Positions 1 through 38,095 of a stretch of DNA of 38,095 nucleotides are shown here, piece by piece. The stretch is from a virus: the IMG/VR virus record IMGVR_UViG_3300024520_000216, positions 1 to 38,095 of that record; one strand, written 5' to 3'. Numbering within the stretch: position 1 is the stretch's first letter; every line of letters begins with the position of its first letter. The notes under the pieces are model-generated. The model was not told the DNA's origin. It saw only the letters and a list, made by a program, of their open reading frames with translations, and made no database searches. Both the position numbers and the translations under genes were made by a program.

Positions 1-143
1 AGGTGAACTTGCTTGCTTTTTAAAAGGTGAAACAGATGTTAGAGAATTTCAAAAGAAAGATGTTAACTTTTGGAATGCTGATTGCTCTAAATCTTCATGG
101 CAAGAAAATCCTCATTGTAAAAATGAATTTGACCTTGGAGAAA
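1..143. repeat. Terminal overlap, left copy (contig circularises)
   Basis: Bases 1-143 match 37953-38095. The first 126 positions are identical, with A/G at 127 and C/T at 133. Both differences are third-codon-position transitions that leave Glu and Asp unchanged in the thymidylate-synthase-family gene. The overlap lies inside one open reading frame, so it is best read as assembly overlap of a circular or circularly permuted genome of about 37,952 bp. The two silent differences suggest two co-existing strains in the sample. Confidence 0.95.
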
Positions 144-652
144 TTTACGGCTACCAATGGCGACGTGGTTTTGGATTTGACCAATTGGAAAAGATCATTC
201 ATGATTTAAAAACAAATCCCTCTTCTAGGCGACATCTTTTAATGACTTTCAACCCCGCGAGTTTAGATAAAGGCTGTTTACCGCCTTGTTATGTTTCCCA
301 TCAATTTTATGTTTCTCATGGAAAGTTTTTAGATATGATGGTGCACCAAAGAAGTGCTGATCTTTGTATTGGTGTTCCTTTTGATTTAGTTTCTTTTGCT
401 ATGTTCCAACATATTATTGCAAAAGAAACAGGATTAATTGCACGGGAATTAAAAGTTGTTTTCGGTGATGTTCATATTTATGATTCACACGTTGAACTTG
501 CTCAGTGCCAAAAAGATCGGCCACATAAAACTTTGCCTTTCTTAACTTTAAATACAGTATCTGGAATAAAAGATTTTAGACATGATAAAATAAAACTTTA
601 CGGCTATCACTATCATTCACCTATTAAATATAATTTTGAGGTACAGCAATGA
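1..652 (+). CDS. Thymidylate synthase family, predicted dCMP (hydroxy)methylase; C-terminal part
   Basis: C-terminal four-fifths of a 267-residue protein whose N-terminus is at 37801-38095. Numbering the joined protein, the family signatures are the arginine pair in PSSRR (127-128), the catalytic cysteine in LPPCY (C147), QRSAD (167-171) and the HIY segment (209-211). The base-specificity position reads GVPFD, giving Asp179 where thymidylate synthases have Asn (E. coli N177). Family knowledge: Asp here is found in T4 dCMP hydroxymethylase, and an Asn-to-Asp change moves thymidylate synthase toward dCMP. I infer a folate-dependent dCMP-modifying enzyme; ordinary thymidylate synthesis remains the alternative. 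Its stop overlaps the polymerase start (ATGA), so the two are translationally coupled. Confidence 0.85.
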   Translation, partial: GELACFLKGETDVREFQKKDVNFWNADCSKSSWQENPHCKNEFDLGEIYGYQWRRGFGFDQLEKIIHDLKTNPSSRRHLLMTFNPASLDKGCLPPCYVSHQFYVSHGKFLDMMVHQRSADLCIGVPFDLVSFAMFQHIIAKETGLIARELKVVFGDVHIYDSHVELAQCQKDRPHKTLPFLTLNTVSGIKDFRHDKIKLYGYHYHSPIKYNFEVQQ

Positions 653-2598
653 AAAAAGATATTTATTTTATTGACTTTGAAACTTTTTCAAGACAAGAAA
701 TTAAATTTGGAAGTTTTAGATATGCGATGGATGAAAGTACAGAAGTTATTTGCTTGGCATATTCTTTGAATGGAGAGGAGCCAGAACTTTGGTATCCTGG
801 ATTAAAAAATCCTATAAAATTATTAAACCATATTAAAAGAGATGGCTTGATTCGTTCTTTCAATGCGACTTTTGAATATGGAATCTTAAACTATACCTGC
901 GCTCGTTTGTATAAGTGGCCAAAAGTTAAACCAAAACAAATGCGCGACACGATGTCAGACTCTCTTGCTTTATCTCTTCCCGGCAGTTTAGCTGGATGCG
1001 CCGAGGCTTTAGGAATAACACAACAAAAAGATAAAAGAGGGCGCCAACTTATTACTTTACTTTCTAAACCTAGAAAACCTACCAAGAAAAAACCGTATGA
1101 TAGAAACACAAAAGATTTAGAACCAGAACTTTTTGAAGAGATGTATTCGTATTGTCTTCAAGATGTCCGAACAGAAATAGGAATTTTTAATGCTCTTCCT
1201 AGATTTGTTAAAGGTAATGAGCAAAGAATTTTTGAACAAACTTTAGAGATTAATCAAAGAGGGGTTCCAGTAGATATTGCCCTGGTCGATTCAATATTGG
1301 AAGCAAAAGAAATTTATCAAATTAGACTTAATAAAGAGATTGAAAAAATTACGAACGGTGAACTTATTTCTACTGGATCAAGGCCAAAAGCTTTAGCCTG
1401 GTTGTTAGAACAAGGCGTCACAATGGATGGCTATACAAAAGGCGACGTTCAAGCCGCCTTGAAAAGAACAATTTCTAAAGAGGCTAGAAGATTTTTAGAA
1501 ATTCGTTCAGAGCTTTCAAGAACTCCAATTAAAAAATTTGATTTTCTTAAGAATGCAATTTGTCCTGATGGTACTATTAAAAATAATTTAATTTACCATA
1601 AAGCAACAACAGGAAGATATGCGGGTTCAGGTTTTCAAATTCATAATCTTCCTAGAGATTCATCTGAAAATCCTGAAAAGCTCATATCTCAGTTCTTAGA
1701 CAAAAAAGATCTAGCTAGTATGAACGTTTACAATGAAGCCATAAAGCTCGTTAGAACAGCAATTACTGCTAAGAAAGGATATAAATTAATAGTATCTGAC
1801 TTTAGTTCTATTGAGAATAGAGTTATCGCTTGGCTTGCTGGTGATTATGAAACTTTACAGGATTTTGTTTTAGGCGTTGACCAATACAAAACCGTGGCCA
1901 GTTCTATTTATTCTGTTCCGTATGACAGTGTTTCTAAAGATCAAAGACAACTTGGAAAGATTTCAGTTTTATCTTGTTGCTTCGGTGGCGGATGGAAAAC
2001 TTTTAGAGAAATTTGTAGAACTCAATGGGGTATAAATATCTCTGAAGAAGAATCTCAAGATATTGTTGACGGGTATAGAAAAAAATATTATAAAATCGTT
2101 AAGTTTTGGTACGGGTTATATAGTGCCGCGATGACTGCCGTGACAGCTAATGGAAATATGACAAAATTTAAAGCCATACAGTTTAGAAAGATGGGAGATT
2201 TTTTATACATGAGACTTCCCAGCGGAAGATTATTATCGTATTATAAACCTGAGCTAAGAAAAGTCATGACTCCTTGGGGTCAAGAAAAATTGGCACTTAC
2301 TCACATGGGGACGAATACTTATACAAGAAAATGGGAAAGACTAACTGTCATCCCTGGTCGATTAACAGAAAATGTTGTTCAAGCAACGGCGAGGGATTTT
2401 TTAACAGAGTCTATGAAAAATGTTGAAACAGAAAAATACACGATTGTCGGGTGTGTGCATGATGAAATTATTTCAGAAGTTTCTGAAGATTTTGGAAGTA
2501 TAGAAGAATTTAATAAATTAATGGAAGTGCTCCCAAGTTGGGCAAAAGATTTTCCATTAGCTGCAGAAGGTTATGAAGCTAAACGGTATAAAAAATAA
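649..2598 (+). CDS. Family A DNA polymerase with 3'-5' exonuclease
   Basis: 649 residues, probably the replicative polymerase. The exonuclease domain shows D9/E11 in DFETFS, FNATFE (71-76) and the YxxxD of motif III (Y168, D172). The polymerase domain has motif A SDFSSIE (D384, E389), motif B starting R433 with K437, and motif C VHDE (H604, D605, E606). There is no 5'-nuclease domain, as is usual in phages. The motif B position matching E. coli Phe762 is Leu441, and two cysteines (443-444) follow it. In virus surveys Leu at this site has been linked to slower or temperate lifestyles. The ATGA overlap with the upstream thymidylate-synthase-family gene indicates coupled translation. Confidence 0.97.
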   Translation: MKKDIYFIDFETFSRQEIKFGSFRYAMDESTEVICLAYSLNGEEPELWYPGLKNPIKLLNHIKRDGLIRSFNATFEYGILNYTCARLYKWPKVKPKQMRDTMSDSLALSLPGSLAGCAEALGITQQKDKRGRQLITLLSKPRKPTKKKPYDRNTKDLEPELFEEMYSYCLQDVRTEIGIFNALPRFVKGNEQRIFEQTLEINQRGVPVDIALVDSILEAKEIYQIRLNKEIEKITNGELISTGSRPKALAWLLEQGVTMDGYTKGDVQAALKRTISKEARRFLEIRSELSRTPIKKFDFLKNAICPDGTIKNNLIYHKATTGRYAGSGFQIHNLPRDSSENPEKLISQFLDKKDLASMNVYNEAIKLVRTAITAKKGYKLIVSDFSSIENRVIAWLAGDYETLQDFVLGVDQYKTVASSIYSVPYDSVSKDQRQLGKISVLSCCFGGGWKTFREICRTQWGINISEEESQDIVDGYRKKYYKIVKFWYGLYSAAMTAVTANGNMTKFKAIQFRKMGDFLYMRLPSGRLLSYYKPELRKVMTPWGQEKLALTHMGTNTYTRKWERLTVIPGRLTENVVQATARDFLTESMKNVETEKYTIVGCVHDEIISEVSEDFGSIEEFNKLMEVLPSWAKDFPLAAEGYEAKRYKK

Positions 2599-2608
2599 GG
2601 AGAGAAAA

Positions 2609-2737
2609 ATGGATGAGGCAGCATTAAAATTTTTAATAGAAGATTTATATTTTATTTCAACAATTTTAGCAGTCAGTACAATTGCTAATATTTATTTAAC
2701 AGCAAGATTTTTAATTAATGAAATAGGAGGAAATTAA
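2609..2737 (+). CDS. 42-residue membrane microprotein
   Basis: Short gene of unknown function directly after the polymerase. It has a good ribosome-binding site (AAGGAG) ahead of ATG 2609, and its stop touches the next start at 2738. Residues about 13-36 form one hydrophobic segment (FISTILAV, then IANIYLTA), so a single-pass inner-membrane protein is likely. Its snug fit between two genes and its ribosome-binding site are the main support. No family recognised. Confidence 0.7.
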   Translation: MDEAALKFLIEDLYFISTILAVSTIANIYLTARFLINEIGGN

Positions 2738-3055
2738 ATGGATACATTAATTTTAAAAGAAGGAAAACTATCGGCGGAACAAGTTACAAAAATTCAAGAA
2801 GAACTTCATCAAAGCTATTTAACAATGGCGGAACAAATGACTTTGTTAAAAACACAAGAAGAATTACTTGAAGCATCGGCAGTAGCTTTAGAAGCTTTAC
2901 AAAAAGCCAATAGATTTTGTAATGAAACAGTAAAAAATATTTTTACAATCTTAGGATCCAGAAAAGATAAGTTTAAAGGTGATGCGGAAATGGATGTGCT
3001 AATGACTGCTCTTGCGGAGTTTGTTATAAATACAACTGAGGAGTCGTTAAAATGA
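2738..3055 (+). CDS. Hypothetical helical protein, 105 aa
   Basis: Function not recognised. Ribosome-binding site AGGAGG lies just upstream in the end of the preceding gene. The protein is helical and rich in Glu, Leu and Ala (EELHQS, QEELLEASA), with no membrane segment and one cysteine. A short coiled coil over residues 15-55 is plausible. Its end overlaps the following start (ATGA at 3052), so it is part of the coupled early small-gene string downstream of the polymerase. Confidence 0.8.
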   Translation: MDTLILKEGKLSAEQVTKIQEELHQSYLTMAEQMTLLKTQEELLEASAVALEALQKANRFCNETVKNIFTILGSRKDKFKGDAEMDVLMTALAEFVINTTEESLK

Positions 3056-3282
3056 AAAACTTTTTTTATAAAATTCTAGGAGCTTTCATTGTTTTTGTTG
3101 GAAACAGTGTCGGCCGCATAGTCCATTTCTTTAAAGGTTGTAAAGGATTCTACAAGCATGAGGTTGGAGTCAAAGGAAAATTAAAAAGGCGAGTTTGTAA
3201 AAGATGCGGCAAAAGATGGGATAGAGAAAACGGAAGATGGAAATTTTTAGGAAGATATAGCTTGCAAGGAGTTAGAAAATGA
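3052..3282 (+). CDS. Small basic protein with hydrophobic N-terminus and Cys pair
   Basis: 76 residues, unknown function. Residues about 5-28 are hydrophobic (FYKILGAFIVFVG), so membrane association is possible. The rest is strongly basic. C30, H36 and the pair CKRC (49-52) could form a zinc site. It is coupled by ATGA overlaps at both ends (3052 and 3279). The Cys pattern echoes the two zinc-ribbon-like genes just downstream, although the sequences differ. Confidence 0.75.
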   Translation: MKNFFYKILGAFIVFVGNSVGRIVHFFKGCKGFYKHEVGVKGKLKRRVCKRCGKRWDRENGRWKFLGRYSLQGVRK

Positions 3283-3608
3283 ATCAGATAAATAAAAAAT
3301 CTAAAGAACTTCAGATGAGATATGTTACCGGAGAACTCAAAGGTTTAAGAAAAGTTTTAACTTTTTTATGGGACGGCGAACAGGAAGCTTTTAATATTTT
3401 ATATTTTATAAAATCTAATTACAAAGAATGGCCAGATATGATAAACTGGTTAAAAAGAAATAACTTAAAAGGCAAAGCTCTTGTACAGATGTTTCAAAAT
3501 GAAAGTCCTGATGGTGGCGGTTACCACATGGGCGCAACTTATATTTTAAATAAATTAAAAGGAAATGTTTTCCAAACAGATTCAGTAAAAATAGGGGATT
3601 TATTATGA
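3279..3608 (+). CDS. Hypothetical protein, 109 aa
   Basis: No family recognised. A mixed, mildly basic soluble sequence with aromatic-rich stretches (FLWDGEQEAF, SNYKEW) and a Gly-rich segment near residues 75-82 (PDGGGYHMG). No membrane segment or catalytic motif is evident. It sits in the early operon between two genes with ATGA overlaps on both sides, which is strong evidence that it is translated. Confidence 0.78.
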   Translation: MNQINKKSKELQMRYVTGELKGLRKVLTFLWDGEQEAFNILYFIKSNYKEWPDMINWLKRNNLKGKALVQMFQNESPDGGGYHMGATYILNKLKGNVFQTDSVKIGDLL

Positions 3609-3913
3609 AAATTGAATGCAAAGCCTGTTATAATATTCATGATATAAAGGAAAACTTTTGTCCTGGTTGTTCTAGTAAACAAGGCGGCTTTCTTCAAGTA
3701 CCAAAAGCTAAAGAATACGGCGGAAAACTTTTACACCTTAGAGAAACTCTTGTTCATACCAAATCTAAAAACGAGTATATCATAAGAGAGCTTCAAACAA
3801 AAGGTATGATTGTGACAGTTAGTAAAGGAATTTTATCTTTAGAGAAAAAAAAGTGCTACATATCAGAAAAAAATATTGAAGAGTATACAGTCAAATCTGG
3901 AGCTCCAAAATGA
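3605..3913 (+). CDS. Zinc-ribbon-like protein, 102 aa
   Basis: The N-terminus has two CxxC knuckles, CKAC (5-8) and CPGC (19-22), the spacing of a small zinc ribbon. The remaining 75 residues are basic and soluble. Such ribbons are common in nucleic-acid-binding and transcription-related proteins, but nothing more specific can be said. It starts inside the stop of the previous gene (ATGA) and ends inside the start of another zinc-ribbon microprotein. Confidence 0.78.
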   Translation: MKIECKACYNIHDIKENFCPGCSSKQGGFLQVPKAKEYGGKLLHLRETLVHTKSKNEYIIRELQTKGMIVTVSKGILSLEKKKCYISEKNIEEYTVKSGAPK

Positions 3914-4038
3914 GTTGCATGGAACATGAATGCAAAGATTGTGGCTATATAATCTTTAGTAATACATTTAAACCTGAAAAACCTTGTCCTAATTGTGGTG
4001 GATTAAATTTTTATTCTTTTTACGATGAGGAGATTTAA
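3910..4038 (+). CDS. 42-residue zinc-ribbon microprotein
   Basis: Very short gene coupled by ATGA to the preceding zinc-ribbon gene. Cysteines fall in two knuckles, CKDCG (8-12) and CPNCGG (27-32), the typical rubredoxin-like or ribbon layout, and almost nothing else is present. Many phages and bacteria carry such stand-alone ribbons of unknown role. The ribosome-binding site of the next gene (GAGGAG) lies within its last codons. Confidence 0.75.
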   Translation: MSCMEHECKDCGYIIFSNTFKPEKPCPNCGGLNFYSFYDEEI

Positions 4039-4040
4039 TC

Positions 4041-4286
4041 ATGGTTAAAATAAAGAAACGTACAAAAGCCGAAAATAAAATACGAACCAGGTTGAATGCT
4101 TTGGAAGATGAATGGCTTTTAAATAAAAAAGATTTTTTAGGCTACCAAGATTTCTTACAAATGAAATTAATCCAGACACAAGATGTTGTAGAATTATTAA
4201 AGAAAGAAATTGGAGTAGCAGAAACTTTTATAGACATTACTGGAAAGATCGGTGATTTTTTACGATTTAAAAATGGGAGTAAATAA
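4041..4286 (+). CDS. Hypothetical helical protein, 81 aa
   Basis: Unknown function. The N-terminus is basic (KIKKRTKAENKIRTR), followed by predicted amphipathic helices with no cysteines and no membrane segment. It starts with ATG after a strong GAGGAG site eight bases upstream and shares one base with the next gene (TAATG). It belongs to the compact early small-gene group. Confidence 0.75.
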   Translation: MVKIKKRTKAENKIRTRLNALEDEWLLNKKDFLGYQDFLQMKLIQTQDVVELLKKEIGVAETFIDITGKIGDFLRFKNGSK

Positions 4287-4471
4287 TGGAAGGAATACTG
4301 ATTGCTAGATTAATTTTTCAATTAAATATTACTCCGGCTTTAAAAACTACGATTTCTCATTGTACTTTTTACGGCGTTCAGGCGGGCACAGTAGATATTT
4401 TAAAAAGATATAAAATATGCAAATGGAGATTTTTAGATAAAGTACTAGTTGCCAAAAAAGATAAAAAATAA
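4286..4471 (+). CDS. Hypothetical basic protein, 61 aa
   Basis: Small protein without recognised family. The N-terminal third is apolar (ILIARLIFQL), the C-terminus basic (VAKKDKK), and there are two cysteines. It shares single-base TAATG junctions with both neighbours at 4286 and 4471, the same packing seen across this operon, which argues for translation by re-initiation. No function is proposed. Confidence 0.65.
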   Translation: MEGILIARLIFQLNITPALKTTISHCTFYGVQAGTVDILKRYKICKWRFLDKVLVAKKDKK

Positions 4472-4608
4472 TGAAAAGATATATTCTACCAATTTTTATA
4501 TCTATTCCTTTTTTACCTTTAACAATTCCTTATACAATTTTTATTTTTTGTTATTTATACAGAACAAGGAGAAATACAAATGGATTCAAAATTAAAACAA
4601 CTGATTGA
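4471..4608 (+). CDS. 45-residue membrane microprotein
   Basis: Starts at the TAATG junction with the preceding gene. Residues 4-30 are almost wholly apolar with several prolines (ILPIFISIPFLPL, then YTIFIFCYLY), followed by an RTRR cluster, consistent with one membrane-spanning helix oriented by the positive-inside rule. Its 3' end overlaps the next gene by 29 bases in another frame. Function unknown. Confidence 0.55.
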   Translation: MKRYILPIFISIPFLPLTIPYTIFIFCYLYRTRRNTNGFKIKTTD

Positions 4609-4735
4609 AGAAAGAATTGCAGAACTTGAAGACCAATTAAAAAATTATAGCTTTATACCAGGAACACGCAAAAAGGTATTAGATGCTTTGGATAGAAATT
4701 TAAAACTACTAGGAAGAAAAAGAAATGAAGAATAA
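4580..4735 (+). CDS. 51-residue helical protein, last gene of the plus-strand operon
   Basis: ATG 4580 follows AAGGAG at good spacing. The sequence is amphipathic helical (LIEERIAELEDQL, then KVLDALDRNLKLL), suggesting a coiled-coil oligomer, with a basic end. It overlaps the previous membrane microprotein in a different frame. It is the final gene before the convergent junction with the late operon. No family recognised. Confidence 0.65.
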   Translation: MDSKLKQLIEERIAELEDQLKNYSFIPGTRKKVLDALDRNLKLLGRKRNEE

Positions 4736-4759
4736 AATAGAAGAACTTATTTTAAAATC

Positions 4760-4788
4760 GAGTACTACTTGCGATCGTGGTAGTACTC
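4760..4788 (-). terminator. Convergent-junction hairpin, end of late operon
   Basis: A 9-bp perfect stem (GAGTACTAC at 4760-4768 with its complement at 4780-4788) and an 11-base loop. Read on the minus strand it is followed by an AT-rich stretch including TTTT, so it best serves the late operon. The stop codon of the last late gene lies inside the stem. On the plus strand no U-tract follows. Confidence 0.6.
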
Positions 4789-5064
4789 ATTTCCCTCGAT
4801 TAATTTTGGCTTTATTTGTAGTAACCAGTCTCGCATTGAAAAGCACATCATGTTGGTAGGCGCTTCATGTAAAGGAATAAAATCTATCTCATCAATCCAC
4901 TCGCCAACGTTTCCGTCAGAAGTAATATCTAGATTTTTATATCCTTGCCCAGCTTCAGAAAATCTTAGGCCGACAGCGTACATTTTTATAGGTTCTTTTA
5001 TTGTTGGCGGTTTACAACTAAGAATCCCTAACAGCATCCCGCCAGTCATTATCATTTTCAGCAT
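4765..5064 (-). CDS. Predicted lipoprotein, possible o-spanin, 99 aa
   Basis: A signal peptide of about 16 residues ends in the lipobox LGILSC, with lipidation at Cys17. The mature part of about 83 residues is soluble, so it should be anchored to an envelope membrane facing the periplasm. I chose ATG 5064 because AAAGGA lies six bases upstream; an in-frame TTG at 5070 is less likely. The first 47 bases overlap the upstream membrane-protein gene in another frame, reminiscent of Rz/Rz1 spanin pairs. The order after the endolysin fits lysis. It lacks the proline richness of many o-spanins, so a surface-exclusion lipoprotein is an alternative. Confidence 0.7.
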   Translation of the reverse strand: MLKMIMTGGMLLGILSCKPPTIKEPIKMYAVGLRFSEAGQGYKNLDITSDGNVGEWIDEIDFIPLHEAPTNMMCFSMRDWLLQIKPKLIEGNEYYHDRK

Positions 5065-5311
5065 TCTCAATCCTTTCTAGTTTGTGTTCGCCGTCTTGTA
5101 TATTGTATCTTAAATTGTGCTTCCGGAAATAATGTTCCATAAAAGGCTTGGCAAACTCGTCGAATAATTCTTCTAAAATATAGGTAACAATCCAAACTTC
5201 AAAACCTCCAACGATAAAAAGTTTCTTTAAAAGAAATTTAATACCTTTACTTTTTAAAAATTTAATTAAAGGAGTTTTTAAACTCCGCCAAAAATTAATC
5301 TTCTTCGCCAT
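5018..5311 (-). CDS. Membrane protein, possible i-spanin or holin, 97 aa
   Basis: A basic N-terminus (about 25 residues with many Lys) precedes a hydrophobic stretch at roughly 25-47 (FLLKKLFIVGG, EVWIVTYIL), then an acidic, charged C-terminal half. This fits a single membrane pass with an inside-positive N-terminus. It lies between the endolysin region and the lipoprotein it overlaps, so a role in lysis is inferred, either as the inner-membrane spanin partner or as a holin. No sequence family recognised. Confidence 0.65.
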   Translation of the reverse strand: MAKKINFWRSLKTPLIKFLKSKGIKFLLKKLFIVGGFEVWIVTYILEELFDEFAKPFMEHYFRKHNLRYNIQDGEHKLERIENAENDNDWRDAVRDS

Positions 5312-5555
5312 CTAAATCAAGTCCTGTTTCTTTTTCTACAACATCAACCCCTTTTTTCAGGGCTTCTAAAAATAAACTTCTAAGATTTTCTTTTTGAGAA
5401 GCCAGGAGTATATCATCGAATTCTGTTGGGATAACATCGGTCAGCTTTTCTAAAACTGGCATGACTCCAAGGTCAAAAAGTTTATTTGCCAAAGCTTCTT
5501 CATCAATTTTTATTTCTACTTTAATTACTTCTTTTAATTCGTTAAAAATATTCAT
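5295..5555 (-). CDS. Hypothetical acidic protein in lysis region, 86 aa
   Basis: Acidic, helical, soluble protein (ends DLDGEED) with no cysteine or membrane segment. Its start follows AGGAG, and its end overlaps the downstream membrane-protein gene by 17 bases. Position right after the endolysin gene suggests lysis or late expression, but nothing in the sequence shows a function. Confidence 0.7.
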   Translation of the reverse strand: MNIFNELKEVIKVEIKIDEEALANKLFDLGVMPVLEKLTDVIPTEFDDILLASQKENLRSLFLEALKKGVDVVEKETGLDLDGEED

Positions 5556-5564
5556 AAAAATCTC

Positions 5565-5936
5565 CTATAGTTTTCTAATGTCCGCATGGACAAAAGTTTT
5601 ATAAAATAATATAAAAGTAAATCCACTTTGTTTTAAAGCATGAGTAATATCATCATCAGTAAGATGGTCTAGACTAGATAATGATATATCTATTGCTTGG
5701 CCAATTGTATGACGAGATAAAACGGAACCACCTATTTTAAAATTATGTGCTATGCATCTATAAAGAGAATTAATTTTCAAAGGTTTTCCAATTAAAATTC
5801 TAAACTTTTCATAAGCTATAATAAAATCATCATCCAGAACAGTAGAACGACAAAATTCATTTTCGCAATTACATCTGGCTTCTTTAGATGAAAGCCCTAA
5901 ACAAATCGGAACCTCTAACTTTTTTTTAATAATCAT
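5565..5936 (-). CDS. M15-family peptidase endolysin, 123 aa
   Basis: A zinc D-Ala-D-Ala carboxypeptidase-like fold of the Peptidase_M15_3 type, which cleaves peptide crosslinks in peptidoglycan. Visible signatures are SLYR (57-60), the zinc-ligand motif SRHTIGQAID (H76, D83) and VHAD (H117, D119). An N-terminal CNCENEFC cluster resembles the Cys-rich start of related phage enzymes. There is no signal peptide, so release needs a holin. The length matches single-domain phage M15 lysins. It lies after the tail-fibre genes, the usual place for lysis. The ribosome-binding site at ATG 5936 is weak. Confidence 0.9.
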   Translation of the reverse strand: MIIKKKLEVPICLGLSSKEARCNCENEFCRSTVLDDDFIIAYEKFRILIGKPLKINSLYRCIAHNFKIGGSVLSRHTIGQAIDISLSSLDHLTDDDITHALKQSGFTFILFYKTFVHADIRKL

Positions 5937-5938
5937 AA

Positions 5939-6283
5939 TTAAATACCAGATTTAGGAAATAAAAGTTTGATTGCGTCTCTTTTTGCTTTGTACTCGGCCA
6001 TTCCAGCAGTATCATTTTCAATTAACATTTCTAGGTATTTATTTTTATTTAAACCTTGTTTTTCATATTCTGCTTTTCTATCTTTTCTATATTTTTTTGC
6101 TAAGGTTTTCGCAGCCTTAGCTTCTACTTTACTTTGGTCTAAAATAACTTCATTGTTTTCAATTTTAGAAATAGATAAATCAATTTCATTAGGATCGAAT
6201 TCAATTTGATTTTCGTTTTGCCTTTGTACAAAAACTATTTTTTCTGCGTCTTCAAAAAATGTTTTACTAATATAATTTTTCAT
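5939..6283 (-). CDS. Possible tail-fibre assembly or tail-associated protein, 114 aa
   Basis: Directly downstream of the tail-fibre gene with a strong AGGAG site. The sequence ends in a basic helical stretch and the segment YKAKRDAIKLLFP, which resembles the C-termini of small phage tail-fibre-associated proteins. The middle is charged and probably coiled coil (KAAKTLAKKYRKDRK). Assignment rests mainly on position and size; a structural peripheral-tail role is the alternative. Confidence 0.5.
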   Translation of the reverse strand: MKNYISKTFFEDAEKIVFVQRQNENQIEFDPNEIDLSISKIENNEVILDQSKVEAKAAKTLAKKYRKDRKAEYEKQGLNKNKYLEMLIENDTAGMAEYKAKRDAIKLLFPKSGI

Positions 6284-6296
6284 TTAATTCTCCTTA

Positions 6297-7985
6297 TTAA
6301 ATATTCCAATATTTAAAAGCTTTAATATCTGTTTCGCTTAAGTGCATTGTAACTGTATTATCTGCATCGAGAGCTGAACCACCATCTGAATCAGTAACTG
6401 TAACAAATGCCGTTGCTGTAAGAGTTAAAAGCATTGAAAAGACATTTCCGGTATATCCTTGAGCTGTTGCTTGAACAGAAGTAGGGGAATTTTTAAGACC
6501 TAACTTCGTATAATCGTAAGTTACTTGCCCCGGGGCAGTTCTAACAACAGACGTAAACCAAGGCTCACTTATATTATTTACTACGGCTGTTCCACTACTA
6601 CTGGCTACCTGAGCAGAGTAAGAATGATTAAATTCGATATTTTTATTATACTTGGTATTAACAAAATAATTAGAATCCGCTGTGGTAAAATCACTACCGG
6701 AGTTATTAAAGTATTCAGCAATACATCTCCAAGGATTGTGAGGGTGGTAGGCACCTCTTAAGTCTGGCCTATAGTGCGGAGAAATATCAGAGATAATAGT
6801 TTCACCTGTACCAGCAATATATAAATAATAAACTGTACTTGATTGCTCAGTTGCATTATACATATCTGTAGCTGGTGCCAGGTCTGTAGTTATATTCCAA
6901 TTTTCTTTATTATAATCAAAGCTTATTTTATTTCCTAAAATATTTACCTCATTCTTTATATTTTTTAAATCTATAACAGAAGTGGAATTGATTTCTGTTT
7001 CTATAGAATTCGCGCTATCATACTTGGCATAAAAATCAAAAGATCTTGCGCAAACGCAATTTGCAGAATCAATACCAACAACACCGATAAGTGTTCTAGA
7101 AATTACCTGCCAACTTGCACCGTCATATCTTTTCCAAACACCCAACGATAAATCTTTCCAATAGTCTCCCGCCGCTGGTCCAGTTGGAGCTGTGAAAGAT
7201 TGAACAGGTGTTATATAAGAAACATCAATAGTACTACCATCGTCTTCAATAAATATCCATCCGGTGGATAAAACTGTAATCACATCGTTATTAGTATACG
7301 CAGTTCTATTTATTGGTGTGTCCGCAGAATCTGTAAAATATCCTCTGAAAACATTTGTCAACTCTGTTGCAGATTTAACAAAAGCCAAAGCGTATTCTGT
7401 AGACACGCCCGCAATTTTTATCGCAACCATTTGTCCTATGAAAGCTTGAAATTCTGCGCCCATAGTATCAACTATTATTGATTCATCTTCTGCTCCGTAT
7501 TCCCCTGCAGTTCTTGTTTCAATTCCATCGGCCGCACTTGTGTCGTCAACTAAACAAGTTGCTGTAGTAGAAGGGCCAACAGTTAATCCTGATTTAGTTA
7601 CATCAGCTGAAGCAGTTACGGCCACTCCATCAATATCCAAAATTAGATTTGTTGTTGTTGCTTCTAAAATAAAACTTGCTGCCGCGCCATTTGGCTTTAT
7701 AAATTGCGGCTGATCTGATGTCGCTCTTGTTTGACCAGAAATAATTCTATTTTGTGGAGCAGTTAATAAAGAAGCATCAACAGCCGATCCATTTAAAATT
7801 AAATTGGTGATATAACTAGTACCCCAAGGAATTGCTAAAGTTCCTAAAGATTGTAGTGGTGTTGGAATTCCGTTTGCGTCTCTCCCTACAACGGAACCTA
7901 ATAAGGCCAAAGTCAGTTCATTGATATGACTGGCGTCGATTATGTCCCCGTTTGCATAGGCGACCTCGAGGGTGTTTGTGCTCAT
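6297..7985 (-). CDS. Putative tail fibre / receptor-binding protein, 562 aa
   Basis: A Ser/Thr/Ala/Asp-rich, beta-type sequence with low Lys and Arg, typical of extended fibre proteins. The N-terminus (first about 90 residues, NGDIIDASHINELTLALLG) resembles virion-attachment segments. A short stretch, GDYWKDLSLGVWKRYDG, looks like the GDxWyd...wkrwdG modules seen in tail-fibre repeats. It follows the tail hub gene and precedes a small assembly-like gene, the standard fibre position. Strong AGGAG site. The C-terminal half likely contacts the host. No enzymatic motif seen. Confidence 0.75.
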   Translation of the reverse strand: MSTNTLEVAYANGDIIDASHINELTLALLGSVVGRDANGIPTPLQSLGTLAIPWGTSYITNLILNGSAVDASLLTAPQNRIISGQTRATSDQPQFIKPNGAAASFILEATTTNLILDIDGVAVTASADVTKSGLTVGPSTTATCLVDDTSAADGIETRTAGEYGAEDESIIVDTMGAEFQAFIGQMVAIKIAGVSTEYALAFVKSATELTNVFRGYFTDSADTPINRTAYTNNDVITVLSTGWIFIEDDGSTIDVSYITPVQSFTAPTGPAAGDYWKDLSLGVWKRYDGASWQVISRTLIGVVGIDSANCVCARSFDFYAKYDSANSIETEINSTSVIDLKNIKNEVNILGNKISFDYNKENWNITTDLAPATDMYNATEQSSTVYYLYIAGTGETIISDISPHYRPDLRGAYHPHNPWRCIAEYFNNSGSDFTTADSNYFVNTKYNKNIEFNHSYSAQVASSSGTAVVNNISEPWFTSVVRTAPGQVTYDYTKLGLKNSPTSVQATAQGYTGNVFSMLLTLTATAFVTVTDSDGGSALDADNTVTMHLSETDIKAFKYWNI

Positions 7986-8019
7986 ACTTTTTCTCCTAAT
8001 GTTGTTATTAAAATTTTAA

Positions 8020-9390
8020 TCATATATTCCCATAATGTACAGTACCAAATTTGGCTGCCCCGTAATGACTCTTAATATTTGGATCAATTCTATCTGCATC
8101 TGGCTGGTACACATTTAAACCATAAATTGCAGAACCATAAAAACTTCCTATCTGAGAATAATACCCGTCAGAAATATCTTTGCCTGTTTGTCTTAGTTTA
8201 ACCATAGTCAAAAGTGTTTTAGGATTTTCTTTTATACCTATGACTTTAAAAGCTTTGTTATCTTTTATTTTTAAATTGCCAAATACATAAGGATAAACTG
8301 CCGTCCCATATTTAGATGAGCCATAAACCGGAAGTTTATTATCGCCGTATGGTTTTATTCTGTAAGGATAATCAACAGACGCCAAGTCAAAAAACTTAAG
8401 ATCTTTTACGTCTGAAGTTTTACATAAGATTTCAAGTTCTGTTTTTGGAATTTTCCAATTGTCTAAAATATCTGTCGCAATAACTGCTTCAGTTATAGGA
8501 TTAGTTATAAAACCAAAGTCTAAAGTTTTTGGATTATCTCCAAAAGTATCTATGGCCCCAGCATTTGATTTAGAGATTGCGCCGATGGTAATAGTATTAA
8601 AAGCTCTTTGTAAACCGGTATTATAGTTTTTAATGTCAAGAATATTTTCTCTACCGAAAACATCACCGTGGCCATAAAAATTAAAGACGTCGCCTGTAGT
8701 AAAGTCTCTACTTCTTACAATCATATTATCAGTATCTTTTTCTACAAGTAAAATCGAATTAGAAACGGAGAGAAGTTTATCAAGTCCTTTTTTAACTGTT
8801 TTATTATCAAAGAAAGAACCATCATCAATTATATAATCATTTTGAACATTAATATTTGAAGCAGAATAATTTAATACAGCGACAATATCTGTTAACTGTA
8901 AAATGGTTTTAATAGCTGAGGAAACTAAAGTCGCATTTGTAATTGCTCCAGCAGGAATCTTCACTCTATTTATAATTGAATCATTGGAAAGAATTTTTAA
9001 TTTAACTTCGTTCTTGCCAAAGTTGATCTTTGATGCTCTATCGTCTATCAAGCCTCTAAAACTTGAGTCAGGTGTATTCGTAATTCCGTTAAAAAAGTTT
9101 ATTGTGATTTTGGCTTTATCTCTTGAATATTTAAACAAAGACCGGGTATCATCTGGATCAGAAAACTTTCCATCAAGATTTAAAGCTGTGAGATTAATTG
9201 AATCAAAAACAAAAACACCAAAATCAAAATCGCCATTATCGACTTCTCTTTTTATTGTTGAGATTCCTTTATCTTTTATAAAATCATCCAACACAATGTC
9301 TTTAGAAACATCTGTCACAGTCCCATAAACTCCCTTAGAGACTAAAGGAGTAATTAAAACTTGATAGGATTTGGGTCTTATTAAACTCAT
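8020..9390 (-). CDS. Tail tip/hub protein, 456 aa
   Basis: Placed after tape measure and a distal-tail-like gene, where siphoviruses encode the baseplate hub or tail-associated protein. The sequence is beta-rich with no protease motif that I can see. The C-terminal third carries three imperfect aromatic repeats of the pattern YG-4-YG (YGSSKYGTAVY, YGSAIYGLNVY, YGAAKFGTVHYG), which also occur in other phage tail-tip proteins. Start ATG 9390 overlaps the upstream stop (ATGA). Exact role (hub versus adaptor) is inferred. Confidence 0.65.
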   Translation of the reverse strand: MSLIRPKSYQVLITPLVSKGVYGTVTDVSKDIVLDDFIKDKGISTIKREVDNGDFDFGVFVFDSINLTALNLDGKFSDPDDTRSLFKYSRDKAKITINFFNGITNTPDSSFRGLIDDRASKINFGKNEVKLKILSNDSIINRVKIPAGAITNATLVSSAIKTILQLTDIVAVLNYSASNINVQNDYIIDDGSFFDNKTVKKGLDKLLSVSNSILLVEKDTDNMIVRSRDFTTGDVFNFYGHGDVFGRENILDIKNYNTGLQRAFNTITIGAISKSNAGAIDTFGDNPKTLDFGFITNPITEAVIATDILDNWKIPKTELEILCKTSDVKDLKFFDLASVDYPYRIKPYGDNKLPVYGSSKYGTAVYPYVFGNLKIKDNKAFKVIGIKENPKTLLTMVKLRQTGKDISDGYYSQIGSFYGSAIYGLNVYQPDADRIDPNIKSHYGAAKFGTVHYGNI

Positions 9391-10214
9391 ATATGCTCTA
9401 CCATTGTTATTGATTTATTGAAGCCAAGTGTATAGACTCCTTTTTCATATTCATTTTTTAATCCACCAGTTAATTGAACATTATAAATATCTTTTAGCCG
9501 CCAGTTCTTTTGCTCAACTTTAAAATAAGTCGTTCCTGTTCTTCCACCGCAAGGATAAACTAAAAATGATTCTTCCCGGTCAAAAAGTGTTTCAATAATA
9601 TCTAGATCACTTTGGTAGGGATGAGTTTTAAAAGTTATTTTTACTTTATTTGTTTCATAACTTTTTTGGATAACTGCTCTTTTAGATAGCGCAATTTTTC
9701 TTGTTTCATTTCGATTAGCGACTGGCTGAACTCTTGGAAAACCTTCAAAGGTTCCTATCTCTTCAGTGACAACAAATCCGCCTATAAATTTTTCAGCATC
9801 AACAACTTGAGATTTATTTGCAAGGATTTGAAGTTTGTTTGTTGTTACCGCATCAAATTCATAATAAGCAGTGTCTCTTGCATAAACTGTTTCTGTGATT
9901 CCAGAAGTAGAAACTCCGTTAACACCAATGACATTTGTAAACGCAGTAAAAGCCGAGCCATTCCAATATTTAACTGTAAAATCTTTTAAGTTCATATCTC
10001 TTAAAAAAATTCGATTAATTGTTTTATCCGCTGGAAGAGTTACTAAAAGTGTTTCTACTGTAAGATCATTGCTACCAATTGAAATCCATTCAGTATACCT
10101 TGAAACGTCCAGAATATATTTTACAGCAGTGTCATTGCTTGTAGCTGTTGCTGTTACCCCATTTTTAAATAGAGCATAAGATTGCTCGAAGAATTTTACC
10201 GCACCATTAATCAT
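9387..10214 (-). CDS. Distal tail (Dit-like) or minor tail protein, 275 aa
   Basis: The first gene after the tape measure, a position usually held by the distal tail protein. The sequence is beta-rich. Residues about 20-130 resemble a carbohydrate-binding-like beta sandwich (FTVKYWNGSAFTAF), and the C-terminal part (VQLTGG, YTLGFNKS) looks tail-like. I prefer ATG 10214 because AGGAG lies nine bases upstream. The longer start at 10223 abuts that site with no spacer and would overlap the tape measure by eight bases. Confidence 0.6.
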   Translation of the reverse strand: MINGAVKFFEQSYALFKNGVTATATSNDTAVKYILDVSRYTEWISIGSNDLTVETLLVTLPADKTINRIFLRDMNLKDFTVKYWNGSAFTAFTNVIGVNGVSTSGITETVYARDTAYYEFDAVTTNKLQILANKSQVVDAEKFIGGFVVTEEIGTFEGFPRVQPVANRNETRKIALSKRAVIQKSYETNKVKITFKTHPYQSDLDIIETLFDREESFLVYPCGGRTGTTYFKVEQKNWRLKDIYNVQLTGGLKNEYEKGVYTLGFNKSITMVEHI

Positions 10215-10215
10215 T

Positions 10216-12951
10216 TTACTCATCTCCTATTAGACCAAGGGCTTTGCCTTCTCTTTGTTCAATTGAAATAAATTCTCCTGCTCTATCTTCTAAAACGATT
10301 TCAAGTCTAGGAGTTCCACCATCATTATCTACTGCTTCTCTTCCTTGTGTGTCCGGAATTCCTGCAGCTTGAACAAAGTTTGGTGCTACTCCCGCGGGAA
10401 CTACTAACTCATTTGGTTCTAACATTGCTGGAAATCTGTCTCTTGCTCCTCCACTTGCACTCGTTGGCGGAACAAAACCACCGGTGGCCATGCTCGCGAT
10501 ATTCGCTTGTTGTTCAACACCAAAAGCGATAAGTGCACCGGCCGCCGCAATTCCTAAAGCGGGTCCAATAATTGGAATTCCAGCCAAAGAAGTATAGGCT
10601 TTGATAGCACCTTCGGAAGTTGCTATAGCAGCGTTAACTCCAGCCGCAGCTTTTCCGATTCCTTTTAGTGTAGAATTTTTTGATCTTGAAAGTTGAGCAA
10701 GACTACCGGCTGTAGATTTTGCAACGCCAAGTTCATCGCTAGCAAAAAACTTATTAAGATTCGCTAGAATAAAACCGTGTTTTGTTTCATCTTCTATAAA
10801 TTTATTTCTTTCTTTTATTTCATCTGTTAATTTTTTCTCGGCTTGATTTTTTCGTATTTGATTTTCCGTCAAAACTGATTCTTGAATTCTTTCTAGATCT
10901 TCTTGCGCGAGCAAATCTTTTTGTTCTTTATCTAACTCATTTAGTTCAGCTAAAAGTGCTTGTCGCTGTTCTGTTCTTTCTGCCGAAGTTTCATCTTTAG
11001 TATTTTCAAATTCTTCTATCTCAGCAAGTTCGGCTTCATGTTGAAGAGCAAGGTTAGCTAGAACGAGACCTCTTTCTTCTGCGTTTTTAATTAGCCTGGC
11101 GTTTTTAAACTCCTCAGCTATCTCTGCTTTTCTTTGTAGAATTTCTTTTTCGTCTTCTGTCTCGCCCTCGGCTCTTGCTAAGTTAATTGCTTTTAGTTCT
11201 GAATTTTCTTTCTTAGCTGCGTCGATTCTTTTCTGAGTTTCTTTATTTGCTATTTCTGTTTTTTCTTTTGCTAACCTATCAAACTCTTTATTGTCTCCCG
11301 TTTCTTCTTTCTTCTTTTTGGCTTCTGTTTCATCTTTAGCTTTAGTGGCTAGGCGACCTCGTTCTTCTGCACCTTCTTTTGCTGCTTTTAATTCTTCAAG
11401 TTTTGCTATTTCGTCATCTATAGCTTTTAATTTTTTTAGTCCAAACTCAGAAAATTTGGCCGTCTTAGAAACTTCTTGTTGTTTCTTTTTTAATTTATCA
11501 AGTTCAGCATTAATTTGTATTAATGTTTCTGGCTTTTCATCTTTTGAAAGAACTTTAGAAAGACCAAAGATTCCCGCGGCTACTGTTGCAATTCCTGCGA
11601 TTGCAATTCCTATTGGGCCAGTAAGAGCGACCCAAAAAGCAGAGGCCGCAATTCCTGCGGGAACAAATACGGCAGAAATTGCTCCAATAATTGCTGAGAC
11701 TTTTAGAGCAGCTAAAGCAAAAGCCGCTGTCGCTGTAATCCCACCAGTTATTATTGCTCCCCACTTTAAAAAAGTTCCTATGCTAGAAAGTGTTTCTTTA
11801 TCAAGTTCTGAAATAGCTTTGACAATGTTATTGGTCGCTTTGAATAGACTAACCATAGCTGGAGCAAGTTGAGCTCCAATATTTGTTTTTAAATTTTCAA
11901 AATTGTTTAAAAGTTTTTTACCCTGGCTTTCTAAAGTCGCATAGGCTTTTTCTGCTTCTTTATTTAAGGCTGTCGCGTTCTTAGTTTCTTTTGCCGCTAA
12001 GCTTAAAGCTCTTCCAAGCAACTCAGAATTTTTTGCTAAGACAGGGAGAACTTTTAAAACTTCATCACCTTTTAATTTAAACTTAGCAAGAGCCGCGGTT
12101 GTATCTCCGCCGGCTCTTTGTATATTTCCTATACCTTCAATAAAAGATTGAAAGACTGCGGTCGAATCTTCTTTAAAAGTTTTTCTTAATTGCTCTCCCG
12201 TCATTCCTGTTACTTGTTGCAAATCTTCTAAGGCTTTTCCACCGCCTCTTACCGCAGCATCGATTGCGCGAAAAGCCCGGCCCGTAACAGAACCACCAAG
12301 TTGCGCTTGAACGCCAACAGATTTTAGAGCAGCAGAAAGTGCCGCAGCTTTTGCAGAAGAAACTCCGAAGATTGACGTCGACCTGGAAACTTCTGTTGTC
12401 ATTTTTACAATTTCAGATTCTGTCGCGGCAAAGTTATTTCCAAGAGCAACTACAACAGAACCAAAAACGTCGATAGTATCAATGGCTTCCCCAGTAACAT
12501 TTAAAATCCTGGTCAAAGCAACTGCTCCTTGCTCGCCTGTCAAGTCAGTAGCGACTCCAAGTTTTGCAATGGTATCAGTAAATTTTAAAAGATTGGCTTC
12601 TCCGGTAACTCCAAGTTGACCTGCTGCTTGCGCTATTCCTAGAAGTTCATTTGTTGAAAGTGGAATCTCTGAGGCCATCTTCTGGAATTCTTTTCCGAAA
12701 GCCTGAAGCTTTTTGCCGCTGATGTCAGTTGTTTTCCCAACGCCAACTAAAGCTGTTTCATATTTTGCAAATGATCTTGTAACCAGGGCAATCGCTCCAG
12801 CAAAACCTGCGAAAGCAATCGCGGAGGATTTAGCTACGGTAGATAAAACTTTTTCAACATCTTTGGTAGCCTTCTTGACTTTATCCATTTCGTCTAGGAA
12901 GTCTTTGGCTTTACCATTAATTGTGATTATTAAATTATTCTCGTTGGCCAT
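10216..12951 (-). CDS. Tail tape measure protein, 911 aa
   Basis: Classical TP901-type tape measure: a conserved N-terminal PhageMin_Tail region (about 60-350, with GVGKTTDISG and RAFRAIDAAVRGGG), an apolar membrane-like middle (about 390-465), a long charged coiled-coil region (about 480-720) and a C-terminal segment with MATGGFVPP and AMLEPNELVVP. Such proteins set tail length; at roughly 0.15 nm per residue this predicts a tail near 135 nm. The longest gene in the genome, with a tail chaperone just upstream and tail-tip genes downstream, as in siphoviruses. Confidence 0.95.
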   Translation of the reverse strand: MANENNLIITINGKAKDFLDEMDKVKKATKDVEKVLSTVAKSSAIAFAGFAGAIALVTRSFAKYETALVGVGKTTDISGKKLQAFGKEFQKMASEIPLSTNELLGIAQAAGQLGVTGEANLLKFTDTIAKLGVATDLTGEQGAVALTRILNVTGEAIDTIDVFGSVVVALGNNFAATESEIVKMTTEVSRSTSIFGVSSAKAAALSAALKSVGVQAQLGGSVTGRAFRAIDAAVRGGGKALEDLQQVTGMTGEQLRKTFKEDSTAVFQSFIEGIGNIQRAGGDTTAALAKFKLKGDEVLKVLPVLAKNSELLGRALSLAAKETKNATALNKEAEKAYATLESQGKKLLNNFENLKTNIGAQLAPAMVSLFKATNNIVKAISELDKETLSSIGTFLKWGAIITGGITATAAFALAALKVSAIIGAISAVFVPAGIAASAFWVALTGPIGIAIAGIATVAAGIFGLSKVLSKDEKPETLIQINAELDKLKKKQQEVSKTAKFSEFGLKKLKAIDDEIAKLEELKAAKEGAEERGRLATKAKDETEAKKKKEETGDNKEFDRLAKEKTEIANKETQKRIDAAKKENSELKAINLARAEGETEDEKEILQRKAEIAEEFKNARLIKNAEERGLVLANLALQHEAELAEIEEFENTKDETSAERTEQRQALLAELNELDKEQKDLLAQEDLERIQESVLTENQIRKNQAEKKLTDEIKERNKFIEDETKHGFILANLNKFFASDELGVAKSTAGSLAQLSRSKNSTLKGIGKAAAGVNAAIATSEGAIKAYTSLAGIPIIGPALGIAAAGALIAFGVEQQANIASMATGGFVPPTSASGGARDRFPAMLEPNELVVPAGVAPNFVQAAGIPDTQGREAVDNDGGTPRLEIVLEDRAGEFISIEQREGKALGLIGDE

Positions 12952-13612
12952 TTTTATACTCTTCTTGTAAACGTTTTAAAGCATCGGTTGCATGCTCAAT
13001 ATTTTCTTGTTCTTCTTCTTCAGTAATATCTGTATAAATTATTCTTGGCTTCAATGTTCTTCCGGCTAAACTCGCCTGGATTTCTAACTCTTCGTAAGAC
13101 TTATCCCCAATTGTTTTTAGAATCAGGTGGAGTTGTCTCAAAGTTAAAGAATAAAACTGATCTAATGTGTATCCATATCTTTTTGCGAGAGAGTCATAAT
13201 AAGAAGCGTAACAAGGACCTCCAGAATCTTCTGTAGTGTTCATTTCTAGAATCTCTTGATGTCTCTTCATATTTTTAATTAAAGGGACTGAAAGAGAGAT
13301 TGAGGAGTTAATACAAGCAGCAAGTTCTTCACCTGTCAAGTTTTTCGCTTTTTCTAATGCTTTTGTAAACTTTATTAGACTATTATTAAAGTATTCTTTT
13401 TCTTCTAATAAAAGCCAAGCGATATAAAAAATATCATTAGGCTTTTCTTTAAGTGCCGGGAATATTCCGCCAAGAGAACCATATTTTTTTTGAAATTCGA
13501 TTTCAAGAGAAAGGGTTACCAAAGACATAGTAAAATCTCGCCCATCAATATTCAAAAGTATCTTAGCTGGTCTCAGCTCATTTAGTTGGTAACCCATAAT
13601 ATAATAGTACAC
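12935..13612 (-). CDS. Tail assembly chaperone (G/T-like, single frame), about 225 aa
   Basis: Lies immediately before the tape measure and overlaps it by 17 bases. The N-terminal part (NIDGRDFTMSLVTLSLEIEF) resembles G-type chaperones. The C-terminal part (RYGYTLDQFYSLTLRQLHLIL) resembles the T extension usually made by ribosomal frameshifting. Here both halves are in one uninterrupted frame. I prefer GTG 13612, six bases after AAAGGA. ATG 13636 and ATG 13597 have no visible ribosome-binding site. Confidence 0.7.
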   Translation of the reverse strand: MYYYIMGYQLNELRPAKILLNIDGRDFTMSLVTLSLEIEFQKKYGSLGGIFPALKEKPNDIFYIAWLLLEEKEYFNNSLIKFTKALEKAKNLTGEELAACINSSISLSVPLIKNMKRHQEILEMNTTEDSGGPCYASYYDSLAKRYGYTLDQFYSLTLRQLHLILKTIGDKSYEELEIQASLAGRTLKPRIIYTDITEEEEQENIEHATDALKRLQEEYKNGQRE

Positions 13613-13678
13613 TTTATATCCTTTCTTTGATACCATTATTCAATACGGAAAATCTGTACGTATTTAAAGGGAGGAATT

Positions 13679-13870
13679 ATGCGTTTAAAAAAGAATAAAA
13701 AATACAAAGTGGCTAGAATAGAATTTAAATGTAAACCTGCAGAAAAGAATAGAATTCAACAAAAAGCTAATATTTATACCGAAGGAAATCTTTCAGAATA
13801 TGTTCTTTTTACTGCTTTAAATTTTATTCCAAGTAAAGATGATTTAGAAGAAGATAAAAAAGAAGGGTGA
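13679..13870 (+). CDS. Ribbon-helix-helix DNA-binding protein, opposite strand in late region
   Basis: 63 residues reading against the surrounding late genes. The core (VARIEFKCKPAEKNRI, then NLSEYVLFTAL) fits the strand-helix-helix pattern of MobC/Arc-like ribbon-helix-helix proteins. A strong GGGAGG site precedes ATG 13679. Such dimers bind repeated half-sites in DNA, so it may control late genes, possibly including the 11-bp TTTAC arrays elsewhere in this genome; that link is inference. The stop codon is buried in the stem of a hairpin that serves the convergent tail-tube gene. Confidence 0.72.
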   Translation: MRLKKNKKYKVARIEFKCKPAEKNRIQQKANIYTEGNLSEYVLFTALNFIPSKDDLEEDKKEG

Positions 13871-13887
13871 GACTTACGCCTCACCCT
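13864..13887 (-). terminator. Terminator after tail-tube gene
   Basis: An 8-bp perfect stem (AGGGTGAG 13864-13871 with CTCACCCT 13880-13887). Read on the minus strand it is followed by a T-rich run (TCTTTTTTATC), so it should end transcripts coming from the tail-tube gene. On the plus strand the following bases are A-rich, so it should be weak in that direction. Confidence 0.7.
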
Positions 13888-13918
13888 ATTAAAAAACATC
13901 AGATAATCATCCTAATAA

Positions 13919-14809
13919 TTAGACGCCTTTCTTAGCTCTAATTACTGCAACTTTATCTTCTGTACTATCTTGCACCAACTTCATAGATAGTTCTGGGATT
14001 GAAAAAGATTGCTCTTCAAAAGGAATAGGCATTCCACTTCCAACCACTTTAAAAAGTTCCATTTCAAAGACAGAACCGTCAGCTCTTTTTTGCCCAAGAC
14101 AAAGTTGTCTATGCTCTGGGAAAATTGTTGCGCCTGAACCGATAGAAATTTCAGAAACACCATCGTGCGCAGAATTAATATGAAATCTTGCTGTGTCATC
14201 AACAGTCATTCCAATAGAACCTGAACCTCCGGTCATCTCTACACCAAGACCTACAATTTCAGTTGCAGTTGAAGCTACAATTGTTAGAGGTGAAGCAGTG
14301 ATTTTTTGACTTTCTAAAAGCGTTAAAGTATTAGTGGCTCCTACCTTTTGGTATTCAATATCAGTAAGGCCATAAACATCAACAGTCGTTGAAGTGACCG
14401 CTTTAATAATATAAACACCATCTTTAAGATCTGCCGTTCCACCAGATTTTGCTGTGACTGTAGCAATACCTGTTGTAGCATGTAAAACTGGGACACTAGC
14501 GGAATCTAAAACATTAGCAAAGCCGTCTACCGTTCCAGCTGCAGAAGCTACGGTTGTGACAACTGTTGCCCCTAAAAATAACTCAAACATAAAGTCTGGT
14601 AAACTTTTTACTGAAGCCGTCCATTCACTAGAAATGGTTTTTGCTTCAACGGCCCATGCAAATTTATTCGAGCCTCCAAATAATTCTTCAAATTCTGAAG
14701 ATAAAGTCATGGTTCCACCGCCAAGCACTTTAAGAATTCCGTATGGTAAACCGTCGGTGATTCTAAAAGGACAGATGGAATGGATACCGTAATTAATTCG
14801 ATTATACAT
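13919..14809 (-). CDS. Major tail tube protein, 296 aa
   Basis: Position after the tail-completion genes and before chaperone and tape measure marks this as the tail tube subunit. The sequence is beta-rich. Residues about 80-170 form a Thr/Val/Ala/Gly-rich stretch that could be an inserted Ig-like or decoration domain. The flanking parts (TLSSEFEELFGGSNKFAW, FSIPELSMKLVQD) look like the tube core. Strong AGGAG site at ATG 14809. A leftward terminator follows the gene, which may raise its yield relative to downstream tail genes. Confidence 0.78.
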   Translation of the reverse strand: MYNRINYGIHSICPFRITDGLPYGILKVLGGGTMTLSSEFEELFGGSNKFAWAVEAKTISSEWTASVKSLPDFMFELFLGATVVTTVASAAGTVDGFANVLDSASVPVLHATTGIATVTAKSGGTADLKDGVYIIKAVTSTTVDVYGLTDIEYQKVGATNTLTLLESQKITASPLTIVASTATEIVGLGVEMTGGSGSIGMTVDDTARFHINSAHDGVSEISIGSGATIFPEHRQLCLGQKRADGSVFEMELFKVVGSGMPIPFEEQSFSIPELSMKLVQDSTEDKVAVIRAKKGV

Positions 14810-14823
14810 TTTCTTCTCCTAAG

Positions 14824-15003
14824 TTAAATAACTTGTTCTGTTTTTAAGTTCGGTAAAAAGATTAAATCTATTTCGATTTCTTTTCCCTTTTTAAGATCAT
14901 ACTCTTTTCTATTGAAAGAAAATTTAAAATCTTTTTTAGGAACAATCAATTTAGATTTTTTCTTTTTTACTCCCCTTGGTTTTTCTTCTTTTTCTTTTTG
15001 CAT
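14824..15003 (-). CDS. 59-residue Lys-rich protein
   Basis: A short gene between the tail-terminator-like gene and the tail tube. ATG 15003 is preceded by AAGGAAGG at good spacing. The sequence is very basic at the start (KEKEEKPRGVKKKKSK), then beta-like. A comparable Lys-rich small gene lies after the major capsid gene (19711-19938). Function unknown; the position suggests a minor virion or assembly factor. Confidence 0.7.
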   Translation of the reverse strand: MQKEKEEKPRGVKKKKSKLIVPKKDFKFSFNRKEYDLKKGKEIEIDLIFLPNLKTEQVI

Positions 15004-15015
15004 TCTTTCCTTCCT

Positions 15016-15504
15016 TTAACTGGCAGTAACTGAGGCTTTAATGTCAATGCCAACTGTGAGAATTATATTCTTATTATCATACGGAAAAGCATCCGGCTTG
15101 AGGCTTTTCATAAGCGGTTTAGCATAGCCCCGAAATACATCAGGACTTTTTAGGATAACCGCTTTTAATGCTCTTCTGTATCTTAATAACTTATATAAAG
15201 TATTTTTTCTTTCTTTTTCTCCTTTATCAAATGTTGCAATTTGAAAAGTGATTTCTACTTCTTCTAAAAAAGTTTCTATATTAGTTTCTCTAACCGGCGT
15301 ATCTTTAAGGCCAAACATAATAAAAAAACCTTTATAATTTAGTATCCTACTGTCTAAAGTTTCAAAAATATATTTATCATTTGGAATGGAATCTAAAACT
15401 AAAGCATCTGCTTTTTCGGCGTTAATTGCGGCAATCTCAGTGGGAAGTTGCGCCTGAAATAATGCTTCAATATCTTTTACCATTAGCTCTTCATCATAAA
15501 TCAT
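15016..15504 (-). CDS. Tail terminator / Mu gp37-like (DUF1834-like) protein, 162 aa
   Basis: Follows the Mu gp36-like and virion-morphogenesis-like genes, where Mu-type heads encode gp37 and siphoviruses a tail terminator. The sequence, with YRRALKAVILKS in the middle and a final ILTVGIDIKA strand, fits the alpha-beta pattern of terminators that cap the tail tube at the neck. It starts at a one-base TAATG junction with the upstream gene. The assignment is by context and general pattern. Confidence 0.65.
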   Translation of the reverse strand: MIYDEELMVKDIEALFQAQLPTEIAAINAEKADALVLDSIPNDKYIFETLDSRILNYKGFFIMFGLKDTPVRETNIETFLEEVEITFQIATFDKGEKERKNTLYKLLRYRRALKAVILKSPDVFRGYAKPLMKSLKPDAFPYDNKNIILTVGIDIKASVTAS

Positions 15505-16031
15505 TAAAGTACCCGTCCAGTTATAAGTTGTGTTATATGGTCTTGAATAATGCTGGTCCAGCGTTCCCTTCTTCCATTAATTCCTGAATCTTTAGACCGG
15601 TCTCCTTTCCCGCCAGTAATAAAAACAAACTTTCTTTGGGGAATAGTATCTCTTGGTTTATCTGACTGATGATATTTTCCGTAAGGTATACTTGTTCCAA
15701 TAGTTAATTCTTTCCGGCCTATAAAATGCAAAGCATAGCGGGCAGTAGGACTTAAGGTAGAATCCGCTAAGTCCCCAGTCAGCTTTAAAATGGGATAAAC
15801 AAATCCAACATGTCTAAGCTTAAAAGCTTTTGTACGTGGCTTTAGATCTTCGTATAGGCCCTTAGACTTAAGCCCAAATAACTGCTTCTGACTTCTATAA
15901 AAATCTGAAGAAATTAATTTAAAAGGTATTCTAAAATCAGCAGTCTGTTTGCCAAGAGCATCTAGCTTCTTCTGAAATACTTCTGAATTTTCTATCGACC
16001 AATCAAAGGCCGATGATCTTTTCTTTACCAA
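15504..16031 (-). CDS. Phage virion morphogenesis protein (Mu G / Phage_tail_S-like), 175 aa
   Basis: Recognised by the central segment PILKLTGDLADSTLSP and SIPYGKYHQ with a following arginine-phenylalanine region (PQRKFVF), as in PF05069 proteins that finish the head-tail joint. The start is an unusual TTG at 16031 eight bases after AAAGGA, overlapping the end of the upstream gene by seven bases; no in-frame ATG lies near. It is part of the head-completion block with the genes on either side. Confidence 0.78.
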   Translation of the reverse strand: MVKKRSSAFDWSIENSEVFQKKLDALGKQTADFRIPFKLISSDFYRSQKQLFGLKSKGLYEDLKPRTKAFKLRHVGFVYPILKLTGDLADSTLSPTARYALHFIGRKELTIGTSIPYGKYHQSDKPRDTIPQRKFVFITGGKGDRSKDSGINGRRERWTSIIQDHITQLITGRVL

Positions 16032-16474
16032 TTATCTTGTCCTTTTTGAAATATAGTTCCAGAAGTAGAGGAAACTTTTATTTTATTTCTTTGCCGAGAA
16101 GTTCCTAAATAATCCTCGTTCGGAAGTTTCATTGTTGGCTCTGGCTGAATTCCTTTTGCAGTTCTTTTTGGGATGAGTTCATTTAATAAAGCATGCCCTC
16201 TTTTAGACCATTCAGGTTTTTTATCAGCTTCAGAATAATTATTTAAAATATCGTCAACGATTCCGGCAACAAGAAACTTTTCAATTTTACCTACAACTAA
16301 AAGAGCGCCAGCATCGGATAGTGGTAAAGTATAAAGGGTTGCAAGTTTCGCGTCAATCATTTCTGCTGTTTCATTTAAAAATTCTGTGATTTCAGAATCA
16401 ACAACCGCAGCTTCAGAATTATCCGCGAAATCTCTAAATAAACTTTTTACTTGTGCTATAGTTGTGTAACTCAT
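16025..16474 (-). CDS. DUF1320 / Mu gp36-like head-tail connector, 149 aa
   Basis: The N-terminal pattern SYTTIAQVKSLF, then EFLNETAEMIDAKLATLYTLPL is the DUF1320 signature of helical adaptor proteins that attach below the portal. The C-terminal 50 residues are polar and probably flexible. ATG 16474 sits in an ATGA overlap with the preceding membrane/coiled-coil gene, indicating coupled translation. Confidence 0.8.
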   Translation of the reverse strand: MSYTTIAQVKSLFRDFADNSEAAVVDSEITEFLNETAEMIDAKLATLYTLPLSDAGALLVVGKIEKFLVAGIVDDILNNYSEADKKPEWSKRGHALLNELIPKRTAKGIQPEPTMKLPNEDYLGTSRQRNKIKVSSTSGTIFQKGQDNW

Positions 16475-16701
16475 TTCAATACTTCCCTTTCTAAAATGTT
16501 TAATCTTTCAAAAATTTCTCGCTCGCTTCTTTCAAGATTTTCGATTCTTGCTTCTTTTGCATTTGATCTTTCAATCATTTTTGCAAGCTCAATTTTAACA
16601 GTATTTAAATCAATAGAAATACCTCGTAAAAAGAAGGCATTGATAGATAAGCCAAGAGTTATAAAAGAGCCGACAATCACAATCACAAGTTCCAGTTCCA
16701 T
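16471..16701 (-). CDS. Membrane-anchored coiled-coil protein, 76 aa
   Basis: One N-terminal membrane segment (about 4-26, LVIVIVGSFITLGLS) followed by a Glu/Arg/Leu-rich coiled coil (32-76, ERSNAKEARIENLERSEREI). The combination resembles small phage membrane proteins such as XhlA-like or holin-associated proteins, though their segment order is usually reversed. Embedding between a fibre-like gene and head-tail connector genes is odd for a lysis gene. Strong AAGGAA site. Function unknown. Confidence 0.7.
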   Translation of the reverse strand: MELELVIVIVGSFITLGLSINAFFLRGISIDLNTVKIELAKMIERSNAKEARIENLERSEREIFERLNILEREVLK

Positions 16702-16713
16702 ACGTATTCCTTA

Positions 16714-18582
16714 TTATCTTCCCGATATATTTAAGACCATGCCTTGACAATCAGCGTTGGCAGTGGCTTCTGTGTTTCTTATTTTAATTTCTAGTATGTC
16801 ATCTTGAATCATTGGTATAATTGATTGCAGCGTTATCGTTTGGGGTCTTCCGTTCTCTAGATAATTTACTGTAGCTAAGTCCTCCAAGGCTATTGTATTC
16901 TTGATTGGAACCAACTGGTAAACATCTCGTCCTGCCCCAACTTTTTCAAGATTTATAGAACACATTAGCCTTGCCGATATGTCCTTAGCTCCATAATATT
17001 TAAAACTGCAATCAACTCCGTTATACGTTGTTGATGCACTTGAGCTTGTTATTGTTTCTCCGACTGTAAAATATTCGGGATTGCCTGACCCATCAATTAC
17101 GTATTTTACATAAAGATAATTATTTCCTGTGTCTATAGATTGAATCCTTCCTGTAAATCCTGATGTTCCTCCTGTAATTATCTCATCAACGAGAAAGCTT
17201 GTAGCACTTGTTACTAAAATCCTGCTTGAAAATAATAAGTTTTCAGAAGTCTTAATAGTGTTATTAAAGTTTATTTTTTCCAAGACATTTATTGTGTTTA
17301 TCGTTGTTGTTATGTTTTGAAGTTGGTCGATAGTTGCTTGAATTGTTGGAGTATTGTCTGCTATTCCCTGATTGCCTTGTATATTATAAGTTTGAAGTTC
17401 ATTATAGCCAACGCTTGTTGGACCGAAAATGCCTCCAGTAGTAATCCCAGAAGTGATAAAAATATTTCCAGAGACATTTCCAAGAACTGTAGTACTATCT
17501 TCTTCAATAGTTGCGGCATATCCAGAAGTTCGTGGGTGCAGAATGTTTCCATTAAAATTAAATGCGTTGAATCCTGTAGGAATATATGAACCTGCTCCTC
17601 CTGTTTGTGCTGACCAATTATCGCTCCTTAAAGTAATCATTGTAGAAGGCTGATCGTTCCATAAAACCGATTTATTATTTAATGCTTCAAAAGATAGACC
17701 GTTTGAAACAGCAAATCCAGTATCCCAATTCGTTATAAGATTTCCATTGAAGTTAGCTGTTGCGAATCCTTCTGTAAAACCAATTCGACTTCCTAAACCA
17801 TTTCCACCCCCAACCATGTTGCACTGAGTGATTGCTAGTCTTTTATTTCTTCCCTGGAATGGGTCAACAGAAGGGTTAATTGTATAATCTATATTTGTCG
17901 CTTGAATCATTGTACCATTAGCACAAGAAATTCCTATCTTATCTAAAATAAAGTTTTGATTTAATGAAGTGAACATGTCACCTGATCCAGTATAAGTTAT
18001 TATATCTTTTTGTGGATCATAACCTCTTATGGCAGAATTGGAACCGAAAACTATTCTATCAGTTCCGATATTTGTTGATCCTAATAAAGTGTAAGTTGTA
18101 TCATCTGCAAGGGTTATCACCCCCACTATCGCTGCCGGCAAAGTATCACTTATCGAAGCATGTGTATGTAAAGCATCCGCATTAGATCCATCGGTCAGTG
18201 TGTCTAATTCTGCGCCTGTTGCTGAGGTGTCGTGACTTACTATAGTATGAGCTAGCGGAGTTCTTGATGCACTTGAGTCGTCCAGTGTAGCATCTGATAT
18301 TTTAGAATTCACTTGAGCTAATGTTGATGCGTTATGATCTGCTCCCGCGAAATCATGAACTTGATTATGGTGGTCATCAGCTGTCTGACCGGTTGTTGAA
18401 GCATGGGGCAAAGCACCGGTTGTTCCAATATTAAAAACATTTCCAGATGAATCTTTCCCTTTATAGATATGCTCTAAACCAACTTTTTCAATCCATTTAA
18501 AAATATAACCCGCGTCAGGATTTATTCCGGTAGGTTCCCCGGTTTTTAAGAATATTTCTTTTATTCCGTCTAATGCTGCCAT
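16714..18582 (-). CDS. Fibre/spike-like protein inside the head module, 622 aa
   Basis: The N-terminal 150 residues carry His/Asp/Asn-rich segments (DDHHNQVHDF, SNADALHTHASI) common in phage fibre shafts. The middle (about 180-400) is Asn/Gly/Thr-rich with short strands (FNFNGNIL, ATANFNGNLI), consistent with a right-handed beta-helix as in tailspikes. The last 200 residues look like a beta-rich cap. It is encoded between capsid-region genes and the connectors, far from the other fibre gene at 6297-7985, so it may be a head fibre or neck-attached spike. No catalytic residues identified. Confidence 0.65.
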   Translation of the reverse strand: MAALDGIKEIFLKTGEPTGINPDAGYIFKWIEKVGLEHIYKGKDSSGNVFNIGTTGALPHASTTGQTADDHHNQVHDFAGADHNASTLAQVNSKISDATLDDSSASRTPLAHTIVSHDTSATGAELDTLTDGSNADALHTHASISDTLPAAIVGVITLADDTTYTLLGSTNIGTDRIVFGSNSAIRGYDPQKDIITYTGSGDMFTSLNQNFILDKIGISCANGTMIQATNIDYTINPSVDPFQGRNKRLAITQCNMVGGGNGLGSRIGFTEGFATANFNGNLITNWDTGFAVSNGLSFEALNNKSVLWNDQPSTMITLRSDNWSAQTGGAGSYIPTGFNAFNFNGNILHPRTSGYAATIEEDSTTVLGNVSGNIFITSGITTGGIFGPTSVGYNELQTYNIQGNQGIADNTPTIQATIDQLQNITTTINTINVLEKINFNNTIKTSENLLFSSRILVTSATSFLVDEIITGGTSGFTGRIQSIDTGNNYLYVKYVIDGSGNPEYFTVGETITSSSASTTYNGVDCSFKYYGAKDISARLMCSINLEKVGAGRDVYQLVPIKNTIALEDLATVNYLENGRPQTITLQSIIPMIQDDILEIKIRNTEATANADCQGMVLNISGR

Positions 18583-18942
18583 TTACGCGTTTCCTTTTAT
18601 GAATCCAGAATGCTTTATATACCCTGACTGTTTTTCAAATTTTGATGTTAAAACTAAAGTATTCTTTTCAACTGCTGCAGTGGCATCTAATAAAATTTCG
18701 GTCCATCCCGCTTCTCTATTGTCTGTTGCCGCTGTCAATAACATGACCCATTTTCCAGCGCCTGTGCCTGCTGTTTTTTTATAGTATACACCGGAGCCAC
18801 TTCTATCATGATATACAGAACCCTGGTCCGCAGCATCTTGCTCGGTTGTCGGTGTTATTCCGCCCGCGCCTTGAATAAAACTAACACCGCTATCAGAATT
18901 TTCATCTGTAATCCGAAAAAGTTCCTCTATTTCAAAAGCCAT
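18583..18942 (-). CDS. Probable virion protein, 119 aa
   Basis: Unrecognised family. Gly/Ser/Thr-rich with VYHDRSGSGVYYKKTAG, similar in style to the N-terminal attachment parts of fibre proteins. It is immediately upstream of the large fibre-like gene, whose ribosome-binding site lies in its last codons, so the two probably act together as adaptor and fibre. Good GGGAGC site ahead of ATG 18942. Confidence 0.65.
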   Translation of the reverse strand: MAFEIEELFRITDENSDSGVSFIQGAGGITPTTEQDAADQGSVYHDRSGSGVYYKKTAGTGAGKWVMLLTAATDNREAGWTEILLDATAAVEKNTLVLTSKFEKQSGYIKHSGFIKGNA

Positions 18943-18958
18943 TTTCTGCTCCCGGTAT

Positions 18959-19300
18959 TTACGCGCCTTGTACTAGCCGCGCGTATTCTAAAGTTAAAAT
19001 AAAAGCTTCATTGTTTGTCGCCGTTAATAGCATGTTACCGCTAGAAATAGAAAAAACAAAAGATATACTTACATTACCTATCTTATTATAAACTGATTTT
19101 CTAATAGTTGATACATCGTTATGCGCTTTAATGTCTAGTGTTTTATTTTTAGTTTGCGCATCATTAAAAACTGAAGTCTTATAATCTACTGTATGAAAAG
19201 CAGTTAAAGCAATTGTATGAATTACTACAGAAGACGCGGCTGGTATTTGAAATCTTTTCTTTACCCACAACCCACCGCGTCCGGAATCAATTCGTGCCAT
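18959..19300 (-). CDS. Probable virion protein, 113 aa
   Basis: No family recognised. A beta-type sequence (SSVVIHTIALTAF, NVSISFVFSISSG) without cysteines or membrane helix, suited to a small structural subunit. It lies in a run of similar-size genes (18583-19702) between the capsid gene and the fibre-like gene. A GGAG site nine bases upstream of ATG 19300 supports the start. Confidence 0.65.
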   Translation of the reverse strand: MARIDSGRGGLWVKKRFQIPAASSVVIHTIALTAFHTVDYKTSVFNDAQTKNKTLDIKAHNDVSTIRKSVYNKIGNVSISFVFSISSGNMLLTATNNEAFILTLEYARLVQGA

Positions 19301-19702
19301 TTAACTAAGCTCCTCTACGGAAATAGTAAAAGTTCCAGATTTAGATTTAGCGTATATTGATACTTGCGAAATATCATAAATTCTTTCATCCCCTTCTAAA
19401 ACTTCTATTCCTTTATATCCTACTTCAGTATTATCTCCGTTAATCATAAAAGGCGAAGTCGCATCAATGCCGCCGGCTTTTGCTTGGACGGCTAAAGTAT
19501 TCCTTGTTAAAAAACCAGTACCCCTTAATTCTGTCCAGGTTGAATCATTAATAGATATTTCAGTTGCGATAACCGAGACATTGGCCCCAGTAATTGTTAT
19601 ATCGAAACTTTCTAAAAATACACGAAGCAAAGAAACAGGTTCGCCAGTATCAGGATCAATCTTTCCTGTCTTCCATGCGTCAAGTGCGTTTATTAAATCC
19701 AT
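19301..19702 (-). CDS. Probable virion protein, 133 aa
   Basis: Unrecognised. A beta-rich protein (FDITITGANVSVIATEISI, SQVSIYAKSKSGTFTISVEEL). Size, composition and place suggest it is related in role to the 113-residue neighbour downstream, perhaps as decoration or neck proteins. It abuts that gene without a gap. AAAGGA precedes ATG 19702. Confidence 0.65.
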   Translation of the reverse strand: MDLINALDAWKTGKIDPDTGEPVSLLRVFLESFDITITGANVSVIATEISINDSTWTELRGTGFLTRNTLAVQAKAGGIDATSPFMINGDNTEVGYKGIEVLEGDERIYDISQVSIYAKSKSGTFTISVEELS

Positions 19703-19710
19703 GCGGTCCT

Positions 19711-19938
19711 TTATTTATCTTCTTTTTTTACTTTCTTTTTTAATTTCTTTTTAACTTTTTTCTTTATTTCTTTTTTAACTTCTTCAGAGATAAACCAATG
19801 TTGGCAGCCAACAGTGCTTAACTCTTTTTGTTCATCTGCATTTAAATCAAATTCTTGAAAAACTGAAGTGATAACATGCTTCGACAAGTGCATTTTCCCA
19901 TGGGGATGTTTTCTTTTTAGTTTTATTTTTACTTTCAT
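19711..19938 (-). CDS. Lys-rich small protein, 75 aa
   Basis: Very basic, with KVKIKLKRKHPHGK near the start and a Lys/Glu tail made of repeated KKxVKKKxKK units over the last 24 residues. The middle (HLSKHVITSVFQEFDLNADEQKEL) is helical. It could bind DNA or the capsid interior or act as an assembly factor. It lies after the major capsid gene, behind a terminator that should lower its expression. Confidence 0.65.
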   Translation of the reverse strand: MKVKIKLKRKHPHGKMHLSKHVITSVFQEFDLNADEQKELSTVGCQHWFISEEVKKEIKKKVKKKLKKKVKKEDK

Positions 19939-19956
19939 TTTACTTCCTTAACTTTT

Positions 19957-19984
19957 AAAAAATCCCGGCCAATTAAGACCGGGA
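19957..19984 (-). terminator. Terminator directly after the major capsid gene
   Basis: On the minus strand TCCCGGTC pairs with GGCCGGGA around a 6-base loop (eight pairs, one G-U), followed by six T. It is a textbook intrinsic terminator eight bases after the capsid stop. It lies inside the late operon, so it should act as a partial terminator that gives capsid mRNA excess over downstream genes. Confidence 0.85.
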
Positions 19985-19991
19985 AAATTAA

Positions 19992-20897
19992 TTAAGCATT
20001 TGTTGTCTTAACACATTTTTGCCATAAGCCATATCCGAAAACTTCTCTAGAGTCAACGCCATAAGCGAAATTTTTTCTCATAAATCCGTTATCAGAACCA
20101 TCTTCTAAAGCAGAAAATTCTGGCGCTTGTCTAACCTGTCTAATAAACGGCTTGATACCTTCGTTCATATTGACTAGGTACCAGTCATTACCATCAGTAA
20201 GTCTACCAGAACTTACGATTGCAGAAAGTTTTCCTTTCATTGTATTAGATGAGTTTGAAATTTGAACACTTGTATTAAGTTCTTCAAAAAGGCTAGTCAT
20301 TCCTAAAGGACAAACTACACCAAGTTTTGGTGGGGACTCATCCATTGGCTCGCCAGTGTCGTCAAGGTATCCTCGCATTGCGGCTTCAGCAGTAATCAAA
20401 TCGGCCTTAAGTTGGGCAAGAGTAACTCCTGTTCCTGTTAAAAGATTTGATTGAGTTCCTGAATCGCCTTCTGTATGCGAAGCTGAAAAGAATGCTAATC
20501 CATCATAACAAAGATCGGTTGTTCCGGCAATAAGCGCATCAAAGAAAAGTTTTCTAGGGTGTTGCTTGGCTCTTACTGCTAAATCATTGATTCTAATTTT
20601 AACGTTACCAAGACGATCATCTTTAAGATCGTTTTTGTTAACAGATAAAGTTGCTTCATAATCTTTGTTAGTTAAAGAATAATCGAAATCATTTAATGCT
20701 TTCAATTGTCTCTCATCAGTCCATTCTTGCATTGACGGCGATTGACCTAACCAACCATATTCCTCGTCCCTACCGTCTGAATTCGTTTCTAAAATAAAAG
20801 GCATAATTTCTGAAGGATCTTCAGCTCCAGCGTACGCCTTTACGAAAGTTGCCCTTAGGCCTCTTTCTAAAGTTTTTTGTCCTACTACAGTACTCAT
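19992..20897 (-). CDS. Major capsid protein, Mu gpT-like, 301 aa
   Basis: Order (portal, protease/scaffold, decoration, this gene) and length match Mu-type major head subunits with an HK97 fold. Recognisable segments are LGQSPSMQEWTDERQLKAL (about 50-68), PRKLFFDALIAGTTDLCYDG (about 114-133) and the C-terminal FAYGVDSREVFGYGLW typical of gpT-like proteins. It assembles the shell around the scaffold encoded within the protease gene. The start follows AGGAG and the gene ends at a strong terminator. Confidence 0.92.
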   Translation of the reverse strand: MSTVVGQKTLERGLRATFVKAYAGAEDPSEIMPFILETNSDGRDEEYGWLGQSPSMQEWTDERQLKALNDFDYSLTNKDYEATLSVNKNDLKDDRLGNVKIRINDLAVRAKQHPRKLFFDALIAGTTDLCYDGLAFFSASHTEGDSGTQSNLLTGTGVTLAQLKADLITAEAAMRGYLDDTGEPMDESPPKLGVVCPLGMTSLFEELNTSVQISNSSNTMKGKLSAIVSSGRLTDGNDWYLVNMNEGIKPFIRQVRQAPEFSALEDGSDNGFMRKNFAYGVDSREVFGYGLWQKCVKTTNA

Positions 20898-20925
20898 TGT
20901 ATACTCCTGTTTTTAAATTTTTAGT

Positions 20926-21339
20926 TTAGTACGCGTATCCGTCAATTCTAACATACACCTCAGTCGCCGAAACGAATTTTGAAATAACTCCAACAGCAAC
21001 TTCATTAGCTCCTTGAACGGTCGACACTGTTTGATCGTCTGAAGCGTATACTACACTTCCAACGTCTGATTGCGATAGACCAGAACTAACCATAAGGAAT
21101 AGTCCAGATTTAATTGCTCTACAACTGATGTCTCCTGCAGAACCTCCAGAATTATCTTTCTTTTCAAAAGCTATACCTGCAAAAGATGCTCCGACTTCAG
21201 CAGACATCGGCGCTAAATATCCGGCAGCATTATGCTTCACTATAGCCCCTTTAAAAATTATGTCAGAACCGACGACTGGGCAGTCGATCAATTTACCTTC
21301 TTTTTCACCAATAAGTTTATTGGCTGTTAATGCTGTCAT
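20926..21339 (-). CDS. DUF2190-like capsid decoration protein, 137 aa
   Basis: A beta-rich small protein between protease/scaffold and capsid genes, the place of capsid cement or decoration proteins. Features such as GSDIIFKGAIVKHNAAGYL, AGIAFEKKDNSGG and the C-terminal strand fit DUF2190-type recombinant-decoration proteins that stabilise expanded heads. AAAGGAG precedes ATG 21339. Confidence is moderate because the family is recognised by pattern and position. Confidence 0.75.
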   Translation of the reverse strand: MTALTANKLIGEKEGKLIDCPVVGSDIIFKGAIVKHNAAGYLAPMSAEVGASFAGIAFEKKDNSGGSAGDISCRAIKSGLFLMVSSGLSQSDVGSVVYASDDQTVSTVQGANEVAVGVISKFVSATEVYVRIDGYAY

Positions 21340-21342
21340 CTA

Positions 21343-21753
21343 TTACTCCTTTGTGTTTGCTGCGATAAATTCTTCATCAGTTAAATCTAAACTTTTAGCT
21401 AATCTCTTTTCTTCAGCTGAAAGATTTACTGTTTTAGAATCTACGGTGTTGTTACTTCCGGAAGCTTCAACATTTACTTTCTCATTAAGAGCAAGAACTT
21501 CTAGCATTCCTTTACCTTCATTAAGTGCAACCAATTGAGCCGCAGAAATTTTATTCTCATCAAAAAGTTTTTGATTGAGAGCTTCTTTCTTTTTCTTTTC
21601 AACTTCGGCTTCTAATTCTTCAATCTTATTACTAAGATCAACATTTTTAGCTTCCGAAGCATCTAGCCTTGTTTGCACCGCTACAACTTTACCATTCAAC
21701 TCAAGCAATTTGCTTTCATGAACAGAAAGATCGATAGTGTTTTCTTTTGACAT
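21343..21753 (-). CDS. Nested scaffold protein from internal start, 136 aa
   Basis: In frame within the protease gene, ATG 21753 follows AGGAG with an eight-base spacer. The product would be the coiled-coil-rich C-terminus without the protease. In Mu the scaffold Z is made in just this way from within gene I, and lambda does the same with C and Nu3. The internal site and its position exactly between domains are visible; translation from it is inference. Confidence 0.65.
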   Translation of the reverse strand: MSKENTIDLSVHESKLLELNGKVVAVQTRLDASEAKNVDLSNKIEELEAEVEKKKKEALNQKLFDENKISAAQLVALNEGKGMLEVLALNEKVNVEASGSNNTVDSKTVNLSAEEKRLAKSLDLTDEEFIAANTKE

Positions 21754-22602
21754 TTCTTCTTCTCCTGTTTTGGTTTTGTTATTTAATTCAACAATAGCAT
21801 CCATTTTTAAAAATGGATAATTTGTTAACGCTCCTCCCAAAAGAGTCGGCCCGTGAGCTTCTTCAGTATGAGGATGAACATAATTAAATCTAAATTCTGG
21901 ACTGAAATACCGATACTCTTTTCCCGCTAAAGCGGTAGTACCTTTTGTGTTCCATACGACTTGCCCGTAAAGTGTTTGTTTATCAAAAGATAAAAACACA
22001 TCTTTAAACCAACCAAATGCCTCATTCTTCTGGTGGTCCTCATTCACGGCCAAATCAACTCCAACAATTTTTGATTCAAAATTATTCGCCATTGATTCTA
22101 AAACTTCTTCTGTTATATTTATTTCTCCATAAGACGGGTGATGCCCTTTTGCAACTCTCGCGATTTCTATTACAAAAGGAATACCTTCGCTAAGATTAAT
22201 TGTCTGGTTATCGCTAAAAAGTCTTGAGCATCCTAAGAGCTCTTCCCCTTTATCATTAAAGTTAATTAATGAATCGGACATTATAGGTGTTAAGTCTGCT
22301 GCATGGGCAGTGACTCCTCTTCTTATTTCTATTTCAATTTCGGTACTAATATCAATTTGAGAAGGAGAAACTAAAGACACAATAAAAAAAGAATCATCAC
22401 CAAAAATCTTTGGCTCATAAGAAATATACTTATCATTTAAATATTCTCTAACTTCTTTTTCATCTTTATAAACCTTTTTGTCAAAGCTCATTGTGTGGAT
22501 GATAGTTTTATCTCCAATGTTATTATCCTGAAGAAATTTTTCAGTGTCAACATCGGCCTCGAGAATATTTTGCTCTCTGATTAATGATTTTAAAAAACTC
22601 AT
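21343..22602 (-). CDS. Head maturation protease with C-terminal scaffold (Mu gpI-like), 419 aa
   Basis: Three parts. The N-terminus (1-130) may be an XkdF-like extension. A Mu I-type protease core covers about 140-280, with NEDHQ (H190) and GWF (197-199), then EYRYFSPEF and LLGGALTNYPFL, which closely match Mu-type head proteases. A coiled-coil scaffold (284-419, KIEELEAEVEKKKKEAL) follows. It should cleave head proteins during maturation. An internal ATG at 21753 with its own ribosome-binding site could produce the scaffold alone. Start ATG 22602 overlaps the previous stop (ATGA). Confidence 0.88.
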   Translation of the reverse strand: MSFLKSLIREQNILEADVDTEKFLQDNNIGDKTIIHTMSFDKKVYKDEKEVREYLNDKYISYEPKIFGDDSFFIVSLVSPSQIDISTEIEIEIRRGVTAHAADLTPIMSDSLINFNDKGEELLGCSRLFSDNQTINLSEGIPFVIEIARVAKGHHPSYGEINITEEVLESMANNFESKIVGVDLAVNEDHQKNEAFGWFKDVFLSFDKQTLYGQVVWNTKGTTALAGKEYRYFSPEFRFNYVHPHTEEAHGPTLLGGALTNYPFLKMDAIVELNNKTKTGEEEMSKENTIDLSVHESKLLELNGKVVAVQTRLDASEAKNVDLSNKIEELEAEVEKKKKEALNQKLFDENKISAAQLVALNEGKGMLEVLALNEKVNVEASGSNNTVDSKTVNLSAEEKRLAKSLDLTDEEFIAANTKE

Positions 22603-22799
22603 AATATTCCTTCATCGTCTTCAAATACATCGCCCATATATTTTTCGTTAAATGTTCGTATTACTAATCTTAATTTTCTTTGTGCTATTTGTTTTGCGAC
22701 AGCTTCAACATACCCTGGATCGCAATGAGCGGCAAAAGATTTATATATCGCAGTTGCCTCCTCTTTATAAGCTTCAATCATTTTTTGCGCGTCGTTCAT
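22599..22799 (-). CDS. Hypothetical protein between portal and protease, 66 aa
   Basis: Coupled by ATGA overlaps to the portal gene upstream and the protease gene downstream. A helical soluble sequence (MIEAYKEEATAIYKSFAAH, AKQIAQRKLRLVIRTF) with an acidic end. No family recognised; the strict coupling suggests a small head-assembly accessory. Confidence 0.75.
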   Translation of the reverse strand: MNDAQKMIEAYKEEATAIYKSFAAHCDPGYVEAVAKQIAQRKLRLVIRTFNEKYMGDVFEDDEGIL

Positions 22800-25021
22800 A
22801 GTGTTATACTCTTTTTAGCTGTTGCGCTTGGTGATAAAGATTCAACGTTTAAATTTTCCGTTCCTTTACTCACTTTTAAATTAGCTCTTAAATATGATTT
22901 ACAATTATGATGCAGAGGCGGGGTATACCTTAGTGACTCTGCATCATTTGTTTTAAAAGTTGTTCCTGCTAACTCTTTACAGATTGTTGTTTGAGGTGCG
23001 ATATTAACAAAAGTAAAAGAATGAATTTCATCAAGCACATCTGAATTAAAAAAGAAAGTATCTCTTCCTTCATTGACCATTAAAGCTGAGGCATTATTTC
23101 CTTTTACTTTTACTTGGTTAGATGTCGCAAATTGATCGGCCTCATCTTCAAGAGCTTGGCGGATGATATTCTCATCAGCTACTTTAGTTTCCATAGATGA
23201 GAACGTGAAGTCTATTCTCTTTTTAAGATCGTTCAGAGAATCTTCTGATATAAGATCGGCTTGTTTTGCTACTAAGACTTGAAGAGCTCCAGGAGTTTTA
23301 GAAAATTCATTAAGTTTAATGTCGTCAATGTTTCCAAACATCTCGCTCATTCTTTCTATATCTCTTTTAGAAGAATTTAATTCTATATTCTTTTGACTTG
23401 GTACTTCTGTTCTGGCCATCTTTATAGAAAGATTTACTGTTTGCGCTAAGCTTCTTTTTAAATCTTTTTTAAGACTATTCACTCCGCCCATTTTAACTTT
23501 ATTAGTTGCATTTTGTTTTTTAGTTTCTGGAAGTTGTTTATATTTTACCATTACATCATTAATATATTTAGCTGAAGAGAATTCTAATGCTTCTTGTATA
23601 TCCTCCGAAATCTTTTCTCCCTGGTCGACAATTAATGTTCTAGGAGTTTTCTTTTTCTTCTTAGAAGATAATTCTACATCTTCCGGAGTAGGCTCAATAT
23701 TATCATCAGGATTATTATCTGGATTATTATCTGGATTAGTGGTCTCATCATTAATTACCTCTTTGTTATCCATCGCCTCACCTTCTGCTTTCTTTGGAAG
23801 GTTGTGCGCTTTTCTAACATGGTCTTCTAGTAATTCATCAGGAGTTATAATCTGAGCTTTAGCATAGCCGGTAATAACTTCCATAAGTTCTTTACCAGCT
23901 TCATCAGCGATTCCATTGTGTACAAGTTTTGGATATAGAGTTGGATCAATCTCATCCCCAAAGTTTAGGCGCATTAATTGCGGAATAAGTTGAAGATTAA
24001 AAACGTCCGCAATTTTATCGGCGATGTATTCAATACCATCTTTAAAAAAATCTGCAGAAATTCCAGTAGAAGAACCTACCGCAGAATTTCCGCCGATTCC
24101 CATTTCTAACCACATGCCAACTAATGATCCTACAATTTCTTCGTTTTCAGATTTGATAGCACTCTGAACTTTTGAAGGGTCATAAGTTCCTGTCTGATAA
24201 TAGTCTAAAGTATATCCGGCAGGAGTAACAAAGAAAGCCTGCTCAGCTTGCGTAAATGCAGCAAGCTGAGTTATGGCGTCCTCATATTCTTCTGAATCAT
24301 ATTCAACCCCTTCAGGCAAACCTAAATGGGGAACAGGAATCGCGGCTCGTTCTATACCTATAGCTTGAAGCTGTTTGTATAAAAGTTTTCTTTTGTAGTT
24401 GCCATACAGCATGCGACAAAAAGGATAGCCAGTATCATTTCCTTTCTTTTCGTTATAAAAGATAAGAAGATTTTCTGCAGGAATATCAACATCTATTTCA
24501 ACTTCACCAGATTGTAATTGATGAATAAATTTTAAAATACCTTCGCTTGAATATTTCCATTTGTCCAAAGTTCTTTGGTCTCTAAAGGCGATATTTAAAA
24601 GGCCCGTGTATGGGCCGAATTCTTTTGAGTTTCTATTTTTATGAATTACTTCAAACACAGAATGGCCGTGCCAAGGGAAAGTCAGTATCTCATCCAACTT
24701 AGAAATAAATCCCTCGGGAATATCTTTAAAAATAATTTGCTTTAGTAAAGCAGCAACATCTAAATCTTTATCTTCTGCTGAAGCGGGTTCAATTTCCCAT
24801 ACTGCAGATTTAATTGGGTTAGATGTCGCGTGGTAAAGTTTTCTAATCTGAGAATCGGACAAAAGCATCTTGGCAAAAGTCTCTTGCCCTTGCACGCCGT
24901 TTAATTCTGAAATGTAATCATTTTCCACAACGTCCGCGGTAATTAAAGTTCCGGAGCGTCCAATAGATTTTAGATTTGGTTTAGGCTGTTCTTCTTTTTC
25001 AGTGAATTCTTCTACTGCCAT
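22796..25021 (-). CDS. Portal protein (DUF935/Mu gp29-like) fused to Mu F-like head protein, 741 aa
   Basis: Residues about 1-400 match DUF935-type portals (KMLLSDSQIRKLYH, ILTFPWHGHSVFEV, FRDQRTLDKW, EMGIGGNSAVGSSTG). These form the ring through which DNA enters. A low-complexity linker with repeated NPDN units (about 418-450) leads to a C-terminal region of about 290 residues ending in the Mu F signature: TTICKEL, then PPLHHNC near 701-707. In Mu these are two genes, gp29 and gp30. A consensus-like promoter and a TTTAC array lie just upstream, so this gene heads the head-structural transcript. ATG 25021 follows GGAG. Confidence 0.9.
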   Translation of the reverse strand: MAVEEFTEKEEQPKPNLKSIGRSGTLITADVVENDYISELNGVQGQETFAKMLLSDSQIRKLYHATSNPIKSAVWEIEPASAEDKDLDVAALLKQIIFKDIPEGFISKLDEILTFPWHGHSVFEVIHKNRNSKEFGPYTGLLNIAFRDQRTLDKWKYSSEGILKFIHQLQSGEVEIDVDIPAENLLIFYNEKKGNDTGYPFCRMLYGNYKRKLLYKQLQAIGIERAAIPVPHLGLPEGVEYDSEEYEDAITQLAAFTQAEQAFFVTPAGYTLDYYQTGTYDPSKVQSAIKSENEEIVGSLVGMWLEMGIGGNSAVGSSTGISADFFKDGIEYIADKIADVFNLQLIPQLMRLNFGDEIDPTLYPKLVHNGIADEAGKELMEVITGYAKAQIITPDELLEDHVRKAHNLPKKAEGEAMDNKEVINDETTNPDNNPDNNPDDNIEPTPEDVELSSKKKKKTPRTLIVDQGEKISEDIQEALEFSSAKYINDVMVKYKQLPETKKQNATNKVKMGGVNSLKKDLKRSLAQTVNLSIKMARTEVPSQKNIELNSSKRDIERMSEMFGNIDDIKLNEFSKTPGALQVLVAKQADLISEDSLNDLKKRIDFTFSSMETKVADENIIRQALEDEADQFATSNQVKVKGNNASALMVNEGRDTFFFNSDVLDEIHSFTFVNIAPQTTICKELAGTTFKTNDAESLRYTPPLHHNCKSYLRANLKVSKGTENLNVESLSPSATAKKSITL

Positions 25022-25071
25022 TGATTCTCCATTCTATCTTTTAATGTTTAATTGTTGCCCGTGTCGGCAAA

Positions 25072-25101
25072 ATTGTAAAACTAAAAGTTTAAGTTTGTCA
25101 A
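25072..25101 (-). promoter_or_regulatory. Late head-operon promoter
   Basis: On the minus strand, a perfect -35 TTGACA (25101-25096), an 18-base spacer and -10 TACAAT (25077-25072) lie about 50 bases ahead of the portal start. A small inverted repeat, TTGCC-5-GGGCAA, sits in the leader at about 25055-25070. This is the best host-sigma70-like promoter in the window. Confidence 0.75.
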
Positions 25102-25113
25102 CATAATAAACCT

Positions 25114-25152
25114 ATTTACGTTTTATTTACAAAATATTTAATAAGCATTTAC
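25114..25152. promoter_or_regulatory. 11-bp phased TTTAC array ahead of the portal promoter
   Basis: ATTTAC at 25114, ATTTAC at 25125, ATTTAA at 25136 and ATTTAC at 25147, each exactly 11 bp apart on the plus strand. The array lies 13-51 bases upstream of the portal -35 and reaches into the last codons of the terminase gene. It is likely an operator or activator array, or phased AT tracts acting like an UP element. Confidence 0.65.
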
Positions 25153-26712
25153 TTTTATTCTAGACTTCCTTTTATCTCTCTTATTGCCATCTTGCATTCT
25201 GTAGGGCTTGGCGTCTTTATTAGCATCCGAAACTTTTGAGTAAGACACCTTTTCTAGGAATTGAATTGCCTGAGTAAGAGCATCAACCTGGTCGTCGTTC
25301 TTCCCATTAGGAAAGACTTTAAGTTCTTCCACGCATTGTTTTATCCAGGGACAAATTGAAGGATCGGGAAAATAAATATTTCCTGCTTTGAATAAAGGTA
25401 TCTGGCATTCTGCTCTTTCAACCTTTCCGCCGTCTGGCTCTACTTCAATTATTCTTTTTACTCCCGGCCTTACTTCTCCATCGGCTCCTACATCTGACTT
25501 TCTTAGCATTGAAATGATTCCTGGGCCGTTAGCTTTGTCTTCAATTAAAAGAGCTTTAAAATCTGAGTGCATTTTTATAAAGTATTTAACAGCATCAAGA
25601 GTTTTATCAAATCCCATTCTTGCGCGGACCATATCCGGCAACAAATAAATATCTCCTGTCAATCTTTGTCTTGCCCAATGTTGGCCAACAACGAAATCGG
25701 TTTTTCTTCCTTTAGTTTTTGATTTCTCTTTAAACGTTAAATCCCATGAATGAACTTTATAATAAAGATCTTTAGGAATAGTCGTATAGTATTTAAAATA
25801 TTCCTCTTTAAAGATAAGGCCTTCTGCAGGTGCTGGCCTTTGTTGATATTGCCCCGCGTATCCTTCAGGATCCGCAAGTTCCATGGCTTCCAATTCTTCT
25901 TCAGTATGTTTAAAAGACCATAGAGCTTCGCCGGCGGATCTAGGATCGTACTTTGATTGTCCGTCTTCATTTATTGCCGGCAAATTAATATGAGAAAATT
26001 CTAACTCCGTTCCACCATCTAAAAGAAAGCCTGCGGGATCCTCTTCATGAAGTCTCTGCATTATAATAATCATAGGAGTAAGTCTATCATTTAATCTTGA
26101 TTTAATTGTTTGTGGGAATCTGTTATTAATTCCGTTTCTTATGGTATCTGAATTACTGTCTTCAGGTTTTAAAGGATCATCAACTATTAAGGCTCCAGCG
26201 AATTTTTTACTTCCTAATTTACCGGCTCCAAATCCTGTTACACTTCCGCCTGTTGCGGTCGCGGACATTTCGCCGCCCGCAGTAGTCTTCCATTTTTTCT
26301 TAGCTTGAGAATCTCTTTTGAATTCTATAGGCCACAACTCTTGATACCTTTCATGACTTATAATTTCTCTGACCATAGAAGAGTTGGCCAAAGCTAAATC
26401 ATCAGAGTATGCTAAATTAATAAACTCACAACTGGGATTCCTAGCAAAGGACCAGGCAGTAAAAATCTTCACTACGATTTCAGTCTTTGTATATCTAGGC
26501 GGTATATTAATAATAGTATGCAAAAGTTTTCCTGAATGAATATCTTCTAAAACTTTGCAAAGAGTTTTATGGTGCCAATTGATTTCAAATTTTCTTTTAT
26601 ATATTTCTTTAAAGACCCACAAAGTAAAGTCAAAAAGATCGGCCTCGAGTTTTCTTTTGAGCTCTTCGTTTTCTATTTGTTTAAGGGTTGGGAGCTCAAT
26701 CTCAGTCTCCAT
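25138..26712 (-). CDS. Terminase large subunit, 524 aa
   Basis: The DNA-packaging motor. The ATPase domain shows a Walker A-like NIPPRYTKTE (69-78), Walker B LIVDD (175-179) and the coupling region IIIMQRLHEEDPAG (about 215-228). The RNase H-like nuclease domain has the three acidic sites in HSWDLTF (about 330), LIEDKANG (about 398) and NDDQVDALTQA (about 480). Full length for the family. The start overlaps the 46-residue gene upstream by 11 bases. The stop is within the TTTAC array that precedes the portal gene. Confidence 0.96.
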   Translation of the reverse strand: METEIELPTLKQIENEELKRKLEADLFDFTLWVFKEIYKRKFEINWHHKTLCKVLEDIHSGKLLHTIINIPPRYTKTEIVVKIFTAWSFARNPSCEFINLAYSDDLALANSSMVREIISHERYQELWPIEFKRDSQAKKKWKTTAGGEMSATATGGSVTGFGAGKLGSKKFAGALIVDDPLKPEDSNSDTIRNGINNRFPQTIKSRLNDRLTPMIIIMQRLHEEDPAGFLLDGGTELEFSHINLPAINEDGQSKYDPRSAGEALWSFKHTEEELEAMELADPEGYAGQYQQRPAPAEGLIFKEEYFKYYTTIPKDLYYKVHSWDLTFKEKSKTKGRKTDFVVGQHWARQRLTGDIYLLPDMVRARMGFDKTLDAVKYFIKMHSDFKALLIEDKANGPGIISMLRKSDVGADGEVRPGVKRIIEVEPDGGKVERAECQIPLFKAGNIYFPDPSICPWIKQCVEELKVFPNGKNDDQVDALTQAIQFLEKVSYSKVSDANKDAKPYRMQDGNKRDKRKSRIKVNAY

Positions 26713-26842
26713 TGATTCTTCTTTTTTCTCTTTCTAATAATTCGTCTTCAGATTCTATAGGAATTAAAATAGGTACTCTATCAGATTCTTTAGGACCAAA
26801 TAAAAAATCTAATAACAAATCTATTATATTAGTTTTCGTCAT
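26702..26842 (-). CDS. 46-residue protein between terminase subunits
   Basis: ATG 26842 has an excellent AGGAG site with seven-base spacing and overlaps the small-terminase end by 14 bases. Its stop overlaps the large-terminase start by 11 bases. The sequence is apolar at first (NIIDLLLDFLFGPKES) and then charged (EDELLEREKRR). It may bridge translation to the large subunit or be a small packaging accessory. No family recognised. Confidence 0.75.
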   Translation of the reverse strand: MTKTNIIDLLLDFLFGPKESDRVPILIPIESEDELLEREKRRINGD

Positions 26843-27257
26843 TTATTTTCTCCTGGTCAATTACCATCTGTTTTATTTGTGTGAGTTGCTCTTTGGTAAG
26901 TTTACTAAGATTTAAAGTTTTACCTTGATTGACAGTGACTTCAGATTGTTTAGGTCTCATACCAGTAATATGATCTAGCACCCAGTCCATTCTTTCAGAA
27001 CTTCCTTGCTCATTCATAAGAGATAAATGTTTTAAAACAGCCATATCCATTATAGATAAATTTTTACAGTTTTCAATGTGGGCGTTAACTTCTTCAGGTG
27101 TCCAGCTTGCGTACTTAGACATCAAGGTTTTAAATTGTGTTCGGGTTGTTAACCTTAGAGCTTTTTCTTCAGCAGAAAGTGAAGGCCGGCCATGGCCGAC
27201 ACCAAGTTTATTTCCTTTCTTAAATCTTCCGTCGTTTTTAGGTTCTATATCTGACAT
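26829..27257 (-). CDS. Terminase small subunit, 142 aa
   Basis: Gene order and the N-terminal FKKGNKLGVGHGRPSLSAEE segment, typical of small terminases with a basic DNA-binding start, support this. The middle (ENCKNLSIMDMAVLKHL, RMDWVLDHITG) matches the helical oligomerisation region of such proteins. The product should recognise phage DNA and load the large subunit. It starts at a one-base TAATG junction with the 82-residue gene upstream. Confidence 0.8.
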   Translation of the reverse strand: MSDIEPKNDGRFKKGNKLGVGHGRPSLSAEEKALRLTTRTQFKTLMSKYASWTPEEVNAHIENCKNLSIMDMAVLKHLSLMNEQGSSERMDWVLDHITGMRPKQSEVTVNQGKTLNLSKLTKEQLTQIKQMVIDQEKINDEN

Positions 27258-27505
27258 TATTTTTTTATCCTTAAATATTGATTATTTTTATGACTCCAAA
27301 CAGTTTTGTATTCTGCTCCGTTAAAAGTATAGTAAACAATGAGCCAAACAGACTGGGTGTCAAACTTCTCATGTGGTAGCTTTTCCATGATGCTATACTG
27401 ATAAACTCTTGACCCTAAGGCAAGTTTGCTTTGCAGCCTTTTAATGTTTTCGAGAAAACAAGGGTCGTCCGATTCTTTATTGTAATATCTCTCTGAATTT
27501 GTCAC
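27257..27505 (-). CDS. Hypothetical protein, 82 aa, GTG start
   Basis: Unrecognised. A soluble protein with aromatic residues in the C-terminal half (QSVWLIVYYTFNGAEYKTVW). The start is GTG 27505, seven bases after GGAGG; no ATG fits. It lies between the VRR-NUC gene and small terminase. A GTTTAC inverted repeat about 20 bases upstream may control it and the terminase genes. Confidence 0.7.
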   Translation of the reverse strand: MTNSERYYNKESDDPCFLENIKRLQSKLALGSRVYQYSIMEKLPHEKFDTQSVWLIVYYTFNGAEYKTVWSHKNNQYLRIKK

Positions 27506-27524
27506 CGGTTTTCCTCCGCATTAT

Positions 27525-27541
27525 GTTTACCTAACGTAAAC
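27525..27541. promoter_or_regulatory. GTTTAC-5-GTAAAC inverted repeat (operator candidate)
   Basis: A perfect 6+6-bp dyad with a five-base gap, in the 65-bp space between the VRR-NUC and 82-residue genes. The half-site is the hexamer used in the 11-bp arrays elsewhere, and the centre spacing is again 11 bp, here in opposite orientation. Confidence 0.55.
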
Positions 27542-27570
27542 AATTACTAAATGTTAACCTAACTAAAATC

Positions 27571-27939
27571 TTAGCACGATTTCCCAAAATATGAAAGTAC
27601 CTCCTTTAAAGCTTCTGTTTCACCAAAACAGACCTCAACTTTATAACCTCTTTCCCGATAGCGAGTATGTTTATCATGCTGAACTTTTGTAGTCGTTCCG
27701 CCAGTGCTTTCTTTCATCTCTATAAAGAGACCGTGAAAACCTTGACGCGCTCCAACAAAGAATAAGTCTGGAACACCAGGCTCAATGCCTTCAAGTTTTA
27801 AAGTTCTGGCTTCGCCTTTATTTCTTTTCCCGCCATTAGGAATAGAAAAGAATTCAATCTCCGGATGATTCCATCTAAGTTTAAGAACCAACCGCTGTTG
27901 CTCTTGAGATTCAGATGGAATTTTGCTTTTACTTTTCAT
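27571..27939 (-). CDS. VRR-NUC domain nuclease, 122 aa
   Basis: A small stand-alone PD-(D/E)XK nuclease. Motifs are an early E13/Q14, the SIPNGG loop (32-37), GVPD with D58, IEMK (E74, K76) and Q87. The family cleaves branched or structured DNA and is common in phage replication modules together with SNF2, DUF2800 and DUF2815 genes, all present here. It is the first minus-strand gene leaving the divergent region. No ribosome-binding site is visible and the likely -10 box is only eight bases from ATG, so the mRNA may be leaderless. Confidence 0.9.
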   Translation of the reverse strand: MKSKSKIPSESQEQQRLVLKLRWNHPEIEFFSIPNGGKRNKGEARTLKLEGIEPGVPDLFFVGARQGFHGLFIEMKESTGGTTTKVQHDKHTRYRERGYKVEVCFGETEALKEVLSYFGKSC

Positions 27940-27947
27940 TTACGTAT

Positions 27948-27977
27948 ATTTTACTTTTTAAGTTCTACCTTGTACAA
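27948..27977 (-). promoter_or_regulatory. Possible promoter for the VRR-NUC gene
   Basis: On the minus strand TTGTAC, an 18-base gap and TAAAAT (five of six to consensus). The expected start site lies within a few bases of ATG 27939. The -35 match is poor, so confidence is limited. Confidence 0.35.
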
Positions 27978-28050
27978 TTTAAAAGTGCGTGAAAGCCGAA
28001 GTTTTTTTGAAAATGGATTTTCTTAATAGCTTCATTAAAGGCGTCTCCAA

Positions 28051-28080
28051 AAAAAGGTCTCTATTTTTAGAGGCCTTTTT
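28051..28080. terminator. Bidirectional intrinsic terminator
   Basis: Arms at 28051-28063 and 28068-28080 pair over 13 positions with one G-U, around a TTTT loop. The A-run on one side and T-run on the other make it work in both directions. No gene ends here, so it must insulate the divergent region or end a small RNA. Confidence 0.85.
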
Positions 28081-28191
28081 CTTATTCCAAACTTAAGCAA
28101 ATATTGGCCGGAATTTTCAGCACAGCCTTGAAGCTTAGTCCCTTAATAAAAATATTCGATTATTCACTTTTAAATCTTTTTCTCTGCTTGT

Positions 28192-28240
28192 ACCCCGTTT
28201 CGATTCTCGGGCTCAAGCAAGAGAGAATCGGAATCGGGGT
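28192..28240. other. Long imperfect hairpin in divergent region
   Basis: ACCCCG (28192-28197) pairs with CGGGGT (28235-28240), and CGATTCTC (28201-28208) pairs with GAGAATCG (28223-28230), separated by a small internal loop. The apical loop has 14 bases. The 3' side continues into a T-rich stretch (TTATTTTTCTTTT), so it could be a terminator for an RNA or a DNA structural element. Confidence 0.6.
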
Positions 28241-28389
28241 TAAGAAATTATTTTTCTTTTAATTCTTAATAAAGATAATAAATTCTTTAAATCTTTTAAC
28301 TATAATCTTTGGTACTTTTTGGAGTCACGATAAAGCATAGAAGGGGCCTTCATCATTTCTATTATGAGAATCAAAAACAAAATTCTTAA

Positions 28390-28442
28390 GGCCGGATTAG
28401 AATTCTTCCTTAAGCCTATGGCCCGGAAGAATTCATCCGGCC
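28390..28442. other. 18-bp hairpin with EcoRI-like arms, origin structure candidate
   Basis: GGCCGGAT (28390-28397) pairs with ATCCGGCC (28435-28442), and GAATTCTTCC (28400-28409) pairs with GGAAGAATTC (28425-28434). This is a perfect 18-pair stem with a two-base bulge and a 15-base loop. Outer 9-bp arms AAACAAAAT (28375) and ATTTTGTTT (28488) could close a larger structure. No T-run follows, so it is not a terminator; a protein-binding or replication-initiation hairpin is possible. Confidence 0.65.
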
Positions 28443-28641
28443 ATAAACAAGGCTAGTCAGCTAATTAGGTCAATAGTCTTATTTGTGATTTTGTTTAACA
28501 GATATTAAATATTTTATCATAATTTCTTTAAAAATAATATACTTTGGGAAGGGACTATTTTGGTTTTTTCTTATGTTTTTAATAAATTAGGTAAAAAATA
28601 CTTTGTAGAAATTACACACTGTGTTGCTAAAAAATAAAAAA

Positions 28642-28690
28642 GTTTACAAGGTGTTTTTTAACGCTTACATTTTATTTACACAATCTTTTA
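28642..28690 (+). promoter_or_regulatory. TTTAC array upstream of primase-helicase
   Basis: Units GTTTAC (28642), GTTTTT (28653), GCTTAC (28663), ATTTAC (28674) and CTTTTA (28685), spaced 11, 10, 11 and 11 bp. TTTACA at 28675 followed 11 bases later by TAGATA is a poor conventional promoter, so an activator-dependent or repressed start is likely. Confidence 0.6.
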
Positions 28691-28755
28691 TTAGATAACT
28701 TTTTTGTAAGTGAGCACTTTGAAAATGCGTTGGGTGGATAAATAAAACGGCATTG

Positions 28756-28813
28756 AAAACTTTGAGTTCTTAATTGATTGCGTGTGATACTACTTAGAAC
28801 TCAAAGTTTTTTT
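28756..28813 (+). terminator. Leader terminator/attenuator before primase-helicase
   Basis: A perfect 15-bp stem (AAAACTTTGAGTTCT at 28756-28770 with its complement at 28796-28810), a 25-base loop and a run of seven T. It lies between the TTTAC array and the gene at 28858, so either a short RNA ends here or expression of the replication operon is attenuated. Confidence 0.85.
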
Positions 28814-28857
28814 AAATTTCTACATTATAAAGATAAGCTAGCAAGGAGTATAGTTTA

Positions 28858-30738
28858 ATGAATTTCAAAATATCCCAATGGGACAACGCCAAACAAACTC
28901 ATGCAAGAAATAGAACTGATATAAAGATACAAGAATTTTCTCAATTAGCTGAGCTATTTGCAAATCCAGTTCCAGTTGAAAATAAAGTCGATCAAAAATT
29001 AATCACTAGACAATGGCAAGAATCGCGCTCAAGAGAAAATGAGGTTGTCGATAATAAATGGCTAATCACTTTAGATTATGATTCGGTGAAAGATGAGCCG
29101 GGAGAAGTTAGCAAAAAATTAATGACTTTAAAGATAAATCATTTTATCTTTACAACCTGGACACACAAAACAATTGAGACACCTCAGAAAAAGAATAATG
29201 GTTTAAATTGTTTTAAAGTTATGCTGGAAGTAACTGCGGAAAATCCTGAAGAACTTTTAGCTCTAACAAGATCGCTCGCAGATAAAACAGGTAAACCAGA
29301 AGTTAAAAGAGTTGACGATATTTCTAGCGGAATATTTTTAGGTGGAGTTCATCCAGACTTTCTTGATGATTTCGTTTTTATTTATTTTAATGAAGGTAGA
29401 GATGTTGACTGGACAAAAAACTATCTTATAAAGAGCAGTCCAAAAATAGAGGAGCTCAAGCAAGACCCACTTTCAGATTTTGAACAATGGGATTTAACTG
29501 CAGGCCAGAAGTTTACACCTGATAGAATTAAAAGAGCGCTTTCTTTAATTAAATATGAAGAGGTTGAAAACTTTAGTAAGATGTCAATTTGGTATTCAAT
29601 TGGATATGCTTTGCATTCTGCCAAAGATGCTAAAGGTGCTGAAGACGTCGATCTCTTTGAAATCTGGGATGAATGGTGTTTAGATAATTGCGCAGAGCAT
29701 GGAGTTTACAGCCGAGAAGAAAATGAAAACTTTTGGGCTAAACAAACTGCTCCAGAAAAATATAAAGAACTTTGTACGCTTTCAACTTTATGGCTTTTAG
29801 AAAAAGTATTTAAAGCAAAGCAAGCGACTAGCGAGATAAGAAAATCATCCTGGACATTTTTTGATACTCTTGCCGAATCAGAGCCTGAAGAAGTTAAATT
29901 TATTATAAAAGATTTATTAGTTGAAAAGTCCATAGGATTTTTAGTGGGGACTGGAGGCGTAGGTAAATCTTCTTTATGTTTAGAAGTTGCAAAAGCAATT
30001 TCAAGCGGAGAAGATTTTTTCGGTGATAAACGTTATCCAACTATTCAAGGAACTGTTGCAGTCATTAATAAAGAGGATAGTGTCAATAAAGTTCATAATC
30101 AAATCCATAACATGATCGCTTTAGATATTGAGAGGGAAGGAAGAGGCGGACCTATTGAAGATTTTTCTGATGATACCGTAATCAATATGACTCCTGAAAA
30201 AGAAAAGCAAATTAAAAAGCGGTGGGAAAATGTCGCACGTCCTCAATGGTCTCAGTCTAATATAAGATTGACTGATGGTGAGGGAGAAGATTTAGAAGCT
30301 CTTAGCGCAATCATAGGCTCTTTAAAGAGTCTAAAAGAAGAGCTCTTTGAACAGGATAAACCAGAACTAAGTTTAGTTATTATCGACCCATTAAATTTAT
30401 GGCATGGAGGAGACCAAAACTCTCAAAAAGATATGAGCTATATTTTCTCGGCGCTCCAACAAGTTCAACGGGATTTAGATGTCTGCGTTTTAATTGTTCA
30501 TCATAAAAATAAATCAAACGGTTTTTCCGGTAGTCATACCATTAGAGATTCGGGAAGGTATATGTGGTATTTACAAAATAAATTAATTGATAAACAAGAA
30601 AATCCAGATTTCATTGAGCTTTATATAGAAAAGAATAATGATGCTAAAGCAAATTATATTGCTTTAGATTTTATAAGAACCGAAAAAGGCCTTTTAGATA
30701 CTTATGAAGGCGAAATCAAAAAGGGGTTAGAAGAATGA
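28858..30738 (+). CDS. Primase-helicase fusion (AEP-like primase, PriCT, RecA-like ATPase), 626 aa
   Basis: N-terminal archaeo-eukaryotic-primase-like region with a DxD pair in TLDYDS (D73, D75), then TWTHKT (H103) and the strand NCFKVMLEV. Residues about 220-320 match a PriCT-type linker domain (YSIGYALHSA, EIWDEWC). The C-terminal RepA/DnaB-like ATPase has Walker A GTGGVGKSS (365-373), Walker B VIIDP (D511) and HH 549-550. It should prime and unwind DNA at the origin. First gene of the replication operon, with AAGGAG nine bases ahead of ATG. The primase call rests on motif pattern and is less certain than the helicase. Confidence 0.88.
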   Translation: MNFKISQWDNAKQTHARNRTDIKIQEFSQLAELFANPVPVENKVDQKLITRQWQESRSRENEVVDNKWLITLDYDSVKDEPGEVSKKLMTLKINHFIFTTWTHKTIETPQKKNNGLNCFKVMLEVTAENPEELLALTRSLADKTGKPEVKRVDDISSGIFLGGVHPDFLDDFVFIYFNEGRDVDWTKNYLIKSSPKIEELKQDPLSDFEQWDLTAGQKFTPDRIKRALSLIKYEEVENFSKMSIWYSIGYALHSAKDAKGAEDVDLFEIWDEWCLDNCAEHGVYSREENENFWAKQTAPEKYKELCTLSTLWLLEKVFKAKQATSEIRKSSWTFFDTLAESEPEEVKFIIKDLLVEKSIGFLVGTGGVGKSSLCLEVAKAISSGEDFFGDKRYPTIQGTVAVINKEDSVNKVHNQIHNMIALDIEREGRGGPIEDFSDDTVINMTPEKEKQIKKRWENVARPQWSQSNIRLTDGEGEDLEALSAIIGSLKSLKEELFEQDKPELSLVIIDPLNLWHGGDQNSQKDMSYIFSALQQVQRDLDVCVLIVHHKNKSNGFSGSHTIRDSGRYMWYLQNKLIDKQENPDFIELYIEKNNDAKANYIALDFIRTEKGLLDTYEGEIKKGLEE

Positions 30739-30989
30739 TAAAGCTAGGCAATTTATACGTAAACAGAGGCAGTATGGGAGAGTTGTGTTGTAGTGCGGAT
30801 AAGCTTCCTATTTGGTGGCAAAGAGTTACTATTAACGATAAAGGAGAAATTTTTAAATATGAAAAATCTACCAAATCCGAATATCAGAACGAAGTTGTTC
30901 ACGAGAAAAAGGAAGAGTCTCATCAGCATGAATCCTTTCAGCCATCTTCCGTGAAATTCGACCCCGTGCTTTCCAAGCAGAAACTGTAG
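30735..30989 (+). CDS. Hypothetical protein overlapping the repressor gene antisense, 84 aa
   Basis: Starts at an ATGA overlap with the primase-helicase stop, which supports translation. The first 45 residues look ordinary (VNRGSMGELCC, PIWWQRVTI), while the C-terminal half is polar, low complexity and rich in Lys, Glu, His and Ser. That half lies exactly where the gene overlaps the YdaS-like repressor on the other strand by 122 bases, so its composition may be dictated by the repressor. Function unknown. Confidence 0.55.
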   Translation: MIKLGNLYVNRGSMGELCCSADKLPIWWQRVTINDKGEIFKYEKSTKSEYQNEVVHEKKEESHQHESFQPSSVKFDPVLSKQKL

Positions 30990-31107
30990 GAACACTGATG
31001 TTAAAATATTTAGAAATTTGTGTAGCATTATTACTAAAAAAATCTAGAAAGAGATATAAAGCTTCTTTATTTTTCTCTGCGTTTTGTTTAGAAAAAGATA
31101 TTTCCAT
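30868..31107 (-). CDS. YdaS/Cro-like transcription repressor, 79 aa
   Basis: A helix-turn-helix protein of the Cro/YdaS family: the HTH at about 29-48 (ISKYFNISVPTVSAWK) is followed by the family's characteristic ARGRISRKMAERI and the C-terminal REQLRSDI. ATG 31107 follows GAGG. It reads left against the replication genes and away from the SNF2 gene, and the gap holds TTTAC repeats that could be its own operator. Known relatives are lambdoid Cro-type regulators, often with proteobacterial hosts. No partner CI gene is visible. Confidence 0.88.
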   Translation of the reverse strand: MEISFSKQNAEKNKEALYLFLDFFSNNATQISKYFNISVPTVSAWKARGRISRKMAERIHADETLPFSREQLRSDIRIW

Positions 31108-31131
31108 AATGTCCTCGAGGCTAAAGTTTTT

Positions 31132-31159
31132 ATTTACAAAATGTTTACACTTTATTACT
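31132..31159. promoter_or_regulatory. TTTAC repeats between repressor and SNF2 gene
   Basis: ATTTAC (31132), GTTTAC (31143) and a partial ATTACT (31154), each 11 bp apart, in the 85-bp divergent gap. TATATT at 31161 may be a -10 box for the SNF2 gene, but the spacing to TTTACA (11 or 22 bases) is not canonical. A likely operator for the adjacent YdaS-like protein. Confidence 0.55.
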
Positions 31160-31192
31160 GTATATTAGATGAATTAAAAAAGATATAGGAAA

Positions 31193-32473
31193 ATGAAAAA
31201 GAAAGAACTTTTAGCACATCAATTAGATGCTTTGGCTTGGATTAAAAAGCAAAAATCTAAAAAACTTATTCTTGCTCTTGATATGGGCCTTGGGAAAACA
31301 GTAATCGCTGCCAAGACTATACAAAAAGATGAAAGAGTTTTAGTGATTTGTCCGGCGTCCCTAAAATTAAACTGGGAAAGAGAATTAAAAATCTGGGCCA
31401 TATCTGTTCCTATTCAAATTATAAAAAAGAAAACAGAAACAATTTTAAAAAGACCAGGGATAACGATTATTAATTATGATTTACTTGGGCAAAAATCTAG
31501 TAAGAAGAAAAATGCAAGAGCCATTGCAAATTATGATTTTTCAGGTTTTGATAAAGTTATTTTAGATGAATGTCACATGATAAAAAATGCAAAACCTGTA
31601 AGATCAAAAATCTCAGGAAAAATAATTAGGTTAACACCAAAAGCAATTCTTCTTTCTGGAACACCAATGGAAAGACCAATTGATCTTTATGTTCCTTTGT
31701 TTTCTATTGGAGCAATTAAAGGTTCAAGAGATTCATTCGGCCATAAATTCGGTGACCCTAAAATGTTATGGTTAGGGACTAAACAAGTTTGGGCATTTAG
31801 AGGAGCATCAAATGTTCCTGAACTTAAAAAGATTTTAAAACCAGTTATGCTAAGAATGCTAAAAGAAGATGTAATTGATTTACCTGAAAAAGATATTTCT
31901 GTTGTTGCTCTTGATCTTCCAGTAGGAAAACAAGAAAAGAATTATAGCTTTACAGATATTATAAAGGATCCGAGGCCTATGGGCTTTGAAGGTCTTTCAG
32001 AACTTTTACATGAACAAGGCATTAGTAAAGTTCCATTAGCGGTCAGACATATTAAAATGCGTTTGGAGACAGAACATAAAATTTTAATTGTTGCCAAGCA
32101 CACAGACGTTATAGAATCTTTAATGGAAAAGTTAAAAGAATTTAATCCGGTAAAGTTAGATGGAAAATGTACAGCTGACCAAAAACAAAAAACAGCAGAT
32201 ACTTTTCAGGAAGATAAAAATTGTAGACTTCTTATTGGCCAGATAAAACCCGTCGGAGTCGGCTGGACACTAACTAAAGCCAAGCATATTATTGTAGTTG
32301 AACCTGACTGGAGTTTTTCAAACTTAATGCAAGTTATAGATAGACTTCATAGAATCGGGCAAAAGAATAATGTCACTGCGGAACTTTTAACAATCCATAA
32401 TTCAATATGTGAAAGAGTTTTATATACAACATTAGAAAAGAAAGGTTTTATCCAAGAAGTGATAGGCCTATAA
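31193..32473 (+). CDS. SNF2/DEAD-box helicase, 426 aa
   Basis: A superfamily 2 DNA translocase. Motif I is DMGLGKT (30-36), motif II DECH (125-128), motif III SGTPME (155-160), and motif VI in DRLHRIGQK near residues 385-395. Shorter than cellular Swi2/Snf2 proteins, as is usual for the phage form that travels with VRR-NUC, DUF2800, DUF2815 and PolA genes. It probably aids replication or recombination, for example fork remodelling. First gene of a new plus-strand unit, divergent from the repressor. Confidence 0.95.
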   Translation: MKKKELLAHQLDALAWIKKQKSKKLILALDMGLGKTVIAAKTIQKDERVLVICPASLKLNWERELKIWAISVPIQIIKKKTETILKRPGITIINYDLLGQKSSKKKNARAIANYDFSGFDKVILDECHMIKNAKPVRSKISGKIIRLTPKAILLSGTPMERPIDLYVPLFSIGAIKGSRDSFGHKFGDPKMLWLGTKQVWAFRGASNVPELKKILKPVMLRMLKEDVIDLPEKDISVVALDLPVGKQEKNYSFTDIIKDPRPMGFEGLSELLHEQGISKVPLAVRHIKMRLETEHKILIVAKHTDVIESLMEKLKEFNPVKLDGKCTADQKQKTADTFQEDKNCRLLIGQIKPVGVGWTLTKAKHIIVVEPDWSFSNLMQVIDRLHRIGQKNNVTAELLTIHNSICERVLYTTLEKKGFIQEVIGL

Positions 32474-32486
32474 CAAGGAGAAGAGA

Positions 32487-32936
32487 ATGAGCATGCAAGA
32501 AAAAGTAATGATGAAGCAGGAAAATTTTAACAAACTTCAGGAGTTGATAGTCACTGCGCTATTGGTAAATGTGGACACACCCTACTGTGTTTTTTCAAAA
32601 GACTCTGGACATGTTTCTCATGTTGGAATTAAAGTTTGTAAATCTAAAGACGACTGGTACTCAGTGATTGTCAGAGAAAGAATTTTTTCTTATGATACCC
32701 CCTGGACAGAAAAAAATCAAAAACATTATGAAGAACTTATGTCAACCTTCGGAAAACTTTTAGCTGGAGATTACCCGTCTCTTTTTAAAGTTGAAGTCAA
32801 TACAGGAATCGGAAAAGTAACTGAAACTTTTTCAACTGAAGATGAACGTCAAGAATTTATTGCTAAAGGCTTGGCAGCAAATAACTTACTTACTTTTAAA
32901 GAGTCTATGAAACTTTTAACAGAAGGAGAATCTTAA
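32487..32936 (+). CDS. Hypothetical protein, 149 aa
   Basis: Between the SNF2 and DUF2800 genes, with AAGGAG ahead of ATG 32487 and a one-base TAATG overlap with the next gene. A mixed alpha-beta soluble sequence (HVSHVGIKVCKSKDDWYSV, TWTEK-like PWTEKNQKHYEEL) with no recognised motif. Context suggests a replication or recombination accessory. Confidence 0.8.
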   Translation: MSMQEKVMMKQENFNKLQELIVTALLVNVDTPYCVFSKDSGHVSHVGIKVCKSKDDWYSVIVRERIFSYDTPWTEKNQKHYEELMSTFGKLLAGDYPSLFKVEVNTGIGKVTETFSTEDERQEFIAKGLAANNLLTFKESMKLLTEGES

Positions 32937-34024
32937 TGAGCACTCACGCAGAATTTAGCCCGAGCAATTCAAAAAGATGGTTGACTTGTACGGCTTCAAT
33001 GACTTTACCTAAGAAAAAAGAAAAGCCGTCAGCATACGCCAATAGAGGAACAGCTTTACATGCCATAGCTGATGATATTTTAAATAAGAAAGAAATTCAA
33101 GAATCTTATGATGATTATACGCCAACAGAAGAAGATATGATTTGTACTGTTCAACCCTACGTTGATTATATAAACAGCATAGACGTTGACCATAAATTCT
33201 ACGAACAAAAAGTTTTTCTTTCTGAAGACTGTAATGGAACGGCCGATTTTATAGGATTTAATTCTAAAACAAAAACTTTACACGTTGCAGATTTTAAGGC
33301 CGGTAAAGGCGTTTTTGTAAAGGTTGAAAATAATACTCAACTTCAAATTTATGCGATAGGAGCAATGGAATATGTTAGTTCTTTTGGGCCAATTGTAGAA
33401 AAAGTGATAACTCATATTGTTCAACCAGGAATAGATAATATTTGTTCTATGGAAATTCCATTGGAAACTTTAAATGCTCTTTACGAAAATGTTTTAAAAA
33501 GTATTGAAGATGTAAGAACAGGAAACGTCAAATATGAAGCTTCTCAAGATGGTTGTCGTTGGTGTCAACACAAAACAACTTGCCCGCATTTAAAAAGTCT
33601 TACTCAAAAGATTGCCCAAGAAGAATTTGAAAATATGGAGCTCTCAGAAAGTTTGTCCCTGGTCCCTGTTTTAAAATTATTTATTAAAGCAGTAGAAGAA
33701 AAATCTTTAGAAGTTTTAAATCAAGGTAAAAAATTAGAAGGCTTTAAATTAACAAGAGCTCGAGGGAAAAGAGTTTTTAAAGATATAGAAAAGGTAAGAA
33801 CTATTCTCGGTGCTGAAGGTATAAAAGAAGATGAACTTTTACATGACAGAAAACCTTTTACAGTTCCTCAAACAGAAAAATATTTAAAGACAGCGAAAAT
33901 TGATATTGATCTTTCAGACTATATTGAAGTTCAAGAAGGTGCGCCAAAAGTTGTACCCGAAAAATCTCTTTCAAAAAAAATAAATAAAACAGAAGATGCT
34001 CAACAAGTTTTTAAAAATATTTAA
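32936..34024 (+). CDS. DUF2800 Cas4/RecB-like nuclease, 362 aa
   Basis: A PD-(D/E)XK nuclease with a predicted iron-sulfur cluster. N-terminal FSPSNSKRWLTC gives C18; RGTALH gives H42; GTADF gives D104; VADFKAG gives D119 and K121; and NTQLQIYA gives Q135 and Y139. CRWCQHKTTC (C207, C210, C216) supplies the other cluster cysteines. The family is a standard part of phage replication modules beside DUF2815 and is probably an exonuclease in end processing or recombination. The gene ends at a hairpin terminator. Confidence 0.92.
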   Translation: MSTHAEFSPSNSKRWLTCTASMTLPKKKEKPSAYANRGTALHAIADDILNKKEIQESYDDYTPTEEDMICTVQPYVDYINSIDVDHKFYEQKVFLSEDCNGTADFIGFNSKTKTLHVADFKAGKGVFVKVENNTQLQIYAIGAMEYVSSFGPIVEKVITHIVQPGIDNICSMEIPLETLNALYENVLKSIEDVRTGNVKYEASQDGCRWCQHKTTCPHLKSLTQKIAQEEFENMELSESLSLVPVLKLFIKAVEEKSLEVLNQGKKLEGFKLTRARGKRVFKDIEKVRTILGAEGIKEDELLHDRKPFTVPQTEKYLKTAKIDIDLSDYIEVQEGAPKVVPEKSLSKKINKTEDAQQVFKNI

Positions 34025-34031
34025 TTTATTC

Positions 34032-34055
34032 AGGCCTAAGAATTTTCTTGGGCCT
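34032..34055. terminator. Hairpin terminator between DUF2800 and convergent small lipoprotein
   Basis: AGGCCTAAGA pairs with TCTTGGGCCT (one G-U) around an AATT loop. It lies eight bases after the DUF2800 stop and two bases beyond the stop of the minus-strand microlipoprotein, so it can serve both. The T-run is short (TTTC). Confidence 0.7.
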
Positions 34056-34056
34056 T

Positions 34057-34179
34057 TCAATAACAATAATGAAGTTCTACCCCATCTATATTTTGATATT
34101 CTTCAACTTCACATCTTTCATTAGAGACGTCGTAAAATTCACAAGAAGAAAAAAATAATAAAAGAAAAATTATTTTCAT
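34057..34179 (-). CDS. 40-residue predicted lipoprotein
   Basis: A very short minus-strand gene. The N-terminus KIIFLLLFFSSC is a compact lipoprotein signal with Cys13 as acceptor, leaving a 28-residue acidic mature peptide containing two more cysteines. A TATAAT hexamer lies seven bases before ATG and no clear ribosome-binding site is seen, so any mRNA would be nearly leaderless. A phage surface-exclusion factor is a possible role; alternatively it is a chance ORF. Confidence 0.45.
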   Translation of the reverse strand: MKIIFLLLFFSSCEFYDVSNERCEVEEYQNIDGVELHYCY

Positions 34180-34291
34180 ATCTTTATTATACCGTAAAAA
34201 AAATTCTTATCTTTATATACATCTTTTAAAATACCGGTTTATAATATAAGTATCCATAACCGGTTGGCCTTATCTGGCCTGGATTCAATCC

Positions 34292-34333
34292 AAAAGGGTA
34301 GTTTAGGCTTATTTGAGTAAAAACTACCCTTTT
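34292..34333. terminator. Strong 13-bp terminator hairpin, possible end of a small RNA
   Basis: AAAAGGGTAGTTT (34292-34304) pairs perfectly with AAACTACCCTTTT (34321-34333) around a 16-base loop. A-rich and T-rich ends allow termination on both strands. It lies 270 bases after the last plus-strand gene, so it does not simply end that gene. Confidence 0.75.
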
Positions 34334-34389
34334 CACACCAAGAAAATAGAGCTCCTAAGCGCCTGAAAAAATAGGAATATTTAACATTA

Positions 34390-34428
34390 ATTTACAGAAT
34401 GTTTAATAAAAGCTTAATAAATGTTTAC
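34390..34428 (+). promoter_or_regulatory. Four-unit TTTAC array
   Basis: ATTTAC (34390), GTTTAA (34401), GCTTAA (34412) and GTTTAC (34423), each exactly 11 bp apart. The last unit overlaps the -35 box of the promoter at 34424, so a bound protein would block or position RNA polymerase. Confidence 0.7.
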
Positions 34429-34452
34429 ATGGATTTAAATCCGGTGCATAAT
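34424..34452 (+). promoter_or_regulatory. Promoter for the 34.5-36.0 kb small-gene operon
   Basis: -35 TTTACA (34424-34429), an exact 17-base spacer, -10 CATAAT (34447-34452). The predicted start near 34459 gives a 40-base leader with AAAGGA before ATG 34499. Confidence 0.75.
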
Positions 34453-34498
34453 GATTCTATACTAACAAACACAAAAACTTAAAACAAAGGAAAATAAA

Positions 34499-34735
34499 AT
34501 GGAAGGTTACTATAAAAATATTGTCACACTTGGAGAAACATCTATAGCTAAATTAATTAGATACAATTTAGATTGTAATTATGAAAGAGATTATGCTTAC
34601 TCAATATTTATCAAAGGCGAATATAATGATATGTTGATGGAGATGGATGTTGTAGAAATACCAGTCCCAAACGTTGGCCTTGCTTATGAGATGTTCAAAA
34701 CTTTTAAAAAATTAGAAGATTTAAAAGACGCATAA
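34499..34735 (+). CDS. Hypothetical acidic protein, 78 aa
   Basis: First gene after the array-controlled promoter. Acidic and soluble with many tyrosines in the first half (RYNLDCNYERDYAYS) and a helical end. No family recognised. Being promoter-proximal and small, it could be an early host-takeover protein; this is only positional inference. Confidence 0.75.
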   Translation: MEGYYKNIVTLGETSIAKLIRYNLDCNYERDYAYSIFIKGEYNDMLMEMDVVEIPVPNVGLAYEMFKTFKKLEDLKDA

Positions 34736-34748
34736 TAAACTTTTAACT

Positions 34749-34762
34749 GGGGCGAAAGCCCC
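34749..34762 (+). other. GGGGC-GAAA-GCCCC tetraloop hairpin
   Basis: A five-bp GC stem capped by a GNRA tetraloop, between two genes and just before the AGGA site of the gene at 34776. No T-run, so it is more likely an mRNA-stabilising or translation-modulating hairpin than a terminator. Confidence 0.6.
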
Positions 34763-34775
34763 TTAGGAAAATAAA

Positions 34776-34991
34776 ATGAAAACTGAATTTACTTATGAAG
34801 AAGTCCAAACTTATATAAAAAAATTAACACCGGCTGAAAAGAGCATGGTCCAATTAGAAGTTGTTGGTGCTTTAGATTTTATTCTTGATATGCACTTTGA
34901 AGAATATGAATCAATCTCTTTAATAGAATTAATATCTTTTACTGCTGAAGCCTATGAAGAGCATCAAAAAATAATAAAAGGGGAGGAATAA
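34776..34991 (+). CDS. Hypothetical acidic helical protein, 71 aa
   Basis: Strongly acidic and helical (TYEEVQTYIKKLTPAEKS, LIELISFTAEAYEEH). No motif recognised. Separated from the preceding gene by the GNRA hairpin and followed after one base by the next gene. Acidic small early proteins are common as inhibitors of host enzymes, but nothing here is specific. Confidence 0.75.
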   Translation: MKTEFTYEEVQTYIKKLTPAEKSMVQLEVVGALDFILDMHFEEYESISLIELISFTAEAYEEHQKIIKGEE

Positions 34992-34992
34992 A

Positions 34993-35244
34993 ATGCCAAG
35001 AATAAAAAGATTTAATGAAGAGGACTTTCAAAAAATAGCTATTATTTTAGAAAAAGAAATTAAAGAAAAAGGAAGTCTTGAATGGGCCGATTTAAAGATT
35101 CTTGTGGAGAAGAATATTGCGGTTAAAAATTGGTTGGACGTCCGCCGCGCGCTTTACCTGGTCACTTCAAAAGGTGAAATAAAAAGAACAGACGACTTTA
35201 ATAAAGAGGAATATATTTTAACTAAAAAGGAGATAAAAAAATGA
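34993..35244 (+). CDS. Possible winged-helix protein, 83 aa
   Basis: The sequence has a three-helix plus wing look: EEDFQKIAIILEKEIKEKG, LEWADLKILVEK, WLDVRRALYLVTSKGEIKR, then a final YILTKK strand. This suggests a small DNA-binding regulator, though no exact family is recognised. GGGAGG precedes ATG and the stop overlaps the next start (ATGA). Confidence 0.6.
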   Translation: MPRIKRFNEEDFQKIAIILEKEIKEKGSLEWADLKILVEKNIAVKNWLDVRRALYLVTSKGEIKRTDDFNKEEYILTKKEIKK

Positions 35245-35447
35245 GCAACATGAGCTATTGTAGATTTCAAAATACTGTTCAAGATTTGAGAGACTGTAAA
35301 GAAGCCTTAGAAGAACTTGAAGAACTTGGTGGCGTTGATGAATACGGTGAAAAATTAAGTCAAGCAGAAGAAAGAGCTAAGAAAAATTTGATTGAACTTT
35401 GTGAAGAAATTACTGAAGTATTTGGTAAAGATGAAAGAGAATTTTAA
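35241..35447 (+). CDS. Conserved small phage protein (MSYCRF type), 68 aa
   Basis: The N-terminus SNMSYCRFQNTVQDLRDC matches a widespread family of short phage and bacterial proteins that begin MSYCRFENT with a second cysteine about ten residues on. The rest is acidic helical. Function is unknown in all cases I know. Coupled to the winged-helix-like gene by ATGA. Confidence 0.8.
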   Translation: MSNMSYCRFQNTVQDLRDCKEALEELEELGGVDEYGEKLSQAEERAKKNLIELCEEITEVFGKDEREF

Positions 35448-35478
35448 TAAAAACTAATTAACAGCCTAGGAGGCAAAA

Positions 35479-35985
35479 ATGAAAATGACATTAAAAGAAT
35501 TAAAGCATCTAACACAAAAACAAATTAGAGTTTCAGCAGTAAAAGAATTCCCAGGAACAAAGATTCCTAAAAAGTGGACTGATAAAAAAGCTGCACTTGC
35601 TTGGTATGATAAAACTAGAAAAGCGGGGCCAGCTGTTGCGAAAACAAAACCTAAAAAAGTTGCTGTTACAAAACCAAAAGTTAAAAAAGAAAAGAAAGAG
35701 GCAGGGCCAACAGCAGGTAAAACTAGAAGGGAAAGAATTGTGGCTAGACTTTTAAATGAACAGTGCACCGCTTTGGAACTCGCCCAATATGAAAATGTTC
35801 AATACAAAGCGATCTTAGATGATATTCATGCCATTAGACATTCTCGAGCAGACGTAGATTTATTGCAAGGAAAAGTTTTAGCAGGAACAAGAGTCGGTAG
35901 AAGTAAAGTTTTTTATATTTGTTCAGAAGCTAAGGTAGAAATTTCTGAAAAAAGAGTTAAGGAAGAAGTGGAAATTGTAGCATAG
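35479..35985 (+). CDS. Basic protein with Lys/Pro/Ala linker, 168 aa
   Basis: Two folded parts joined by a Lys/Pro/Ala/Val low-complexity linker (about 49-80, TKPKKVAVTKPKVKKEKK). The N-terminus (MTLKELKHLTQKQIR) resembles a short SAP/HeH-like helix pair; the C-terminus (RRERIVARLLNEQCTALEL, KAILDDIHAIRH, SKVFYIC) looks like a winged helix. A DNA-binding, perhaps nucleoid-like or regulatory, protein is inferred. Strong AGGAGG site; followed by a terminator. Confidence 0.7.
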   Translation: MKMTLKELKHLTQKQIRVSAVKEFPGTKIPKKWTDKKAALAWYDKTRKAGPAVAKTKPKKVAVTKPKVKKEKKEAGPTAGKTRRERIVARLLNEQCTALELAQYENVQYKAILDDIHAIRHSRADVDLLQGKVLAGTRVGRSKVFYICSEAKVEISEKRVKEEVEIVA

Positions 35986-36013
35986 GACCAGGTAAACATT
36001 TTAAGAATAAACA

Positions 36014-36039
36014 GGGCTTCAAATCTGAGGCCCTTTTTT
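36014..36039 (+). terminator. Intrinsic terminator of the 34.5-36.0 kb operon
   Basis: GGGCTTCA (36014-36021) pairs with TGAGGCCC (36026-36033, one G-U) around AATC, followed by six T. Confidence 0.88.
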
Positions 36040-36173
36040 ATTTCCTTTTATAGAAATCAGCTAAAATATGGACGTCCAGATTGATCCAGGATTCCACCTG
36101 GTCACGTCATTAGTATGATAAGCAGTCTTTTTATAAGTCTTCTTACAACAAGAATAGAACACAAAAAATAAAT

Positions 36174-36214
36174 ATTTAATAAATGTTTACATTTTGTAAT
36201 TCATTTTCTAAGAT
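36174..36214 (+). promoter_or_regulatory. TTTAC repeats and promoter of the DUF2815 operon
   Basis: ATTTAA (36174) and GTTTAC (36185) are 11 bp apart; a TCTTAC at 36141 is in the same 11-bp phase. TTTACA (36186-36191), an exact 17-base spacer and TAAGAT (36209-36214) form a promoter with a start near 36221. The region 36040-36173 otherwise shows only a CCAGG-6-CCTGG hairpin near 36097. Confidence 0.6.
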
Positions 36215-36233
36215 TTATTTATAAACAAACGAG

Positions 36234-36367
36234 ATGAAAAATTTGAGCAAGATGAACTTGTCGACCAGGTAGAAGAGGAGAAAAATATTTACCTAATTAA
36301 AATCCCTAAAAATTTAAAATTTTATTTTCGCACTTACGCGAACAAGAAAACATGGAGACGAATATGA
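36234..36367 (+). pseudogene. Small ORF with apparent frameshift or non-standard start
   Basis: ATG 36234 opens a 12-codon ORF ending at 36272, but an overlapping frame stays open to TGA 36367, which overlaps the next start as ATGA like other genes here. One extra A in the five-A run at 36237-36241 would join ATG to that frame and give a 44-residue protein (MKKFEQDELVDQ, IYLIKIPKNLKFYF, then a basic end). Alternatively, translation could begin at ATT 36287, six bases after GAGGAG, giving 26 residues. Sequencing error, real frameshift or AUU start cannot be separated here. Confidence 0.5.
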
Positions 36368-36882
36368 CGAAACTTATTACACCAGAATTTAGAGGTAGCT
36401 TTGTAACAGTGATGACACCAAAAGCTTTTTCAGCAGACCACGCCGCAAAATATTCTATAGTTGTTGCATTGCCTAAAGAAGATCAATTTTTTAAAGATTT
36501 AGATAAAGCAATGAATGATGCAGCAATGGAAAAGTGGGGAGAGATTCCTAAAAAGTTAAAAACTTTTTTAAAAGACGGTGATAAAGAAGATGAGAAATAT
36601 GATTGGGCGGGGAAAACTGTTTTCACTGCTTCAAATAAATCTCAACCAGGCATTGTTGTTAGAACAGAGCAAGGACTTGTTGAACCTATGCGCGATGAAG
36701 ATATTTATTCAGGTGCTTTCTATCGAGCATCCGTTAGACCTTACGCTTATGAATATAATAAAACTAAAGGCGTTGCAATTTCTTTAGACAATGTTATGAA
36801 AACAAGAGATGGTGAAAAATTCGCTTCAAGAACCAAAGCTCAAGAAGATTTTGCGGATTTTGTTGAAGGTGACTGGGACTAA
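36364..36882 (+). CDS. DUF2815 putative ssDNA-binding protein, 172 aa
   Basis: Matches the DUF2815 family, which accompanies DUF2800 and PolA in phage replication modules and has an OB-fold SSB-like character. Visible family-like segments are SFVTVMTPKAF, KYSIVVALPK, IYSGAFYRASVRPYAY and VAISLDNVMKTRDG. The acidic tail (DFADFVEGDWD) resembles the protein-interaction tail of SSB proteins. I chose ATG 36364, with GGAG six bases upstream and an ATGA overlap with the preceding frame; ATG 36352 lacks a site. A strong terminator follows. Confidence 0.88.
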   Translation: MTKLITPEFRGSFVTVMTPKAFSADHAAKYSIVVALPKEDQFFKDLDKAMNDAAMEKWGEIPKKLKTFLKDGDKEDEKYDWAGKTVFTASNKSQPGIVVRTEQGLVEPMRDEDIYSGAFYRASVRPYAYEYNKTKGVAISLDNVMKTRDGEKFASRTKAQEDFADFVEGDWD

Positions 36883-36902
36883 ATTAAAAATTTAATTTTT
36901 AT

Positions 36903-36930
36903 GAACCCTCTAAATTGAGGGTTCTTTTTT
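36903..36930 (+). terminator. Intrinsic terminator after the DUF2815 gene
   Basis: GAACCCTC (36903-36910) pairs perfectly with GAGGGTTC (36917-36924) around TAAATT, followed by six T. It separates the SSB-like gene from the nucleotide-metabolism operon. Confidence 0.92.
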
Positions 36931-36959
36931 CAACTAATAATTATATTTAAGGAGGCGGT

Positions 36960-37313
36960 ATGTTTAAACACATAAAACATCAGCACAAACATTTTAATAT
37001 TCTTTACACTGGTAGACCTAGACATTTGACACCTGAAGAAAAAGAATTCTATATAAAAGCAATCCTAGAAGAAGTTCAAGAATACCTTGAAGCAAAATCT
37101 CTAGAAGACGAATTCGACGCTCTTCTTGACATTATGGTGTTTACTGCCGGAGCTTTAATCAGACAAGGTTTTGATGGCGATGCAGGAATAAAAGAAGTTG
37201 TTAAAGCCAACATGCAGAAAATCGTCGGGCCTTTAGATAAAAGAGGTAGCTTTAAATTAGATCTTCAAAAACCTGTTGGATGGAAGCCGCCAAACTTAAG
37301 TCAGTTCTTATAA
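36960..37313 (+). CDS. MazG-like NTP pyrophosphohydrolase, 117 aa
   Basis: An all-alpha NTP pyrophosphatase fold. The metal-binding motif is ExxE at E38-E41 and a second acidic motif at D50-D53 with D57. The C-terminal KRGSFKLDLQKPVGW is typical of phage MazG-like proteins. Such enzymes turn (d)NTPs into (d)NMPs; dCTP or dUTP would be the useful substrate beside a dCMP-modifying enzyme, which is inference. AAGGAGG precedes ATG 36960, which comes right after a terminator, so a promoter or readthrough must feed this operon. Confidence 0.82.
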   Translation: MFKHIKHQHKHFNILYTGRPRHLTPEEKEFYIKAILEEVQEYLEAKSLEDEFDALLDIMVFTAGALIRQGFDGDAGIKEVVKANMQKIVGPLDKRGSFKLDLQKPVGWKPPNLSQFL

Positions 37314-37330
37314 ACTAAAGGAAATTTAAA

Positions 37331-37804
37331 ATGAAAAATAAAGAAAAAGATAACCGCTTTGAGTATCTTGATAAAGATAATCGCTATATATATCTTGATG
37401 AAGAAAACAAAGAAAACTCTTTTGATTCTCCAAAAGAGATTGCTGAAAAAATAGGCGCTTCAATTTTAAAAGTAGAAGAAGCCATGAAATTTGATAATGG
37501 TAAACCGCCAGTTCATCTTGTTGATAAAGAATTAATTTTAGAGACAGCAAAGATTTTAGGCTACGGGGCAGAAAAATATGAAGCGCATAATTGGAGAATA
37601 GGTATTCCCATTTCAAGATATTTTTCTGCAGCACAAAGGCATTTACTTGCATGGAATGATGGGGAGGATATTGATCCTGAATCTGGTCTCCTTCATTTGG
37701 CCCATGCTTCTTGCAATTTAATGTTCTTACTTTATCATACAAAAAATAATCCTCAGCTTGACGACCGTTTTAATCTTGAGAAAAATAAAGGCGGTAAAGA
37801 ATGA
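37331..37804 (+). CDS. DUF5664-type (dATP/dGTP diphosphohydrolase-like) protein, 157 aa
   Basis: The core KFDNGKPPVHLVDKELI, GAEKYEAHNW, RHLLAWNDGEDIDPESGLLHLAHASCN is the DUF5664 pattern, annotated as the N-terminal domain of dATP/dGTP diphosphohydrolases. His and Asp residues H104, D113, H122 and H125 are candidates for metal or substrate binding. The first 30 residues hold a tandem repeat, DNRFEYLDK then DNRYIYLDE, absent from most relatives I know. The stop overlaps the next start (ATGA), coupling it to the thymidylate-synthase-family gene. Confidence 0.82.
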   Translation: MKNKEKDNRFEYLDKDNRYIYLDEENKENSFDSPKEIAEKIGASILKVEEAMKFDNGKPPVHLVDKELILETAKILGYGAEKYEAHNWRIGIPISRYFSAAQRHLLAWNDGEDIDPESGLLHLAHASCNLMFLLYHTKNNPQLDDRFNLEKNKGGKE

Positions 37805-38095
37805 TTAATTATATTTTGTTAATGAAAAAAGTCCTAGCAAAAGGGCAAAGTCATAACGGAACGCTTTCACTATTTGGTGAGGGCTTGTCTTATGACCTTA
37901 GACGTGGTTTTCCGATAGTAACAACCAGGAAAATAAATTATAAAGCTGCTTTAGGTGAACTTGCTTGCTTTTTAAAAGGTGAAACAGATGTTAGAGAATT
38001 TCAAAAGAAAGATGTTAACTTTTGGAATGCTGATTGCTCTAAATCTTCATGGCAAGAAAATCCTCATTGTAAAAATGAGTTTGATCTTGGAGAAA
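37801..38095 (+). CDS. Thymidylate synthase family, predicted dCMP (hydroxy)methylase; N-terminal part
   Basis: Residues 1-98 of the protein completed at 1-652. Visible here are SHNGTLSLFG (17-26) in place of the usual DRTGTGT phosphate loop, RRGFPIVTTRK (34-44), and GELACFLKG with E53 matching the catalytic Glu of the family (E. coli E58). The missing arginine in the first loop is a second departure from ordinary thymidylate synthases. It begins at an ATGA overlap with the DUF5664 gene and leads on to the polymerase, forming one coupled nucleotide-replication operon. Confidence 0.9.
   Translation, partial: MINYILLMKKVLAKGQSHNGTLSLFGEGLSYDLRRGFPIVTTRKINYKAALGELACFLKGETDVREFQKKDVNFWNADCSKSSWQENPHCKNEFDLGE
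37953..38095. repeat. Terminal overlap, right copy
   Basis: Right-hand copy of the 143-bp overlap described at 1-143. Joining the copies rebuilds a single 267-residue thymidylate-synthase homologue running from 37801 across the junction to 652. Confidence 0.95.

Follow-up and report, generated by a model that had tools for sequence, protein, structure and literature searches.

Cytosine modification as a shield against bacterial enzymes is already known in a few phages. The cytosine of phage Xp12 is 5-methylcytosine (5mC; PMC7653180), and 5 of 31 restriction enzymes cut the DNA of AXL1, a phage close to Xp12 (PMC9206674, PMC7653180). In the dCMP hydroxymethylase of T4 (dCH, gp42), Asp145 is located three residues before the catalytic Cys (position Cys minus 3) and activates the water molecule that leads to the hydroxymethyl product, while thymidylate synthase (TS) has a Leu at this place and possesses a sealing tail that is missing in T4 dCH; the criteria given for a T4-type dCH are Asp or Glu at Cys minus 3 and, at the second position ahead of the active-site Tyr, Ser or Thr (PMC6400193). 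For the MetaGPA phage contigs, PMC8670742 reports positions 177 and 147 (EcTS numbering) as the top positions splitting the TS of cytosine-modified from those of other contigs, with mostly Asp at position 177 in the TS from modified contigs, and a co-occurrence of TS and PRA-PH. According to the same source, an Asn-to-Asp exchange at position 177 turns a canonical TS from dUMP to dCMP, which agrees with what a reading of the present DNA from its sequence only had stated about such variants.

The stretch of DNA analyzed here (the window) is an IMG/VR virus record of 38,095 bases with a G+C content of 34.3%. A gene for a TS homologue is split between its two ends, with the following features.

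37801..38095, + strand: TS homologue, 5' part; ATG-initiated frame with residues 1-98, the contig end splitting codon 99; PF00303, 2.7e-18
1..652, + strand: TS homologue, 3' part; stop codon at 650-652; PF00303, 8.8e-61
1..143: end repeat, left copy; 2/143 mismatches to the right copy
37953..38095: end repeat, right copy; 2/143 mismatches to the left copy
278..280, + strand: codon of Leu144, at Cys minus 3, the place of Asp145 in T4 dCH
287..289, + strand: codon of the catalytic Cys147, equivalent to EcTS Cys146
290..292, + strand: codon of Tyr148, equivalent to EcTS His147, the second discriminating position in PMC8670742
383..385, + strand: codon GAT of Asp179, equivalent to EcTS Asn177 and T4 dCH Asp179

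Joined across the contig ends, the reading frame runs from 37801 to 38095 and then from 144 to 652 and encodes 267 aa. Both mismatches between the copies of the end repeat are silent, and the identical 267-aa protein results from either copy, so that the TS homologue with C147 and QRSAD claimed by the sequence-only reading across the contig ends was indeed found. The window genome is probably circularly permuted or terminally redundant and probably originates from a mixed population; the two differences between the repeats are perhaps the reason that the record carries no end-repeat annotation. Rfam and tRNA scans of the window were empty. A Mu-like portal (PF06074) and a Mu-like protease (PF10123) occur alongside a tape measure protein (window 21343-25021 and 10216-12951).

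With 243.8 bits against a curated Pfam cut-off of 24.3, the joined protein matches PF00303, and Pfam, NCBIfam, and PHROGs alike name it thymidylate synthase. A multiple alignment showed that the catalytic Cys, Glu58, Tyr94, R126, R127, R166, S167, D169, His207, and Tyr209 are kept. At the pyrimidine site, alignment with EcTS and T4 dCH placed an Asp, not an Asn: Asp179 in the motif GVPFD replaces the Asn, as had been claimed, and the matching residue of T4 dCH is likewise Asp179, again as claimed. The Arg reported as missing from the first phosphate loop is absent, with Gln16 opposite the Arg of solved TS in the phmmer alignment and a gap in the EcTS R21 column of the multiple alignment. The C terminus is EVQQ in place of an APVAI-like end. 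Loss of Arg21 and the altered tail end could change catalysis.

A scan of viral contigs with the window TS as a single-sequence query yielded no relative. With the window polymerase as query, one related contig of 40 kb was found (L174, the sister; polymerase identity of 63%). Its TS is uninterrupted, comprises 269 aa with 57% identity to that of the window, and contains PPCYV, QRSAD, and the same GVPFD, a loop without Arg21, and a tail resembling that of the window protein. Both contigs have the gene order ssDNA-binding protein, PRA-PH, PF18909, TS, and polymerase in common, with identities of 67% for the ssDNA-binding protein, 68% for PRA-PH, and 75% (100 aa) for PF18909. The model of the L174 TS (pLDDT 96.5) could be superimposed on residues 1-264 of EcTS (1tys) with an rmsd of 1.1 over 253 positions, a Z score of 36.3, and 35% identity, and T4 dCH was not among the 50 structure-search matches listed, an absence from which no conclusion is drawn. 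Two bases differ between the end repeats and the Asp codon is one base away from an Asn codon, which would fit an artefact, either a false join of the contig ends or a one-base error generating the Asp. Such an artefact has a negligible probability, however: the unbroken TS with the same Asp in the sister shows that neither the join nor the Asp is spurious.

The comparison set of viral TS was obtained with a degenerate DNA pattern over the stretch from QRS to GxPFD, in an Asp and an Asn version. With the Asp pattern, 25 viral loci were obtained, all containing a TS frame; the Asn pattern yielded at least 120, from which the 80 among the matches listed were used. Since the patterns require particular neighboring residues, and the Asp pattern missed L174, these counts are no census of TS. 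Position 147 was His in 9, Met in 8, Pro in 5, Leu in 2, and Cys in 1 of the 25 Asp loci, compared to 76 His, 1 Lys, and 3 gaps in the 80 Asn loci used of the at least 120; in the window and in L174, it is Tyr. A residue other than His was present at this position in 16 of 25 Asp loci (Fisher 1.7e-11 for 25 versus 77 rows, which are not independent because three of the Asp loci nearly duplicate other ones). These counts agree with PMC8670742 as to the two positions. The 9 of 25 Asp loci with His at 147 are a point against the interpretation of the window enzyme as a dCMP methylase.

Overall similarity is no predictor of the Asp: six phage TS inspected among the closest by tblastn (Barc2635, Jflix2, Y10, E2, BSP38, and MD-2021a) were all Asn-type. 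The window TS formed a long branch in a tree of 106 rows without L174; in a second tree of 74 rows, L174 was included and the longer Asn rows were thinned to one in two. Both were quick trees without bootstrap, and only one group of seven rows from the second tree was relied on (SH-aLRT 99), which contained the TS of the window and L174 together with four Asp-type TS (L020, L013, L010, and L025) and that of L069, with Asn and His. On these quick trees, the Asp state required 9 or 10 changes, 5 or 4 of them forced by well supported branches, which means that the Asp-type TS was gained, or reverted, repeatedly. The TS of L069 (1418-2308), with Asn177 and His147 and nested in a mostly Asp-type group, is a possible reversion.

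The neighboring genes of the TS homologue in the window are as follows.

36352..36882, + strand: ssDNA-binding protein, located upstream within this row of genes; PF10991, 130.9 bits
36960..37313, + strand: PRA-PH or MazG-like nucleotide pyrophosphohydrolase, candidate dCTP pyrophosphatase; PF01503, 27.4 bits versus a cut-off of 21.3
37331..37804, + strand: PF18909 (DUF5664) protein similar to dNTP pyrophosphohydrolases, flanked by PRA-PH and TS; 113.2 bits
649..2598, + strand: family A DNA polymerase, overlapping the TS stop by 4 bases; PF00476, 79.4 bits

A PDB search matched the window PRA-PH to the MazG-like DR2231 and gave no credible match for the PF18909 protein. To evaluate the neighborhood, 50 viral records were surveyed, many of which may be fragments: 22 Asp-type records (the 25 loci without 3 near copies) and 28 Asn-type records, taken in order from the 80 used loci, skipping L041, L042, L047, and L067. 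Of the 22 Asp-type records, 7 had a PRA-PH no more than 1 kb from the TS, compared to none of the 28 Asn-type records (p 0.0017); one of the seven scored below the family cut-off (L016), and two were on the strand opposite to the TS (L011 and L016). Anywhere in the record, the numbers were 7 of 22 and 1 of 28, the latter about 43 kb away from the TS. A further point against the methylase interpretation is that no PRA-PH was seen in 15 of 22 Asp-type records, some of them fragments. PF18909 was present in 2 of 22 Asp-type records, each time immediately adjoining the TS, and in none of the 28 Asn-type records. It adjoins an Asp-type TS in the window (37331-37804), in L174 (4784-5182), in L010 (1777-2085), and in L025; the row in L010 is PF18909, Asp-type TS, PRA-PH, and deaminase, with 35% identity to the window for PRA-PH and 55% for PF18909.

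Among named phages, 234 records matched the window PRA-PH at an E value of 1e-3 or lower, Roseobacter phages best; the others included Xp12-like phages of Xanthomonas and Stenotrophomonas as well as numerous Microbacterium phages. Inspection of 13 neighborhoods, 12 taken from these matches plus that of AXL1, whose protein was aligned separately, revealed a TS within about 3 kb in nine, and all nine were Asp-type: AXL1, DoCa10, Donnerlittchen, ZQG1, V45iii, RDJL1, MedDCM-OCT-S28-C10, AXL_3, and Nattles, the last with about 3 kb between TS and PRA-PH. These nine cases are not independent, since at least AXL1, DoCa10, Donnerlittchen, and ZQG1 belong to one family. No TS was present within the inspected PRA-PH stretch of SunnyD, Swervy, Phrappuccino, and Rctr197k.

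The PF18909 member of Arthrobacter phage Wayne converts dATP, dUTP, and dGTP to their monophosphates (PMC12884076). PF18909 and a weak match to DpoZ below the cut-off suggested a phage with 2-aminoadenine (Z) in its DNA, and this candidate was rejected: PurZ (PF00709) had no match in the window record, which makes a Z genome unlikely and means that PF18909 is found here in a setting different from 2-aminoadenine synthesis. A search for DUF5664 or MazZ together with TS or cytosine in the literature, as far as the sources were accessible, found no link between PF18909 and cytosine modification, which is not proof of absence.

A protein of the dCMP deaminase family was encoded in 10 of 22 Asp-type compared to 3 of 28 Asn-type viral records. 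This would fit a thymidylate by-pass, in which 5-methyl-dCMP is deaminated to dTMP instead of being used for DNA modification, and a paper on Xp12 from 1982 reportedly announces in its title a new thymidylate biosynthesis. Such a by-pass is very unlikely for the window, which has no match to PF00383, although a host enzyme could serve, and the DNA of Xp12 itself contains 5mC (PMC7653180).

Asp-type TS are also present in cells. In bacterial and archaeal genomes, the Asp pattern matched at 17 loci; a TS frame was present at 13 of them, and 9 of these 13 were from CPR bacteria; MAGs of a Proteobacterium (L158) and a member of the Halobacteriales (L168) also contain an Asp-type TS. Eight of the nine CPR genomes, all except L161, were searched; they had been picked by their match to the Asp pattern, with completeness not stated. 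Each encodes a single PF00303 protein, Asp-type in 8 of 8 (L162, L165, L166, and L169-L173; L188-L195), and ThyX had no match in these eight genomes. The three Uhrbacteria also have Tyr at position 147, and in one of them (L173) the TS has neighbors matching dUTPase, DHFR, a dCMP deaminase family, and a family of dCTP deaminase-like proteins. Asp177 is thus not confined to phage DNA modification, and the CPR cells use an Asp177 TS, on dUMP or via dCMP.

This indicates that Asp by itself is no proof, and the argument of the sequence-only reading, which had been built on this single residue, is weakened even though the Asp is real. An ordinary TS that converts dUMP to dTMP despite the Asp would agree with the family models, which score above cut-off as thymidylate synthase, with the Asp-type TS as the sole one detected in eight CPR genomes, and with the DHFR-, dUTPase-, or deaminase-like genes near the CPR TS in three scanned loci. 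It is improbable for the window, nevertheless, given the switch of a canonical TS from dUMP to dCMP by the Asn-to-Asp exchange (PMC8670742), the Tyr at 147, the PRA-PH neighbor, their conservation in the sister, and the Asp in all nine TS near relatives of the window PRA-PH. No second TS was found in the window. Recognition of dCMP by the TS homologue is well supported by Asp at 177, Tyr at 147, and the PRA-PH neighbor, all kept in the sister, and this part of the interpretation is held with higher confidence than the product or role of a methylase.

On these grounds, the window probably encodes a phage dCMP methylase that feeds 5mC into the phage DNA. The methyl product is favored because the TS of the window and of the sister have Leu at the place of T4 Asp145 and a tail of TS length: the window TS aligns to the end of the sister's, and the sister model spans EcTS 1-264. 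Two residues before the active-site Tyr, the window has Glu (GEIYG) and L174 Lys (GKIYG), neither being Ser or Thr. Alternatively, the enzyme may be a dCMP hydroxymethylase, with 5-hydroxymethylcytosine in the phage DNA. It shares its Asp with T4 gp42; relatives of the window PRA-PH accompany a TS with Asp at Cys minus 3 in the phages Nattles (Microbacterium) and AXL_3 (Stenotrophomonas); and the tail end and Arg21, which assist closure of the active site in TS, are changed, so that water might enter. The hydroxymethylase is unlikely, however, with Leu144 at the place of the essential Asp145 of T4 dCH, Glu instead of Ser before the Tyr, a tail not shortened as in T4 dCH, and neither a glycosyltransferase nor a carbamoyltransferase found in a scan of 30 window proteins. 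The sequence-only reading had left both modified bases possible: its dCMP-based part stands, and 5-methyl-dCMP is the likelier product compared to 5-hydroxymethyl-dCMP. No glycosyltransferase had been noticed then, and the Pfam scan of those 30 proteins found none, many small ORFs lying outside the scan. The choice of methyl is not a firm one, given the lost Arg21, the unusual tail sequence, the TS of Nattles and AXL_3, and the Asn at Cys minus 3 in the Xp12-like TS inspected, so that the methylase signature is not uniform.

For the dCMP methylase, a pathway can be proposed from the gene, its residues, its neighbors, and their conservation in the sister. The PRA-PH, and perhaps the PF18909 protein, would split dCTP to dCMP, which both depletes the unmodified dCTP and provides the substrate. 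Asp179 of the TS homologue would bind dCMP, Cys147 would attack C6, and a one-carbon unit from methylene-tetrahydrofolate would be reduced to the methyl group as in TS, yielding 5-methyl-dCMP. Kinases, none of which was found among the window proteins scanned, would convert this to 5-methyl-dCTP, and the phage polymerase would insert it into the progeny DNA. The phage DNA should then contain modified cytosine and be resistant to many host restriction enzymes. DHFR had no match in the window, which speaks against a methylase, as this enzyme is a consumer of tetrahydrofolate.

This adds one more phage lineage, here represented by metagenome contigs only, that is likely to replace its cytosine, and it provides a small, testable cassette. 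Tentatively, PRA-PH, PF18909, and the Asp-type TS may form a compact cassette of variable order (window, L174, L010, and L025), with a TS lineage that became specific for cytosine independently of T4 and Xp12 and lost Arg21 in the window and its sister; the cassette would serve wholesale replacement by 5mC, with PF18909 exerting a further control on the dNTP pool. Residue-level annotation is needed because the family models still say thymidylate synthase; it should check positions 177 and 147, Cys minus 3, and a PRA-PH neighbor. The Asp-type TS of the CPR bacteria turn the meaning of Asp177 into a testable question.

Compared to the known systems, the window enzyme has the fold, length, and catalytic residues in common with E. 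coli ThyA, which acts on dUMP, but has Asp for Asn177, Tyr for His147, no Arg21, and a different tail end. With T4 gp42 it shares the TS superfamily, the catalytic Cys, and the Asp for cytosine; the window enzyme lacks the Asp at Cys minus 3 and the Ser two residues before the Tyr and keeps the C-terminal tail, and a glucosyltransferase was not found among the proteins scanned. The Asp177-type TS of MetaGPA (PMC8670742) share Asp at 177, an altered position 147, and a PRA-PH neighbor with the window, which differs in being known from its sequence instead of from DNA shown to be modified, in having neither a dCMP deaminase match nor a carbamoyltransferase that could be found, and in the PF18909 gene between PRA-PH and TS. 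For the Xp12-like phages, the comparison used the relatives AXL1, DoCa10, Donnerlittchen, ZQG1, V45iii, and RDJL1 and not Xp12 itself. Their Asp-type TS directly adjoins a pyrophosphohydrolase homologous to the window PRA-PH, and a family A polymerase and a Cas4 nuclease close by in AXL1 were counted as a further likeness. Their annotated operons carry an additional dCMP deaminase and mostly DHFR, too, and their TS, with GLPYD and Asn at Cys minus 3, is very divergent from that of the window, which, judged by these sequences, looks like an independently changed TS.

Follow-up and report, generated by a model that had tools for sequence, protein, structure and literature searches.

As a rule, Cro proteins bind palindromes as dimers. 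A protein homologous to the small regulator considered here is encoded by several lytic siphophages (Pseudoalteromonas phages H40/1 and C7, Alteromonas phages PB15 and XX1924, Shigella phage Sf11, Escherichia phage Sa179lw and Drexlerviridae phage ESP2949-1), in which, as in the present genome, the Cro-like regulator gene is divergent from an early helicase/NTPase operon and has a primase gene nearby. In H40/1 and C7, the gap beside the regulator gene carries GTTTA half-sites that resemble the repeat unit described below; the palindrome TAAAC-N7-GTTTA occurs exactly twice per genome, both times in this gap, and one copy lies inside a promoter spacer. These putative siphophage sites are palindromes confined to the regulator gap, whereas the repeats described here are direct and stand at five or six promoters.

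Lambda CII activates promoters with poor -35 boxes through another repeat sequence, present as two repeats only. Nevertheless, it is a small HTH phage protein acting on direct repeats around the -35, as is proposed here (mentioned in PMC3335776). In phage 186, Apl binds as cooperative monomers to direct repeats of 10-11 bp and represses early promoters (PMC7498355); in our phage, as in Apl, Cox and Xis operators, direct repeats with this 10-11 bp spacing stand at early promoters. Apl also serves prophage excision, whereas the candidate reader here has a predicted Cro fold, and no RDF gene, integrase or attachment site was seen among the proteins scanned, which were those of the early region and its flanks and took in a minority of the late proteins. 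Streptomyces BldC, likewise an HTH protein, small and monomeric, assembles head to tail into oligomers where direct repeats follow each other at one-turn intervals (PMC5859096), but it is a MerR-like winged-helix protein, a bacterial developmental regulator, and reads a different repeat. Finally, PhoP and PhoB boxes have an 11-nt direct-repeat period that the present arrays share; they usually number one or two per promoter and have a host reader, whereas the present arrays reach five units.

Phased repeats and their promoters

The window analyzed here, 38,095 nt in length, is a complete phage genome, in which the last predicted early unit runs over the contig end into polA (649-2598) and a terminator-like hairpin (36013-36034) lies 3' of early unit D. 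Rfam and tRNA scans gave no match, nor did a host search with the portal protein against genome contigs. The initial annotation had reported that the hexamer (A/G)TTTA(C/A) recurs every 11 bp at five places; all five were found (arrays A-E, Table 1) and a sixth, array F, was added, with several corrections at the level of single units. The four units of array A and the two of array E were recovered as described. Of the five units given for array B, the positions and the single 10-bp step (leading to unit 28663, GCTTAC) hold, but only three units are good; array C has two of its proposed two to three units, the third being absent; and array D, described as four units from 34390, begins one unit earlier. 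Arrays B-E lie one at each predicted early transcription unit, and A and F at late promoters.

Table 1. Coordinates of the arrays, promoters and early genes in the window.
Feature	Position	Strand	Description
Late portal promoter	25072..25101	-	TTGACA-18-TACAAT
Array A	25114..25152	+	four good units: 25114, 25125, 25136, 25147
Array F	27927..27954	+	TTTACTTTTCATTTACGTATATTTTAC (27928-27954); TTTAC triple with exact 11-bp spacing
Array B	28642..28690	+	good units 28642, 28663, 28674; poor units 28653 (GTTTTT), 28685 (CTTTTA)
Early unit B	28858..30738	+	primase/AAA ATPase; 68% identity in G013
Regulator gene	30868..31107	-	Cro-family regulator, 79 aa, proposed array reader; homologues, profile matches, predicted fold
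Array C	31132..31148	+	two units, 31132 and 31143, between regulator gene and divergent SNF2 helicase gene
Early unit C	31193..34024	+	SNF2 helicase, g32487, DUF2800 nuclease-like; counterpart in G013
Array D	34379..34428	+	five units, exactly 11 bp: 34379, 34390, 34401, 34412 (GCTTAA), 34423
Promoter D	34424..34452	+	TTTACA-17-CATAAT; -35 box is last unit of array D
Early unit D	34499..35985	+	small genes and HTH protein (35479-35985)
Array E	36174..36190	+	two units, 36174 and 36185
Promoter E	36186..36214	+	TTTACA-17-TAAGAT, upstream of SSB operon; -35 box is last unit of array E
Early unit E	36352..38095	+	Enc34-type SSB, MazG-like, dNTP hydrolase, thymidylate synthase

The 11-bp signal is concentrated in noncoding DNA (2,880 nt), which holds seven RTTTAM pairs at this spacing, all on the plus strand (shuffle mean 0.14, maximum 2, 300 shuffles); spacings of 9, 12 and 13 bp give no pair there. 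The genes, taken together, contain one pair at 11 bp, and the whole window eight versus 0.75 in shuffles. The plus-strand spacing histogram peaks at 11, with no such peak on the minus strand. In leave-one-array-out scoring, a model built from any four of arrays A-E gives the remaining one the top score of some 76,000 positions; the highest-scoring pair genome-wide is array C, in the regulator's own gap. TTTAC is the top 5-mer at 11 bp in noncoding DNA; when all 5-mers are compared without bias across the entire genome, it is not singled out, because others score equally high, many of them at multiple-of-3 spacings. Beyond this genome, RTTTAM arrays of four units were also sought in IMG/VR; among the matches listed, many are exact tandem repeats of 11 bp or belong to the RTTTAAA arrays of an unrelated phage group, so the degenerate four-unit pattern is not specific to the regulator. 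The regulator-like ORFs listed near such arrays are few and weak.

The unit consensus is T(A/G)TTTA(C/A), with TGTTTA in some units and TATTTA in others. Since the units are AT-rich and fall once per helical turn at promoters, they could in principle be phased AT tracts that need no specific reader and either bend the promoter, as had been suggested at the outset, or soften its DNA. As a main cause we find this very improbable, because all units lie on the plus strand (seven noncoding pairs against none on the other), position 5 is always A, 11 of the 14 units have C at position 6, and a TpA step breaks every T run; moreover, a relative that keeps these core promoters lacks the arrays.

The arrays differ in how they meet their promoters. 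In two of them, D and E, the last unit forms the -35 box of a promoter with an exact 17-base spacer, as first described, and array B covers TTTACA-17-TACATT (28643-28671), a promoter-like sequence that precedes the primase gene. No clear promoter with consensus spacing was found at array C. Array A stands upstream of the leftward portal promoter, 12 bp from the -35, and extends with its last two units over the 3' end of the terminase gene; TTTACA-17-AACAAT (25079-25051) overlaps this promoter. Array F, at the start of the VRR-NUC/terminase operon, is the one place in the window where an exact TTTAC triple occurs at 11 bp (100 shuffles gave none). A leftward promoter-like site has its -10 (27953-27948) within the reach of this array, which is less certain than the others because one unit falls within coding sequence.

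Comparison with related phages

The most informative comparison is with G013, a 40-kb relative that has the early module in common (primase 68%, helicase 64%, SSB 68%, polymerase 63%) and lacks both the small regulator gene and every array. Core promoters A, D and E are recognizable in G013, that of D as TTTACC-17-TATTAT with the common block AAATCCGGTG, and array A aligns there to a 27-nt gap. In G013, then, the core promoters do without arrays, which makes the latter look like an extra and probably negative layer of control. Five large relatives have isolated motif pairs at most and no arrays, and scans for further relatives with DUF2800, the primase and the regulator returned the same virus or G013 only. 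At the portal gene, TTTACAAT is kept upstream in 14 of 14 related loci; array A is found only in a locus of the same virus and in a 94% relative (L011 and L012, respectively), and was therefore rejected as a conserved portal element, the other relatives retaining the core promoter only.

These comparisons also bear on a possible host reader. The main rival reading is that a response regulator of the OmpR/PhoB family (PhoP or PhoB type) reads the arrays, in which case the replication genes of the phage would answer to a signal of host stress, for instance a shortage of phosphate or magnesium. PhoP boxes, (T/G)GTTTA-N5-(T/G)GTTTA, are bound head to tail (PMC3335776) and agree with the present arrays in period and almost in word; Pho boxes are likewise 11-nt direct repeats (PMC4415409), and host PhoB binds a cyanophage DNA polymerase promoter (PMC10976474). 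However, the arrays are missing from the same promoters in G013, A and D have four and five units, sigma-70 spacing is already complete at D and E, and the highest-scoring array adjoins a phage regulator gene; we regard a host reader as rather unlikely.

A Cro-family regulator as the candidate reader

The product of the gene beside array C is predicted to be a Cro-fold protein of the P22/Xfaso 1 type. Its family profile matches Xfaso 1 Cro (4.5e-11) and P22 Cro (6.6e-6), and its model is compact and all-helical, with five helices (pLDDT 93.5); the closest folds are three Xfaso 1 Cro chains (TM 0.58-0.77, at Foldseek E-values of only 0.3-0.4). Homologues adjoin a divergent early operon in many phages. 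Gap C carries no TAAAC-N7-GTTTA palindrome on our reading, and its repeats are direct even though the gap is divergent, which argues against classical Cro operators but not against a Cro fold. Over 16 regulator gaps, the enrichment of GTTTA half-sites is weak.

Two kinds of binder had been put forward initially. The YdaS-like candidate, sharpened here to the Cro family, is the best supported, being absent from G013 together with all arrays. The ribbon-helix-helix candidate was dropped, as its ORF (13679-13870) is conserved at 46-68% identity in five of five large relatives, none with arrays. The HTH protein at 35479-35985 was set aside as well, having a G013 homologue (41%) despite the lack of arrays there. 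Six other small genes share the regulator's absence from G013, and another phage protein missing from that genome might read the arrays in an excisionase or Apl-type manner. The small protein at 34993-35244, for example, is absent from G013, lies within the operon behind array D and has a helix pattern that might suit a small DNA-binding protein. Family and structure searches with it gave no match, its single-sequence model has low confidence (pLDDT 63), and it does not adjoin the highest-scoring array, such that we regard a reader of this kind as improbable.

Proposed control of early and late transcription

On balance we consider it probable, if only narrowly, that the arrays are operators of the Cro-family regulator, bound cooperatively on one DNA face and serving mainly in early-promoter shut-off. 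A single motif recurs in five promoter regions, much more often than expected by chance, and at a sixth site besides, which supports this reading and, on sequence grounds, the earlier proposal of a genome-wide regulon of shared operators read along one face. So does the finding that regulator and arrays are missing together from G013, whose early genes are the same, although G013 is the one informative relative and may have a different host. Further points in favor are the position of the highest-scoring array in the regulator's own gap, the divergent placement of homologous regulators in other phages, the half-sites of H40/1 and C7, and the precedent of Apl. Against it stand the direct orientation of the repeats, whereas Cro sites are normally palindromic, as are the putative ones of H40/1 and C7; the weak half-site enrichment over regulator gaps; the six other small genes missing from G013; and the failure to find a clear promoter with consensus spacing at array C.

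We infer three things: that the regulator binds the arrays, that it does so in a head-to-tail series, and that the early genes are thereby repressed. One subunit would sit on each 11-bp turn. At B, D and E either the -35 or the entire core promoter lies under the array, and array C occupies the divergent regulator/helicase gap, so that binding would block RNA polymerase once the regulator accumulates; occupancy of array C would additionally place the regulator under its own control. At the portal gene, an array ending short of the -35 would leave the late promoter free, or possibly help it, and the overall outcome would be an early-to-late switch. If true, this would give a simple account of early and late gene timing in this phage, and one-turn direct-repeat operators across all early units would show how a small Cro repressor can come to act at many sites and possibly to spread. 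A ready natural control is provided by G013, which has these early genes and neither regulator nor arrays.

A further suggestion, speculative and rather unlikely in our estimation, is that a Cro-family protein has switched from palindromes to head-to-tail arrays, forming short filaments of one subunit per turn at every early promoter. All arrays lie on one strand and therefore run with early and against late transcription, a polarity that could separate early shut-off from late activation.

Phased arrays and their placement

Hexamers of the form (A/G)TTTA(C/A) recurring with an 11-bp period, as the initial annotation described at five places, are indeed present in the sequence once the unit counts are corrected: array D stands but begins at 34379 and has five units, array C retains two units without the putative third, and of the five units of array B three are good and two poor. 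The window holds 8 RTTTAM pairs (R, A/G; M, A/C) at 11 bp versus 0.75 after shuffling, and all gene sequences together hold one. Noncoding sequence (2,880 nt) contains seven pairs, on the + strand only (mean 0.14, maximum 2 in 300 shuffles), and none at 9, 12 or 13 bp. When a unit model built from four arrays was scored on the fifth across ~76,000 positions, the left-out array ranked first in 5/5 cases. Given these pair counts and ranks, the five arrays are one motif and not chance. All arrays lie on the + strand, A and F included although these stand at leftward genes; phased-tract bending alone, once offered as an alternative to protein binding, fails to account for this strand specificity or for the C at position 6.

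Arrays, regulators and hairpins in the window
Feature	Position	Strand	Context
Array A	25114-25152	+	Upstream of leftward portal promoter TTGACA-18-TACAAT
Array B	28642-28690	+	Upstream of predicted early unit: primase (28858)
Array C	31132-31148	+	Upstream of predicted early unit: SNF2 helicase to DUF2800 (31193-34024)
Array D	34379-34428	+	Upstream of predicted early unit: small-gene operon (34499-35985)
Array E	36174-36190	+	Upstream of predicted early unit: SSB to polA (36352 onward)
Array F	27928-27954	+	Spans VRR-NUC/terminase operon start and -10 of leftward promoter-like site
Cro-family regulator	30868-31107	-	79 aa
Hairpins	28050-28080, 28187-28245, 28390-28443, 28755-28811		Gap 27940-28857
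Ribbon-helix-helix ORF	13679-13870	+	Weak NikA-like match; alone within leftward late operon; kept in 5/5 large relatives

Array F, absent from the original list, is the only place in the window where three exact TTTAC units follow one another at 11 bp; its membership is less certain because one unit lies within coding sequence. Where a late head-region gene begins, a further exact TTTAC pair at 11 bp (19928-19943, +) may reflect lysine codons.

Because the contig ends (1-143 and 37953-38095) form a near-identical direct overlap of 143 bp with 2 differences, the window most likely represents an entire phage genome (~37.95 kb), circularly closed or terminally redundant although its record class is linear; the thymidylate synthase gene spans the join. 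Oriented rightward, the early genes extend from 28858 through the contig end to ~4.7 kb; the late genes point leftward from 27939. In D and in E the final unit doubles as the -35 box of a promoter whose spacer is 17 bp; array B units span both -35 and -10 of a promoter-like site. Upstream of the portal gene, TTTACAAT is kept in 14/14 related loci. The 900-bp noncoding gap at 27940-28857 may serve as a replication origin or an antitermination leader; the last of its four strong hairpins, followed by a T run ~45 bp before the primase start, resembles an intrinsic terminator or attenuator. Hairpin-like inverted repeats unrelated to these occupy the same gap in G013, a relative sharing the early module.

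A candidate reader of the arrays

The regulator is a homologue of lytic siphophage regulators (Pseudoalteromonas phage H40/1, E 9e-7) in a family of hundreds of records, whose profile matches Xfaso 1 Cro and P22 Cro; its predicted structure (pLDDT 93.5) best matches Xfaso 1 Cro, with a weak Foldseek E-value. In H40/1, C7, PB15, XX1924, Sf11, Sa179lw and ESP2949-1 the regulator gene points away from an early helicase/NTPase operon, and a primase gene lies nearby, a gene order like the window's. H40/1 and C7 each contain exactly two copies of the palindrome TAAAC-N7-GTTTA, always within the regulator gap, and one copy sits between the boxes of a promoter-like site, in its 17-bp spacer, where a repressor site would be expected. 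The GTTTA half-site of the palindrome resembles the array unit of the window; GTTTA enrichment over 16 regulator gaps is weak.

The one comparison available for co-occurrence is G013 (IMGVR_UViG_3300023500_000011, 40,097 bp), which has the early module in common with the window (primase 68%, SNF2 64%, DUF2800 47%, HTH 41%, SSB 68%, MazG 68%, dNTPase 75%, thyA 55%, polA 63% identity). Neither a homologue of the regulator nor, across the whole genome, an RTTTAM pair at 11 bp was found there, so in this comparison regulator and arrays are jointly present or jointly absent. G013 retains block AAATCCGGTG and TTTACC-17-TATTAT at promoter D, TTTACA at E and TTTACAAT at the portal promoter, all without upstream units, and has a 27-nt gap where array A aligns; core promoters therefore can stand without arrays. 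Six other small genes are absent from G013; one of these (34993-35244) might encode a small DNA-binding protein, though the model of this protein is poor. Four further large relatives carry other early modules and neither regulator nor arrays. The 24-nt stretch over array A's two intergenic units is identical in L012 (portal 94%) and in the window. The ribbon-helix-helix protein, an earlier candidate binder, is rejected on account of its retention in relatives without arrays, as is the HTH protein at 35479 by its G013 homologue.

The arrays, their positions, the regulator's family and predicted fold and the joint absence in G013 are shown; on the best reading the Cro-like regulator would bind the arrays and repress the early promoters. 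We infer that it would bind head to tail: produced early in infection, it would occupy the arrays cooperatively from one DNA face and shut the early promoters plus its own, leaving the late promoter free or aiding it. Such a binding mode has precedents in other protein families, namely Apl of phage 186, whose cooperative monomers on direct repeats 10-11 bp apart repress both early promoters (PMC7498355), and BldC (PMC5859096). The main rival is that the arrays are boxes of a host PhoP/PhoB-type response regulator: the PhoP box is (T/G)GTTTA-N5-(T/G)GTTTA (PMC3335776), Pho boxes consist of 11-nt direct repeats with head-to-tail binding (PMC4415409), and host PhoB binds a cyanophage DNA polymerase promoter (PMC10976474). 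Yet the arrays are missing in G013, A and D hold 4-5 units, sigma-70 spacing is already complete, and the top-scoring array adjoins the phage regulator gene.

Similar arrays in other phages

Upstream of the small terminase gene in L024, a relative (portal 67%), three TTTACAC units recur at 11 bp (963-990), with more copies at other spacings in the same gap. Among the matches listed, phages of a separate group with Mu-like head genes (L050, L058, L065, L085, L091 and others) have four-unit RTTTAAA arrays with an 11-bp period, at least one in each genome and in some cases several. Seven copies of GTTTACTTAAT form exact 11-bp head-to-tail repeats at L046:5043-5125; exact 11-bp repeats of it likewise occur in L041, L068 and L115, among the matches listed.
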